NCBI RefSeq assembly: GCF_020520425.1
Contig: NC_079490.1
Span: 4,464,001 to 4,528,000 of the forward strand
Reading direction: 5' to 3'
Source: Spinacia oleracea
Taxonomy: Eukaryota > Streptophyta > Magnoliopsida > Caryophyllales > Amaranthaceae
Length of the DNA: 64,000 nt
The translations under genes and the position numbers were made by a program. Of this stretch, positions 1-64,000 are shown in pieces. The notes under the pieces were generated by a model. It worked only from the letters and a program-made list of their open reading frames with translations. It ran no database searches and was not told the origin of the DNA. The stretch's first letter is position 1; each line of letters begins with the position of its first letter.

Positions 1-843
1 ACGACTTTGGTCCCATTTGCCCCATTTGCAGGGGGGATAGAGGGCTAGGCCCACTAGGCCCACTACCAAGTTGTTAGCATAAAAGTCCAAAAACTGTTGA
101 TAAGAATGAAACTGACACCTCTTTAGTTGGTACCAAAAATAAAGATTTTGCAATTCATTGGGGGGGGGGGGGGGGGGGGGGGGCAAAAGAAAGAAAAGAT
201 GATGCCAAATTCATTTTCAAAGGAAAATGAATTACTCTATATTTTTAATTAGTGTATTTAAAAAGCACGACACGTTACTGTGTGGGTTGGGTCAGGGTCA
301 CATTATTTCGGATAAATAGGACAATTCACTTTGAAATAAGTGAAATTTGACTTGGACAAGCATGATATAGTGGCGCGTGGGCTTGTACTATATGTGAGCC
401 TTCTGAAAAAAATGGTGTCATGTCACATCTCTAGTGGGTCGGGGCTAGCTAGCCTCAAAGCACACCAACTCAGCACGAGACGTTGTCCGACACGACACGA
501 CTCAAACCATCTTTGACCCCCCGCCTTTTATCCCTAAATAATAGCCCACGTTGTTGACTAGTAAATTGACCTTTTGACTAGATGACTACTAGTAACACCT
601 TCTAAGATAAACCACTTGTACTTGTGATAGTTACATGAGAAAGTTAAATACCAGTGAGATCTTAGCCTAATGGTTAAAACTGATGTTCTGTATATGATTA
701 TCAGTAAGATCTCATATTCGAATTCCCCTTTCACGGTTTGTAATTTATACCCGGTGTTGTATTTATGGCTCATTGGCATCGGAAAACATTAGAAAGTTGA
801 TTGTATTTCAACTCTTAAAATTGATCCTAAAATTGTGATACAG
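1..843. other. Intronic or upstream sequence of the carboxypeptidase gene, no coding exon seen
   Basis: No coding exon is recognisable here. The 843 bases lie before the first visible exon of the serine carboxypeptidase-like gene and are probably part of a long intron, because the exon at 844 starts after a normal AG acceptor. The stretch contains a run of about 23 G at 161-183, GC-rich repeat-like DNA around 280-510 and a tRNA-like SINE remnant at about 650-760. Confidence 0.6.
650..760 (+). repeat. tRNA-derived SINE remnant
   Basis: An 11-base match to the RNA polymerase III box A consensus (TAGCCTAATGG, 663-673) is followed about 42 bases later by a box-B-like motif (ATTCGAATTCC, 715-725). 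This spacing and order are typical of tRNA-derived SINEs. Flanking duplications and a clear A-tail were not found, so the ends are approximate. Confidence 0.5.
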
Positions 844-3120
844 GAATTTACAAGCAGTTGTGGATTGGACATAGAAAATAATGGCGTTGCTGCTTGCCAA
901 GGTTACATTAATAAATTATACAAGGTAAAATAGTACTACGTTTTTAATAGATGCATCACTTTGACTTTTACACTATTCACATACCAACTTTGATCACGTT
1001 TATTACGATCATATAAATATAATTTTTATTATTTTATTTGTCGTAACTTGCAGGCTATACAAGGCTTAAATGTGTATGATATTCTTGAGCCATGTTACCA
1101 TAACCCAGGAAATGAGAACACAAAGAATTTAAGCTTGCCTGATAGCTTCAAACAACTAGGGTTAACAGACAAGCCTCATCCTATAAGGAAAAGGATGTTC
1201 GGCCGCGCTTGGCCGTACCAAATGGTGGTCAAAGACGGTCTTGTTCCTTCATGGCCCGAGCTTAACTCGTTACAAAATGATCGCCGAGTTTCTGTTCCTT
1301 GTACCGTAAGACCCTTTTCTCGAAAAATGATTTTTCCGGGGATAAATTCACTTTTTCCGAGGAAATCACCTTAATTTTCTAGGAAAAAGTGAAATTACTC
1401 GGAAGAATCATTTCCCCTTTTCTAGGAAAATGATTTTTCCGAGAATAAATTCACTTTTCCAAGAAAATCACCGTAGTTTGAGAAACTCACGATTTTCTAG
1501 AAAAAAGTGAAATTATTCGGAAGAATCACTCTTTTCTCTCGTTGGATCTCGTGTTATAACTTATAAGCATGTGACTTCTTTCGTACATGTAAAGTTTGAC
1601 CGAAAAAATTACAATGCAGAGCGATGAAGTTGCGGCTGCTTGGTTAAACAATGAGGCAGTTAGGAAGGCAATTCATGCAAAACCGGTATGGTACAATTTT
1701 ATTTCTTGTTCTTTCTTGCATAATTATTGGTGAATTTGTTAGATTATCGTGTCGGTAACGACGATTTTATTATTGTTTATAGGTAAATAAGATTGGTGAT
1801 TGGTCATTATGCATGTCATTAGTTTTTAATCATGATGCTGGAAGCATGATTAAGTACCACAGAAACCTCACTGCTCAAGGCTACAGAGCACTAATATACA
1901 GGTAACTCTTCTACTCCGCTGCCTCCGCATCTGTTGCCATTTTGCGACTGCCCGATCGTAAATATGGTTGTTGGCCGGGCCGTGTTTCAAGATGAGCCCA
2001 CATGCCTTGAGCCAGAACGGGCCCACCCCACAAAGAGCCCATTTGATTCATGTCGGGCCGAGTTCAGAAACTGCCCAAGCCCACGTGCCGGGCTTTTGTG
2101 CTCGAACCTAATTTAATTACATTTAGGCTCTGTTCTCTTCACCTTATTTTCACTTATTTCAGGTCTGATAAGATAAAATAAGGGTCAATAAGATAAGATA
2201 AGATAAGATAAGATAAGATCATGGTCAATAAGATAAGATAAGATAAGTTCAGGACCAATAAGATAAGATAAGATAAGATAAGATAAGATAAGATAAGATA
2301 AGATAAATATTACCTAAGGTTATACTATAAGTTTCAATAAGATAAGGGTCAATAAGATAAGATAATGGTCAATAAGTTCAGATAAGATAAGATAAGATAA
2401 GGGTCAATAAGATAAGATAAGTTCAGGGCCAATAAAATAAGATAAGATAAGATAAGTGAAATGCAAGTGAAGAGAACACTACCTTAATGTGTTGTGTATT
2501 GTCGGGCCATGTTGTATTGTGTATTTTTCAAAAACAATTCAAAAAATTATGGTGCGAGCCTAGCCCACGACTTCGTGATCATGTCCAATCGGGCCTTTCG
2601 TGTTGGGCTAGCCCGGCCCAAATCCATCTTTTCGATTCAAGTTCTCAAAGGCTAAACAACTTTATTTAATTTTTGCAGTGGAGATCATGATTTGTGTGTT
2701 CCTTACACTGGTACACAAGCATGGACTAGCTCCCTAGGGTATCAAGTTCTTGATGAATGGAGACCTTGGATGTCCAATAATCAAATAGCAGGGTAAAATT
2801 TCACATTTTTTTGGTATTAGAATATTATTTTCGTATATTTGAAGGAACGTTTAATTTATTTTCATTTGTATATCATCGTACATTATTTTACAGGTACGTA
2901 CAAGCATACGATCACAATCTTACATTTATCACCATTAAGGTTAGTAGTATGGCTGAATATTTAGATGCTTTAAGTTTAGATCTTAATTTTCGAAATTTCG
3001 TTTTAGTGACCGAGTTTTATTTTGTATACGATACAGGGAGCAGGACACACGGTTCCGGAGTACAAGCCGAGGGAGGCGTTAGATTTTTTTAGCCGATGGT
3101 TAGAAGGAAAGCCTATGTGA
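844..3120 (+). CDS. Serine carboxypeptidase-like protein (SCPL20-type), C-terminal half, partial
   Basis: The spliced product is a secretory-type serine carboxypeptidase (peptidase family S10), which removes C-terminal residues from peptides or, in some plant relatives, acts as an acyltransferase. Seven exons join in frame: 844-924, 1054-1305, 1620-1685, 1783-1901, 2679-2792, 2894-2939 and 3037-3120, giving the last 253 residues. Two of the three catalytic residues are visible: the Asp in [11 protein letters not shown] (exon from 2679) and the His in [11 protein letters not shown] (exon from 3037). The block [13 protein letters not shown] is typical of the SCPL20 subgroup. The nucleophilic Ser exon and the signal peptide lie left of the window, so this is a window truncation and not a broken gene. 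The intron 1902-2678 holds a large MITE, and intron 1306-1619 holds a tandem duplication. The gene converges on the PP2C gene. Family assignment is firm; the exact orthologue is inferred. Confidence 0.88.
1327..1535. repeat. Tandem duplication in carboxypeptidase intron
   Basis: Two diverged copies of a unit of about 103 bases lie in the intron 1306-1619. The motif ATGATTTTTCC occurs at 1327 and again at 1430, each followed by ATAAATTCACTTTT-like sequence and a closing GGAAGAATCA block. The unit also has partial dyad symmetry. Confidence 0.65.
2127..2485. mobile_element. MITE with expanded AATAAGATAAG interior, in intron
   Basis: The ends are inverted copies: the left end reads TGTTCTCTTCAC followed by a CACTTATTTC block, and the right end (about 2455-2480) is its reverse complement, GTGAAGAGAACA preceded by AAGTGAAAT. 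Between them lies an irregular array of GATAA units, often as GGTCAATAAGATAAG. No target-site duplication could be fixed. The element sits in the carboxypeptidase intron 1902-2678. Confidence 0.6.
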
Positions 3121-3903
3121 TGGAAAAAATACTATCGAAAACTATAGTATAATTTAAATTTGGGAAAAAACCCAAATGAAATGAAACAAAGATTTTAGGG
3201 TTTGTGCTTAAATTATATAGCTGCAAAATTCCACTTTGTAAAGAAAAACAAAGACATGTATCTGCAGATTTGTTCCAAAATGGAAGGAATTAGTACATTT
3301 CTGATATCTTACTTGTCATGGAGTACCGTACGTTCGCTCTGTTTAACATCGACGAAACTAGAAGAAAGTTTCCGGAAATGGAAAGTGCACCACTTAATAA
3401 AATACATAGGGAGTAAAACGTTATTGGACATGGACTCGTTTGCCTCCGCAAATCGTTTGAATTAGGCCCTGTTCTTTGGAACTGAACTGTCAAATAAGTT
3501 CTGAAACTGCATTTAAGCCAAAAAGACAGGGCCTTAACCGAAACCAGCACTATATAACGAATATTAACGCATCTGGCCGAGGTTTTTCTCAGAAGGGGCA
3601 AATAATAACCAACAAATTACAATGTTCTTTTTTTTTAAAATGATTTTACAAAATTTAAGGCTAACAAAAACTACAGCTATATAGAGGATTTTACTTCCCA
3701 GGACCCTAATATAACTGGGCAAGTCTATCCTGACCAAATTACAACTTCTGTAGACAGTAAAAAACTATGAGAAACAAAAAGATAAAATAAAACTATAAAT
3801 GAACAAATAACAATTAAAAATAATAGAAATCTTAAGTCCAACCTGACCCTTCTGCTTCTTTCATAGCTCGGGGCCTTCGTCTCGTCTCTTCCGGAAGCTT
3901 CCT
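3121..3903. other. Intergenic region between convergent genes
   Basis: This holds the 3' ends of two convergent genes (carboxypeptidase stop at 3120, PP2C stop at 3904). A short inverted-repeat element of about 70 bases with GGCCCTGTTCTTT-like and GACAGGGCC ends lies at 3466-3533. No gene is seen. Confidence 0.6.
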
Positions 3904-6900
3904 TTATTGTCCTATTTTCCCGGGTGTAAACCTCGGTAAGTTCAACAGGGTATTAACCCGAGTCACGCCTTCCAATGCTGAGTAGTCTTCTAACAGCATA
4001 TCATCCTCAGTAGCATCATCTTCATCATCATCATCATCATTGCTAACAGTTGCAGACCTATCAATGGTGGTCAGGCCATTAGCAGCATCCTCTTTCTCAG
4101 CCATTGTTGGTTGTTCTGATGAAACTAGTTGTTCTTTCTCTTTGGTAGAGAAAGAAGAAGACATGTTTGTGTTTGAGTCGAGAAATAGAACAACAACAGC
4201 ACAATCATCGATTTTAGAAGTTGGGTATCTCATTTTCCATCCTCGAACAGCTGTTTCAACCAGAGCTTTAGCAGCAGTTGATCTTGAAGGTGATGATGCT
4301 ATAATGTCAACCACTTCTTTGTTCGAGAGGACATCCCAAATCTGGACACGAATTACGAGATGGAGAATTAATAATCATTGGTGAAGACGAGAAAAAGATT
4401 AGGCGTTGTTCCGTTAAGACTTATTTCAGACAAAATAAGTTCAGAAAAAATAAGTTTTTTTGAGCAATTTGTACACACAAATAAGTTTTTTTCAAATAAA
4501 ATAAGTTCAGATATGTTTAGACAAAATAAGTCGAATAAAACGGATAAATAAGACAAATGGGTGGGGTTAAAAATGGGACTTACACCATCGGTAGCCAAGA
4601 CAATGAATTCATCCTTCTCAGTGAGACGTCTATATGATACATCAGGCACTGCTATAAGGCCATAATCCTTAAGGCAGAAGTCTCCAAAAGCTCGTGCCAT
4701 GGCAAGACCTGGTGAATCACTATTGGGGAGCCAAACCCGGGACACGTCAGGTTCATCTTGAAGCGCAAAAACACGACCTCTACACTTCTTAATTCTCTCT
4801 GCTTCGGCTGTTTAAGGCAAAATGAATGATCAAAAAAATGTGATAATTGAAAAAGTTTAGTAATATTATAATTGAAATACCAGATTCTCAATTTGTTGCC
4901 TTAAGATTAAGCATATGCACTGTAAACCAGTATACAAGGACTTCCTAAAAAATGAAAAGTTCGCACTAGTTGAAAAATAATAGCTAGGCCTCAAAGTTGC
5001 CGTGTCCAAAACACAAGCATTTCCTATCCTAGTCTCGAGACTAGTGCAATAGCCCTTGGATTTTCTCAGTAACTTCTTCTTTATAAAACAAGTGCACTGT
5101 TGAAATCTGCTAATGCACACATCATTATTGGGGTTACACCATTATTGTCTTTTAAAATGGCCAGTGGACCATCAGCATTAGGGTGATACAATCATCTAGA
5201 GACTGCATACTGGTTTCAGCGGTTGCCTTTTTTGAATTCAATTCTCCCACAAATTGCATCACTATCTAATAATGTCTTGGAAATAGTAATTAGTGTTGCA
5301 GGATAAGCTTTAACTGACAAGTGTCAGTAGTCAGTACCCCCACGGGCCACGGGTGATTAACAGATATGATTTGTTGCTGGTAATGATATTTTAATGTGTA
5401 GGTTGACTGCATAAAACAAAGAACTAACTGAAAGAATGGTTTCAACTCTCAAGGGTAGATAATATTAAAAATAAGCACCATAAAAGAGAAAGAAGAAGTA
5501 AATTAAAGAGGCACAATTCCTGTTTTTAGCCAGACATAATCATGCATAATATCTACAATTGACTAGCCAAATCCACCATGTGCACTACGTAGAAGCTATT
5601 GTTTACTATATACTTCCTCCTTCCATTCTCTATACTTCTTCTGGACATTTATACCAACTGCACAATTTCTAAATTTGGACTATTTGACATCCAAAATGGC
5701 TTTCTCGCCCCTACTATTCTCGCTCTCACTACTAACTTGTTAGCTTGTTGTTCTCTCTCTCTTATTTACACAATCGCATGGGTCAACATCTCCAACCCTT
5801 TTCCCTTTTACCTAATTTGTAAGCTCAACACATATGTTCCAAACTTCCAATAGATAAGAGTGAAGGAAGTATATGGTGTATTGAAAAAGACACATTCATC
5901 AACATGTACAGCCGACACATTTCAGGCTTTCATTAATCACAGCATTCCAAAGCCGCAACCCGTAGTGTTATATACATGCTGTCTAAGAGGGGAACCTAAA
6001 AAAAAGGAAAAGAAACCGAGACATAAACCAATATCCTCCATCCTAAGCCCTTTTAGCTATTCAGAAAACCATAGCATCCAGCCAACAAAACAAGGTTATA
6101 ACGAGCAGAAACTGTGCCACAAAGTATTTTAGTTATTCAGGATAAGATGCCAAAAAAGGTACAAAATAACCTTTCTACCACAGCGTTTAAAATCATTTCT
6201 GAAAGTATCCAACTGGTTCAGACAGTTGTCCACGCCTTCAGAAAACCTTAAAACCAGAAATTATCTCAAAGTTGGTTGGAATACCACATATCCCTACAAG
6301 ATGCCACTAACGCAAACTTATCACATATCACGTCGACCTAATAGTGATAGATAAAAAATAGCTCAAATCAAAGCAACCTGTCTCTTAACACTCTTTTGCA
6401 TCTAAAAGACAGTGTTCTGTATCAAACGGGATACCAGCACCAGAAGCATATCCGTAGACTAAAGACACAAATAAGAAACCTAAGCATATAATTGATGAAC
6501 CCCGCATCTCGTTGCTTAGATATACAGAGACAAACAACAATCACAGAGCATAGATGCTATTACTTCTTCATCCAGATACATGAATATATAAATCAAAATT
6601 TGAGGTATAGGCAGGCGAGACGGGAAGTAATACGAGCTTGTTTAAACAGGGAGGAAAAACAAACCTGGCAGATTTGGTTTGAGATCCACAGTCAACTGCA
6701 CAGCAACTAGATTATCGTCATTATCTCTGGTTCCTAACACAGCTCTCGAGTCACCAACATTTCCAATAACAAGGTCTTGCCCCTATTTATAATTCAAGTG
6801 CTTAGTTGAACAACTTATTCAAATGAATCCTACAAAATCCAAATCAAGAAGGTTGTTCACAAACCTGCTTGATGAATGTCACCGCTGTTGTCCCACTACA

Positions 6901-8848
6901 AAAGCAATCAACACTTGCGTGTACTCTCAATTCCCGGTCTATGATTCTGAAAGCTTTTAGAAAGGATTCTTTCAGGATCTGGAAGATTTCTGGGTCCTTG
7001 TCTGTTTCTTCAAGATCTACAGAGACCCTGGATTCTTCCTCAGCAGATATGAAGGAAGTAGCTTCTGAATTCATGCTACTGGAGTTAAGACTGATCTCCC
7101 TGAGAACTTCTTCACTTTTTGCATGCACTTCCCACTGAGCATGTAGTTTCTGTGGAAGGGAATCCCTAACTTTCCTAGCAACCAAATGTCCATATGGTCC
7201 ATGTCCATCAAAAATCCCACAAAAGATTGTGTCATTTCTTGAGCAGAAGTTCTGCAAATAAGGATAATGTTCAGTAGTTAGCAATGATAGCCTGTTGAAT
7301 CTAGATGGACATCATCAAAGCCACGGAGAACAGACAGTATCTCAAAGCTAGCTCCTTTCAGATTAAGACATAACAGAATATGAAATGAAAGCGCTTAATG
7401 ATAAAGGAAGGACTGTGTACAAGGGAGACAAAGAGACAGAGACAGAGACAGATGAGTATAAAATTATAGAAGGGTGGAAAAGTAGAATATTTGTTCAGAC
7501 ATCTAGTCAGATGTATATCAGTTCAAAACGTCAAATCCCAGTTAAAACACCAATCATTGTGTTGAATGACATACCGTGCATCAGAGTTAAACTAACAAAC
7601 GGCTACAGCATCTCAAAATGAATGTTGGATAAGGATGAACACAGTAGTTTGTTATCTAGTATTAAGGATAGTCAGGATAAGGATGAAACTAGCTGAGTAC
7701 AAGAAATCTTTTATACGGAATCATTGGATAATACATCATATACTAAATACATGCAGACAAAAAGGAACACATACTAAACTATAGATAATGGATAAAATCA
7801 TTACTCAAACGCAAGAAAAAGCTCAAAATTGAGGTGATGTTTCAACTAAAAAGAGGATAAATATATTTAAAATGCCCATTAAAACAAGGCTCAATAATTA
7901 GTATTAAAAAAATGGCGGGGGTCCAATATTGAAGAGCTATTCTAATTATACTAGATATGAAACTAGTGAGAAGTTATCAGAAGCCAAACACAACTGGTCA
8001 TTCTAGATATCTACAGCTCAGATCTCGAAACAACCAATCATACAATTCTAAATTCAGCTCCTAATTTTATCATATTATCCACTTTCCCATTAGAGCATAA
8101 AACCACTTTTAACACATCTTAATCAAAACCCACAGGAAATCAAAATTAGAAACACTCAATCAACAGTGACATACAAAAACTCTTCTTTTCCGCCCAAGTA
8201 CTCGTGTTAGATCATTGACAATCCAGCTGTATAAACACTCATTTTAGGCCAAATTCAGCTCCTAATTTTATCATATTATCCACTTACTCATTAGAGCATA
8301 AAACCACTTTAAAGTTTTAACACATCTTAATCAAAACTCACAGGAAGTCAGAATTAGAAACACTCAATCAACAGTGACATACAAAAACTCTTCTTTTCCG
8401 CCCAAGTACTCGTGTTAGATCATTGACACTCCAGCTGTATAAACACTCATTTTAGGCCAAACTCATGAATTTTTTTCACAACAGAAAATAACCAGAATCA
8501 AACATAGATCATAACAATGTTATATACCAAATGCAACAAAAATAAACATGCACAAACAAACAAATTGAAAATGGGGATAAAGTTCTCAGTTCTCACCTCC
8601 CATACAAGCATAGCATCCTGGTTGGTTCCCTTCTTCCCCTGCTGTGTAAACAATGAGGCGACCTCGGTCGACCCATTAAAGAACAACCTTCCTGGGATCT
8701 TGTATAGGTATTCATCCCTCTTATAATCAAAGGAAGAACTTCGAGAACCGAATCGCTTCTTAGAGTTCTTCCTCTTCCTAATCCCTAAAGCTGAGGATGG
8801 AGAACCGGGAAGAGGGCTCCTGCTTTCCGCAGATAAGCAGGACCCCAT
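3904..8848 (-). CDS. Protein phosphatase 2C, clade E type, N-myristoylated
   Basis: A Mg/Mn-dependent Ser/Thr phosphatase of 472 residues. Exons on the minus strand: 8848-8597, 7251-6865, 6782-6665, 4807-4584, 4341-3904; all introns are GT-AG and all phases agree. The start is chosen at 8848 because it gives MGSCLS, an N-myristoylation signal (Gly2) with a likely palmitoylated Cys4, as usual in this clade. PP2C motifs are intact in order: GTNQDAM (about 74-80), FDGHGPYGH (metal-binding DGHG at 99-102), IGNVGDSRAV (about 219), ARAFGD (Asp295), VLATDGIWDVLSN (Asp326) and DDCAVV (Asp372-Asp373). The C-terminus has an acidic run. The expected role is dephosphorylation of signalling proteins at the plasma membrane; the substrate cannot be read from the sequence. 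Homology class is firm; paralogue identity (PP2C33-, 66- or 74-like) is uncertain. Confidence 0.93.
4405..4545. mobile_element. Small TIR element in PP2C intron 4
   Basis: The ends are related inverted sequences built around CCGTTAAGACTTATTTC on the left and GTCGAATAAAACGG on the right, with several AAATAAGTTCAGA-like units between. It resembles the element at 19981-20185. The boundaries are approximate. Confidence 0.45.
4808..6664. other. PP2C intron 3 (1.86 kb)
   Basis: A long AT-rich intron between exons 3 and 4 of the phosphatase gene. Short open frames on both strands show no recognisable protein similarity, and I see no clear transposon ends. Confidence 0.6.
8050..8458. repeat. Tandem duplication (about 201 + 208 bp) in PP2C intron 1
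   Basis: Copy A (8050-8250) and copy B (8251-8458) are head-to-tail and nearly identical. Both begin AAATTCAGCTCCTAATTTTA and end near CATTTTAGGCC. They differ by scattered substitutions and a short insertion (AAAGTTT) in copy B. The duplication is non-coding. Confidence 0.85.
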
Positions 8849-9841
8849 CTTCAGGGCCCTGATTATATTGACTAAGCACTCCAGACCAGCTGAACAATCA
8901 CACCCTCTATACTCTATTGAAGGATCCGTCACTGCTATTGTTACCAAATTCCCCTCAATTTTCACTGTCAAATCAATTCAATCAAATTATGCAATCAAAT
9001 CAACCACTCAAACTTTATAATATGCTTTGATTCCTCAAATGCACAATTTTACACCTAATCTTATTACACAGGAATTTCTGAATTTATACTCCAATTTCCA
9101 ATAATGCTAATAATAATAATAATAATTAGAGAACAATAAACTTCCACCAAAGGTGAAGAATCGTGATAATCCCTCTTTTTGCTCTTCCTTTATTCCCTCC
9201 ACAAAACACAATTTTGCATAAAGCAAGAGATCTAACAAAAATAATTGAAAATAATTTGTGTTTTTTGTAATTGAAATGTTTTAGTGAAGCACCTTACTTT
9301 TTCAGAAGCGTCACCACCATTACATCAAATTCTTCAACAAAAAGCGACGAATTGCTTCGACACTTGGTATCAAATTCGAAACCCTAACTTCCGAAAATCT
9401 CCCAACCAAATAATCAACAACAGTTAATTGATGATCATGAAACCTTTCCAATTGATTTAATGAATCAACAACATCCTTTTTAAACACAGATCAGGATTTC
9501 AATTGCGAAATCAAATGTTTAAGATAGAAATTAACAAATTGAAATTTCAGCATGCAAATTTCAGAGCTCGAACTTGAAGAGAAATCAAAAGTTTCCAGGA
9601 GAGAGAAAACGGATAATTCAATGAAAATTGTTGATGAATTTTCAATAAAAGCTGGATTAGCGGAGAGAGAAAATTCACAATTTGCAACAACCCCGAAAAA
9701 CAGTGATTAGCAGAGAACGCAATTTGAGAAGATACGAGGAGAGAGAAAGAGAGGGGGGAGAGAAGACGAAGAAGGAAGGAGTTTTCTCTCTCTAGAAAAT
9801 ATATTTTTGCAAATCTCTCAATTTCCACCACCATGTAAAAT

Positions 9842-9856
9842 GTATTTATATATATA
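9842..9856 (-). promoter_or_regulatory. TATA box of the PP2C gene
   Basis: On the minus strand this reads as an alternating TATATATAAATA. It lies about 1 kb upstream of the chosen ATG, just before CT-rich leader-like sequence (9,540-9,800) typical of a plant 5' UTR. A leader intron may end near 8,964. Position and role are inferred. Confidence 0.5.
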
Positions 9857-9918
9857 AATAATTTTGAGAAATTGATTTATTTTATCCAAATTTTTTGAAA
9901 ATAAAAATAGTACAAATA

Positions 9919-10480
9919 GGATAAGAGGTGGATGGATATGATCATAATAATCCAAATCCAAATCCAAATCCAAATTATTAAAAAGATGGATTAATAAGTT
10001 TATATGATTTCTTACCAAAGAGGTTTTTGATAATTACACAAATTAATAAACATACTTTATGATTTTCTACCAAATAAGTTTTGTAACGACTTTTCATAAA
10101 AACATTATACAGAGTATTATGATTTTTTTTACTAAAGAGAGGCTTTGCAACCACTTTTTTTAATTGCGAGTTATATTAGTATAATACGAAGTACATTTTA
10201 TTTTGAAAAAGAGGTGTATGGATATGATCATGGTAATCTAAACTATTATAAATAAATGGACAAATATGTTTTATGATTTTCTAACAAAGAGGTTTTGATG
10301 ATAATCCAAATTAATGAAAGTGTTTTATGATTTTCTACTGAATACGTTTCGTAACGACTTCTCATAAAAGTTATACAGAGTACTATGATTTTTTACCAAA
10401 AAAGTTTGTGTCCGACTTTTTCGTAACGACTATTTATACAAACGTTATACGTAGTATTATGATTTTCTAACACAGAGTTG
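9919..10480. repeat. Degenerate duplicated repeat upstream of PP2C
   Basis: Two diverged copies share the string GGATATGATCAT (about 9,930 and 10,220). Each is followed by repeated variants of TATGATTTTCTACCAAA, GTTTTGTAACGACTT and TTATACAGAGTA. Copy boundaries are near 9919-10150 and 10206-10480. No coding potential is evident. Confidence 0.55.
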
Positions 10481-11517
10481 TCGTAACGACTTGCTTGAAT
10501 TGAAAGTTAGGTAAGCATAATTATGTTTTTTGCATCGTATCGTACAAAGATTTTATACTATATATGAAAAGAGGTATTAAAAGGGTTTTTTCCCCTTCAA
10601 ATTACCCGATTTTACCCCTATTATAGCAACTGATCTCGCAGAAAGCTTGTTTATTTTGTGTCGTTGGATGTTGAAAAGTGTAAACTATTTTTTATTCTTG
10701 TATATGTTAATGAGGAGCAAGTCTCAACCTAAAAGTGTAACTTTGTGGTATTGCACTATTGGTATTTTGGGAGTAGATAGTGGACAAATTAGTGTTGCTT
10801 TTATTAGTAAGTTCATGTTAATTATTATGGAGGGGCCAAACTTCATGTAATCAAAGGAGTAATGCTATTTTATTACGGATTTATGATATTGTAAGTTTGT
10901 AACCAACATATTGAATTAATCATATAATCGCCTAGTTTATTACTAACATGCATAAGTACCAATATTTTTCACAATTTCTAGCAATTAACTTAGGTAATTA
11001 TATCAAGTGTTATAATCCTTTAAACTAACTAAATCATTTAGTCACGATCCTCTTTACATTTCAATGAACGGTGACAACAAGGGGGAAAAAAAGATAGAAT
11101 GATTGGTGTTGTTGTTGTTTCATAAGAGAAGTCTTAGAGTGGATCTCTTCATTTGTTTTTGATATAATACATATTAATTCACATTTGTGAGAAAATGTCC
11201 TTATATAGCTAGCTTATTCAGACTATAAAATAAGTTTGTGTAAGTCGAGGACATAGATAATCTTTGATAAAATAATTTCAAAAGCTATCACTAGAGAATA
11301 AGAAAAGTTTAATTTTAAAACACAATTCTTTAATAAATATTTTCAAAAGTTATCAAGATGAAAGTAAGAAAAGTTTAATTTTAGAACACAATATACTCCA
11401 ATACATGGAATATACCTTTCTTTTAAGTAGTTAGTGTAAAATAAAAAACAGAAGCCTTGTTTTGCTGATTCGCCTGACTGCTTTGACCGACGGTTTGTAC
11501 GTATTGTATTTTTTTTA
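10481..11517. other. AT-rich intergenic DNA, nothing recognised
   Basis: No gene, RNA or clear transposon end was recognised. Short open frames here lack coding features. Confidence 0.5.
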
Positions 11518-11903
11518 GGCAAATTTGTCCAAAACTACCTTATAAATTTAATTATTTGTAAAAAACTACCTTATAAAAAAAATGTTGCAATTAACTACCT
11601 TATAAAAAATTTATGTTGTAAGAAACAACCTTTTCCCGAATTACGAACGTTTCATCGAAATTCCGGGATTGACTTTACCATATATATGTCACGTGCCATT
11701 TAATTACGTCTTTCCCGTTAGATGTCGCGTAATATGCACCTAGTAAAATTAACGTCGTAATTTTGAATTAATGCTCATAATCTAGCCAAAGGTAGTATCT
11801 AACAACATAACATTTTTATAAGGTAGTTTATTACAACATTTTTTTTATAAGGTAGTTTTTCGCAAAAATCATATTTTATAAGGTAGTTTTTGACAAATTT
11901 GCC
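11518..11903. mobile_element. Mutator-like MITE with 9-bp target duplication
   Basis: The termini are inverted: GGCAAATTTGTC at 11518 and GACAAATTTGCC ending at 11903. Each is followed inward by repeated ACTACCTTATAAA motifs in opposite orientations. It is flanked by the 9-bp direct repeat TTTTTTTTA (11509-11517 and 11904-11912). A 9-bp duplication fits the Mutator superfamily. No open frame is carried, so it is non-autonomous. Confidence 0.8.
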
Positions 11904-12465
11904 TTTTTTTTATTATTATTATGTTTGAATTTTTTTGTACAAGTTATTTTCCGTCAAACAAAAGCAAAAATATTACTCCAATTAGCTTATTTATTTTGAC
12001 TTAAGAACTAGATTTTAGTTGGTTAGAAGTTAAAAGCTTAGTTACCAAACATATATTTTGGCCGGTTTTAATCAAATAAAATACAAAAATCAATGAAAAA
12101 AATGAAAAATCATTTACTAAAAGGTCCAAATATCAATTACACACGCCACAGATTCTAAATGTGATACGTATTCCATGTCATCATGTTACTTAATTTTGGA
12201 CTTTTATATTTGAACAATGACTTTTATTAAAAAATGAAAAAGTTTAGATGAAAGTATTAGGTGCTTTTTCTATTTTCTCCAAACCGACCAATCACCCACA
12301 CCGCAAAATAACATAAAAGATGGGGCATTTTGGACAAAGCTACTCAAAATAAATATCCTCCTGCGATATTTTTTTGTCGAATTTTCGCATGCAATAATTT
12401 GAAGTGAGTATTTTTTATTTCTTTCTATTTTTAAAATACTCCATAAAGAATACAACGATATATGG

Positions 12466-13037
12466 TAGGGGTGAGCAAAAAATTCCGAATAAATGGATAT
12501 CCATATTTTCGATCCGTTAGTCGGTTTAAATATCCGAGTTTTCGGATATCCGACCCGAATTTTTGAGCAAAAAACCGGATAGGATTTGGATCACGAATTT
12601 TAATATTCGGAGATCAGGGTCCGATCCAAATTTTGCAATTTCGTATTAAAAAAAAAATAAATAATAAATAATAAAATAGAAAAGAAACCATATACAAGAT
12701 AAACTCTTGTAGACTAAGATACGATTTGGGTGATGTATTAAGTTATGACTTATTACCACTTTGGAGCATATTTTATTTTTGTCAAACATTGTTTATTTTG
12801 GTATTGTAGTATTGCCGTATTGGATTTTGGATACTAATAGTAATTAACTAAGGATATATGATTATTAGAAGAAAAATAAAAGAGATTATTATTAAGAATT
12901 ATTTTTGAATAAATCGGATTCAGATATCCGAAAAAATGGATATCCGGTCTAACCGGGTCGGATTCGGATCATGATTTTTGTGATCGAAAACCCGGGTCTC
13001 CGATCCGGTTTAGGATATCCGGTTTTGCTCACCCCTA
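12466..13037. mobile_element. hAT-like non-autonomous element
   Basis: The termini TAGGGGTGAGCAAAA and TTTTGCTCACCCCTA are near-perfect inverted repeats. The flanks carry a perfect 8-bp target duplication ATATATGG (12458-12465 and 13038-13045), as expected for hAT. The interior carries subterminal GGATATCCG-type palindromic motifs and no transposase frame. Confidence 0.88.
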
Positions 13038-13626
13038 ATATATGGAGTACTAGTATATGTCTAACTATCTGGTATTGTGTTTAAGCACGCGATGCGTGCA
13101 TGGCATTTATATGAATATTATAAAGGTATTTTTTTCATTTAAACAAATTTACCACACTAGTAAGGGTATAATAGAAATTTGGTAGGGGGGCAACAAGTAC
13201 TCAAAAGTTCTCTTAAAATAGAGATAAAAATTTAGTACCATTACTAAATAGTTAAACTTGTATGATTATCGATATTTATACTTTAATATTATGTTTTCGG
13301 TTTGTAATTAATTAAGCAAAGTCTACACTAGTTAACTAATCCAATTGTTACACTACAGTTGATTCAAATCTTCCTTTAGCGCTTAGGTCATATTTTACAT
13401 GATGATGTCATAAGTGTAGCTTGTCACGTTTGATTCCTCCTTAATTTTTATTGTAGATATCGTATGACTTTTTATTAATGAATTAATTTTACATTTATTT
13501 TTGTCTTATTCAATAGTTTTTTTTCGGGCTTCGGCACCCTTGTCGGCTCTTCGCAACAAATAAACAATCAAACGCATCATTGACTAAAATATACAAGCCT
13601 TTAGTGTTTAATATTTCATATCCAAG
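13038..13626. other. Intergenic DNA, nothing recognised
   Basis: AT-rich sequence without recognisable genes or element ends beyond the hAT target duplication. Confidence 0.5.
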
Positions 13627-13636
13627 ATCCGTTATT

Positions 13637-13809
13637 TTTTTTGGTGTTAGCACCCGGTTCACCCTTAGGGCTAATCCGGATTCGGGGCGAGTTATGGGTG
13701 GATAGGTTTCAGTCCTCTCCCAATTACTGTTGCGAGGGATCGAACACGGGTCTTCCCTACCAAGTTCAGCCTCAATCACCACTGAACCAACAAACAATTG
13801 ATACTCAAA
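13637..13809 (-). mobile_element. tRNA-derived SINE, copy 1
   Basis: Read on the minus strand it begins with a box-A-like TGGTTCAGTGGT, continues to a box-B-like GTGTTCGATCCC, and ends in a short A-run (the T-run at 13635-13642 on the plus strand). It is flanked by the direct repeat ATCCGTTATT (13627-13636 and 13810-13819). It shares most of its length with the copy at 33641-33822. Confidence 0.85.
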
Positions 13810-13819
13810 ATCCGTTATT

Positions 13820-15130
13820 AATTGTATGTTTTTCTCAAAACATAAAATTAATTTTATACTCATTTTGTGACTTTTTTTTTTTTAATGGATGGATTGACTT
13901 CTTTTTTTCCTTTCTATTTTTAAGAACAATAGATGGATGGCTTGACTTATGTCAATAAGGAGGTTGAAAAATTAATTCCCAACAGTTTCTGAAGGCTGTT
14001 AATTATTGTGCATAGTGTGAGTAATTGCTAATTATGACCGGGTCAATATGTGCCATTTGGTCATTGAATGAGAATCATAAATTTCAAATACTCTCCTCTA
14101 CTTATTTTAAGTTTCAACTATGCAAGACATGGAAATCTATTTTAATGTCCCCTTTCCATTCTCCTCTACTTATTTTTGCCTATTTCAATTTAATAAGATT
14201 ATACCACCTTTGTTTCATAAAGTTCTTTACAGTTATTATTTGTACGGACTCCAATGCAATATTTACCTACTAATATATCCAATTTCGTATGTGAAAAAAT
14301 TATAAAAAAAATGATGTTCTGAAAATGCATGTCGAGACCAATCTAACAAGATCTTACATGTAACGTTTTGATGTAATAGTGAGAATTACATTTGCGGTCA
14401 AAATTTTCATATTTTGGACACATTTTCCAAAGCGTAAAGAACTTTCAGAAACAACAGTAGTATATAAGATAAAATAAAAATACTGGTCAACAAGTTCAAG
14501 TAAGATATAATAACTAATGATCAATAATATAAGATACTAGAGTTAATAAGTTTTAAGTAATATTTTATGGTAAAGATAAAGGGTAATAAAATAAGATAAA
14601 CAAGTTCAAGACCAATAAGATAATACGGAGTACAAATAAAATTTGGTTGAAGATAAAGGTGCTTTACTTATACATGTTAATGCAAAGTGGGGTCACAAGG
14701 CTGATAATAATTAATGACAGTATGACACATGATGTAAACGAGATGGTTATCACCTTCAGGGTAAGAAAGTAGTATCAACATATATACCCGAAAAGCATGG
14801 CCCAGATTTGTGAGTTTGGGTATGAGTTTTTACATTAAAGTCCATAACTCCTTGGCAATCAAAGTTAACTAAGCTTATTGATCAATTTTTCTATAATTGG
14901 CATATGTTCTTAGGTTTTGTCTTCATTTGATAGCTCGATTTAGCAAGCCTCCTTTGTATTGTTATTTAATTTGTTAATCACATGCTGGTTAAGATCGTTA
15001 AAAGCATATTTCCCCTTAATTATGCATTACTGTCGATCAAGTGCTTAATAATAATTATTATTAATAATTATACGACGATATGATTATATTCTAGTGGTCC
15101 AACTTTAGGAGGAAGTCTCAAACAATAACA
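13820..15130. other. AT-rich intergenic DNA with a decayed AATAAGATAAG-type repeat
   Basis: No gene is seen. At about 14455-14660 there are diverged runs of AATAAGATAA and AACAAGTTCAAG, which resemble the interior of the MITE at 2127-2485. The remainder holds nothing I can name. Confidence 0.45.
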
Positions 15131-15341
15131 GAACTGATCTATTTTAGACGCTAACAAACTTTATTGGAACAAATTTATTATGTTGTATGCATTTGTATGT
15201 TATTGGCACTACTACCAAACATGTACACAATTAGTCACTACCAATAAGCTTATTAGTACTAACAAAATCTTTATTGTTAGTCATATCACTAATTCACTAC
15301 CAATAAAACTTATTAGCGTTCAAAATGGATCAGCTCTGATA
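15131..15341. mobile_element. Palindromic MITE with about 40-bp inverted ends
   Basis: The left end (AACTGATCTATTTTAGACGC then TAACAAACTTTATTGG) is the inverse of the right end (CCAATAAAACTTATTAGCG then TTCAAAATGGATCAG). The internal part also pairs partly. The element would fold as a hairpin if transcribed. The superfamily is undetermined. Confidence 0.6.
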
Positions 15342-15425
15342 TGGATTTAGCTAACCTCCTAATCTCAAGTCATTCATCAAATAAAAATAAAAATACAATT
15401 TCTAAGTGAATAACTACGTTACATA

Positions 15426-15695
15426 CCCTACAAAAAATAGTACCATTAACGACGGGAAAATTCCCGTCGCTAAAGGTCAATAATCATTGATTAATGACGG
15501 GATTTCTTGTCATGAACCCGTCATAAAAAGGGGTCGTCGTTAATGGAAAATTCCGTCGTTAACCCGTCATAAAAGACATTTGCGACGGTTGTTCCCGTCT
15601 TTGTTTGGTTTTAACCCCGTCACAAAAGGCTTTTACGACGGGATTTTTGACCCGTCGTAATTAGGTTGTCGTTAAAGATACAATTTCTTGTAGTG
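15426..15695 (+). mobile_element. CACTA MITE, copy 1
   Basis: The right end is TTTCTTGTAGTG, the inverse of the CACTACAAGAAA CACTA terminus. The left end CCCTACAAAAAAT has decayed by a few bases. The flanks carry the 3-bp duplication ATA (15423-15425, 15696-15698). The interior is a mosaic of short GACGGG/CCCGTC repeats in both orientations. It is non-coding and homologous to the elements at 18005 and 20612. Confidence 0.82.
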
Positions 15696-15698
15696 ATA

Positions 15699-16340
15699 CT
15701 AGTGTTTAATTGTTTATATATGTAATGTGTGCACCTGCGGAAGACTTTATATGTAGTAAACGGCTCGTGATACAATAATACGTGTTCGTACCTTTTTTAT
15801 TATTTTATAAAAGGTAAGGAAAAAAGAGCTTAGGTTCCCCTTTGCACAAGGATGATGTTTATACTTAATTTGTAAACCTAAGAAAACATTAACTACCGGC
15901 CATACAATTATATACGTAGTAGTAAAATCATTATGTATAGACGAACTTATTAAAAATAAAAGTCCATAATGAGTTCTAATATATGTAGCATACGTTATTT
16001 TAAGCTATAAACAAAAACAACTAACAAACGTGAGAATAAAGTAAGAATATATATACCAAATTATTTAAGTATCATTTTCACGAGTCTTTCTCAAAGCGAC
16101 CTTTGAATTTTGATTAATATACTAACGATAAAATGTAATTGGTTTGCTTTTCTATTTCAACCTCAAATTTCAAACTTAATTAGACCTCATGACTTGTGAC
16201 TTTTGTGAGAAGATAAATTATTTATGTAAACATCAATTTTACTTTTAGATAATATTCTTACCACGTGAAAATCGTGTTTACTAGATCATGACATTCGTTA
16301 CAATTATCACCATAAACATTCTATTCAAAAGGTTAATTAT
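15699..16340. other. AT-rich intergenic DNA, nothing recognised
   Basis: No gene, RNA or element end was recognised. Confidence 0.5.
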
Positions 16341-16342
16341 TA

Positions 16343-16702
16343 CTCCCTCCGAATCTAAATGTTATTCCCGTTTCCTTTTTTAGTGTCCCAAAATAATCTT
16401 CCCATTTCTTTTATTTCCTTTTTAATCTCTTCCTTGTAATTTTGACTTTGTAATTCTATTGGTTTATCAATAAAAAACTTTGTAGTCTCATTGATTGGTT
16501 TAAGTTTGAATGGAATAATGAGTTGGCATTTTTATTCCTTAAATTCTATTGGTGCAACTATTTTGTTTTCTTGTGAAAATGAAATCAAAAAGCAACAATT
16601 CCCCATAAAACTACATTAATAATAGTTAATCTTATAATGTTTCTTTTTCCTTAATAATCGCGTAAAATGACAAACGGGAATAACATATAGGTTCGGAGGG
16701 AG
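16343..16702. mobile_element. Stowaway MITE
   Basis: The inverted ends are CTCCCTCCGAATCTAAATGT and its complement ending TTCGGAGGGAG. Both are flanked by TA (16341-16342, 16703-16704), the Tc1/mariner-type target duplication. It is non-coding, 360 bp. Confidence 0.9.
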
Positions 16703-16704
16703 TA

Positions 16705-17215
16705 GTAACAAACTAATGCAATCATAATTCTTTAACGTCCTAGCTCCCTTGTGCGAGGTTTCATATGGATAGAGGTTTCTCTTTACCTATCATAAAAACA
16801 AAATAATTAAAAGAATAAAATAATTTTAAATATATTTCCTAGATATAAGAAATGTAAATATGTAATTATGTAAAGTGGATGGGCTTAAATTAACAGTGGC
16901 GAATTCAGAAAGTATAGGTAGTGGGATCACTACTTAAAAATTAATGAAAAATTATAACTTCATCTCATTTAATGTGTTTGGCCCACCAAAAAAACCCATA
17001 CATTTGACTTGTGAGTATCAAACTGTGTTGTTTTGTACCAATGAAAATGCAATGAATTTGAGTTGTGAGTACCAAACTATATTGTTTGGTACCAAATGAC
17101 AAAATACAACCATCCTACTTATAACAAACTATGTTTTTTGTACCAAATAAAAATGCAACAATTATAAAATAAATAAATTATTTTGTTGTTATTATAGTCC
17201 AAGAGGACTCTACTA
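16705..17215. other. Intergenic DNA, nothing recognised
   Basis: AT-rich, with short internal duplications such as ACCAAACTATATTGTTTGGT-like strings near 17,030-17,120. No gene is seen. Confidence 0.45.
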
Positions 17216-17219
17216 ATTA

Positions 17220-17475
17220 CATGCTAAGACTTTCTCGTAAAAAGGTGGATAAAAGTAATAAAATATAAATAAAGTGAAAGAGCGTAAAAATGTGGGTGAA
17301 TGTAAGAAAAAAATGAATGAAATAAGATAAAATGCGTGGAAAGTAATAATAATTGTTGTGGGTAAGAGAGGTAAGATAGTAAAATTTCTTGTCCAAAAAT
17401 AGAATAAAAACACGCGCGTACAATGTAAAAAACATTATGAATCGGATAAAACGAAAAGTGTAAAATTCATTATAA
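17220..17475. repeat. Decayed Stowaway interior
   Basis: It shares blocks such as GTAAGATAGTAAA, AATAGAATAAA and AAAAACATTATGAA in the same order with the Stowaway at 20907-21200, but lacks clean termini. The short minus-strand open frames here are shadows of this AT-rich repeat. Confidence 0.5.
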
Positions 17476-18004
17476 AACGAATGTAATAAGATCCGAAGTC
17501 TGCCTATAATAGGTCACAAATTCATATCCCCTCTCATTTATATGAACAAGTATCAAAAATTGATATGATAATTAATGTGAACAAACAAAAAGTGTGGACG
17601 TAGTCTAGCAGCAAGGTGCAATCAATCCCCAAATAATCCCATTGAATTGGGAATTTGGGATTTTGCAAGTAGCAGAATCTTGATATGGACGGTTTTGTCC
17701 TCGCTCTAGTAATCGTGAATCTCGTTACCACAAAATAATTATTAAAAAGTTGATTAAAATTAAATTAAGCTATGATGTTTGACTATAATTACCTTGCTAA
17801 TTAGCCATAATTATTGAGCATTACTGTTACTTTCACACCTACATCGTGGCTCTCCTACCACCCTAAATCACTAATTTAACTTTAATATTTTTTTAATCAA
17901 GTGAGAAAACTAGGTTAGCATCTTAGCCACCCTCGGTTAGGGACACTTAAAAACATCATTTTTTAATGACAATGGAGATTGGAGAGGGGTGACACCACAT
18001 TGCA

Positions 18005-18273
18005 TACTACAAGAAATTGTAATATTAACGACGGAAAATCCCGTCGCTAAAGGTCAATAATTGTTCATTAACGATGGGATTTACCGTCGCGAACCCATCA
18101 TAAAAGGGGGTCGTCGTTAATGGAAAATCACGTCGTTAACCCGTCGTAAAAGACATTTGCGACGGTTGTTCCCATCTTAATTGGGTTGTTATCCCTGTCG
18201 CAAAAACCCTTTTACGACGGGATTTTAATCGTCGTTATTAGGTCATCATAAAAGTTACAAATTTTTTATAGCG
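18005..18273 (+). mobile_element. CACTA MITE, copy 2
   Basis: It is homologous along its length to the element at 15426-15695, with the same GACGGG/CCCGTC mosaic. The left end TACTACAAGAAATTGTA is one base off the CACTA terminus; the right end is decayed. The flanks carry the 3-bp duplication GCA (18002-18004, 18274-18276). Confidence 0.8.
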
Positions 18274-18276
18274 GCA

Positions 18277-18869
18277 AAAGACCAATCACGAATGTAGCAC
18301 GTTGATGACTTGACCCGGGTTAGATATGTAGGCAACCGCCATATTGATCACCTCCTAAAAGGCTAATTAAAACAATGGTGGGTCGAGAATGAATTGAATT
18401 TGTTCAGGTGTGCCTCCATCTGCATCACAAATCGATGTTTGGCCTCAACGAGTTCTACGAAGTATATGATAAAACTAGTTAATTAGGGGAGTTTAAATTA
18501 ATTTGAGTCCGAATAATTGCCTAATAATACTTAGGTTCGACCTATTGCTTGTTGCACCACTTTGTATAAGATCATCTCTAATTAAGCGGTAAAAAGTTGT
18601 TGGTGATTTGATGTTGTTAGAGAGTTCAATTCCAAGCTAGATTTATTTCAGATATGAAGTCGCTAAAGCGAATAATTTAGCCTGTTATGTGCTGATTGCT
18701 ATTGAGATTCAACAACATGTTTCTCTTTTATCAAATTAAAGAAATTGAAATGAGACAAACAAAAAGAAATAAAGGGACTAGCCGCTCAAGGGAATACTTG
18801 TAGTCCCTATTAGCTTATGTCCACAAAATTGCATGGAATGAACCTAATCAGAAATTGACAATAATCCAA
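18277..18869. other. Intergenic DNA, nothing recognised
   Basis: I see no gene, RNA or clear repeat end here. Confidence 0.45.
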
Positions 18870-18996
18870 CCAATGAAGTTTTGACCTAACGATTAAGACT
18901 GAGGGTATGTGTATATAGTAGGTCTCATTATCGAATCTCATTGCCCCATTTCTAATTTTTATTTCCCTTTTAATTCATTCAAAAAAAAAAAAAAAA
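18870..18996 (+). mobile_element. SINE-like element with A-tail
   Basis: A box-A-like TGACCTAACGAT (about 18882) and a box-B-like TTATCGAATCTC (18928-18939) precede a run of 16 A (18981-18996). It resembles the remnant at 650-760. The 5' boundary is uncertain. Confidence 0.5.
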
Positions 18997-19429
18997 TTGA
19001 CAATCCATAATTCCACCATGCATGGAAACGTAGCGTTACATGTCTAATGTTCATCCTCGTGAAGTGACTTAATTATTTCCCCACCCCATTTATTCTCTTT
19101 TCCTTTATTTTCAACCTTTGGGACAAGAAAAGTCCACGACATTATTACTAGTATATCCTCAAAAAATCAATTTATAAATTTATACACTTTTATGTCTGTC
19201 TTTATTTTTGGGACCGTACCGTTGTGATACCTAAATATTTGATTCGGTCAAGAATACTTATCAAAAAAATATCAACTTGAATTTTTAATTTTAAATGGAA
19301 CTTAAATGGTTTTCTTGCATGTGACGAACTTATGGCTCCATATTGAAATTTATTTGGGGCCTAGAGAAAAAAAATACTTGGTACAAATTAATTATCAAGA
19401 TATTGTGATCAAGATTATGCGCGTAGTGA

Positions 19430-19780
19430 TAAATCCAAAATGCCGAGTCAGTGTCGGAATTACGATGATACCTTGATTATGGGATCCTGTGTAATTTCTC
19501 AAAATGAATCATATATCATTCAACTAAAAAATAGGAAAGAGAATTAAGAAGAAAAAAAAGGGACTTGTTAAGAATTGAATTATTGAACCCATGACCACGG
19601 ATATTACAAAACAACACTTTAACCACTGTTTTAATTTTATTTTTTCTTTATATTTAGGAAACTAATTATATTATAACTGAAATTTGTAGGCCATGTTCCA
19701 TCGCTCACTCCGCATGCCCCCAAAACTGCAGTTGTGTCGAGTTGAATACACGTCGGATAACCTTTATTGGACGTACATCG
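19430..19780. repeat. Dispersed repeat, left copy
   Basis: It shares with 34150-34630 the ordered blocks CAGTG-CGGA, TTATGGGA..TGTGTAATTT.TCAAAA, AGGAAACTAATTATATTATA and a terminal CACTCCG..GCCC.CAAAAC. The ends look like weak inverted repeats, suggesting an old transposon. The two copies lie on either side of the intact retrotransposon. Confidence 0.5.
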
Positions 19781-19980
19781 ACATATCTTCGTTATCAGAA
19801 GAGAGCTTGACATATAAGCGCGGCCCAACGTACATCTTCATCCTAAGACCAATTGATGTAGTTCCGCGGACCGGCCACCAATAATTTTATATGTCAGTTA
19901 TTATCTCTCTTATTTTTCAATGTAAGACAATTGATCTCTACTCACATGCAGGTTATATTATCTTAATATGTAGCTACTAG

Positions 19981-20185
19981 TGCTCCGTTTTATTCGACTT
20001 ATTTTGTCTGAACTTATATTATTTGTACTTATATGAACTTGAATGAACTTATATGAACATGTTTTATCTAAAATAAACTTATTTGTGTGTCAAAATGTGT
20101 GAAAAAAACTTATTTTTTCTGAACTTATATTATCTGAACTTATTTTGTCTGAAATAAGTCAAAATAAGTCAAACAGAACGGAGCT
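19981..20185. mobile_element. TIR element built on TTATTTTGTCTGAACTTAT
   Basis: The left end TGCTCCGTTTTATTCGACTT is inverted at the right end (AAGTCAAACAGAACGGAGC). The interior repeats the motif ACTTATTTTGTCTGAA in both orientations. It is non-coding and related to 4405-4545. Confidence 0.6.
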
Positions 20186-20611
20186 TATATCGACTTTTGA
20201 AATACAAACGTGGTATTTATTCAAGAAAATCAGTTTTAATTTAGGTGAGATAATGTGGTGAAATGGTGGTCCATTTTCCACCCAATTTGTTTCGTTTTGA
20301 AGCTGAAAAAGATTACTACACAATTTCTTTCCACTAATCCCAAATGTCAAGGACCAAATCTTATTAGTGAGACGTGGTTCGTGCTGAGCGACATTAAGTA
20401 GTATTTCTTCTGGCCGTTCTTCAAGGATTACTCAATTTGACTTCTTACGATTTTTTAAGACAAGTTTTGAAACATAAGTATCTCTATCTTCACCTGTAAA
20501 ATTCATAAAGAGTTGATAATATAGAAAAACTATGCATTGAAATGAATATAAGATCTTACTAAACTATATTATATTATTTCTAGTTATTGATTGTTGACTT
20601 GAGAGATATAT

Positions 20612-20851
20612 CACTACAAGAATTTGTTTCTTTAACGACAATCTAATTAATTAATACGGGTCAAAAATTCCGTCGTAAAAGCTTTTTATGACGGGGCTAA
20701 CAACCAAACAAAGACGGGAACAACCGTCGCAAATGTCTTTTATGACGGGTTAACGACGGGATTTTCCATTAACGATGACCATTTTTTATGACGGGTTCGC
20801 CACAGGAAATTCCTTTATTAATCAATGATTATTGGCCTTTTTTTTGTAGTG
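20612..20851 (-). mobile_element. CACTA MITE, copy 3 (inverted)
   Basis: The best-preserved copy at its ends: it starts CACTACAAGAATTTG and ends TTTTTTGTAGTG, flanked by the perfect 3-bp duplication TAT (20609-20611, 20852-20854). Its interior is the reverse orientation of the copies at 15426 and 18005. Confidence 0.88.
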
Positions 20852-20906
20852 TATGCTGACAACGTTCATATACTGAAATAAAAATCTAACAAGACCTTAC
20901 CACGTA

Positions 20907-21200
20907 CTACCTCCGTTTCATAAAGATCTTTACGGTGCACAAAGATTAAGATAAAAGTAAAAAAGTTGGTTAAATATAATAAAATATGGATAAAATAAGA
21001 GAAATATGTAAAAAGGTGGATGTGTGGAAGAAAAAAAAGAATAAAGTAAGAGAAAATGAGTGAAAAATTATAAATATTATGGGGTAAGAAAAGTAAGATA
21101 GTAAATTTTTATGTCCGGGAATAGAATAAAGCAAAGTCTAAAAAACATTATGAAACAAACTAAAAACGGAAAATGTAAAAATCATTTTGAAACGTAGGTA
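20907..21200. mobile_element. Stowaway MITE, diverged ends
   Basis: The left end CTACCTCCGTTTCATAAAG follows TA, and the right end reads TTTTGAAACGTAGG before TA. The interior is A-rich. It is homologous to 17220-17475. Confidence 0.65.
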
Positions 21201-21204
21201 TTAC

Positions 21205-21712
21205 TTGACTATATTATTTCTAATTATAGATTAGTTACTCCGTATTTGAGAGAACCTGTTGACAAAGTATTTAAATTTTGACGTACCCTAACAATTGCTA
21301 TGTACTCGTAACAATCTTTCAGGGAAGGAGAGAGTTTTGATTATTATGTGATTATAACGTCCTTTTCTCAATTTCTTACCATGGTATATTCACCATTAAT
21401 TATTATCAAAAAGTTGGGGAAATCAAAATTAACCTTTATTTATAATCTTTTTGATGTTGAAATCTTGCAATTGACACTTAAAATTTTTACGTCGCATGTA
21501 GGTGTCCATTTATGAAATAAGTTAGATTTTGACAGTCTATCTTAAAATTGAAGTGATTAGATCGATGAGCTAACAAGAGCCATATATATTGATGAAGTAA
21601 TATGATCAAGAAAGGTCATTAATTATACGAGCTTTGTTATGTTATGGTACGTATGTTGTTGTCAACTAATTAATTCAATTAGTCCACCACGTTTTATTCA
21701 TTTATTGCAATC
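21205..21712. other. Intergenic DNA left of the retrotransposon
   Basis: AT-rich; no gene recognised. It ends at the CACTT target site (21713-21717) of the retrotransposon. Confidence 0.5.
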
Positions 21713-21717
21713 CACTT

Positions 21718-22142
21718 TGTTTGGGCTCCCAGTTGATTCTCAATTGGGCCACTAAGTCCAAAGCCCAATGGCTCTAAACAACAACATCAAACCTACCAAT
21801 GGCTATTCAGCCATCCATTAAGGCCCAAGGCCCAATAACAATAAGTGACCTATGGGCATTTATTATGCAAACACTATAAATAGGCCGCCAAGGCTCACAC
21901 CTCAAGGTACGTCAAATTTACCGCCTTAAGACTACTCTTCTAGAGAACTTCTCTCTAGAATCCGAGCATCATTCTTACTTAGGCATCGGAGGGGCTTTCC
22001 TCGGAAACACCCCCGAGGCTAGTAACTTTGCTATTGTGCAGGTGAATTCGGACTCCACTCATTCAAACAAGCAAGATCTTCAACACATACAAAAGGGCCT
22101 TCATTCGAAGCCCATTGTTTCCATCTTTACAACACCGGAACA
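21718..22142 (+). repeat. 5' LTR
   Basis: 425 bp, beginning TGTTTGGGCTCCCAG and ending ACACCGGAACA. I found no difference from the 3' LTR when reading the two side by side. It contains a TATA box at 21875-21882. Confidence 0.95.
21875..21882 (+). promoter_or_regulatory. LTR TATA box
   Basis: TATAAATA in the context CACTATAAATAGGCCGCC, a standard plant core promoter. Transcription of the genomic RNA would start about 30 bases downstream, near 21,905. The same box occurs in the 3' LTR near 32,968. Confidence 0.75.
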
Positions 22143-22145
22143 ATT

Positions 22146-22162
22146 TGGCGCCGTCTGTGGGG
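22146..22162 (+). promoter_or_regulatory. Primer-binding site
   Basis: Three bases after the LTR lies TGGCGCCGTCTGTGGGG. The TGGCGCCG core matches the complement of a plant tRNA-Asp 3' end; the rest matches less well, so the tRNA identity is tentative. Confidence 0.65.
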
Positions 22163-22212
22163 AAGAACACTTCAAAGCCTTTGAAAGACATCAACCACCT
22201 CTTTCCGCGAAA

Positions 22213-25200
22213 ATGGTGAATGATGTTGTTAACAATGACGACGATATGATGGTGCGGTCAGATTCAGAATCTGACCAAGAGGGGCACCCTCAATCGATGG
22301 CGAGGTCACAGCCAAGCAGAGCTACGACCGCCACAAATGCAGGACCTCCGATTCCAACTAGGGAAGAGCTCACTGCGGCCATGACCATCATGCAAAACTT
22401 CCTCTTCAATGAGAAGCAGCAAGGACTGGCAAACGACCGCAGAGAAGAGAGGAGGACCAGGCGAAGGCTGAACGAGCCACCCAGTGCAGAAGTGTCCAGA
22501 CCCGAACGAGAACTCCTTCCCTTGACAGGAACACACTTGACGTCGAGGTGGACGGAAAGCACGTGGGACACCCAAAAAAGGGCACAACAGCAACCAGATT
22601 GGTTTGCGAGACCATCGCCTACTCCAACAGCTCTCCAAAGCGAATCAACTACTCGTAACACTCGGATCCGAAGCTCGGTGCTCAGCAGGTTGAGGCCCTC
22701 GGTCCACTCAAGGTTAAGACCTTCGATCCACACGAGACTCGGGGTAGGTGAGTCGAGCAGATCTGGCGAACGACCCGAGGTCAGTAGCCGAGAAAGAAGA
22801 AGAGACAGGAGGCATGATCGAACCCCTAGCCCCCATCGTACGCCCGAACGTTCTAATCATAGAACCTCGGCAAACGAAGGCATCAGGGCTAGACTCGGGA
22901 AAAGAATCATGACTCCTACGTCATCCCCTTTCTCGGACGAGCTGATTATGGAAGAAATACCGAAGGTAAGACTGCCAGCTCACCTAACCTACAGCGGAAT
23001 CACAGACCCGAGGGATCATGTCATCTCCTACGAGCAGCAAATGTTCTTGAGTCCCTACTCCGAAGCATGCTGGTGTAAATACTTCCCAACCACGCTAACC
23101 GGAGTGGCGGGAGAGTGGTTTAGATCGCTGCCGAAGGGATCGATCAAGAGCTGGAAAAAGCTGAAAAAGAGATTCTGCACACAGTTCGTGAGCAACAATC
23201 GCCCCGAGCGAACCACAGCAGAACTGACCTCAATCCAACAAGAAAGAGACGAAAGTCTGAGAGAATTCATGGCCAGATTCATGAAGGAATCAACAAACAT
23301 ACCAAACTTGCAGCCAGACGTGGCCATCTTCGCCTTGAAGCACGCGCTCCAGGAAGGGAAGTTCCGTGACGAACTCTCAATGAAGAACCCCTCCAGAATA
23401 GCTGACGTGCTCCAAATGGCGGACGCGTTCATCAGAACCGAGGAGTTCAACAAGGCCGCTGCAAGACTGAAAGGATCGTCGGATCCGAGAGACACAAAGA
23501 ATACCCAGAGCAAGCCCGAGGGTAGCTCAAGGAAGGGGAAAGAGAAAGTAGGAGCTAGAGAGATGAGCCCGAAGAAAGACGGGAGAAGGGGTGAACTTCA
23601 ACCCAAGTACACCAACTACACTCCACTAGCTCTGCCCCGAAAGGAGATATTCAGCCTCAACAGAAATGACGAAAAGTGGAAACTACCTGGGAAGCTCAAG
23701 TCCAACCCAGCTCGGAGAAACAAGAACAAATGGTGCGAGTTCCATGATGACTTCGGTCACCATACCGAAGAATGCAACTCGCTGAAAGACAACATTGAGG
23801 ACCTCGTTCGCCGAGGCTACCTGAAACAGTACTTGTTAGACCGAAGGGAGGAAAAAGAAAAGGCCGCAAGCGGCAAACAACACGAGCAACCCCAGAAAAG
23901 GGTCTACGAAGCAACAGGGCACAAGAAAAATGACATCCTAGTGGTGTTCGGGGGACAGAAGTCTGGCCAGGCCAGCAAAAAACACCTAAGAGCCCTCTCC
24001 CATCGGGTCAACTTCAGCGCGGTGGGAGACAACCAGCCACACCCCCCGAACATGACCTTCACTGCTGATGATTGCTTCGGAGTCCAGTACAAGCATGATG
24101 ATCCTCTGGTCATCTCCATGGACCTCAATAACCACAACGTACATCGAGTATTAGTCGACGGAGGAAGTGCCGTCAATATCATCTTCAGAAACTGCTTCGA
24201 GCAGCTGATCCTCGAAGAGCCAGAGGAAGCACTGACGAAAGTCAGTTATCCTCTGATCGGATTCAACGGATCCGCAGCTATCCCTCGAGGAAAGATCACC
24301 CTGCCAGTCACAGTGGGCGAAGGCCAGGCAGCAAAAACCCTTCGGGACGAATTTTTGGTGATGGACTGCGACTCCGTATACAACGTAATCATGGGGAGAA
24401 CCATGATTCACAAGATGCAAGCAGTCCCCTCCACATACCACCAGCTGATGATATACGTCTCGGATGCAGGATTCGCCGAACGAATCAGGGGTGATCAAGA
24501 AGTGGCGAGAAGAACCTGCCACACTGCTGTCCGAAAGCCCAAACTAGAGGACGGCCCCGAGGAAGAAAAAGGAGCTAAGGGAGAAGAAAGCGAGGCAAAA
24601 AGAAGAAGAGCAAGCACGAGCAGCTTGTCTCCCGCAGAAGTTGATGCTCGCCCCGAAACCCTATCTCCCGAACCAGATCAAGAAATGGAGGATATCTTCC
24701 TCGAAGATAATTCAGACAGGAGCGTCCGAATAGGCAAGGGCCTAAGCTCGGGGCTCCGAATCGATTTGATCCGACTACTCAGGGATCACAAAGACATCTT
24801 CGCATGGTCAGCAGCAGATATGCCAGGGATAAATCCGAAGCTGATTTGTCACAAGCTGGATGTCAACGCTGAAGCTCGGCCAGTCAAGCAAAAAAAGAGA
24901 AATTACTCCTCGGAGAAAAACAAAGCCATCGCCGAGGAGGTTAAAAAGTTGCAAGAGGCCGGATTCATCGAACCATGCATGTATCCGAAGTGGCTGGCCA
25001 ACGTGGTGATGGTCAAGAAAGCGAACGGCTCATGGCGAATGTGCGTAGATTTCACAGATCTGAACCGAGCCTGCCCCAAAGACTGCTATCCCCTGCCAAG
25101 GATAGATCAACTGGTTGACTCCACCAGCGGCCATGCACTGCTCAGCTTCATGGATGCCTTTTCAGGCTACCACCAAGTATTCATGCACCCCGATGACAGG

Positions 25201-27963
25201 GCAAAGACAGCGTTCATCACAAGCGCAGGAGTGTTCAACTACAAAATGATGCCTTTCGGCTTAAAAAATGCCGGAGCCACCTACCAGAGGTTAGTTGACC
25301 ACGTCTTCGCCGACCAGAAAGGGAGGAACGTGGAGGTCTACGTGGATGACTCCATCGTAAAAAGCATCAAGGAGGAAGACCATGTCAAAGACTTGGCAGA
25401 GACCTTCGGAAATCTGAGGAAATACAGCATGAAACTGAACCCAAAAAAATGCGTCTTCGGGGTGAAGTCAGGGAAATTCCTCGGATTCATGGTGAGCGAA
25501 AGAGGAATTGATGCGAACCCAGACAAAGTCCAAGCGGCATTGGATTTACCCGAGCCGAAGACCAAGAGAGATGTGCAGAGGCTAACCGGCAGGTTAGCCG
25601 CACTAACAAGGTTCATATCAAAAGCCTCGGACAAGGGAGCCCCCTTCTTCAAGGCACTGAAACCAAAGAACCTCCCCGGAGGAGAAGCAGAACCAATCAA
25701 GAAAAAGGGGGTCCCGAGGAAAGTGGATCCCGAACTGATATGGGAACAGGAGCAAAAAGAAGCTTTTCAGCAACTCAGAGCCCACCTAGCTCAACTGCCG
25801 ACACTGGCCAGACCAAAGGAGGGGGAAACCCTGTACCTATATGTCGCAGTTAGCCCTGGAACCGTCAGCGCAGTGCTTCTTCGGGAAGAAGAAAAGAAGC
25901 AACAGCCAATCTACTTCACCAGCCGAACACTTACAGGAGCCGAAACCCGGTACCCACTCATCGAGAAAGTCGCATATGCAGTAGTGGTAGCTGCACGAAA
26001 ACTGAGGCCATACTTCGACTCCCACCAGATCACAGTGCTAACTGACCAACCGCTCGAAAAAGTACTCGACAAAATAGAGAGGTCAGGAAGATTGGCTGCC
26101 TGGGCCTTCGAACTATCAGAGTTCGGCATCAAATATCAGCCAAGGACAGCAATCAAAGCACAAGCATTGGCAGACTTCTTGGCCGAGTGCTCATACCAGG
26201 AAATGTTGGATGATACGAAAAGCACTTGGGAGGTCTTCACTGACGGATCTTCCACAGTAAACGGCTCAGGGGCAGGAGTTGTACTAATCCCCCCGACGGG
26301 GAAAAGCATAGAGTATGCATTGAAGTTCGGCTTCAAAGCAACCAACAACGAGGCCGAATACGAGGCCGCAATCGCAGGGATAGAGCTTTGTTTATCCCTG
26401 GAGGCCGAACATGTTCGCCTCAAAACTGATTCCCAGCTTGTAGCCAACCAGATCCGAGGAGAGTATGAGGCCAAATGGCCCAGCATGACAGCCTATTTAG
26501 CAAAGATTAAATCCTTAACGTCAAAGTTAAGATCCTTTGAAGTCATCCTCATTCCCCGAGGACAGAACGCGCAAGCAGACGCACTGTCAAAACTCGCAAG
26601 CTCGACACTCATCGACCTAAACAGGTCGGTCCACGTGGAAGTTCACCAGGAGAGAAGCATCGACTTGCTACCCACCACAGTATGCAGCTTACGCACCGAA
26701 CCGAGCTGGATGGACGCAGTAGTTGCATACAAAGAAAGGGGAGAACTTCCTGAAGATAAGCTGCAAGCGAGAAAACTGAAAAGATTCAACAGATGGTTCA
26801 TCATCAGCGCCGAAGGAGAGCTCATGAGGAAATCATTCTCTGCTCCGCTGCTAAAATGTGTGGGTCCAACAGACGCTGACTACATCCTAAGGGAAATCCA
26901 CCTCGGGATATGCGGAAACCACATTGGAGGTAGGACATTAGCACATAAAGCCCTTCGGGCTGGGTACTGGTGGCCCACTATGGTTTCCGAGGCAAAGCAG
27001 ATGGCAAGGAAATGCGAGAAATGCCAAAAGTTCGCACCAGCCATCCATCAACCAGCTCAAGCCCTACAATCAACACTGTATCCCTTACCATTCGCACAGT
27101 GGGGGTTAGACATCATTGGTCCCTTCCCCTCAGCGACGAACCAGAAGAAGTGGTTGATTGTAGGAGTCGACTATTTTAGCAAATGGATCGAAGCCGAAGC
27201 TGTCTCCTCCATCACCGAACCTCAGGTCCGCAAGTTCATATGGCAGAACATCATCACAAGGTTCGGCATACCAAGACTGATGGTCTTCGACCACGGGAAA
27301 CAGTTCGACAACACCCCGTTGCAAAAGTGGTGCAAACAGTTCGGCATACACCTAGCATACTCGGCAGTCTGTCACCCACAAAGCAACGGGCAAGCCGAAG
27401 CCGCTAACAAACTCATCCTCAACGCACTCAAGAAAAGAGTCGAGGATGACAAAAACAAATGGTTAGAAGAGCTACCCGGAACGCTATGGTCCCTTCGGAC
27501 CACTGAAAAAGAAGCTACCGGACAAACACCGTTCCACCTTGTATACGGATCCGAAGCTGTAATTCCTGTGGAAATCGGAACAGAAAGCCTGAGGATCCAG
27601 GCATACAACAGGTATGATGGGCTCCAAGGAGAAAGCAACAACCAGCTTCTATCCGAAGCTCTCGATCTACTGGATGAAGCTCGGAACGATGCAAGGACAC
27701 TCAACGCAGCCTATTTGCAGAGGGTCAACAAGCATTACAACCGAAGAGTCAACGCCAGACCCCTAAAAGTCGGTGATCTAGTACTCAGAAACGCCGCCTC
27801 GGTTCAGAAAGGACGGATCCATGGCAAACTCTCAGCCACTTGGGAAGGACCATACATCATCCATTCCGAAAAAAGGCCAGGCACGTATATGCTGAAACAA
27901 TTAGATGGAACAATTCTGAAGAACCATTGGAATACCGATGTTCTCAAGAAATATTTTGTATGA
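22213..27963 (+). CDS. Gag-Pol polyprotein of the Tat-lineage retrotransposon
   Basis: A single uninterrupted frame of 1,916 residues. I start it at 22213 (MVNDVV) because the earlier in-frame ATG at 22036 lies inside the LTR. Domains by nucleotide position: Gag capsid region (about 22980-23220, GEWFRSLP); a variant zinc knuckle with spacing CX2HX4HX4C (about 23733-23775); aspartic protease with DGGS (about 24160); reverse transcriptase with MDAFSGYHQ and catalytic YVDD (25339-25350); the usual RNase H (about 25750-26200); a second, archaeal-type RNase H (about 26225-26610, FTDGSS, NNEAEYEA, KTDSQL); and integrase with its HHCC zinc site and DDE core (LDIIGPF, FDHGKQF, NGQAEA; about 26850-27600). 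The product copies element RNA and integrates the DNA. No frameshift or stop is seen, so it looks functional. Confidence 0.95.
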   Translation: MVNDVVNNDDDMMVRSDSESDQEGHPQSMARSQPSRATTATNAGPPIPTREELTAAMTIMQNFLFNEKQQGLANDRREERRTRRRLNEPPSAEVSRPERELLPLTGTHLTSRWTESTWDTQKRAQQQPDWFARPSPTPTALQSESTTRNTRIRSSVLSRLRPSVHSRLRPSIHTRLGVGESSRSGERPEVSSRERRRDRRHDRTPSPHRTPERSNHRTSANEGIRARLGKRIMTPTSSPFSDELIMEEIPKVRLPAHLTYSGITDPRDHVISYEQQMFLSPYSEACWCKYFPTTLTGVAGEWFRSLPKGSIKSWKKLKKRFCTQFVSNNRPERTTAELTSIQQERDESLREFMARFMKESTNIPNLQPDVAIFALKHALQEGKFRDELSMKNPSRIADVLQMADAFIRTEEFNKAAARLKGSSDPRDTKNTQSKPEGSSRKGKEKVGAREMSPKKDGRRGELQPKYTNYTPLALPRKEIFSLNRNDEKWKLPGKLKSNPARRNKNKWCEFHDDFGHHTEECNSLKDNIEDLVRRGYLKQYLLDRREEKEKAASGKQHEQPQKRVYEATGHKKNDILVVFGGQKSGQASKKHLRALSHRVNFSAVGDNQPHPPNMTFTADDCFGVQYKHDDPLVISMDLNNHNVHRVLVDGGSAVNIIFRNCFEQLILEEPEEALTKVSYPLIGFNGSAAIPRGKITLPVTVGEGQAAKTLRDEFLVMDCDSVYNVIMGRTMIHKMQAVPSTYHQLMIYVSDAGFAERIRGDQEVARRTCHTAVRKPKLEDGPEEEKGAKGEESEAKRRRASTSSLSPAEVDARPETLSPEPDQEMEDIFLEDNSDRSVRIGKGLSSGLRIDLIRLLRDHKDIFAWSAADMPGINPKLICHKLDVNAEARPVKQKKRNYSSEKNKAIAEEVKKLQEAGFIEPCMYPKWLANVVMVKKANGSWRMCVDFTDLNRACPKDCYPLPRIDQLVDSTSGHALLSFMDAFSGYHQVFMHPDDRAKTAFITSAGVFNYKMMPFGLKNAGATYQRLVDHVFADQKGRNVEVYVDDSIVKSIKEEDHVKDLAETFGNLRKYSMKLNPKKCVFGVKSGKFLGFMVSERGIDANPDKVQAALDLPEPKTKRDVQRLTGRLAALTRFISKASDKGAPFFKALKPKNLPGGEAEPIKKKGVPRKVDPELIWEQEQKEAFQQLRAHLAQLPTLARPKEGETLYLYVAVSPGTVSAVLLREEEKKQQPIYFTSRTLTGAETRYPLIEKVAYAVVVAARKLRPYFDSHQITVLTDQPLEKVLDKIERSGRLAAWAFELSEFGIKYQPRTAIKAQALADFLAECSYQEMLDDTKSTWEVFTDGSSTVNGSGAGVVLIPPTGKSIEYALKFGFKATNNEAEYEAAIAGIELCLSLEAEHVRLKTDSQLVANQIRGEYEAKWPSMTAYLAKIKSLTSKLRSFEVILIPRGQNAQADALSKLASSTLIDLNRSVHVEVHQERSIDLLPTTVCSLRTEPSWMDAVVAYKERGELPEDKLQARKLKRFNRWFIISAEGELMRKSFSAPLLKCVGPTDADYILREIHLGICGNHIGGRTLAHKALRAGYWWPTMVSEAKQMARKCEKCQKFAPAIHQPAQALQSTLYPLPFAQWGLDIIGPFPSATNQKKWLIVGVDYFSKWIEAEAVSSITEPQVRKFIWQNIITRFGIPRLMVFDHGKQFDNTPLQKWCKQFGIHLAYSAVCHPQSNGQAEAANKLILNALKKRVEDDKNKWLEELPGTLWSLRTTEKEATGQTPFHLVYGSEAVIPVEIGTESLRIQAYNRYDGLQGESNNQLLSEALDLLDEARNDARTLNAAYLQRVNKHYNRRVNARPLKVGDLVLRNAASVQKGRIHGKLSATWEGPYIIHSEKRPGTYMLKQLDGTILKNHWNTDVLKKYFV

Positions 27964-28345
27964 TCTCTGTCTGTAAACCAAGTAAGTTGTTTAATGAGAA
28001 GAGGAAAGCCATTGGCACCATGTGTTTCATTAAACTTATCTCTACATTTATTGTCCCCTTATATATATATGCAGCCTCGGATCTGATCAATCCGAGACTA
28101 AAAACAGGTTGACTTTGTCCATTCCTTGATAAAATGCAAGAAATGACCAAATCATACACTTCAGGGAACCGTCCAGAATCCTCGGATTCGCGGTACCCTA
28201 ATAAAATTTGTTCGCAACAAACAGTCGCTCGAATCAAGTTATAAAACTCCGGCTCAGATCCACGGATCGCCGAAGGCATAACTAAAGAGGCAGACTAGCG
28301 ATCTCTTGCCCAGGTTTCCGAACCACAAGAGATCGGAAGAACAAT

Positions 28346-28625
28346 CCAAACCTCTGAGCAGATCGACGGATTTGAAGAGTCTGGAAACTAAAGAGTCTCT
28401 TAGCAGATCTACGGATTTGAAGAACTCGCAAAACTAAAGAGTCTCTTAGCAGATCTTCGGATTTGAAGAACTCGCAAAACTAAAGAGTCTCTTAGCAGAT
28501 CTACGGATTTGAAGAACTCGCAAAACTAAAGAGTCTCTTAGCAGATCTACGGATTTGAAGAACTCGCAAAGTCAAAGAGCCTCTTAGCAGATCTACGGAT
28601 TTGAAGAGCTCGCAAGGTCAAAAGG
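28346..28625 (+). repeat. 46-bp tandem array inside the retrotransposon
   Basis: About six head-to-tail copies of a 46-bp unit (AGAGTCTCTTAGCAGATCTA followed by CGGATTTGAAGAACTCGC). Unit starts are at about 28346, 28392, 28438, 28484, 28530 and 28576, then a decayed partial copy. The central copies are almost identical. The array lies between the convergent ends of gag-pol and the antisense gene. Confidence 0.9.
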
Positions 28626-28975
28626 TTTTTAGCAAGTCTACAGAAAGAGGAGCTCGAGAAATCTACGGATTTAAAGACCTAAAAATTGCGAAAGAACAAG
28701 TTGAAAAGAAGCAGCCAAGTAACAAACATTCATTTTTTATTCAATATTTGGGGGAAGTACAAATACATCGAAAAACCTCAAAAATTGAAAACAAAATGAA
28801 ACAAGTTAAAATCGGCAGCCATCAACAGACAATACCGGCCTACCGAAGTACTAAAGAAAACAAAAAAGAAATAAGTACAACGCAGCGCCGAGGCAAAAGG
28901 GGGGAAAGGCAAGCACATGTTCGGAAGTCCTCAACTGGAACCGACCGACTCTGAAGAAGACGACTGCCCGAATCC

Positions 28976-31900
28976 CTAGCTCTTGGGAGTCTCAGGAGCA
29001 TCCCCCAGAGGAGCATCCTTCGAAGAACCCCCAGCAGTAGTATCACCTTCGGAAGCCGCCTTCTGGGCCCGAGCCTCTGCAAGAGCAGCTTGGCGTTCAG
29101 CTTCAGCTTCGTCTCGATCGGCCTGGCACTCCACCAAGTGATCCTGGGCCCTCATCCAGAGCGGAACCTTCTCATTCCAAGGGAAATGAGGCATGTGCTT
29201 CGCGAACATCCGCCGAGCACCCAGGATGCCATTCCAGTATTGCTCTCTACACTGATCAGCAGTGTAGAGGTCAACTCTCTCTTGCTCCAACTTCCGAATG
29301 GCAGCATCTTTCTCTCGGATCTTCAGCTGGAGAACGGGCACCTTGTCAGCTTGATTCTGAACAATCTCCCGGTGCTTGATAAACTGCTGAAGCCTCGCCT
29401 CCGCTTCCTGGCTCTGCTTAATGGCCGCCTCAAATTTAGACGTCATCTCCTTGAGAAGACTGTCTTTTTCTTCAAGTTCGCTCGCAAACTTGGCAGCCAT
29501 TTCTCTCCTCTCCCTGTCGAAGGAAGCTATCTTTTCAGCATCCTCTTCAACTTGGAAAGTGAGCCTCCCAACTTCGGCCCCGATCTGTTCCGCCGCTTCC
29601 CTAGCCTCACGACTGTACTGAAGGTACAGTTGCTTGAGGTCCACCATCTCGGCCATGAGCTGCCCAGCCTTCTGGTCCAAGACAGGGATATCACGAGCAT
29701 AAGCCTCCTGATACCTCCTCAGCTGCCTTTCCTCAACCGAGCTACACTCGGAAGCGAACGAGGACCAGAAAACAGCCTGGGAAAGAAGAAAAGACAAGAA
29801 AAGATGAGAAAAGAAGACAACAAACCAAAAACGGAACTCAAAACAAAATTTCCAACACTTACCTCATTCAGATAATATTGGGCCATCATAGCTGGGTTCC
29901 TCTCCTCAGCTCCAGGAACCCTCCACTGCGGGTTGGCCCGAAGAAGATTCTCCCGTGCAGCTTCGGGACCCACCAAAGATCCCACGTGAGCCATGGGGTT
30001 CTCCCCCAAAACCGGAGCTCTGGCATAGCGAGCCATCGCTTCCCTTACCTCCTCGGGGATCCGTTTCAGCGGAACATCCGAGCAAGGGTCAGCGTGGATC
30101 AGTCTATCCAGGGCCGAGGTCGAAGTGGAGCCCAAGGTCGAATGACGCCTCTTCCTCGTCAGACCCTGCTCGGGTTCCTCCTTCTCAGCTTCGGGAACCT
30201 CTACGTGAGCTTCGGTGAGATCCACCATCTCCTTATCCGGACTTTTCTCCCTTTCGAGAGAAACGTCAGCAGCTTCTTCCTTCTGCTCGGCCACAATAGG
30301 GACATCCGAGCCAGGAACAAGGTCGGCTTCAATTGCCTCCATCACCTTGGTTATATCCTGGATCTCGATCCCTAAAGCAGCAGACGGCTTCAGCGGAGAA
30401 GGGATGGTATCTTCCTCAGCCAGCGGTTGGTCCACGGGAGGCGGTTCCACAACCACCACACTCTTCAACTTCTGCCCGGGCAAGGGCATGAAGTGAAGGA
30501 GGTTTTTGGGAGGAGGCATGACTTCCGAAACCACTTCCTACAGGGCAAACGCTCAAAGGTCAGTTTCAGAAAAAGAGAGAACAGACCACAAAAGCTCTAA
30601 GTCAGAACAAATACCTTCTCCGAAGACTGATCAGCTTTCGCCTTCTTCGGATGCGCAGAAGGCCTCAAAAGAGTGCTGCTCTTCCTTTTGCGCTGATCCT
30701 AAACAGAAGAAACCAAGGGTCAATAAAGGTAAAACAAGACAAAGGAAGGAATAAAGAAAAATCGCGAAGTACCCGGTTCCTAGATAAAGAGATATCTATC
30801 CGAGCCGGAGATGAAACCGAAGGAACGGCACGCGGCACAGCGTCAGTCCCAGGACCCTAAAAAGATGGTCCAGGACCAAGACGTTAGCCGACGGCCAACC
30901 AAAAAGAAAGACAAACAAAAGATATTGAGACTAGAAACACTCACCGGATCCGAGGTTGTCCTCAAATCAGGGAGCACGACTTTCACTGGAACAGCTTCGG
31001 GAGAAGAGGCAGAATCCCACGGATCAGCTCGAACTTCAGATATCCGAGCGACACCCGACGGAGACAGCACGTAATCCTTCAAGCGAGGATTACGAGGATT
31101 CTCCTTCCCGAACTTATAATCAGGGGCCGAGTCGTGAATGGTCTTCAGATCCAAAGAAATACCCAAGACCACAGGATCAACGCAACTGAAGCCGTACTCT
31201 GCAGAAACAAAGCACAAAACGAAATCAGTAAAACGAGACCAAAAAGGAAGAGGGCAAACTTACTAAAGCACGGTCCCAGCCGAAAGACACCTACCCCTGT
31301 CAAAAATCCTGCTGAGACCGGCAACAGCAAGAATGTCCTCCCGCAAAATATAGTTGAGGTTCGGGAGCCAGTTGGACGGCAATTTGTAGCTGTCCTCCCG
31401 AGCCAAAAACCACTGGAGGAGATCCACGTAGTGGTGATGGTTCCGATCCGGAGCAGCCACGCTTCGCATATCAGGATCAGGAGTCACAAACCACTTCGGA
31501 GGGCGGTAAAAATGTGGATGCTTCGGATCTGTTGGCACACGAACGAACAACCACTCCGTCTTCCAGTTATGATCAGAGCTGAGGTAAGGGTAGGCCGTAA
31601 TATAGTTCGGCTCCCCCTTTCTTCGGGATCTTTTGTTGATAATGGTCCACCAACCATACCCATCCCCCTTGGAAGCATGGTTGAAAGACAGATCGTGCAG
31701 ATCCCGAAACACGGCAACAGAGCATGGAAAGTTAATAAAATCGCACACCCATCTAAATCCGATGATGTGCCTCATAGATTTGGGGGTAAGCTGGGCCAAA
31801 CTGATGTTATACGACACCAGGAGCTCGGATATGAAGGGATCCAAAGGAAAGCGGAGGCCGTTCTCCAAATGATGAGTATACACAGAGATGAACCCCCTCG

Positions 31901-32369
31901 GCGGATGAGTCACCCGAGGACGCTCCTGGTCGGGAAGCTCGCACCAGTACCCCAAGGCGTGCTGGATTCCGTATAACTCTTCGGCCCTCCGATGGTAATG
32001 CCCCAGCTTCGCCTCCACCAACCAGTCACCACTGACCGATTTTTCCAAGGGACCATCGATCTTAGTGGTCTCATGCAGAATCGGGGCATACTTACCCTGC
32101 GGATCAGCTTCAGTCCAATGAACTGGAAACTCAGGGTAGGAGCGGCGCACACCCGAAGAGCCAGCCTTTTTACCAGAAGTTGCGCGTTCAGACACGCTAG
32201 ACCCGCCAACAACATCATCTTTCGAAGCATCCCAACCAGTCGAACGCCTCTCCACTGGCCTCTCCGAAGGCCGAACCCTCGAAGTTTTCGGCAACCTTCC
32301 CGAAGGCACGTTCTCCCTCTCACTAGAGGAGCCAACGACGAACTTGCTCTTGCCCCTATTCTTTGCCAT
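28976..32369 (-). CDS. Spliced antisense gene of the retrotransposon (gypsy-type putative transposase domain plus coiled coil)
   Basis: A minus-strand gene inside the element, transcribed against gag-pol. Six exons join without a stop: 32369-31295, 31198-30945, 30856-30773, 30698-30615, 30537-29863 and 29776-28976. The five introns are 74-96 bases, all GT-AG, and phases agree, giving 990 residues. Residues about 60-330 (motifs YPEFPVHW, LRFPLDPFISELL, AQLTPKSMRHIIGF) look like the plant domain called putative gypsy-type transposase (PF04195-like), whose function is not established. Residues about 440-620 are low complexity, acidic and basic, with an RKRR cluster that could be a nuclear signal. 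Residues about 735-900 form a long coiled coil. Start chosen at MAKNRGKSK; the frame stays open upstream to 32549. A TATA box lies at 32625-32633. Antisense frames are known in Tat elements; this product's role is unknown. Confidence 0.85.
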
Positions 32370-32624
32370 GGCCGCGAATTCTCGGTCTAGGGTTGAGATT
32401 GAGGGGTAGAAGGAAAAACGAAGAAAAAAAGGAGAATTCAGAAACAAATTACCTTCTTCCGAAGCGGAATTCGCCGATAAAACGAACAGCACAAGTTCCC
32501 GAAGTCCAAAGTTGGCCGAATTTCGTAGATCTGAAGAAACAAATCGCACTGCGATCGCCGGAATTTAGAGAGAGAAAGGGTTTGAAAGAAGGAGTAAAAA
32601 GTTCGAAAAGAGCAATACACCCCG

Positions 32625-32633
32625 TATTTATAG
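32625..32633 (-). promoter_or_regulatory. TATA box of the antisense gene
   Basis: On the minus strand it reads CTATAAATA, followed about 30 bases on by CT-rich leader sequence, roughly 250 bases before the ATG at 32369. It lies outside the 3' LTR, so the antisense gene seems to carry its own promoter. Confidence 0.65.
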
Positions 32634-32799
32634 AAAAGAAAAGGGGCGCATCAACTTCCTCAACCCACGATCTACACGGCACAATACAACTCCCAACACT
32701 TGTCATCAATGCAAATCATCCCTTTTCAAAAAAGAGAGGGAACTTTCGGACTTCTGACAGCTGGAAACCCACCCATTTAATTCTAAATGGACCGGGTCT

Positions 32800-32806
32800 G
32801 GGGGGC
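32800..32806 (+). promoter_or_regulatory. Polypurine tract
   Basis: A GGGGGG run in the context TCTGGGGGGCATGT just before the 3' LTR, the expected place for the plus-strand primer. Confidence 0.6.
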
Positions 32807-32810
32807 ATGT

Positions 32811-33235
32811 TGTTTGGGCTCCCAGTTGATTCTCAATTGGGCCACTAAGTCCAAAGCCCAATGGCTCTAAACAACAACATCAAACCTACCAATGGCTATT
32901 CAGCCATCCATTAAGGCCCAAGGCCCAATAACAATAAGTGACCTATGGGCATTTATTATGCAAACACTATAAATAGGCCGCCAAGGCTCACACCTCAAGG
33001 TACGTCAAATTTACCGCCTTAAGACTACTCTTCTAGAGAACTTCTCTCTAGAATCCGAGCATCATTCTTACTTAGGCATCGGAGGGGCTTTCCTCGGAAA
33101 CACCCCCGAGGCTAGTAACTTTGCTATTGTGCAGGTGAATTCGGACTCCACTCATTCAAACAAGCAAGATCTTCAACACATACAAAAGGGCCTTCATTCG
33201 AAGCCCATTGTTTCCATCTTTACAACACCGGAACA
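32811..33235 (+). repeat. 3' LTR
   Basis: 425 bp from TGTTTGGGCTCC to ACACCGGAACA, matching the 5' LTR without a difference I could find. It is followed by the CACTT target duplication. Confidence 0.95.
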
Positions 33236-33240
33236 CACTT

Positions 33241-33622
33241 GAAGCAATATCTTTTCGACACTTGTCGCACACGGCATGAACTAGAGTTTACGTGATGAAT
33301 ATTAATTATGAAACATATTACCATGAATAACAACAATTAAGTGCACGTCAAGTTGACATCGTGTGTAGACAGTAGACTAGGGAAAAAACAAGGTTTAATT
33401 TAAGGTGAATTACGAGCTTCAGATTTGAATTGGACCGCCATCGGCGTTCAATTTAAAATGCTAATGGTCGAATTAGATTAATATGAAGTTTATTTCTTTG
33501 CTATAGCTCAAGGAAAGACACGAACTTGTTTTTCCAGAAATAAGTGCAAATAAGGTGAACAGACCATAACCTAAGTCGTGCACGACAAGTTGACAACGTG
33601 TGGAGACTTTCGTCGACCTTCA
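33241..33622. other. Intergenic DNA right of the retrotransposon
   Basis: No gene is seen. The string GTGCACG.CAAGTTGACA followed by CGTGTG.AGAC occurs twice (about 33340 and 33573), a short dispersed duplication. Confidence 0.45.
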
Positions 33623-33640
33623 AGAATGCTAATGATTTCG

Positions 33641-33822
33641 GTTTTTTTTTAGTGTTATCACTCGGTTCACCTTCAGGGTTAATCCGAATTCGAGGCGAGT
33701 TTTGGGTGCACAGGTTCCAGTCCCCTCCCAATAGTTGTTGCAGGGGATTAAACACGAACGCGGTCCCTCCTACCAAGTTCAGTCTCAATCACCACTGAAC
33801 CAACAGGCAACCGGCAATTGGT
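33641..33822 (-). mobile_element. tRNA-derived SINE, copy 2
   Basis: Homologous to 13637-13809 in the same orientation, with a box-A-like GGTTCAGTGGT, a box-B-like region and an A-run (plus-strand T-run at 33642-33650). It is flanked by a perfect 18-bp target duplication AGAATGCTAATGATTTCG (33623-33640 and 33823-33840), so its ends are exact. Confidence 0.92.
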
Positions 33823-33840
33823 AGAATGCTAATGATTTCG

Positions 33841-34145
33841 AAACAAAAGCATCCAAGTTGGCAATATGGCAGGGCAATTGGCATGGCATGGGCGTGCTAA
33901 TGTGCATGGCTGCCTGCATGGAGAATAACCGCGCGGGTAGATAAGGCGCATGGCCAGCTACGTCAATTTAAGCAACATGCATGGGCTCTTGTGCTTTTCT
34001 TACAGTTTTAACGATCTTGGTTCAGTAAATTTGATGATTTCATGCATTGATTATTTGATTATATACTTGTATATGTTATCAAAACACCTAGATAAAAGCA
34101 GTCTGCAGGTGTATGTGTTCAGTGAAGCAATCTAATGTCGATCAG
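33841..34145. other. Intergenic DNA, nothing recognised
   Basis: No gene seen. A 61-codon open frame at 33950-34135 lacks any recognisable feature. Confidence 0.4.
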
Positions 34146-34149
34146 ATCG

Positions 34150-34630
34150 ACTCAGTGCCGGAGCTACAAAGACATCATAATTATGGGAACTTGTGTAATT
34201 TATCAAAACGAGGACCTTGGGTAATACTTCATCCGTTTCTAATTACGGAGTAGATGATATAATTGAGTTTTAGACATTATTTACACAAGTAAGTTGACTT
34301 CCTTTTGTGATTTATACTTAGAAAAAAAATATAGTCGTGCGAAGTATTATTAGATTCGCCTCAATAAATATTTTTTAAATATCAATTTTTTATAATTTTT
34401 TCTTATACATAATTGAAGATATTAATGTATGAAATCGTGCATTGGCAATCGTGTCTAAATAATTGTATCATGTGGAAAAAATAAAGAACGGAGGAAGTAT
34501 GTAACGACACTTTAATTAGCCACTACTCCGATTTTGTTTTTGTTTATATTAAGGAAACTAATTATATTATATATGAAATTTGGGGCCTTGTTCCGTATTC
34601 ACTCCGTGCGCCCTCAAAACAGCCTTTGGA
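34150..34630. repeat. Dispersed repeat, right copy
   Basis: Diverged copy of the repeat at 19430-19780 (shared blocks AGGAAACTAATTATATTATA and CACTCCG.GCGCCC.CAAAAC). It is interrupted by a Stowaway at 34227-34497. Confidence 0.5.
34227..34497. mobile_element. Stowaway MITE nested in a repeat
   Basis: Ends CTTCATCCGTTTCT and AGAACGGAGGAAG flanked by TA on both sides (34225-34226, 34498-34499). It is non-coding, 271 bp. Confidence 0.8.
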
Positions 34631-34699
34631 TCAATCATAAACTTGCCGACGACGGAGATTTATGAATCCAGGCCCATGGTACATTGGCACGCAAGCTCG

Positions 34700-36315
34700 A
34701 CATGAAGCACGATCCACAATTAACCATCTTTAATTGAAGATATGTGTACGACAGGTTATGAGTTGATCCAATATTTGAAATTTATATTACCCTTATATCT
34801 CATTCGAAAAGGGGAAAAAAATTGCAATGTTAAGAACTAGCCTAACCTTTAGTGGATTAGTTAAAGCTAAACTAAACTACTTACTAAAGAACATGCAATA
34901 CATACAAAATGTTGTGCAATTATCAGAAAGGCCATTTTGCGTATCATGTTACCTAAGTTGTCTTTATCAATATTTTCTAAAACATTCTAAGTAGTTCCTA
35001 AATTTTCAATCACCCTAAAGCTTCAACTTTTTAACTTAAAAAATGTTGCCCTAAATTTTGTAAATAATTTATATATATGTTTTATTTATCAATTGAACAA
35101 ATCTCATCCATCTATTGTGGGTGTCGGTGCTACTCATGTTCTTTGTCTACTAAACTTCGACATGGATGGCTTGCTGTACTTTGTTTTTCTTATTTAAAAC
35201 AAACAAAATCAGAAAGAGTTATTAGTGAAAATGGATTTTAGTCTTTATTTTAACACTTTCGGTTCCTTAGTGTTCGATTCGTGCATTATTTTCACCTTAA
35301 AAATAAAAAATAGTTTAAATAAGTTGCAATAAAATAATATCAAGTTAATAAGTTCCAATTAGATTCTATAAGTCGATTCTCTTCAATTGATTCTCTTATA
35401 GTCAGATTGGATCAGGTCTAACAAGTTTCAATCAAGTTTGATCAGGTCAACCAGGCTTAATCAGTTTCAAAAGTTCAAATAAATTTAGTTTAGATAAATA
35501 CATGTTTCATCCGGCAAAGATAACACACCCTGTTATGGACGGATGAGTAGAAAGATGTAAATAATGTAGGAAAAGGGTACTTTGCCGTTGGATTGTAACA
35601 AATTGATCATCGAAGGAGAGAACTTGGTGGTCATAATCTCCATGAATCGAGTGTGGCAAGTCCGTTGGAAAATTAACGGCCTAATATAACTTAGCCAACA
35701 CCGAGGGTTCCTTGATCAACTATTGTTATCGCCTTATCGGAAAGCAAACTAAGCAGCGGACTTTTTAGCAGCAAAATAAAGTTCTATATCGTTCTATGTC
35801 GTTATGATTTTCATATTTAAATTGGTTTCTCCATGGTATTAACCTGATTTTTTTTCCCTTATTAAAAAAATAAAAAATAGAGAAAACCTTGGTTTTGTCT
35901 CCAGCATATGTCCCTACCATGTAACATTGAGTCATCTCCTACTCATTACACCCAAAAATTATTTAGTTTTTTCAGATTTTCTTCCTGGAACTGGAACTTA
36001 GGTACCATTTATATGCAGATAAAGTCATGTTGTTTGATTATTCAATTTAGCAAGATTCATGTATTATTCAGTTGTGCATAAAGAGAATCTTTTTGCATGT
36101 TCTTGAGTGTCCTTCACCTCCCTTTGATAATCATCTGTCATAATATTCAAGTGTTGTATAGCCAGCTTTGCATATCAATCTTAATCAATGTAATTGCTAA
36201 TCATATTTAGCTGTAAATGTATAACAATAGTACTATTGCATAGAAAGAAAAGGAGAGGATCCTAATTTTTATCGCTTTCATGTTTCTTGGTTCAAAGAAC
36301 TATTCAAGAAACCCA
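34700..36315. other. AT-rich intergenic DNA, nothing recognised
   Basis: No gene or clear element boundary. Around 35,390-35,470 there are loose repeats of CAGGTCTAACAAGTTTCAAT-like sequence. Confidence 0.45.
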
Positions 36316-36323
36316 GTGTGACC

Positions 36324-37161
36324 TAGAGCTGTCAAAAATTGACCCGATCCGAAAAACCGACCTGAACCGACCTGTTTTTTTAAGGACCCGGACCCGACCC
36401 GAGACCCGAAATTTGTTAAAATAGAAAACCCGTAACTCGACCGTATCCAACCCGTTAAAACCGACGACCGATTTCTACCCGTTAATGCATGACCCGAACC
36501 CGAACCTAACACCCGACCGAAATATAACCGATAACAAAACTAAGTCATCTTACCCGACCGAAAAATGACCCGAACCCGATTCAACACCCGACCCGATGTC
36601 AACCGGAAACCAATTATAACCCGATAAAACCTGAATTTACGTGAGCTGTTGACAACCCGATTTGCCATTGACCTAACTAAATAATAACTTAAATCAAGTT
36701 AATATTTTTTTTTAATAATTACCTAATCTAGAACAAGTGAAAAGCTTTAAATCAAATTTATAAAAGTTAATTACTCCTGATAACTATCGTACCCGGTCTT
36801 AACCCGTGTCCGATAGTAAACCCGACCTGAATATTAACTGACCGGTAATTTTTCGATCCTAACTTGACCCGACTCGTTAAGACCCGAACCCGTAATTTTA
36901 CCCGACTAGAAAAAGACCCAACCCGAACCCGAACCGAACACGACTTATACCGAAATGGAAAAATAACCCGACATGACCCGACAATCCGACATGACCCGAC
37001 AATCCGACATGACCCGACAAATTTTCAACCTGATCGAACCCGACCTGAACCCGACCTGCACCCGGTGATAAAATGACCCGACACGACCCGACCAGATCAT
37101 GACCCGTGACCCGAGATGACCAGACCCGGACCCGACTCGAGTAACCGTTTTGACCGCTCTA
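36324..37161. mobile_element. hAT-like element filled with ACCCGAC repeats
   Basis: The ends TAGAGCTGTCAAAA and TTTTGACCGCTCTA are inverted with one mismatch. The flanks carry an 8-bp duplication with one mismatch (GTGTGACC 36316-36323, GTGTGGCC 37162-37169). The interior is dominated by dozens of ACCCGA/ACCCGAC units, including three copies of a CGACATGACCCGACAATC-type unit near 36966-37020. No transposase is encoded. Confidence 0.82.
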
Positions 37162-37416
37162 GTGTGGCCTAACAATAACAGGTAGTACAAGTAAAAGTGT
37201 CTAAAAGTTAAGACCTGAATCCAAAATGCATAGGTCTAGATCACTGTTATATGAGACTGGGTATGGGATCGCAATCCGCTACCTTCGTTACTAAGTTAGA
37301 CCAAAATTGTACCATTTTCATGTTATAATTCGCCTTTTCGATTCGCGGTTCGTGGGGGTGATTAGAGAATTAAGTAACACTGATTTAGATCTTAGAACAC
37401 TCAGATCAAGGCCTAG

Positions 37417-37817
37417 GGGGTGTTTGGTTATAAGAAGCTTGGAGAAAAAAGAGATTTTTAAGGTAAATTAGATATTTAAGCATTTAGAAAAAGTCTAGTA
37501 GGAGTATCAGGTTAGGAGAGGGAGAAAGGTTTGGAAGAGAGTTTTGAGATAAAAAAACTCAATATAAGAGTTTTTGAATTAGAGGTGAAGAAGAAGATAA
37601 TAAAATGACATATATGTCCTATTATTGAATAAAATTACAACCCCTATCCACCTACATCATATTATGCCAATGCCCTTATTGGTCATTTACACATTAAGGA
37701 GCTAACAACTAACAACTACTTTACCAAACACTTTACACAATCAGCTAATTCAACTACCTAATACAAACTAACATGTCAAATCGGCTAACAACTAACCGTT
37801 GATTACCAAACAACGCC
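37417..37817. mobile_element. MITE with GGTGTTTGGTTA-type ends
   Basis: The left end GGTGTTTGGTTATAAG and the right end TTACCAAACAACGCC are inverted copies. The interior is non-coding. The target duplication is unclear. Confidence 0.55.
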
Positions 37818-38128
37818 ATAATATAGTAGAGTTTTAACATCTATTGCCACACTTTGTTTTCTACCCCTTGGAGAAAAATCAAACCGTGTTATTTTATTTC
37901 GGATCAAGCATGAGCAATACTTGCCAATTTACATAATGTTCATAATAAAAACTATAACAAATTCAATGATGAATCTGTGGGTAACGACACAATACTTTGC
38001 ATCCCTCAACCCTTGTTCGTTTGTGTGTATTTTGTATGTCGGGTTGGTGGTAATTAAGGAGTCGGGGAACTATAGTACAAGCTATGGCATAAAATCCAGA
38101 TTTTTATCAATTATCAAAGGTTCTCAAC

Positions 38129-41100
38129 TTACGAAGAGGATTCGCCAACAAACTCTGATCTCAACTGCATAAGCAACCTCCCTAAATAATTTAGACCTTC
38201 TCCATCACGCCCACCGCCCCAAAACAGATCGTGTGGTGAACCTTCGACAAGAATAGACCCAACAGTAGAAAGTAGCATGGAGTTCAAGTGTGGGTAGATT
38301 GAGAACTTACATTTCAGTGCCCTGTACATGGTGTCAATTTTCGCAGTCTCCCAATCTGATCTTATCTGAACAGAAGAAAGCCATAATGATATGAGATTAT
38401 GAGCTTATTTAGGAGATTAGTATGAGAATACAGCAGGGATTAAGCAAAATCATTTGTTCTACACTTCTACTACATATAACATCAACAATCTATTAGGTCG
38501 CAGTAGAATGTGTAGACTTTTTTTTTAAAATAAAATAGACAAGTAATACTCCCTCTGTTTCTTTTTGTTTGTCCCATTTGCCATTTCAGGCCGACCCTTA
38601 AAGATTGCCCCATTACCATAAATGCTAATGGGACCACAACTTCCCTCTCACGTAAAATCATTTGGTCCACCCCTTTTGTCTCTTCTCAATTCTACACGAC
38701 CAAACCTTAATAAAGCACTATTGTTGTATGGGGCAAACAATTAGAGGCAAAGGGAGTATGTGGAAAGTTACATAAAGAAAGTGACAAAATTTAAAGATAA
38801 ACTATGAATTTCTCATACACACACAAACTTAAAACGGAAGATTGTAATGATAATTGGATTCATGCCGACAAGGCGATAACTCAAGATATGGTCCTAGGCT
38901 GAATCCTAAAAACTAAGCTTCTGCTGTTGGTGGTCCCCTGAGAAGGATTTGGAATATGATCTTCAATTCAGACATTCCAACATGGGCAGGATGAGATTAG
39001 ACATTCGTTTTCGTTATTTTGCAATTTAAACACGAGAGGAAATCATAAAAGCGGCATGACTATAGAAGCAGACAAGAAGCTATGACAGTTCTATTGGACT
39101 CACAAAGTCACAATTATAGAAGCAGACAAACAGCTATGATAGTTCCATTGAACTCACAATTATAGAAACAGACAAGCAGTTTATGATAGTTCGATTGGAT
39201 TTTAAATTAACATGAAACGTACCAGGTCCGGTCTTCGCCTCTGCATTTTCCTTCCTATCCTGGCTGCTTCTTCAGGACTTTTTGCAGATTTGATAGCCTC
39301 GAAATATTCTTGTGCCACGGGATCTTGTACGCCGTAAAACTTGTGCGCCTGCAGAAGGAATACAATTGAAAACATCCATATTTGGTACAATGTATCTACA
39401 GCTAAGAAATGGTATGAAAAAAGTTCTAAAAACAGAAAACTCAGGGTTCCCCTTTTTCGGATAACAGAAGTTTTAGAAGAAAATTCCAAAAATACAAACA
39501 AAATCAAAATTGAACATGAACGGTACTTTTTCGGATAACTGAAGTTTGAGAAGAAAAACTGATAATGAAAAATGGAACGCTATTTCTAAAAATAAACAAG
39601 CCCTAAAGTTTTGAAGGTAGGTTAGAGAAAATAAAATTATGTAATGTAGTTATTGATTGGTGTTCTTTAAAAGTACAGAATGAGTTAATGGTAAGAGAAA
39701 AGAACTACATTCATAGAGATAAGTGGATTACCTGGTAATAATGTTCAACACTTGACCAGGTTGTATAGTGGCCACCCTCATCCGGCATCTGGATAGGATG
39801 AGGTGAGAAATTGGAGAAGGAACCATAAGGATCCCAAGTCTTGTAAAAGGATGTGATGCCCGATTCATATGGATTAATTGATGGATCAATTTTCGACAAT
39901 TCAGAAAAAGAAGGAATCACAGGTGTCAAATCAGGAATGGGCTGAAGAAATCCACTAACAAGCATGTCAGGTCCAACCTGTGTAAAAGAAACAAAAATGC
40001 ATCAGGAAGGAAGTAAAGAGTTATTCCTCAAAGTAAAAATGCCTGTTCAGCTTACAAAAATCCAGTCATCCTAGATTCCTAGCCAATCCTTAATAATTAG
40101 TTACACTACAAATACAAGATATTAGTGCATTAAAGTCACTGGAGTGTGCAATATGGTGGGCACAAAGCCCCTCGTCTTTATTAAAAAGTGGTATATGATC
40201 TTAACAAATTTCTGCAGACAAACCTACAACCCAGTTCTCAACTCAAGTCTCAGTCGTTCTTACACAAAACAAAAGATTCCTAATCAGGATATTACAAACA
40301 AGAGTAACAACTAACAAAGACAATTCAGTACTTTTTTCTGCATAAACTTAGACTTTTCCTGTCACACAGCTCCATTCAACCACAATATTTTCGAAACAGG
40401 TTATATGCCTACATAGGAAGTATCACAAACACAAACTTCATCAACAAAAGCCCTCTGGCTCTCTCTGAATAGAAGGAAAAAGCATTGTCACCTGCTCAAC
40501 TAAATAAACTTAACAAAAAGAAAGTATGACTAACAGTCTAAAACCACATAAGGATTGAGAATGATCACCAGTGGATAGATAAACAGCATAATAATCAAAA
40601 CAAAAGAATCATAACCAGCAGGTATTAGATCACAACCAACCTGTTCATAACTGACATCATGTAAATTCAAAGCTTGAGACATCTCGACCATGCCAAGTTC
40701 ACCAACAGGAGATGGCGCCCCCTTTCCACCAATAACTTTTGGAGCAACAAAAGCATACACCTATAATGAACAAACAAGCTTAGAGAAGAACAATCGTATA
40801 TCTGCACAATGAATACTTCCAGAAAACTATAATGCTCTTATGGGTCAATGAGGACTTAGGGAGCCACCGAGGGAGATGATGCAAGTAGGTTACAAAGTCA
40901 GGCATAGTACCACGTCCAACATACCTTATCAACTAATGAGCTAGGTGACTGCCAAATTAGGTTTTGTATTAACATCTAGTTAACTTAAATTTCTATTTAG
41001 GTATCATAAGGTTTGACCTGATTTGGTGAAGCATCTTAGTGTTTTTCTTAATTATAATAGGCACCCTAAACTAAATCTAACATCTAAATCAGGTGTACTC

Positions 41101-44100
41101 TGTATATCAATGGTATAAATTACTTCTCTTTTCCAAGTTGACCCACGTCAATATATAAATGCCTCCACCCCCAAAACTATCACAGCTAACTCGATGAAAT
41201 AGGAATTTACACCCCACTTAAGCATCTATCAAAAATTCATAGCAAAGGTAAATAATTTACCCCAATTATTTTCTCCCGGCACCTTCCCTTCTCTACCCGG
41301 TGCAGGATGCATGTGGTATGCTCATCACCTTTGAATCTCCTGGATGTCACGAGGACAAGAGGGATGATTCACACACACATAGTGACACAGACGCACATAA
41401 TGCTGAAGGTGGGGGGGGGGGGGGGGGGGGACTAGCATGCATACGTATAGGCTGGGAAGATATCACAGTTGGAAGGACAAATGGATCCCCGTATTTGCTA
41501 AGGCCCTTCACCCTATCACAGTCAGCATAACTGCTGTCAAACAACTGCTAAGAGGTAAATTGGGGAGATGAACTATAGTAACTAGTAACTGAAAGCTGGC
41601 CACTAAAAACTCCACATCATCTTTACAGAAGTTGCAACAGTATAAATTGGAGAAGGTGACGAGAAAGGAAAAGGAAGACACAGGGGAAGGGGTAGCCGTC
41701 AACAGGATCAACTACAAGACCGAGGACTGCCAGATCCAAGGAGGACAAAAGGAGCCACCATGGGAGAGAGAAAAGAGAGGCGATTCATGGAGAATCCAAA
41801 TTCAAATAGATTTACTACATTGCAGCCGCACATCTATGTTTTTCTGGAGGAGGAGTCAGCAGTTTCCATTTAAGAGCATACTAGAGAATGTACATTTCTG
41901 ATAAGCAGAAATTTCATATAAGCCCAAATTTTACAGAACTGGATGATTTCTATTTGATAGTTTCAAAACTTCTAGGCAACCTACTGAGATTAGCCTAATA
42001 ATAATTTGTAAATAATAGACATGATCCTTTTAAATCAAATTTCCTATTAAACATAAAGAGGGGCAACACAAAAGAATCATATGAGCCAAACCTTGATGAG
42101 AATCAGAAACTTATAAAATGTAGAACACTTCATAGCTTTGGAAAGAAAAAGCAAGCAAAATAATATATGAGGGAGAAGACCAAACGCATACTTTATGTAT
42201 GACACCAGAAGAAATAGCTGATGCAGCCAATGTTCCACCACACTCCCAAAGAACCGAAAGATAACCGCACTCATAAAAGTATTCCATAACATCTCTAGGA
42301 TTTAAAATCTCAAATTCAATCACTTCAACGCCTTTGGAAGCAAGATATTTTTGAAAGCTCCTTCTAGCACCTTTTTGTGTAGCCACAATGGTGTGCACTT
42401 CGGAGGTATCCCAAAGGTGTGCTATCTCAGGAAGGTCTAAAGACTGTGACACAACGATCCGCACAGGAGAGTGCCCACCTTGTTGCCTTGCAGTTAGTCG
42501 AGGGTCTTCAACAAACATATTTAAAACACAAGGAGAAAAATAACAATTAGAAAAACATGTGATAATTTCTTGAACACGTGTAACGCAACTAACAGATTAG
42601 ATCCATACTATCATTCCGTACAGTATTTCCTCCAACAATAATGGCGTCACTTCGGCCTCTCAGTTCAAGAACCCGACACCTTGATTGGTTGCTGCTTATC
42701 CATACCGAATGGCCCTTGTTAGTAGCTATCTTCCCTGATATGTGACAACATAAAGACTGTAAACATGTATATTAACAATCAACTGCATTATTCACATTTT
42801 TGTAAACATAATATAGTTTTGGTAGCTAAGAACGTGGAGAAAGCTTCCTATAAAAAGTAAACCTGTTATGTATACCATCAAGGGTCATAGCATATTTGAA
42901 AACTGAGTATGGGACTTGAGAAGCAGCCCTGACGACCAAAGGAGCATTCACGAGAAGGCAAGATTTCAAAGCATCCTGCAAGATCCATTAATTTGACAAA
43001 CACCTCAATATTTGAAAATTTACAACAACACATTTTCAGGTACTTTTAAACGGACCATGAAAGCGCAATCCTAAGGAAATAGAAACAATCATGCCTAGTT
43101 AGGAGCTCATACACTCTGACACAGTGATTTGCAACTTTGTAGCAAATGAGCCAAGTTTCATATGCCTCTAATAACTTAGTCATTCTCTTAATATCCTTCA
43201 AAAAAATCATCTTCATCACACTGTCAGACCACAAAATCTACTACACAACAATGATGAGCCAATATGCATTCCTTCCTAATTTAGCAAACTCTAAAGCTCG
43301 TTAATTCGTCTTCATATAGTAAGAATTTCAGCCTCAGGTTACCAAAAATTACCTCTGACATGTAATTATTCAAGTCACTCAAACATCTAAATGTCTATCA
43401 AGAAAGGGAGAAATTAAAACAGCCAACATTGATTATATAATACTGACAAGTGACAACAACTAAAAAAAATTGAAATAATAATGAACAAATTAGTGAAATT
43501 CGATCATTAAAGTTATTAGGCATTTGGCATTTTCATCAGTACTTGGATTTTTTTTCATTTACGTTCTCTACTTCGCCTCTGCTTCGGATTGGTAGAAGTT
43601 CAATATATCAGCTTATTGCAATCTTTAAATTAATCCATTAAGCGTACTGTTCAAAGTTTTGGCAGTGTAGATTTTGGAAACCATGGGTTAGCCGAAATAC
43701 TTGGTTTTCACTTTTCAGAAAATATCGGAACAGTTTATAACACCATTGTTGTCTGTTAGCTTGGGTGAGCGGCATTCCTTTTTGCCTTAACCAGTGCGAC
43801 TTTCCTTTTTGGAATGATATGTCTGTGTTAGCTTGTGACAGTAACTTGCCTATTTCTCCCCCCTAGTTGACATTCATCTTATGCTGAATGATGAGTTTTT
43901 CCCTATAAGGACTGAGGTAGAATGCTAAGAATCCTCTTTAATGTTTGTTTTCTTTTAGTATCTTACTTAGCTTCCATGGCGATTTCCTGCACGGGGCCTT
44001 TTGTTACACATAAACAAGTAAGGAGTTTGTCATTGTGATTGACCTTTCCTTTATGAATTAGGATTTTGTAGGCTAAGCATTTAGAAGTTATTTTCTCGGA

Positions 44101-45044
44101 TATTGATCTTGATTACCTTTCTTAAGTCATAGTTTTTGTGAACACAGCTAAAGAACAAATTAAGCGAAATTCGCATCACAAGACTCACAACAATGAACAT
44201 TTTTCTAACTTTTTGAGCTTCAAACCTACAATCTTCCATAGTTATTAGAACTAAACCTAGCTCGTGAACATAATGGCAATCAAATAACTATTTAACCGAA
44301 GAACATAAGGAGCAAATTTTGTATGTATCATCAAATATTGCTTAGGAATTTCTTGAAAATAAGCCAAAATCAACACAAATTATAAGAGAAAACATTGAAA
44401 AAATGAAGAGAATAAAGTGAGAACAAAAAAAAAAAACCTGGACAACATCGCTCTGCAAATCCTCACCAAGCACATCAACTCGAATTCCTTCACTTCGAAG
44501 CGCTTGAATCGCATTTCCTCTCATATGTTTCGACGGATGCCGCATTCCGACCACCACTCTCTTCACCCTTGCCTACACACCACAATTCACACAAACAAAT
44601 TGAAAATTGAAAAATCAAAACCCTAAAAATCACTAAAAATCGGACGAATTGCAAGAGCTGGTAAGAAAAGACGAAATCACTAAAAAAAACCTGAACAAGA
44701 GCAGAAACAGCAGTATGTTCACCATGACAATCACCGCACTCCATATTAAGATAAGCAGTAGCACCACGACACCAGTCGCCGGCAGCTTGAACCGCCTGAA
44801 CTTCCGCCGAAGTAGTTCCCTGAGCGTAGAGATAACCTTCTCCGACAACTCTTCCCGCTTCGATTATACACCCGAAATTAGGGTGTGGCGATGAGAATCC
44901 GGCGGATTTGTCGGCCAATTCAACGGCGCGTTTAATGTAGTATGCGTCGACTGAGTGTGAAGAACGGATGTTCTTAGGGTTAAGGTTAGGGTTAGACATG
45001 GACATTGTTGGGAGAATGCAAGCTCTAGCTATGAAGGCCGCCAT
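38129..45044 (-). CDS. PYRR: riboflavin biosynthesis reductase with degenerate deaminase and N-glycosidase domains
   Basis: Plant PYRR reduces the pyrimidine intermediate of riboflavin synthesis in plastids, using NADPH. Nine exons join in frame: 45044-44691, 44572-44438, 42975-42876, 42734-42609, 42505-42192, 40760-40641, 39977-39732, 39348-39223 and 38365-38129, giving 585 residues, close to the usual length of about 600. Order: short plastid-targeting-like N-terminus (1-30); deaminase-like domain (about 31-165); reductase domain (about 165-420, DGKIATNKGHSVWIS, VGGNTVRND, WECGGTLAASAI); C-terminal N-glycosidase domain of the YbiA/DUF1768 type (about 430-585, FSNFSP, WSSVEHYYQAHKF, DLFWG), proposed to clear damaged flavin intermediates. 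The deaminase zinc motif HAE is SAE here (79-81) and the Cys site reads ECGDCHGEH (102-110), as expected for the inactive plant domain. All introns are GT-AG. A partner PYRD must supply deamination. Confidence 0.94.
38549..38756. mobile_element. Stowaway MITE in PYRR intron 8
   Basis: Ends CTCCCTCTGTTTCTTTTTG and CAAAGGGAG, flanked by TA (38547-38548, 38757-38758). It is non-coding and lies between the last two exons of PYRR. Confidence 0.82.
40761..42191. other. PYRR intron 5
   Basis: A 1.43 kb intron with a G-run of about 20 at 41411-41430, preceded by CACACACATAGTGACACAGA-like sequence. Open frames here have no recognised content. Confidence 0.6.
42976..44437. other. PYRR intron 2
   Basis: A 1.46 kb AT-rich intron between exons 2 and 3. 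No nested gene or clear element end is seen. Confidence 0.6.
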
Positions 45045-45600
45045 TGTTTTTCTGGAACTGGTAATTGGGGAGTTCTTTGAGTAAGCAGATGATAGTGGTG
45101 GTGGACTGGTGTGGACTGTGGTGGATGTCTCTGTTTTAGATAATGATGATAATTAAGATGAGATTAGGAGTGCTAATCGTAAGTTAACACGAAGTTTATT
45201 CCGTAATACGGAGTACTTTTTCTCTCTCTTACTCTGTTGAGGAGTGTTGGAACGGTGTGGAAGTGTCCGCTTTTTGGAAGCGTTTAGTGGTTTTTCCCAC
45301 GCATTGTATTTTTTGTTTTGTTTTCGTTTTGGAAAAAAAAAACGGACAATATTTGAGGGGAAAATCGGGTGGCTAAGGAATTATATTACATCAAATTTCA
45401 TTAAAGTTAAAATATTGTGGGAAAAATCTCATATGTAATCGCTCTAGGTTCACATTGGTGTCTCATCTGTTGTAGAATGAACAATTGTATTCCTCGTTTA
45501 TCTCACATGTATGATTTCATACATAGAAATAGATTAAATAAGTTACTAATTTCGGTAATATCTGGAAAATTGGTGTGGCACCCTCTTGATTGTGTTGAAT
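45045..45600. other. PYRR upstream region
   Basis: Contains the PYRR leader just before the ATG and CT-rich sequence. No confident TATA box was found, and no other gene. Confidence 0.45.
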
Positions 45601-46218
45601 AGCTCGTACTGCATTCAGTGCATTGCATTCCAAGATTACATTATCATAGCCAAATCTTCTCGGCAATAGCATCTAATACTAAATTTGGCTCAAAATTCGC
45701 CTTGTTTCTACAAAACCATGCGGCCCGGGCGAGTGTTGCAAACTTGCTTAGCTTCACCCTCTCCAACTTATTAGCAACCCAATGAAATCTCTCGACAAAG
45801 GGCGAGCTTGGAGCATCCACAATCATGCTTACAAATTCACCATGAGCTCATATCAACGAGGCGAATTTACACTCAAACAGTGTATTATTGTTTTCCTCCC
45901 TGCATCCACAGACCACGCAATTATTCAATTGAGGAATGTGGTGATTAAAAAACACATTCATCACCCCTAGACTCCCTTTGCAAGCACGCTAGATGCAGCG
46001 GGTTAGCTTCGATTGTCTTCTAAAGCTCCATACTATTTTCCACTGATCGACATACAACCTTAATCATTCTTTCGAATGTGATACTTCAAAAACACATTCA
46101 TCGCCCCTAGACTCCCTTTGCAAGCACGCCAAGTGGAGTGGGTTAGCTTTGATTGTCTTCTAAAGCTCCATACTACTTTCCACTGATTGGCGGACAATCT
46201 TAATAATTCTTTCGAATG
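45600..46218 (-). pseudogene. Decayed L1-type LINE fragment
   Basis: Minus-strand frames resemble the end of a plant LINE ORF2. A Cys-rich segment near 45900 reads NNCVVCGC..NNNTLFECKF, like the zf-RVT zinc motif, and a following segment reads KFATLARAAWFCRNKANFE, like the linker to the RNase H region. Stops and frame changes interrupt it. The 5' portion (45948-46087 and 46088-46218) is a tandem duplicate of about 140 bp starting near AAAACACATTCATC. Confidence 0.6.
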
Positions 46219-46574
46219 AATTACAAGTTTTTCCACATTATACGTTGTTAGTTTTTTCTGGATTTTTTTTCAAAGAATTTTTTAACACACCATTTTTTGA
46301 TTTGTGGGAGTAGTAGAATTGAAAATATTCAGATCTAAGTATAACATAGCAAAGTAATTTCAAACAAATTCAATTCAATAAAGACCTTATATTTGTTAGT
46401 TTATTTAAAACCTGAAAGTATGAGTTTGTATCTTATATTAAATTGGTTGACGTAATATATTACTTAAAGGTAAAAAATGAAAAGTTAACCCTGTTATAAA
46501 AATATTGTCTTCTATTATCTTAACCCCATTAAAAAAATTGAATCCTTTAATAAAAAACCACTCTGTACTACTTT

Positions 46575-46880
46575 CTCCGTCCCTTTTATTATTTACGTAT
46601 TTTGTTTTAGGCGCTCCCTTTTATTATTTATGTTTGGAATATTTTTCTTTTAATATTGCATAAAACAATGTGCCAAAATTTATTAAATATTCAAACATTT
46701 AATTTACTTTGCCATTCCCCACTCCTTCCCTCCGCTCACCTCATCTAATTAATGAGGAAACTAGAACTTTTATTATTTAACTAAAAAAATTTAAAAAATC
46801 AAAACTTTTTTTTTATCATACTTAAATGCGCCTGCATGATATCCACCGTAAAGAATAAAAAAGACGGAAAATAGTATTAG
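46575..46880. mobile_element. Diverged Stowaway MITE
   Basis: The left end TACTTTCTCCGTCCCTTTTA and the right end AAAAAGACGGAAAATAGTA are inverted relatives of the Stowaway terminus. The interior is AT-rich and non-coding. Confidence 0.55.
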
Positions 46881-47080
46881 CTATGTACGAAATACAATGA
46901 AATATGTTTAGAAATATGAGAAATTAAGTATTTCCACGAAAAAAATTAAGATGAATGCTTTCAACAAAATTCAACAAGCACGATTTATTGAAATTGACAT
47001 CCACAATACTCAGTAACTGCTTTTTAGTTACGAGTATTGTTACCCCTTTAACTTTACCGTGCAAATGCGTCAACATGCTA

Positions 47081-48791
47081 CTCCATCTGTCCAGAAATGT
47101 TCTTTATACCTGGTATTTTGCACTCGTTTTAATGACTAATTAATGAATTAAAATTTCTCTATTTTTTATTTTATTTTGAACAAGACAAATTACGTTCATT
47201 CATAATATTTTCACTTGTATCAAAAATCTGACAATGGAAAAATATATAAGATTTAATGTTACAATGGAAAAGTAGGAGAGATTATTTACCCCAATGAATT
47301 TAATTGGTTAATATAATCTCTGAACATAAATTTAGTTTGAATATTAAAATATTTATGTGATAATATAAAATGAAAACATAAACGGTTTTTTCATGAAATG
47401 CCCCCGAGGTTTCACGAAACGCACCAAATACATCTGCGCGTTTCAAAATACATAATATACCCCTTTTTTTTAAAAAAATGCACCAAATGCCCTTAAATGT
47501 CCTTAATGACTAACGGCTGTTAACTCCATTAGTATTAACCTCTAATTGTCTCTAATTAACTCTAGCTAACAAATAACCTAATTACAATTCAAATCACAAA
47601 ATCAAGCATAAACTAATCAAAAACTATGAACAACCAATTAAAGAGAGAATTAAAGAATAAAAGAGAGAGTTAATTATACCATTAATAATTGAATTTGAAG
47701 CCCAAAATTGAAGAACCAATATTCTGAAAATAAAGAACAGAACTAAGGGAGAGAGAAAAAGAAACTGAAAGTTTCTGAATTCCAATCCCAGAAAACTAAA
47801 ATCCAACACAAATTTGAACTCCAAAGTGCTCTAATCTACCTTAACAGTTGTTGCTGTCCCTTTACATACGTTGTTGCTGCTATTTTTGAACAAAATCAGA
47901 ATACTCAAGAATAAAAAATGAGAAGAACGAAGAAGCAAGAAAAATCCCCAACTCTAAACTGAAATTCTAGCTACCGATTCCAATTTCTAATTTCTCTCTA
48001 ATCTATCTTCTCTGCGCTATACCCCCCTCCCTAATCGGAGCTCATATTCCCCCTCTTATGTGCTGCTGCTGCCCTATTTTGTTCCCTCCCCCGTCGAACA
48101 GCCCCATCGCAAAAATGTATCAGCCCAGAAAAATAGGGGTTGTTTGTTCCATGTTGTTGTGCAACTTTGTTCTTCGTCCTTCGAATCCAACCCCCCAAAT
48201 TCGCAAAAAAATCAGCCCAGAAATAGGGGCAGCACCATGTTCATGTGCGGCCGCACGAAATTGATACGGGTACGCGCACGGTTTCATCAAACTTCAATTC
48301 ACGATTTCAATTCACTCGAAAATCTGGGTTCAAATATTTTGGGATTTGAGTTAGCAATTGAAGTTTGACGAAGATGGGTTCACCATTTTGATACCCAGAA
48401 AAAGGAGATGTGAGATTGAGAGGAGAGAGGGGATTTTGAGCTAATTAGGGTTCATTAGGTGTTAATTAGGATTAATTAGGCTAATCAGTAGTTAATTAGG
48501 GTTAATTTAGGATTAGTTAGATTAATCAAGAGTTAATGTTAACGGAGTTAGACTTCCGTTAAGTCTAGAGGCATTTGGTGCAAATAAATTTAAATAGGGG
48601 TATATTATGTATTTTGAAACGCGCATGTGTATTTGGTGCGTTTCGTGAAACCTCACGGGTATTTCATGAAAAAACCGAAACATAAAAAACATTTTAGACA
48701 CTCGAATAAGTAGAGAATATCTCGAACACTCAGAATAGAATACGTAAAGAACGTTTTGAGATCGGGTGCAATTATTTAGGAACGGATAGAG
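47081..48791. mobile_element. Stowaway MITE split by a nested Mutator-like element
   Basis: The left part begins CTCCATCTGTCCAGAAATG after TA (47079-47080). The right part ends AGGAACGGATAGAG before TA (48792-48793). The two halves were separated by insertion of the element at 47383-48677. Confidence 0.75.
47383..48677. mobile_element. Mutator-like element, 1.3 kb, with long TIRs
   Basis: The inverted ends extend about 80 bases or more: CGGTTTTTTCATGAAAT..CCC, then GGTTTCACGAAACGCACC, TGCGCGTTTCAAAATACATA and ATATACCCC, matched in reverse at the right end. The flanks carry a perfect 9-bp duplication AAACATAAA (47374-47382, 48678-48686). The interior (about 47600-48400) is less AT-rich and has leader-like CT-rich stretches. 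It could be captured host sequence (Pack-MULE), but I recognise no gene in it. Confidence 0.85.
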
Positions 48792-48798
48792 TATAAAA
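48792..48798 (+). promoter_or_regulatory. Probable TATA box of the coiled-coil gene
   Basis: TATAAAA begins with the TA target duplication at the right end of the Stowaway. It is followed by a leader with a probable 5'-UTR intron (donor AAG/GTGAG at 48971/48972, acceptor TTTTTCTGCAG ending at 49117) before the ATG at 49219. Confidence 0.55.
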
Positions 48799-49218
48799 TC
48801 AAATTTTGGGTGGGAATTGGGAAGAAGCACACTCACATTCCATTTTCTGATTTTCATTTCACGACTTCTCATCTTCCCCCCACCCGTCTTCTTCTAACAC
48901 TGAACTTCTGGCGTACTACACTAATACATCCTAGGTTTCATTTCATTCGCAAAAAACGGAGTAATTCCAAGGTGAGTTCCTATATTCTGGGCTTGAATCT
49001 CCGTAGATTTTGTACTTTTTAAAATAAAAATGATTTTAGTGTAATAATAGCAGTCTTTTCGCATAATTTACACTGATTTTTGTTGAAATTTTGATTGAAG
49101 TTCATGTTTTTCTGCAGTGCCCATTAAAATTACTGTCTAGGGTTGATTATCTGATGTTAATATAGTGGAAATCCGCCATTTTTGTGTAATTGTGTTGTTG
49201 ACTTGTGGGTAGTAGAAA

Positions 49219-52200
49219 ATGAGTTCAATTTCGGTCAAGCAGTCACCCAAGAGCAGCAATTGCTCTGGGGGTTCACAAACTCCTTCGATTTCCGGCTTAA
49301 TCGGGGGTTTGAAAACGTCGTTTCTCGACAAGGATTATACGGCAGCTGTGAGGAAATTGAAGGAGAGGGAGGAGGGTTTGAGGAAGGAGATAGAGAGGGA
49401 GGTGGGTTTGAGGAAGGAGAAGGAAGAACTTGTGGTTAAATTGAGGGAGAAGAGTGACATTTTAGAGACTGATTTTCGGGAGTTGAATATGAAGAATCTT
49501 GTGTTGGAGGGGGAATGCAAGTTATTGAAGCGGGAATTGGAAGTAAATGATGATAAGTTGAATGATTTAGATAGGGAATTGAGGTCGGTGAAGGAGAGCG
49601 AGAGGATGTCGATCGAGAGGTGTGGTCGTATGGTTGGCGAGCTTAGGGAAATGGAGGGTGAGAAGCAGAGTTTTATTCAAAATTTGTCTGATTTGAGTGA
49701 TATGGTGGATGAAATGAAGAGAAAGTTTAGGGAAAAGGAAGAAAAAATGGTTGAGGCTTTGGGGAAGAAGGATGCTAAGTTGGAAGAATTGGAGAAGAAG
49801 CTGAAATTCGATGCCCATTTGGTAGAATTAAAGAGAGAGAATACGGAGAAGATGAAGGAGCTGGATGAACTAAAGAAAATATTGAAGGGAAAGGAAGAAG
49901 AGATGGTTGAGGCTGTGAAGAAGAAGGATGCTCAGTTGGAAAAACTGAAAAGAGATACCCATTTGGAAAAATTAAAGAGGGAGAAAGAGGAGAAGATGAA
50001 TGAAGTTGAGATTGCGCAACTTAAGGCCCAAGTTAAAGCTCAGAGGGAAGAACTGGAGGGTGTGCAAAGGACGAATGCGTCTTTGGAGGAGCGAAAGGCA
50101 GAATTTGATGCCCGTGTTAAAGAGCTAACGAAAGGTAATGAAGAAAAAGATGAGAGAATTAAGAAGTTGGGAGAGGAAATTGAGATTTCAGAGAAGGGAA
50201 AAAATGAAATTGTGAAAGAGAGGGATGAGCAAATCCAAGAACTCAGGAAAGAGAGAGAGGGTTTAGGTGTAAAGATCAGGGATTTAAAAGCAAAGTTCGG
50301 GCTCGTGGAAGAGAATTTTTTGAAACTTGAGGGGGATGTGATCACTTCTTTGTGTTTGGATTTGGGGAGAAACAAAAGATTTGCAAGTACTTATCTTGGT
50401 AAAGTTTTATCCGGAGTAATTAAGGCTCTCGATTCTGGAAAAGTTAGTCATACTTGCAGTGCAGGAATGGCTAAAGATGGAAATCCTCAGGAAGCAGGTA
50501 TTTATTCTTTTGGTAACGCTATTTGTATTCGATCAATATGACCCATATTTTGCGTGTGGAAGGCTTATTCTTTGTGAGGCTCAATTGAAGCTCGTGAAGG
50601 CTGCTTATTTGTTTCCTTCAGTAAATATTTGGAGGATGATGAACTGTGTTTTTTTGTGATTTTGAGACAAATTAGGTTGCGAAGATAAAAAGTTGCGTTA
50701 ATGTACCAAATAGGCACATATATACTATACTTTGGTAGTTTGGTTTATTGAAATGGTTTTCTATACATTTAAATTATAATGACATAAACAATGTGATAAG
50801 CCCATAATTATGAAGGTAGAACAAAAAAAATTGCATCTCTGTTTTTGCTAGATTTAAGGTTTTACCAGATCTCTGTGGTTGCTTCTGTCGTTCGTTTGAC
50901 TTATGTGAGGATAAGTTAAATTGTTAAGGAGCTAATGGGAAAGGACTTAGGTAAAGATGGGAAATAATATTGTCAAAGAATAGCTTATTTTGCTAGAAAA
51001 TTTAAGGCTACTTTGATACCTTAAACTGGGTCCGTTTTTCTTAATTGAAGATTTTTTTACTACTTTGCTTCTAAATCACTCCATACCTACTATTTTAGCC
51101 ATTGCTCTTTGTTTGTTTTATTATCTTAATCTTGCTTGGATTTGAAACTAGATGTGTAAGGGAATGCTTTGTATACTGAAGGATATATCCATGTTTTAAG
51201 AATTTTGGAGTGTATAGGAGTATGAATGCAAATATGTAATGACTTAGTATCTGGTTGAAAGGGGTACCTTTGATGTATAAGGACTTTGATCCTTTTACTA
51301 TAAAGTTGGTAATTAACATTGACAGTGTAAAATGGAAAACATTTGCCCATGCATGTAAGGGGTTTTTCATTCGCTTTAGTATGTTGTTAACCTGCTGACA
51401 TGATCTGCACTTTGAGCAATCAAGACAGTTGCTAGTGCATACAAGTGATGAAACATTGAATGCAATAACTTAAAATTAGTGCTTCCTTGTGAAGGATCTT
51501 AACTATTTGAATTTGGTGGACCTAATGTCTAGGTTGGCATTGCTATCGGCCATTGCAGTGATAAAACTATTCTTGTTTAGGGATTGACATGGTGATGTGG
51601 GCAACAGGGCATGTGTAGTAGTTAGTAGTTATGCTGTAAATTTGTGGATGAGATTTTCTTTCATCTTTTTTTTTTTTTTTTTTTTTTTTAACTTGCTTCA
51701 TCTTGAATGTGATTGACTAGGCATACTAGGCTCTAATGTTCTGTAGTGAACTTGTCAAATACATGATTTCTGCAGTTCTGCTGCTGTAATTTTCTGGGGT
51801 TGTCTGTTGTTAGATTATTCACGATTAGTGATGTCAAGTTCTTCATATACGTAGTAATGTTTAACATGGAACTTGCAATACTATGGTTTTCAGATCTACC
51901 CAAACGATAATGAGCAATTGAGCATCCATGTAAGATTAAAGTGCCTGTCTCCTTCTCTCTTTTATTTTTCTAATCTAACTAGCTTCCTCCGTGCATGCTG
52001 TCAATCTAAATGAATTCACTTTTTGTCTTAACATTTTTATGAAGTGGGCTCGTGGAAATTATGTGAGAGTTACCGTTTAATGATTTCTTGTGTTCGATCA
52101 TGAAACAATGTAATGATGCCTAAAAAACCTCGGATGTTGAAAATTTTAAATGATGTATGCCTGCTTGGGAAATATTTTAGCATTACTTTACACTGCAAGA

Positions 52201-54510
52201 GCATAGGCGATGAGTAGAGGGAGATGGGTGCTATACGCGTGGGGAGTCACATCTGCGATCACAAATCACAATGACATGGAATCCTCTTGAATAATGTTCT
52301 AATTGTGCTTGATTTAGTCGAGTTAATAAGTGGCTATTTTTCACATGATGCAATTTGATAATCCACATCTTTGCAGACTTTTGCTAGATGATCTTGCTAT
52401 CCACGATTGTAGAAATCTGTTAGTTCTTGACTAACAGCATGTTGAGCCCCATTTGATACTCTTTCTTTTCACTCCAGATTCGGGATTTGTTCCTCACACC
52501 AATGAACCAAAATACTGTTTGAAGTCAGAAAAGCAATCTCCAGATGCTGTCAAGAGGACATTGGATTTTGAGACAGATGAGGCTACTGGCAACAAGAGCA
52601 CTACATTTGCTGAACCTATCATCATTGACAGTGATGATGATAATGAGACTCTTCTTCATGCTAACACTGTTAAAAACAAACGACATTATCATAATCTTGA
52701 TGGTTCAAGCAATGATACCCTGGATTCATTACATAAGATGAAGAAATTCAAACAAGAAGTCAAGCAAGAACCGTCAACTCCTGCTTTATCAACTACTAAA
52801 AGCGACCATTTTTTCAGCGCTTCGCAGAGGCAATCATTGACTATAAAAAAATGTGATGGAAAGCAGGGGACAGAAGAGAGAGAGCCAACATGTAGTTTTC
52901 CTAAAGCTGTTGACAGTAATTGTAGTAATGAAACCCCCAAAGCTGGAAAAACTTGTAGCCTTCGGGTTAAAGAGTTCTTAAACGCTAGCAGGGAAAGGGT
53001 GAAAAAGAAAATGCTGGAATGTGGTGCCGATATGTTATGTGCTTTGGAAGAGGATGATGACTTTTGTGCCAAGGCAGTGTGTGCATTGTACAGGCTATCA
53101 GGGATGAATGGTTTGATTTTTTCAGGAAGCAAAGGATTTGAAGAGTGTGATCTTGAAAGGTAACAGTTATGTTATATGTAATTTCCTTTTGAATTCTGAT
53201 AATCTGAAGGTTTTCTGGGATGCATCATGCATGGTTCGATTATCTGTTGACTATTTTTGACATCTATCTCTTCTCACAAGCAATTTAGAATATGTGCTGT
53301 GATGTGTCATGACTATTAGTCTATTACTCCCTGCGTTCCCTTATGTTCTTCCCGGTTGGAATTGGGGAGGCTAAGAAAAATGGAATCTTGGTATGATTAG
53401 GTGTAAAAGTAATGATTAAAGTTAGAAGATTCTACTTTTAGAATAAATGAAAGAGAGAGAAATGAATATAGAAATAAAGAATCATAAAATAAGGTGGGTG
53501 AATGAATTGGGGAATGTCAATGAATTAAATAATACGGGTGGGGAAATCAATGAGAATATTTGGGTAGGCGAATGGAACAAAATGTAGGATATGGTAGGAA
53601 ATTAAATTGTAGAATAATGGTATTTTGGGGAATTTTTTTTGCCTAAAAATGAAAAGATTCACAATGGATGAACAAATCTGGATTGTTTAGCTAAAATGGC
53701 TGTTGATTGTTTAGCTAAAATGTGTAGAGCAAATCTGGATTGTAATCTTACTAGACTAGACCTTGAACAAGCTCCTGCTTTTGTGAGAAATTTCAAAACA
53801 ATCCCCTTGATTGGCATATCAAGTGGTATTCTTGTAATTATAATGAACAAATATACAATCTAAAAATTGCAATGTACAGTCTATTTGATACTTTAAAAAA
53901 ATAAAAATAAAAGAAAATAATTCTAATATAAAAAGAGATTGTATATTTAATATTTAGATTGTATATTTTGACAATTTATTTACGAAAATACCCCTTGATA
54001 TGCTTTGCACGCCAATCATGGAGATTGACCGGGCGGAGCTCTGCTTTTTTTATGTCTGTACTTATGGAGGACAAACCTCCCTGACTTTTATTTGATTTAA
54101 TATAATTGCCTTCCGCTTGCATCATAAAAAAAAGGTATGCCAATTCGGGAAACGGGAAGAACTTTTAGGAACGGAGGGTTTCTTTGGTAGGGGTAGGAGT
54201 TATGGTTTTAGACTTTTAGCTACGAATCATAGTTACAAAAAAAATTGTTTCATCGTTTCCACCGTGATAACAATTCATTAAAAACTCTAGTAGTTGCTAT
54301 TTTGCCTAAAACATGTACTATCTTGCTTCCAGGGTGGCTGCACTGGCGAAAATTCTAACAGATGGGGGGGATCCAAGTGGCAAACCGAAGAAGTCATTGG
54401 TTCAATTACTGCAGGGCGATCTTGGCGATTGCAGACGACTTGCTTTGAAGTATCACAAGCAATTGTTGGATATCTATAGAAAGAGAATGGATCCTCTGTT
54501 TTCTCCCTAG
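49219..54510 (+). CDS. Coiled-coil protein of unknown function with SUMO-type motifs
   Basis: I do not recognise a named family. Three exons join in frame (49219-50497, 52478-53159, 54333-54510; GT-AG introns), giving 712 residues. Residues about 45-390 are an almost continuous, highly charged coiled coil rich in Glu and Lys (KLKEREEGLRKE, EELEKKLKFD). The middle (427-600) is low complexity. It holds IIIDSDDD (474-481), a textbook SUMO-interacting motif, and FKQEVKQEP (517-525), with two overlapping SUMO-acceptor consensus sites at Lys518 and Lys522. The C-terminus (about 585-712, SGMNGLIFSGSKGFEECD, ALAKILTDGGDPSGKPKKS, DIYRKRMDPLF) looks like a conserved globular domain. A nuclear, SUMO-linked scaffold role is inference only. 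Intron 1 (about 2 kb) has a T-run at 51668-51690. Intron 2 holds a Stowaway and a LINE tail. Confidence 0.85.
53640..54134 (+). mobile_element. 5'-truncated L1-type LINE tail
   Basis: The first 150 bases encode MAVDCLAKMCRANLD and LDLEQAPAFVRNF, like the RNase H end of a plant LINE ORF2. The 3' end carries the typical GACCGGGCGGAGCTCTGCTT, AATATAATTGCCTTCCGCTT and a final A-run (54125-54134). The piece 53784-54041 is repeated at 54965-55222. Confidence 0.6.
53784..54041. repeat. Inverted-end repeat, copy 1
   Basis: Shares about 258 bases with 54965-55222. Its ends, TTGATTGGCATATCAAGTGG and CTTGATATGC..GCCAATCA, are inverted relatives, suggesting a MITE or a shared LINE 3' UTR. Confidence 0.6.
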
Positions 54511-54964
54511 TCAAGTGATTTGCACTCTGCAGTACAAGTAAGCTGTCATTGAAAGTCGCCTTCTAATATTTTTGGATGGGATTTTAGAGAATTCTCTTTT
54601 GCACAAGTAGAAAAAGTCTGTCAAGTCAGTTCTTTTCTGGGTGTTTCTGACTTGTACATAATGTGAATGAAACTAGTAAATTGGCTATTCTTAGGTCTCA
54701 GTTGATCCTTCTTGTTCATCATAGAGTAACGTCGTACATAATGTGAATGGAACTAGCAACTGGGATATACTTAACTTAGGTCTCAGTTGACCCTTCCCCT
54801 AACCCGTACAGTAATGTTGTTGATGGGAAGATGGTCATTTTGTTGATGATTTTGGAAGAAGAAAATTGGAGGGTCTGGTTCTACTTTCTCGATTTGATGT
54901 TTTCAGGCTTGATATTTATTATTATGGTACGTGATTCGTTAACTACTAACAGGCATCCCCCAGT
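54511..54964. other. 3' flank of the coiled-coil gene
   Basis: Contains two diverged copies of TACATAATGTGAATG..ACTAG (about 54655 and 54735), a short local duplication. No gene is seen. Confidence 0.5.
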
Positions 54965-55222
54965 TGAGAAATTTCAAAACAATCCCCTTGATTGGCATAT
55001 CAAGTGGCATTTTCGTAAATATAATGAAAATATACAAATCTAAAATGGCGATGTACAATATATTTGATATTTTAAGAAAAATATAAATAAAAGAAAATAA
55101 TTCTAATATAAAAAGATATTGTATATGTAAATATTTAGATTGTATATTTTGACAATTTATTTACGAAAATACCACTTGATATGCTTACCTTGCCAATCAC
55201 GGGGTTTGACCGGGCAGAGCTC
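54965..55222. repeat. Inverted-end repeat, copy 2
   Basis: Second copy of 53784-54041, same orientation, diverged by scattered substitutions. It lies 3' of the coiled-coil gene without the LINE coding part. Confidence 0.6.
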
Positions 55223-55497
55223 CCCCCAGTTCATCCCCTTTCATCCCCATGCCATTTTTCATTGTATATTATTGCATCTTGATTGTTAACTTACTGAAAT
55301 GTTGCCCGAAAATGAGGGAGTGATACTGATAGATACATCTCTGAGTCTTTACAAAGTTTTCCATCATATTGGGGGATTCTTTGGTCTTTTCTCAGAAAAG
55401 AGTGTTGCAGACATGAAAATTTTCATTTGATTTCTGAACAGTTAAGGATTGTAACAGACTTTAATCCTTAAGTTAATCTTTTAAGCTTACTGTTGTG

Positions 55498-55525
55498 ACT
55501 TGTGACTTGTGACTTGTGACTTGTG
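55498..55525. repeat. Heptanucleotide microsatellite
   Basis: Four tandem copies of TGTGACT. Confidence 0.8.
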
Positions 55526-55623
55526 ACCATCTCCTATATATACTGGTCTCTGAGACAGATAGGCACATAGTAAAGGTTGAACGAACCTGGTGTTTTCATG
55601 GCCTTATGTTGTACAGGTACATA

Positions 55624-55884
55624 CTCCCTCTATCCCTTAATACTCGCACTGTTTTGACTTTTTGCACTATTCACATAATTCACTTTGACCCTATTTTATT
55701 TATAGTATATGAAAATAAATGTTAGTATATAATATATTGTTGGATTCTATCTTAATATATATTTTCAAAATATTAATATTTTTATAAATTTTTATAATAT
55801 GTAGTTAAAGATATTGGTGGTCAAAGTTGTGCATTGGCAAGCGTGTCCAGTCAAAACGGTGCGATTATTAAGGGACAAAGAGAG
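55624..55884. mobile_element. Stowaway MITE
   Basis: Ends CTCCCTCTATCCCTTAATA and TATTAAGGGACAAAGAGAG, flanked by TA. A fragment of the same subfamily seems to lie at about 930-1020 in a carboxypeptidase intron (shared TTGACTTTT.CACTATTCACATA). Confidence 0.85.
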
Positions 55885-55886
55885 TA

Positions 55887-56500
55887 GTCGATATAGAGGG
55901 TTACACCCTATCCTCTCTTCTTTAAATAGTTGGTACGGAAGACTCAATTTGCTTTTTTTAGTCGGTACATAGTCAATGTAGTTGCCACATTTCCTTATTT
56001 TTAGTTGGTCTTAGTTTAGTTGGCAACATAGGGAGTACTCACGCTTTTCTCCCTACGAAATCGGGACAGAGGGGATAAGATAACTCGTTAAACGAACTAG
56101 GACAAGATTTTGAAAATGAAGAAATTCATTGATTAGTCATTAAGCAAAATAATCCAGTCAGCGGTTATCATGAGTGACCCTTAACTAAGGTCTCGGGTTG
56201 GAAAAAATCTCAAATGGGAGGGATACTGTCCATCGAGGTACACATGCAAACTCCGCAGGAGATTAGTCCACTCGTCAAAGATGGTAGGAACTAGGAACTC
56301 CTCATAGTAGAACAAAAAGAATATACCAGGTTTGAAGAAGTGACCACAAGGCACTCAATCGATATATCGAGTTTTTCTAGTACTCGTGTGGATGCAAGCT
56401 TGGTCGGAAAATCCTTCAAATCCGATACGCTTTTTCAGTATGCCATTTTCAATCATATACTCCGTATTAACCTAAAAATGAAATTTGTCCACAAAGGAGA
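55887..56500. other. Intergenic DNA, nothing recognised
   Basis: No gene or element end identified. Confidence 0.45.
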
Positions 56501-56502
56501 TA

Positions 56503-56813
56503 CTCCCTCCGTCCCGAAATACTTGACCTGTTTTCCTTATCGGGCCGTCCCTTAATACTTGACCTGTTTCTAAAAATGGAAATATTCTAACAATATTATA
56601 TTATTTCTCACTCCACCCCTATTAACCCACCTACCCTCTACTCCATACAAAAAATAATTAAAAATTCAACCCCATCCCTTCACACATTTCCCACTAACTA
56701 CATTAAAATAATACCCCACTATCAATTACTGCCTATTAAATTAAATAAGTCAATTCAAGTCCCTTAAACTCTGTGCCGGTCAAACCGGGTCGAGTATTCC
56801 GGGACGGAGGGAG
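56503..56813. mobile_element. Stowaway MITE
   Basis: Near-perfect ends CTCCCTCCGTCCCGAAATAC and GTATTCCGGGACGGAGGGAG, flanked by TA (56501-56502, 56814-56815). Confidence 0.9.
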
Positions 56814-57252
56814 TAGTTTAATCCAAATAACTAGAATTGTGCAAAATGTGTGTAGTTCCTGATTTCGCGGTAATATACTTTGTCGCGAGTAATCAATTTA
56901 ACCACAAACTCAAACGTTTGAGCTTGCATTTGGATTGAACATGACACCAGCAAGCTCCAACCAAAAAACTCATGCGACATCAAAACATCAAGCAAAATCG
57001 TAGTACATAGTTCCAATGACAAATTCAAAAACCATTTTATGATACAAAACAGAGCAAATCATCAATTGGGGTAGAAACAAACAAACCGAAGGCAGAAAAT
57101 AAAAGATTATTTTGCAAATACTAAAATCGTATCATCGTCATCGGAAAATCAGAAATATTTTCAGGGTCCTAATGAGAGTACACAAAAGCAGGACAAAGAA
57201 AACTTGAAGGACAGTGTAGGGGAACTCCTACAGTTACAAACCACTGAGTTCA

Positions 57253-60200
57253 TCATTCTTCCTCCTCTGCCTCTTCTAGCCATTTCACAAACGGCTCAAG
57301 AGACTTCACGAAAGTTTGCCTGCAAAATCCCAATATAGAAAGAAGAATGTCAAACATCAAGAAACGATCGGAATCAGAGCACAACTTAGGTAACGTTTGT
57401 TTGACCATAGGAATAAAAGTTCCTAGGAAGAAGATTTTCCCGTGTATTAACATTTCCTAAATGTTGTTTGGTTGAACATGGAAAGTAACTTCTTCCTCCA
57501 TTTCCATTTTGGGGGGAATTAGAAGTTCCTAGGAAGTGTGACTTCCCATGTTTTATCAAACCAAACAACACTCTATTACTCTAACCATCCCCTTCCTAAG
57601 AAGTTATACTTCTCATTGTTTTTCATGTCAACCAAACACACCACCTTAATGTTTTACTCAAAGAGATGGAAGTATGATCAAAATGTCAGATAAAAATCAG
57701 AAAGTGAATGACTCGTGTGATGAACAGATATGAAGATTTAGGTTAACATCAGAAAAAGCACTTCAAAGAAATGGTGATCTGGATTTGAAACCATTACCTG
57801 CCCTTGGGATTTGTTCCCTTGCGGAACCAGTGTAAGATAGTGTCTTCCGCAAGCACATCCTGGTCATACAGGGACCTAACTATTTCTGGGAACAATTTCA
57901 TCAATTTAGCATCCTCGTAGCATTGGATCTGAACTTTGTATATGAGTTCCAATTCCAGCTTCCCACTAGTACAGTATGAATTTAAAAGGTTCGCCCAGGT
58001 TTTGACCTATCAGATGAGAAAGAAATTGTTGCATCAGATGAGAAATCTTAACCTACTCATGAGTATGACCATACAAATGTGGTGCAACATTTAAGACAAA
58101 GCTACAATCCTAGCGACAAATAACAAAAGTAACTAACTAAATACAGGAACATAGGATTGCTTCAAGAGGCATTTCATGCTTTTTGTCAGCATAATTCATC
58201 TATCAAATGATCACCTAATCTCAGCAAATATAAGATTTAATCACAACAAACTAAACTTAGGGGCATCAGGCATGCAGACTTTCGGAAGGGAAAACCAGAA
58301 CTTCGGAACTTGAATTCCACGGTCAAGAAGCTGTCAAGAGGGCTAGTTCAACAGTAATAAGACTACACCTGATTTTCACAATAAATCACTGATGCTATCA
58401 TCTATCAAATTGAGCACCTAATCTCATAGAATATAAGATTTAATCACAATAAGCTTTAGCTTAGGGGCATGCAGATTGTTTGGAAGGGAAAATCAGAACT
58501 CAGGAGTCTGAATTCCATGGTCAAGAAGCTGTCAAGAGGGCTAGTTCAACAGAAATAAGACTACACCTGATTTTCACAATCAAACACTGATGTTATCCCA
58601 ACAGAGTTCAGCAAGAAAAACTAGACTCCTGAAAGCTTTGATGGTTCAGCAATAAAGGAAAAACATAGGAACACAAAATTTTGCCCAACATCACTATAAG
58701 TGCACAAAGCAAATTGAAAACCTTAAACTACATTGCATAAGCATTAAGCTTGTGTCCAAACTCCAAACCATACCTGGCGCAATGCAGTATTAGCATTCTG
58801 CTGCTGATTTTTCCCAGACCACTGCACAGCGTCCATGATAACATCCCATAGGAGGCGAACTATCTCAATATCAGGGAGCTTAGCCTCTTTCACGTGATGT
58901 TTCACAGTTTCAATCACTTCTTCTACATCAGCTTCCTCTGATATCTGTGTCGTTAAAGCAGACTTCATTTCTGCTAGCTTCACCTCAAATATCTTTTTCT
59001 CATTGTACTGGACCAATGGAACAAGGCCTTCCTTTCTGAAAGATAAGAGAAGTATTAATCAGAGAGACAGCAAGAAAAGGCGGGACAGAGTGAGAGAACT
59101 AACAAAATGGAACCTTAAAACAAGATTATTCAATTATCGAAACATGGTGCTCATTACAGGATCTATCAACCATCAAGTGATTGACAAACTTGTATAAAAA
59201 ATAAAAATAAAGACCTAACTCTCACAAGTCCCAATGCAGCAGCATGGCAGTATAGCATTCAAGGGAAATCAGTATACAGAACTAAAAGATATACTTCATA
59301 TAGAAAGTGACTGGCATTCATATCCATTCAATTGGGCACAAACAATTATAAACAGATGGAGTACTCACGTGAAATGTTCAGAAAAAGCCTCAGCAGATCT
59401 CTTAGAAGATGGGAAGAAGTCGAGAAGTTTGTCTTCGACTTTACCACGCTTTAGGAGTGAAATTAAGTCATCTAGTGTGTTCTCAACAAGAAACTCCTTA
59501 AAAAAGTCTGTTAAAAAGGTAAGAACTAGCCCCTTTGCCACAAGATTGTCCTTGAGAAGGGGCTGGAAGACGGTTTCTGGTGGCAGACCTGACAGCTTCT
59601 GGGAGAACGCAAGAGCAGTGAATATCGCCAATTTTTTCCTTTCGTTGTCTTCAAACAGCTCCAAAGACTGTAAGAATCTTCGAGTGACATTTTCGAGATA
59701 CTTGATAAGGAAAGGCCTACGGCGCAAAATCTTCTGTATGAAAAACACAGACGGCAAAATATCTTCACGAGTAGGCTCACAATGAATTACAGAGTAAGGG
59801 TGGCGCTCCCCCTCATCAGGTTTGGTTGTTCCAGGTTGTGTCCGTCCACCAGTGAAGATAACCTGCATAAAAGAGTTGTCATTTTCGGCGTACTGTAAAC
59901 ATACTACCATTCCAAAAGGCGATCTAAGATTACAAATTTTGATAAACTGTCAATCAAAGGCAATATATATACAGGAAGAAAAAAACAACAGTCCATTCTC
60001 AACTTCAAATACTTCAGAAACATCTCAAGAAGCAGAGCAACAATAATCCCCTAAACCAATCAAAAGCACAGACCAACAAATCAATAAACCCCTTTTACTT
60101 TTCAACAGAGGAACAGATTCCATCACAACAGAACTCTTCACTCATTTCACAAAAGGCTTGCGACTGATAGCCAGACAGACACTGAATGTCTGGAGTTTAA

Positions 60201-61559
60201 TTTTCAGGTGCAGAACACATAAGATCTTCCAATTCTCTAATACAACACATTTTTCGATAGATTATAGGATGCCTATAGGCACTTCCATAGAAATGGCTAG
60301 GTGAAAAGCATGCAAGCTAATATAACAGGAAGTAAAATATTGTAACAGAAAATAACAAGAATAGGATGCTTGCCTCAAAGAAAGTATCCCCGTATCTTGA
60401 AAAGTCGAGTTCTGAAGATTCAATGCACTTTGCAATAAGTTCCTGCAGATAGAAAATAGTTTGTTAGATGACTGCTTATCATAGCATTGTCGCAATAGAA
60501 GGTGAGATGCAGATGATGGGCAAACATGGGGATATAGTTACCAGATCACCAGCATTATCCAAATATATCTGGACCACTGCATCTGAAAATGCTGCAGGGT
60601 CCAGAGGAGCTGCGATATTCCGTTTGCGGGTCTTGATCCGCGTACCACTAAAAGAAGATGACCAAATCAGTGGATGAGTGTTTAATCACAAAACAATCAA
60701 TTTGAACTTCAAATATTATCACCACAGAAAATATTATAAACTAGACAACTATACCAACAACAAAATTATAGGAAACGAAGGCACTGGATAAAATAAAGTG
60801 ATTTTTCGATGTAAGTATGTATAAATCAATTCATAAACTGCTTGCGAAACTTAATATACACTATCACCCACAATTTGATTTCTACGTATATTTAAATCAG
60901 TCAAAAGTGATTTATATATCACCCACAATTTGATTTCTACCTATATTTAAATCAGTCGAAAGTGATTTGTCGATGCAAGTATAATCAATTCAAAAACTGT
61001 TCGCAAAACTTAATGTACACTATCACCCACAATCAGTCGAAAGTCAATTTAATTAATAAGGAGTATATCTAACCCTTTCTCCAAACAAAAAACACAAAAC
61101 AACTCCTCGTCAATTTCAAGCATTAACTACTAACACAATGATCCATTAACAGATAGTGACCCATCAAATGTCAAACTAGTTACATTCAAATCATAACCTA
61201 ATCTGTCAACAACAAGATAATTACTTAAAAATTAGAGATAATGAAACTCACCCTAGAGTGGGTAGTTTCTCCTTCGAGCTGCACAAAACAAAAAAAAATC
61301 AATCAATTTCACAGAATTAAAAATAAATCCCCGGAATAAATCTTTCTTTTATTGAATCGCGCAAAACCAATCAACTTAACAGATAATTCAACAGGATTAG
61401 AACTCTCTTTAACATCTAAAAATGAATAGAAACCCTAAATTCACAATTAAACACGAAACCCTAGCTAAAGAAAGGGGAAAACATTCAATTACATCACAAA
61501 ATTAAAGAATCAGACAATTCAAACAATTAAAGAAAAGCGCAATCAAATTACCAAACCAT
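57253..61559 (-). CDS. BZW / eIF5-mimic protein (W2-domain translation regulator)
   Basis: A 413-residue cytosolic protein of the BZW/5MP (eIF5C) family. In animals these bind eIF2 and eIF3 through a C-terminal W2 domain and tune start-codon choice; the plant role is less clear. Eight exons: 61559-61552, 61278-61252, 60647-60542, 60442-60374, 59862-59369, 59035-58774, 58006-57798 and 57319-57253. The first coding exon is only 8 bases (MVC); it is chosen because it splices in frame to SKEKLPTLGGTRIKTRKRN. Diagnostic blocks are FFEVIFTGGRTQPGTTKPDEG, QSLELFEDNERKKLAIFTALAFSQ, VQWSGKNQQQNANTALRQVKTW, and the W2 end DTILHWFRKGTNPKGRQ with the acidic tail EEAEEEE. The length matches relatives (about 410-420). 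The intron 60373-59863 uses a GC donor; the others are GT-AG. Introns carry repeats and a MITE. Confidence 0.92.
57390..57645. mobile_element. MITE with GTTTGGTTGA-type ends in BZW intron 7
   Basis: The left end GTAACGTTTGTTTGACCATAG is inverted at the right end (CATGTCAACCAAACACACC). The interior repeats GAAGTTCCTAGGAAG-like blocks. It is non-coding. Confidence 0.6.
58196..58599. repeat. Tandem duplication (2 x about 202 bp) in BZW intron 6
   Basis: Copy A 58196-58397 and copy B 58398-58599 share TCATCTATCAAAT at the start and GGTCAAGAAGCTGTCAAGAG, CTACACCTGATTTTCACAAT near the end, with scattered differences. Confidence 0.85.
60799..61040. repeat. Complex tandem repeats in BZW intron 2
   Basis: ATCACCCACAATTTGATTTC recurs at about 60863 and 60918. 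AGTGATTT.TCGATG.AAGTAT with the following AACT..TCGC.AAACTTAAT block recurs at about 60799 and 60960. Confidence 0.7.
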
Positions 61560-61873
61560 ACTCGATCGTAAAGCAGACAAAACTGCGTAAAATTCTCTGA
61601 TAATAAGAAGAACACGAAACAGATCTAGAAAAAAGAAGAAATTACAACAAAAAAAAGGATGAAAAAAACAGGAATAAATCAGAGAAAAATAGGGAGAAAA
61701 TTGAAAAAGAAGGGGGGAAGAAATTACCTCATAAACAAGGCCGAGACGAATCGAAAGAGGAGAGCGTTTCTGAGTTTTCGCGAAGCTGTTGAGAGAGGAA
61801 GAAGAAGGGAGGAGGAGGCGGAAAGAGAGAGAGAAAATGAAAGTGTTTTTGAACTTCGGACACCGAATACTAC

Positions 61874-61880
61874 TTATAAA
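61874..61880 (-). promoter_or_regulatory. TATA box of the BZW gene
   Basis: On the minus strand it reads TTTATAA in ATTTTTATAAGTAG, followed by a GA/CT-rich leader and then a probable 5'-UTR intron before the short first coding exon. Confidence 0.5.
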
Positions 61881-61889
61881 AATATTTGT

Positions 61890-63520
61890 TAGATATTTTT
61901 GGGGAAAGTGAAATGAACTACTAATAATACGTAGCTCTCGACTATACCGATCGACGAATGATTTTGTTCAATAAATTTCGGACATATGGAATAATAATTT
62001 CATTTTATTAATCCGTATTAATTACTTAAACTTAATAAAAGATCAACAAAATGTTTTCATAGTGTACTTGATCAAAGTTTTTAAAGTCTAATATTAAAGT
62101 CATTTACAAGAGATGATTATAGTTCATAAACGCGTCTATGGGTAGTTGGTTTTAGTCGGGCGTTATAAATGGGCGTGAGAGTGGTGGCGGCGGTGGTTGA
62201 CGGAAGGTTAGGAAGGAGACAATAGCCATAGTTAGTTGTTGTTTCAATTTTGTTATTTTTTTCGTTGTTGATGCAGACAAGACCCATCAAATGAGAGGGC
62301 TTGTTGATAGAATTGGGCGAAGCAGCGATACTAGTTATCAGGTCAGAGTTGAAAAGGCTAAATGTGTTATGATTATGGTTATGCACGCATGATTTAAGAA
62401 AAACGGTGAAAGCGCTAGCTCACTCTAGTAAGAAAATTGGTGAACAATTATTCTTGACTTTCAAATTTCCGCAACAGAGAAGTTTTTGGTAGTTGACTTG
62501 AGCTTGAAAGAACTCGTTTAGAAATGGCAGAAAGGAATTGCTAGTCTACTCGCAAGATTGAAACTCAAAGGAATAGACGACATGGCAATTTTCCTCCGTT
62601 TTCCCATCAAAAGCTTTGAGACGAGAGGAGGTAATGGTAGTGTGGCATTACCGAATGAGGTTGTGGCGGTGGTGGTTGGGGGCGGGAGCGTAGATGATAT
62701 TGGTGGTGGTGGCGTTGTGAGAGGGATGTGAAACAAAGGAAAATGGTCATACGCGGTGTTCAACAATTTGCTTTTCAATATTTTTACACGATACCGTATA
62801 TTGAAAATCTATTTAGCAACTTTTACTCTTTTTTTTTTAATTCTTTTTACCATGAAGGTAAGATGAAGTGTCCTATCGGGTCGGAACCCCGTACGGGTCA
62901 ACCCGCCCGGGTTAGCAAGCTAGACACTTTGAGAGTAGGGGGTGATAAGGGGAACCCACCATCAAAGTGCCCGTAACGGAGATTGAAGTTTTTACTTGAA
63001 CGCGTTCCAAACGAGAGCAAAAAGAACGTGTGGGGGAGTCGGAGATAATGGTGGTGTGGTACTGTACTACTGTGGCATGAGCCTATACTTTGCTATTTAC
63101 GTTCAGGGATATTTTGGTAATATTGGCCATACTACACTTATACGTATTACGTATCTATACTACGGACTACGGAGTACTCCACTAGAGTAGATGGGTATCA
63201 AAGGCAAATTGTGAACCACAAAATCCACAATCCAAACCAAGTTGGACATTTGAAAAAGAAGTTAGGAATCAAAGTACGAGAAAGAATTAAAGAAACATGT
63301 CAATTTCCAGGGAGTGAAATAGTGAATGCTCATACAATGTTCCACTTCCAACCATACACTGTTACACACACATGATGATAGAGACAGACAAAGATACACT
63401 TGCTTCGACAAGTTACTCCGTATCAGCTGAAAGAACGAACACTACTACAGAATTCGGAGATGACAGCACCAGAAAAATACACCATTCAGACTGCGGTATT
63501 TCAGCAGAATCAACAATACA
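61890..63520. other. Intergenic DNA, no gene supported
   Basis: Open frames at 62117-62386 and 62518-62778 (minus) are low complexity (His/Asn-rich and Pro/Thr-rich) and lack recognised motifs or splice context. They may be decayed coding or repeat DNA. A GC-rich block with short CGGGTC/GACCCG repeats lies at 62875-62950. Confidence 0.45.
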
Positions 63521-63521
63521 G

Positions 63522-63758
63522 ACTTTCGGTGTGTGCAAAATGAAACACGGCGTGAAGAAAATACAGAAGCTGTTTTTCAAAGCACTATGTCAATACTTCA
63601 TATCACCTCTACTGAGTTGAGGTATGCTGATAGCAGGCAAACTTTCGGTATGTGCAAAATGAAACACAGTGTGAAGAAATTACAGTAGCTGTTTTTCAAA
63701 GCACTATATCAATACTTCGTATCACCTCTACCTGACTCAAAGCATGCTGATAGCAAGT
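63522..63758. repeat. Tandem duplication (2 x about 119 bp)
   Basis: Copy A 63522-63640 and copy B 63641-63758 share ACTTTCGGT.TGTGCAAAA, AGCTGTTTTTCAAAGCACTA and GCTGATAGCA. It could lie in the 3' region of a gene right of the window, which cannot be judged. Confidence 0.8.
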
Positions 63759-64000
63759 AAAAAACAGCAGCAGCAGCAAATTAAATACCGTCTCTCTAGC
63801 AGAAGTTACTTGCAGACCTCAGGAGCTTTGAGAAGTTCAAAAGCCGGTAAAAACAGTGAACATAAGTCTCAGTAGATATCTAACTATCTAAGTGATGTAT
63901 TAGGTAATTCATTTACATATTCCTCAAGTACTTCAAGCATCTCGTGGGGATTAAACAGTTAAAATATGACTTGTTCTCGATTGGGTAATTCATTTCAGAT

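Follow-up and report, generated by a model that had tools for sequence, protein, structure and literature searches.

Antisense open reading frames with a Transposase_28 domain (PF04195, TRP28) are a known hallmark of Retand elements and occur in 97% of the Retand clusters with recent activity (Vicient 2025, PMC11963269). The available portion of this survey describes their function as unknown and DNA binding as predicted for TRP28. Its main text never uses the word 'intron' (0 occurrences). For an earlier classification eORFs were extracted with getorf, with a minimum length of 250 codons (Neumann 2019, PMC6317226). In the excerpts at hand the eORF proteins are called highly heterogeneous, TRP28 is assigned to 23% of Retand elements, and splicing is treated for the gag-pol intron of Ogre. 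Maize Grande carries gene23, an antisense gene which is transcribed via an upstream promoter and encodes a nuclear protein (PMC7264820, from the sections available). The authors of the latter paper call for the study of antisense and spliced transcripts.

The host element and its antisense gene

The window, i.e., the whole stretch of 64,000 nucleotides from Spinacia oleracea that was analysed (NC_079490.1, positions 4,464,001 to 4,528,000), contains a young Ty3/gypsy element (Table 1). The preliminary description spoke of identical LTRs; the pair is indeed equal at 425/425 positions and the 5-bp target site duplication CACTT flanks both ends. The ORF which contains gag-pol begins at 22036, inside the 5' LTR, and is open until 27963. 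In a profile scan of gag-pol, carried out in three separate pieces, a second RNase H (RVT_3) lies between RT_RNaseH and rve; no chromodomain was found in the three pieces at E up to 0.01. In the accessible text of PMC6317226, Ogre and Retand are recognised by an additional RNase H that is located between RH and INT. This criterion supports a place of the element in Tat, as had been proposed earlier, and the TRP28 frame that runs antisense in the interval from pol to the 3' LTR indicates Retand. The element is thus probably of the Retand type (Tat, Ty3/gypsy).

A close counterpart exists in the literature. The Retand cluster 'Spinacia oleracea 1', as it appears in Table 1 of PMC11963269, shares with the window element an LTR length of 425 bp, an antisense TRP28 frame and one tandem array. 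The internal lengths are 10,719 bp and 10,668 bp, the distances from pol to the 3' LTR 4,850 and 4,847 bp, respectively. Judged from these table dimensions, the two are probably members of the same family.

Elsewhere the window has an inverted repeat of 187 nt with a 14-nt gap (11517-11904) and a dispersed repeat of about 160 nt in three copies, one of them inverted (15458-15618, 18035-18195, 20677-20840). The GC skew is strongly positive (0.19-0.29) at 48001-54000, preceded by a negative stretch at 46001-48000.

Table 1. Coordinates of the host element and of the antisense gene within the window
Feature	Position	Strand	Remarks
Target site duplication, left	21713-21717		CACTT
Ty3/gypsy element	21718-33235		host of the antisense gene
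5' LTR	21718-22142	+	425 bp
gag-pol frame	22144-27963	+	gag, RT, RNase H, second RNase H, integrase in order
Tandem array	28352-28615		46-bp unit, 5.8 copies
AATAAA, possible poly(A) signal	28736-28741	-	spotted by eye
Coding exon 6	28976-29776	-	stop codon included
Coiled-coil-like region	29279-29728	-	aa 741-890; 3.5-residue periodicity
Intron 5	29777-29862	-	86 nt, phase 0, GT-AG; precedes coiled-coil region
Coding exon 5	29863-30537	-	
Intron 4	30538-30614	-	77 nt, phase 0, GT-AG
Coding exon 4	30615-30698	-	contains basic stretches
Intron 3	30699-30772	-	74 nt, phase 0, GT-AG
Coding exon 3	30773-30856	-	
Intron 2	30857-30944	-	88 nt, phase 0, GT-AG
Coding exon 2	30945-31198	-	
Intron 1	31199-31294	-	96 nt, phase 1, GT-AG
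Coding exon 1	31295-32369	-	
PF04195 Transposase_28 match	31695-31883	-	aa 163-225, E 7e-10
5'UTR intron, predicted	32387-32452	-	66 nt; GT-AG in 7/7 rows
TATA box (TATAAATA) of antisense gene	32625-32632	-	starts 32632, 179 bp from 3' LTR
3' LTR	32811-33235	+	matches 5' LTR fully
Target site duplication, right	33236-33240		CACTT

The antisense gene lies in the interval from pol to the 3' LTR; its six minus-strand exons add up to 2973 nt, i.e., 990 codons and a stop. This organization, with its five GT-AG introns, had been described before and was reproduced exactly when the exons were rejoined (phases 1, 0, 0, 0, 0). Also the stop at 31263, which the frame hits without splicing, is present in the ORF listing. 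The T content amounts to 0.45-0.57 in the introns compared with 0.18-0.30 in the exons. A GTAAGT at 31262 was considered as donor of intron 1 and discarded; combined with a CAG acceptor it produces a stop codon at the junction. The TATA box lies outside the LTR as originally described, and the stretch CTATAAATAC is unchanged in 7/7 rows (window and six siblings). There is no ATG between the TATA box and the start codon of the window gene. The segment from 32452 to 32387 is probably a 5'UTR intron, judged by its sequence, and was overlooked in the preliminary description. The gene would then have seven exons.

PF04195-like domains had been named earlier as common. The profile search of the product finds PF04195 with 39.4 bits, above the curated cut-off of 26.2, and the domain spans 63 of the 990 residues. 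No other Pfam family was matched at E up to 1. The middle of the protein has the basic stretches QRKRKSS, PKKAK and TRKRRH. The C-terminal part shows a heptad-like periodicity which is equalled by 0-4 of 500 shuffles in each of five windows (residues 741-810 to 821-890). An AlphaFold model of the exon 1 product, based on a 16-row alignment, is poor (mean pLDDT 42). A profile search of the PDB returned a single row at E 0.84 which was judged to be a chance match. Among viral_contigs no relative was matched with the first 358 residues as query.

Selection within the window family

The spinach genome was searched over 894,210,420 bases in 242 contigs. At the DNA level 40 matches were scored among 1,032 candidates, i.e., the window copy and at least 39 siblings with 93-100% identity. 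Full coverage of the query is seen in 36 of these 40 scored rows, one of which is the window copy. Their spans of 3,654-3,698 nt are close to the 3,665 nt of the query; therefore, barring a compensating insertion, none has lost an intron. This agrees with the earlier proposal that the introns persist through transposition.

Six of the 39 listed siblings, picked to cover 93-99% identity, were read. The spliced frame is kept to the stop codon in five (990 or 997 codons), and the exons of these intact siblings contain one indel, 21 nt long and in frame. The sixth sibling, L050, is decayed by a 1-nt insertion and lacks 153 nt of the end. All six introns, the 5'UTR intron included, are GT-AG in 42/42 cases (seven rows). 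Sibling introns carry indels which are not divisible by three. The introns diverge more than the exons in 19 of 21 pairs, yet not in the remaining two; between the window copy and L049 the divergence is 0.132 in introns and 0.047 in exons.

It had been suggested that the product is still under selection, and sibling dN/dS ratios bear this out. According to Nei-Gojobori (own script) the window copy compared with the six siblings yields 0.10-0.14. Across all 21 pairs the ratio is 0.10-0.19 in 19, and the two others (0.30 and 0.49) both have a dS below 0.02. The RT-RNaseH piece of the elements gives 0.03-0.07 in three usable rows; a fourth row, L056, which should have supplied the RT of the L050 element, proved to be non-homologous and was excluded.

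Intron positions and N-termini in other families

A PF04195 profile search of the genome scored 150 matches among 2,698 candidates. Twenty loci were read first, and another 20 mainly to obtain the 5' part (L040 repeats L019). They were drawn from the best profile matches, which biases the sample to better-kept copies. By DNA similarity we grouped them into families A, C and D. Over exon 1 the window protein shares 24-29% identity with the 15 other aligned rows. The codon which corresponds to the last one of window exon 1 is reached by 16 loci, and 15 of them have a G|GT there in phase 1; four loci break earlier and never reach this codon. The first intron is located at the equal residue and in equal phase in the window family and in families A, C and D, a homology based on the alignment of exon 1 and on the donor check. 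In L013 (family A) the GT donor of intron 1 is altered and splicing there would fail. Beyond intron 1 the sequences did not align across families.

Spliced alignment of the window protein against the first 20 loci with loose settings produced many spurious introns and was dismissed; a stricter penalty placed no intron in any of the 20. With the stricter setting similarity stops at residues 352-359 in 12/20 loci (exactly 358 in 8), reaches 366-369 in 4/20 and stops earlier in 4/20.

Nine copies of family C possess four coding introns, GT-AG in 34/36 cases. Introns 1, 2 and 4 mostly outpace the exons in divergence; intron 3 is no faster than the exons between close copies. The dN/dS ratios are 0.14-0.28 in 35/36 pairs, and one pair gives 0.59 at a dS of 0.029. 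In six copies of family D the introns are GT-AG in 16/18 cases, one being shortened to 31 nt; dN/dS is 0.09-0.28 in 15 pairs (exons 1, 2 and last). L034 of this family is clearly decayed, and the introns are less diverged than the exons in 4/15 pairs, all with L034. Five copies of family A have GT-AG introns in 15/15 cases and dN/dS of 0.13-0.41 in 10 pairs (part of exon 1, and exon 2); the introns are no faster than the exons in 1/10 pairs. Stops or frameshifts are present in many copies of families C, D and A. By eye, a phase-0 intron precedes the C-terminal coiled-coil region in families C, D and A as well as in the window gene. On this visual comparison, window intron 5 may be homologous to the final intron in each of these three families.

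The N-termini differ. Histone H3 begins ARTKQTA. Translation from the ATG which comes first behind the predicted 5'UTR intron would begin with M-ARTKKTAN in family D, M-ARIRQTAN in family C and M-ARTKQTTN in L043. A pattern for such starts, built after the first cases had been seen, matches 21 of 40 loci. Six of the seven residues of ARTKQTA are present in seven loci, of which L016, L028, L033, L034 and L035 belong to family D and L018 and L043 are of C type. Their starts are ARTKKTAN, ARIKQTAN and ARTKQTTN, at about position 700-760 in gene orientation. None of the 40 loci has the full 7/7. In family C the donor of the 5'UTR intron is GTAAGT in 12 of 15 copies, and an AG acceptor is present in 11; in family D the donor GTAAGG occurs in 3 of 6 copies. 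In L043 a search for the 5'UTR donor pattern found none. The predicted 5'UTR intron of families C and D contains several ATGs, thus splicing would strip upstream starts. The window family begins with MAKNRGKSK in 7/7 rows and family A with MDNNSKPQ or similar; therefore, the likeness to H3 is limited to the sister families C and D.

Interpretation and relation to known systems

With a probability of about 0.88 we consider the window locus to be a true spliced protein-coding gene in antisense orientation between pol and the 3' LTR, as judged from the comparisons of copies. Chance is a poor explanation because siblings and other families keep the frame and the splice sites. The antisense RNA would be transcribed from its own TATA promoter; the 5'UTR intron and five coding introns would be removed from it, and polyadenylation would take place before pol is reached. 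In the sense genomic RNA the introns would read CT-AC and remain unspliced, and therefore they would survive reverse transcription.

Other explanations have to be measured against the same data. The antisense transcript might act as RNA, forming dsRNA with the genomic RNA or giving rise to small RNAs, with an incidental frame. Regulation by dsRNA is raised as possible in the consulted parts of PMC7264820, and the whole antisense gene lies within the stretch that a sense genomic RNA would cover. Yet an RNA function would not constrain codons to a dN/dS of 0.10-0.14, restrict the exon indel of intact siblings to a multiple of three, or preserve splice sites, and we regard this explanation as improbable. 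RNA and protein functions of the transcript could coexist. Even less credit, in fact hardly any, is due to the idea that a plus-strand frame is the selected product and the antisense frame its shadow. Long plus-strand ORFs do overlap the gene (29090-29875 and 31134-31976). However, the four plus-strand frames which overlie coding exons have, in comparison with the six siblings, finite dN/dS ratios of 0.74-5.64, and several are interrupted by sibling stops. A fifth frame covers chiefly the leader; its values are 0.29-1.10, and it has stops and broken codons in 6/6 siblings. By these sequence comparisons selection targets the antisense frame.

Recent capture of a host gene, which the element would now carry as a passenger, would account for the multi-intron organization, which is typical of host genes, and PMC7264820, in the text at hand, discusses transduction as a source of some extra ORFs. 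The constraint on the antisense frame is contrary to passenger status, and homologues at the 24-29% identity given above share the first intron in three other element families. Since these families are so diverged, any acquisition must be old. Furthermore, the same text of PMC7264820 reports no such genes outside of TEs. Recent capture is thus very unlikely.

What the spliced gene encodes is a more tentative matter. At somewhat less than even odds, the product may be a nuclear, self-associating accessory regulator bound to DNA or chromatin. Contact with DNA or chromatin would be made by TRP28 and its flanks; the basic stretches in the middle would direct import into the nucleus, and the coiled coil at the C-terminus would oligomerise the protein. 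Such a regulator might control transcription of the element or counter its silencing. The functional part is weak because the structure model is poor. A wider proposition appears doubtful to us: that this is an ancient multi-intron antisense gene throughout Retand, cut into ORFs by surveys, with a chromatin-acting counter-silencing factor as product, and that in families C and D the N-terminus would mimic the H3 tail after removal of the 5'UTR intron and the initial Met.

If TRP28 ORFs are exons of one spliced and constrained gene, ORF-based catalogues have fragmented the protein, and spliced models supply the full protein for tests of expression, localisation and binding. Moreover, a retroelement can retain host-style introns despite RNA-based movement when these introns are on the opposite strand.

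The gene as a kind is already known. As far as was searched, by title and start of abstract and with few subscription papers covered, neither introns in antisense Retand genes nor an H3-like start were found in the literature, and the conserved multi-intron architecture together with strong constraint is the addition made here. In the survey PMC11963269, according to its available text, ORFs were identified via ORF Finder, whereas the window gene is a single spliced frame tested for selection. The maize Grande gene23, as presented in the accessible part of PMC7264820, is antisense and located between pol and the 3' LTR like the window gene; it has an upstream promoter of its own and a nuclear protein. 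HBZ and APH-2 of HTLV are antisense genes too, likewise placed at the 3' end of their element. With the nuclear regulator proposed here they share a functional analogy at most: following the same excerpts of PMC7264820, the antisense promoter of HTLV resides inside the 3' LTR, whereas the TATA box of the window gene is positioned outside.
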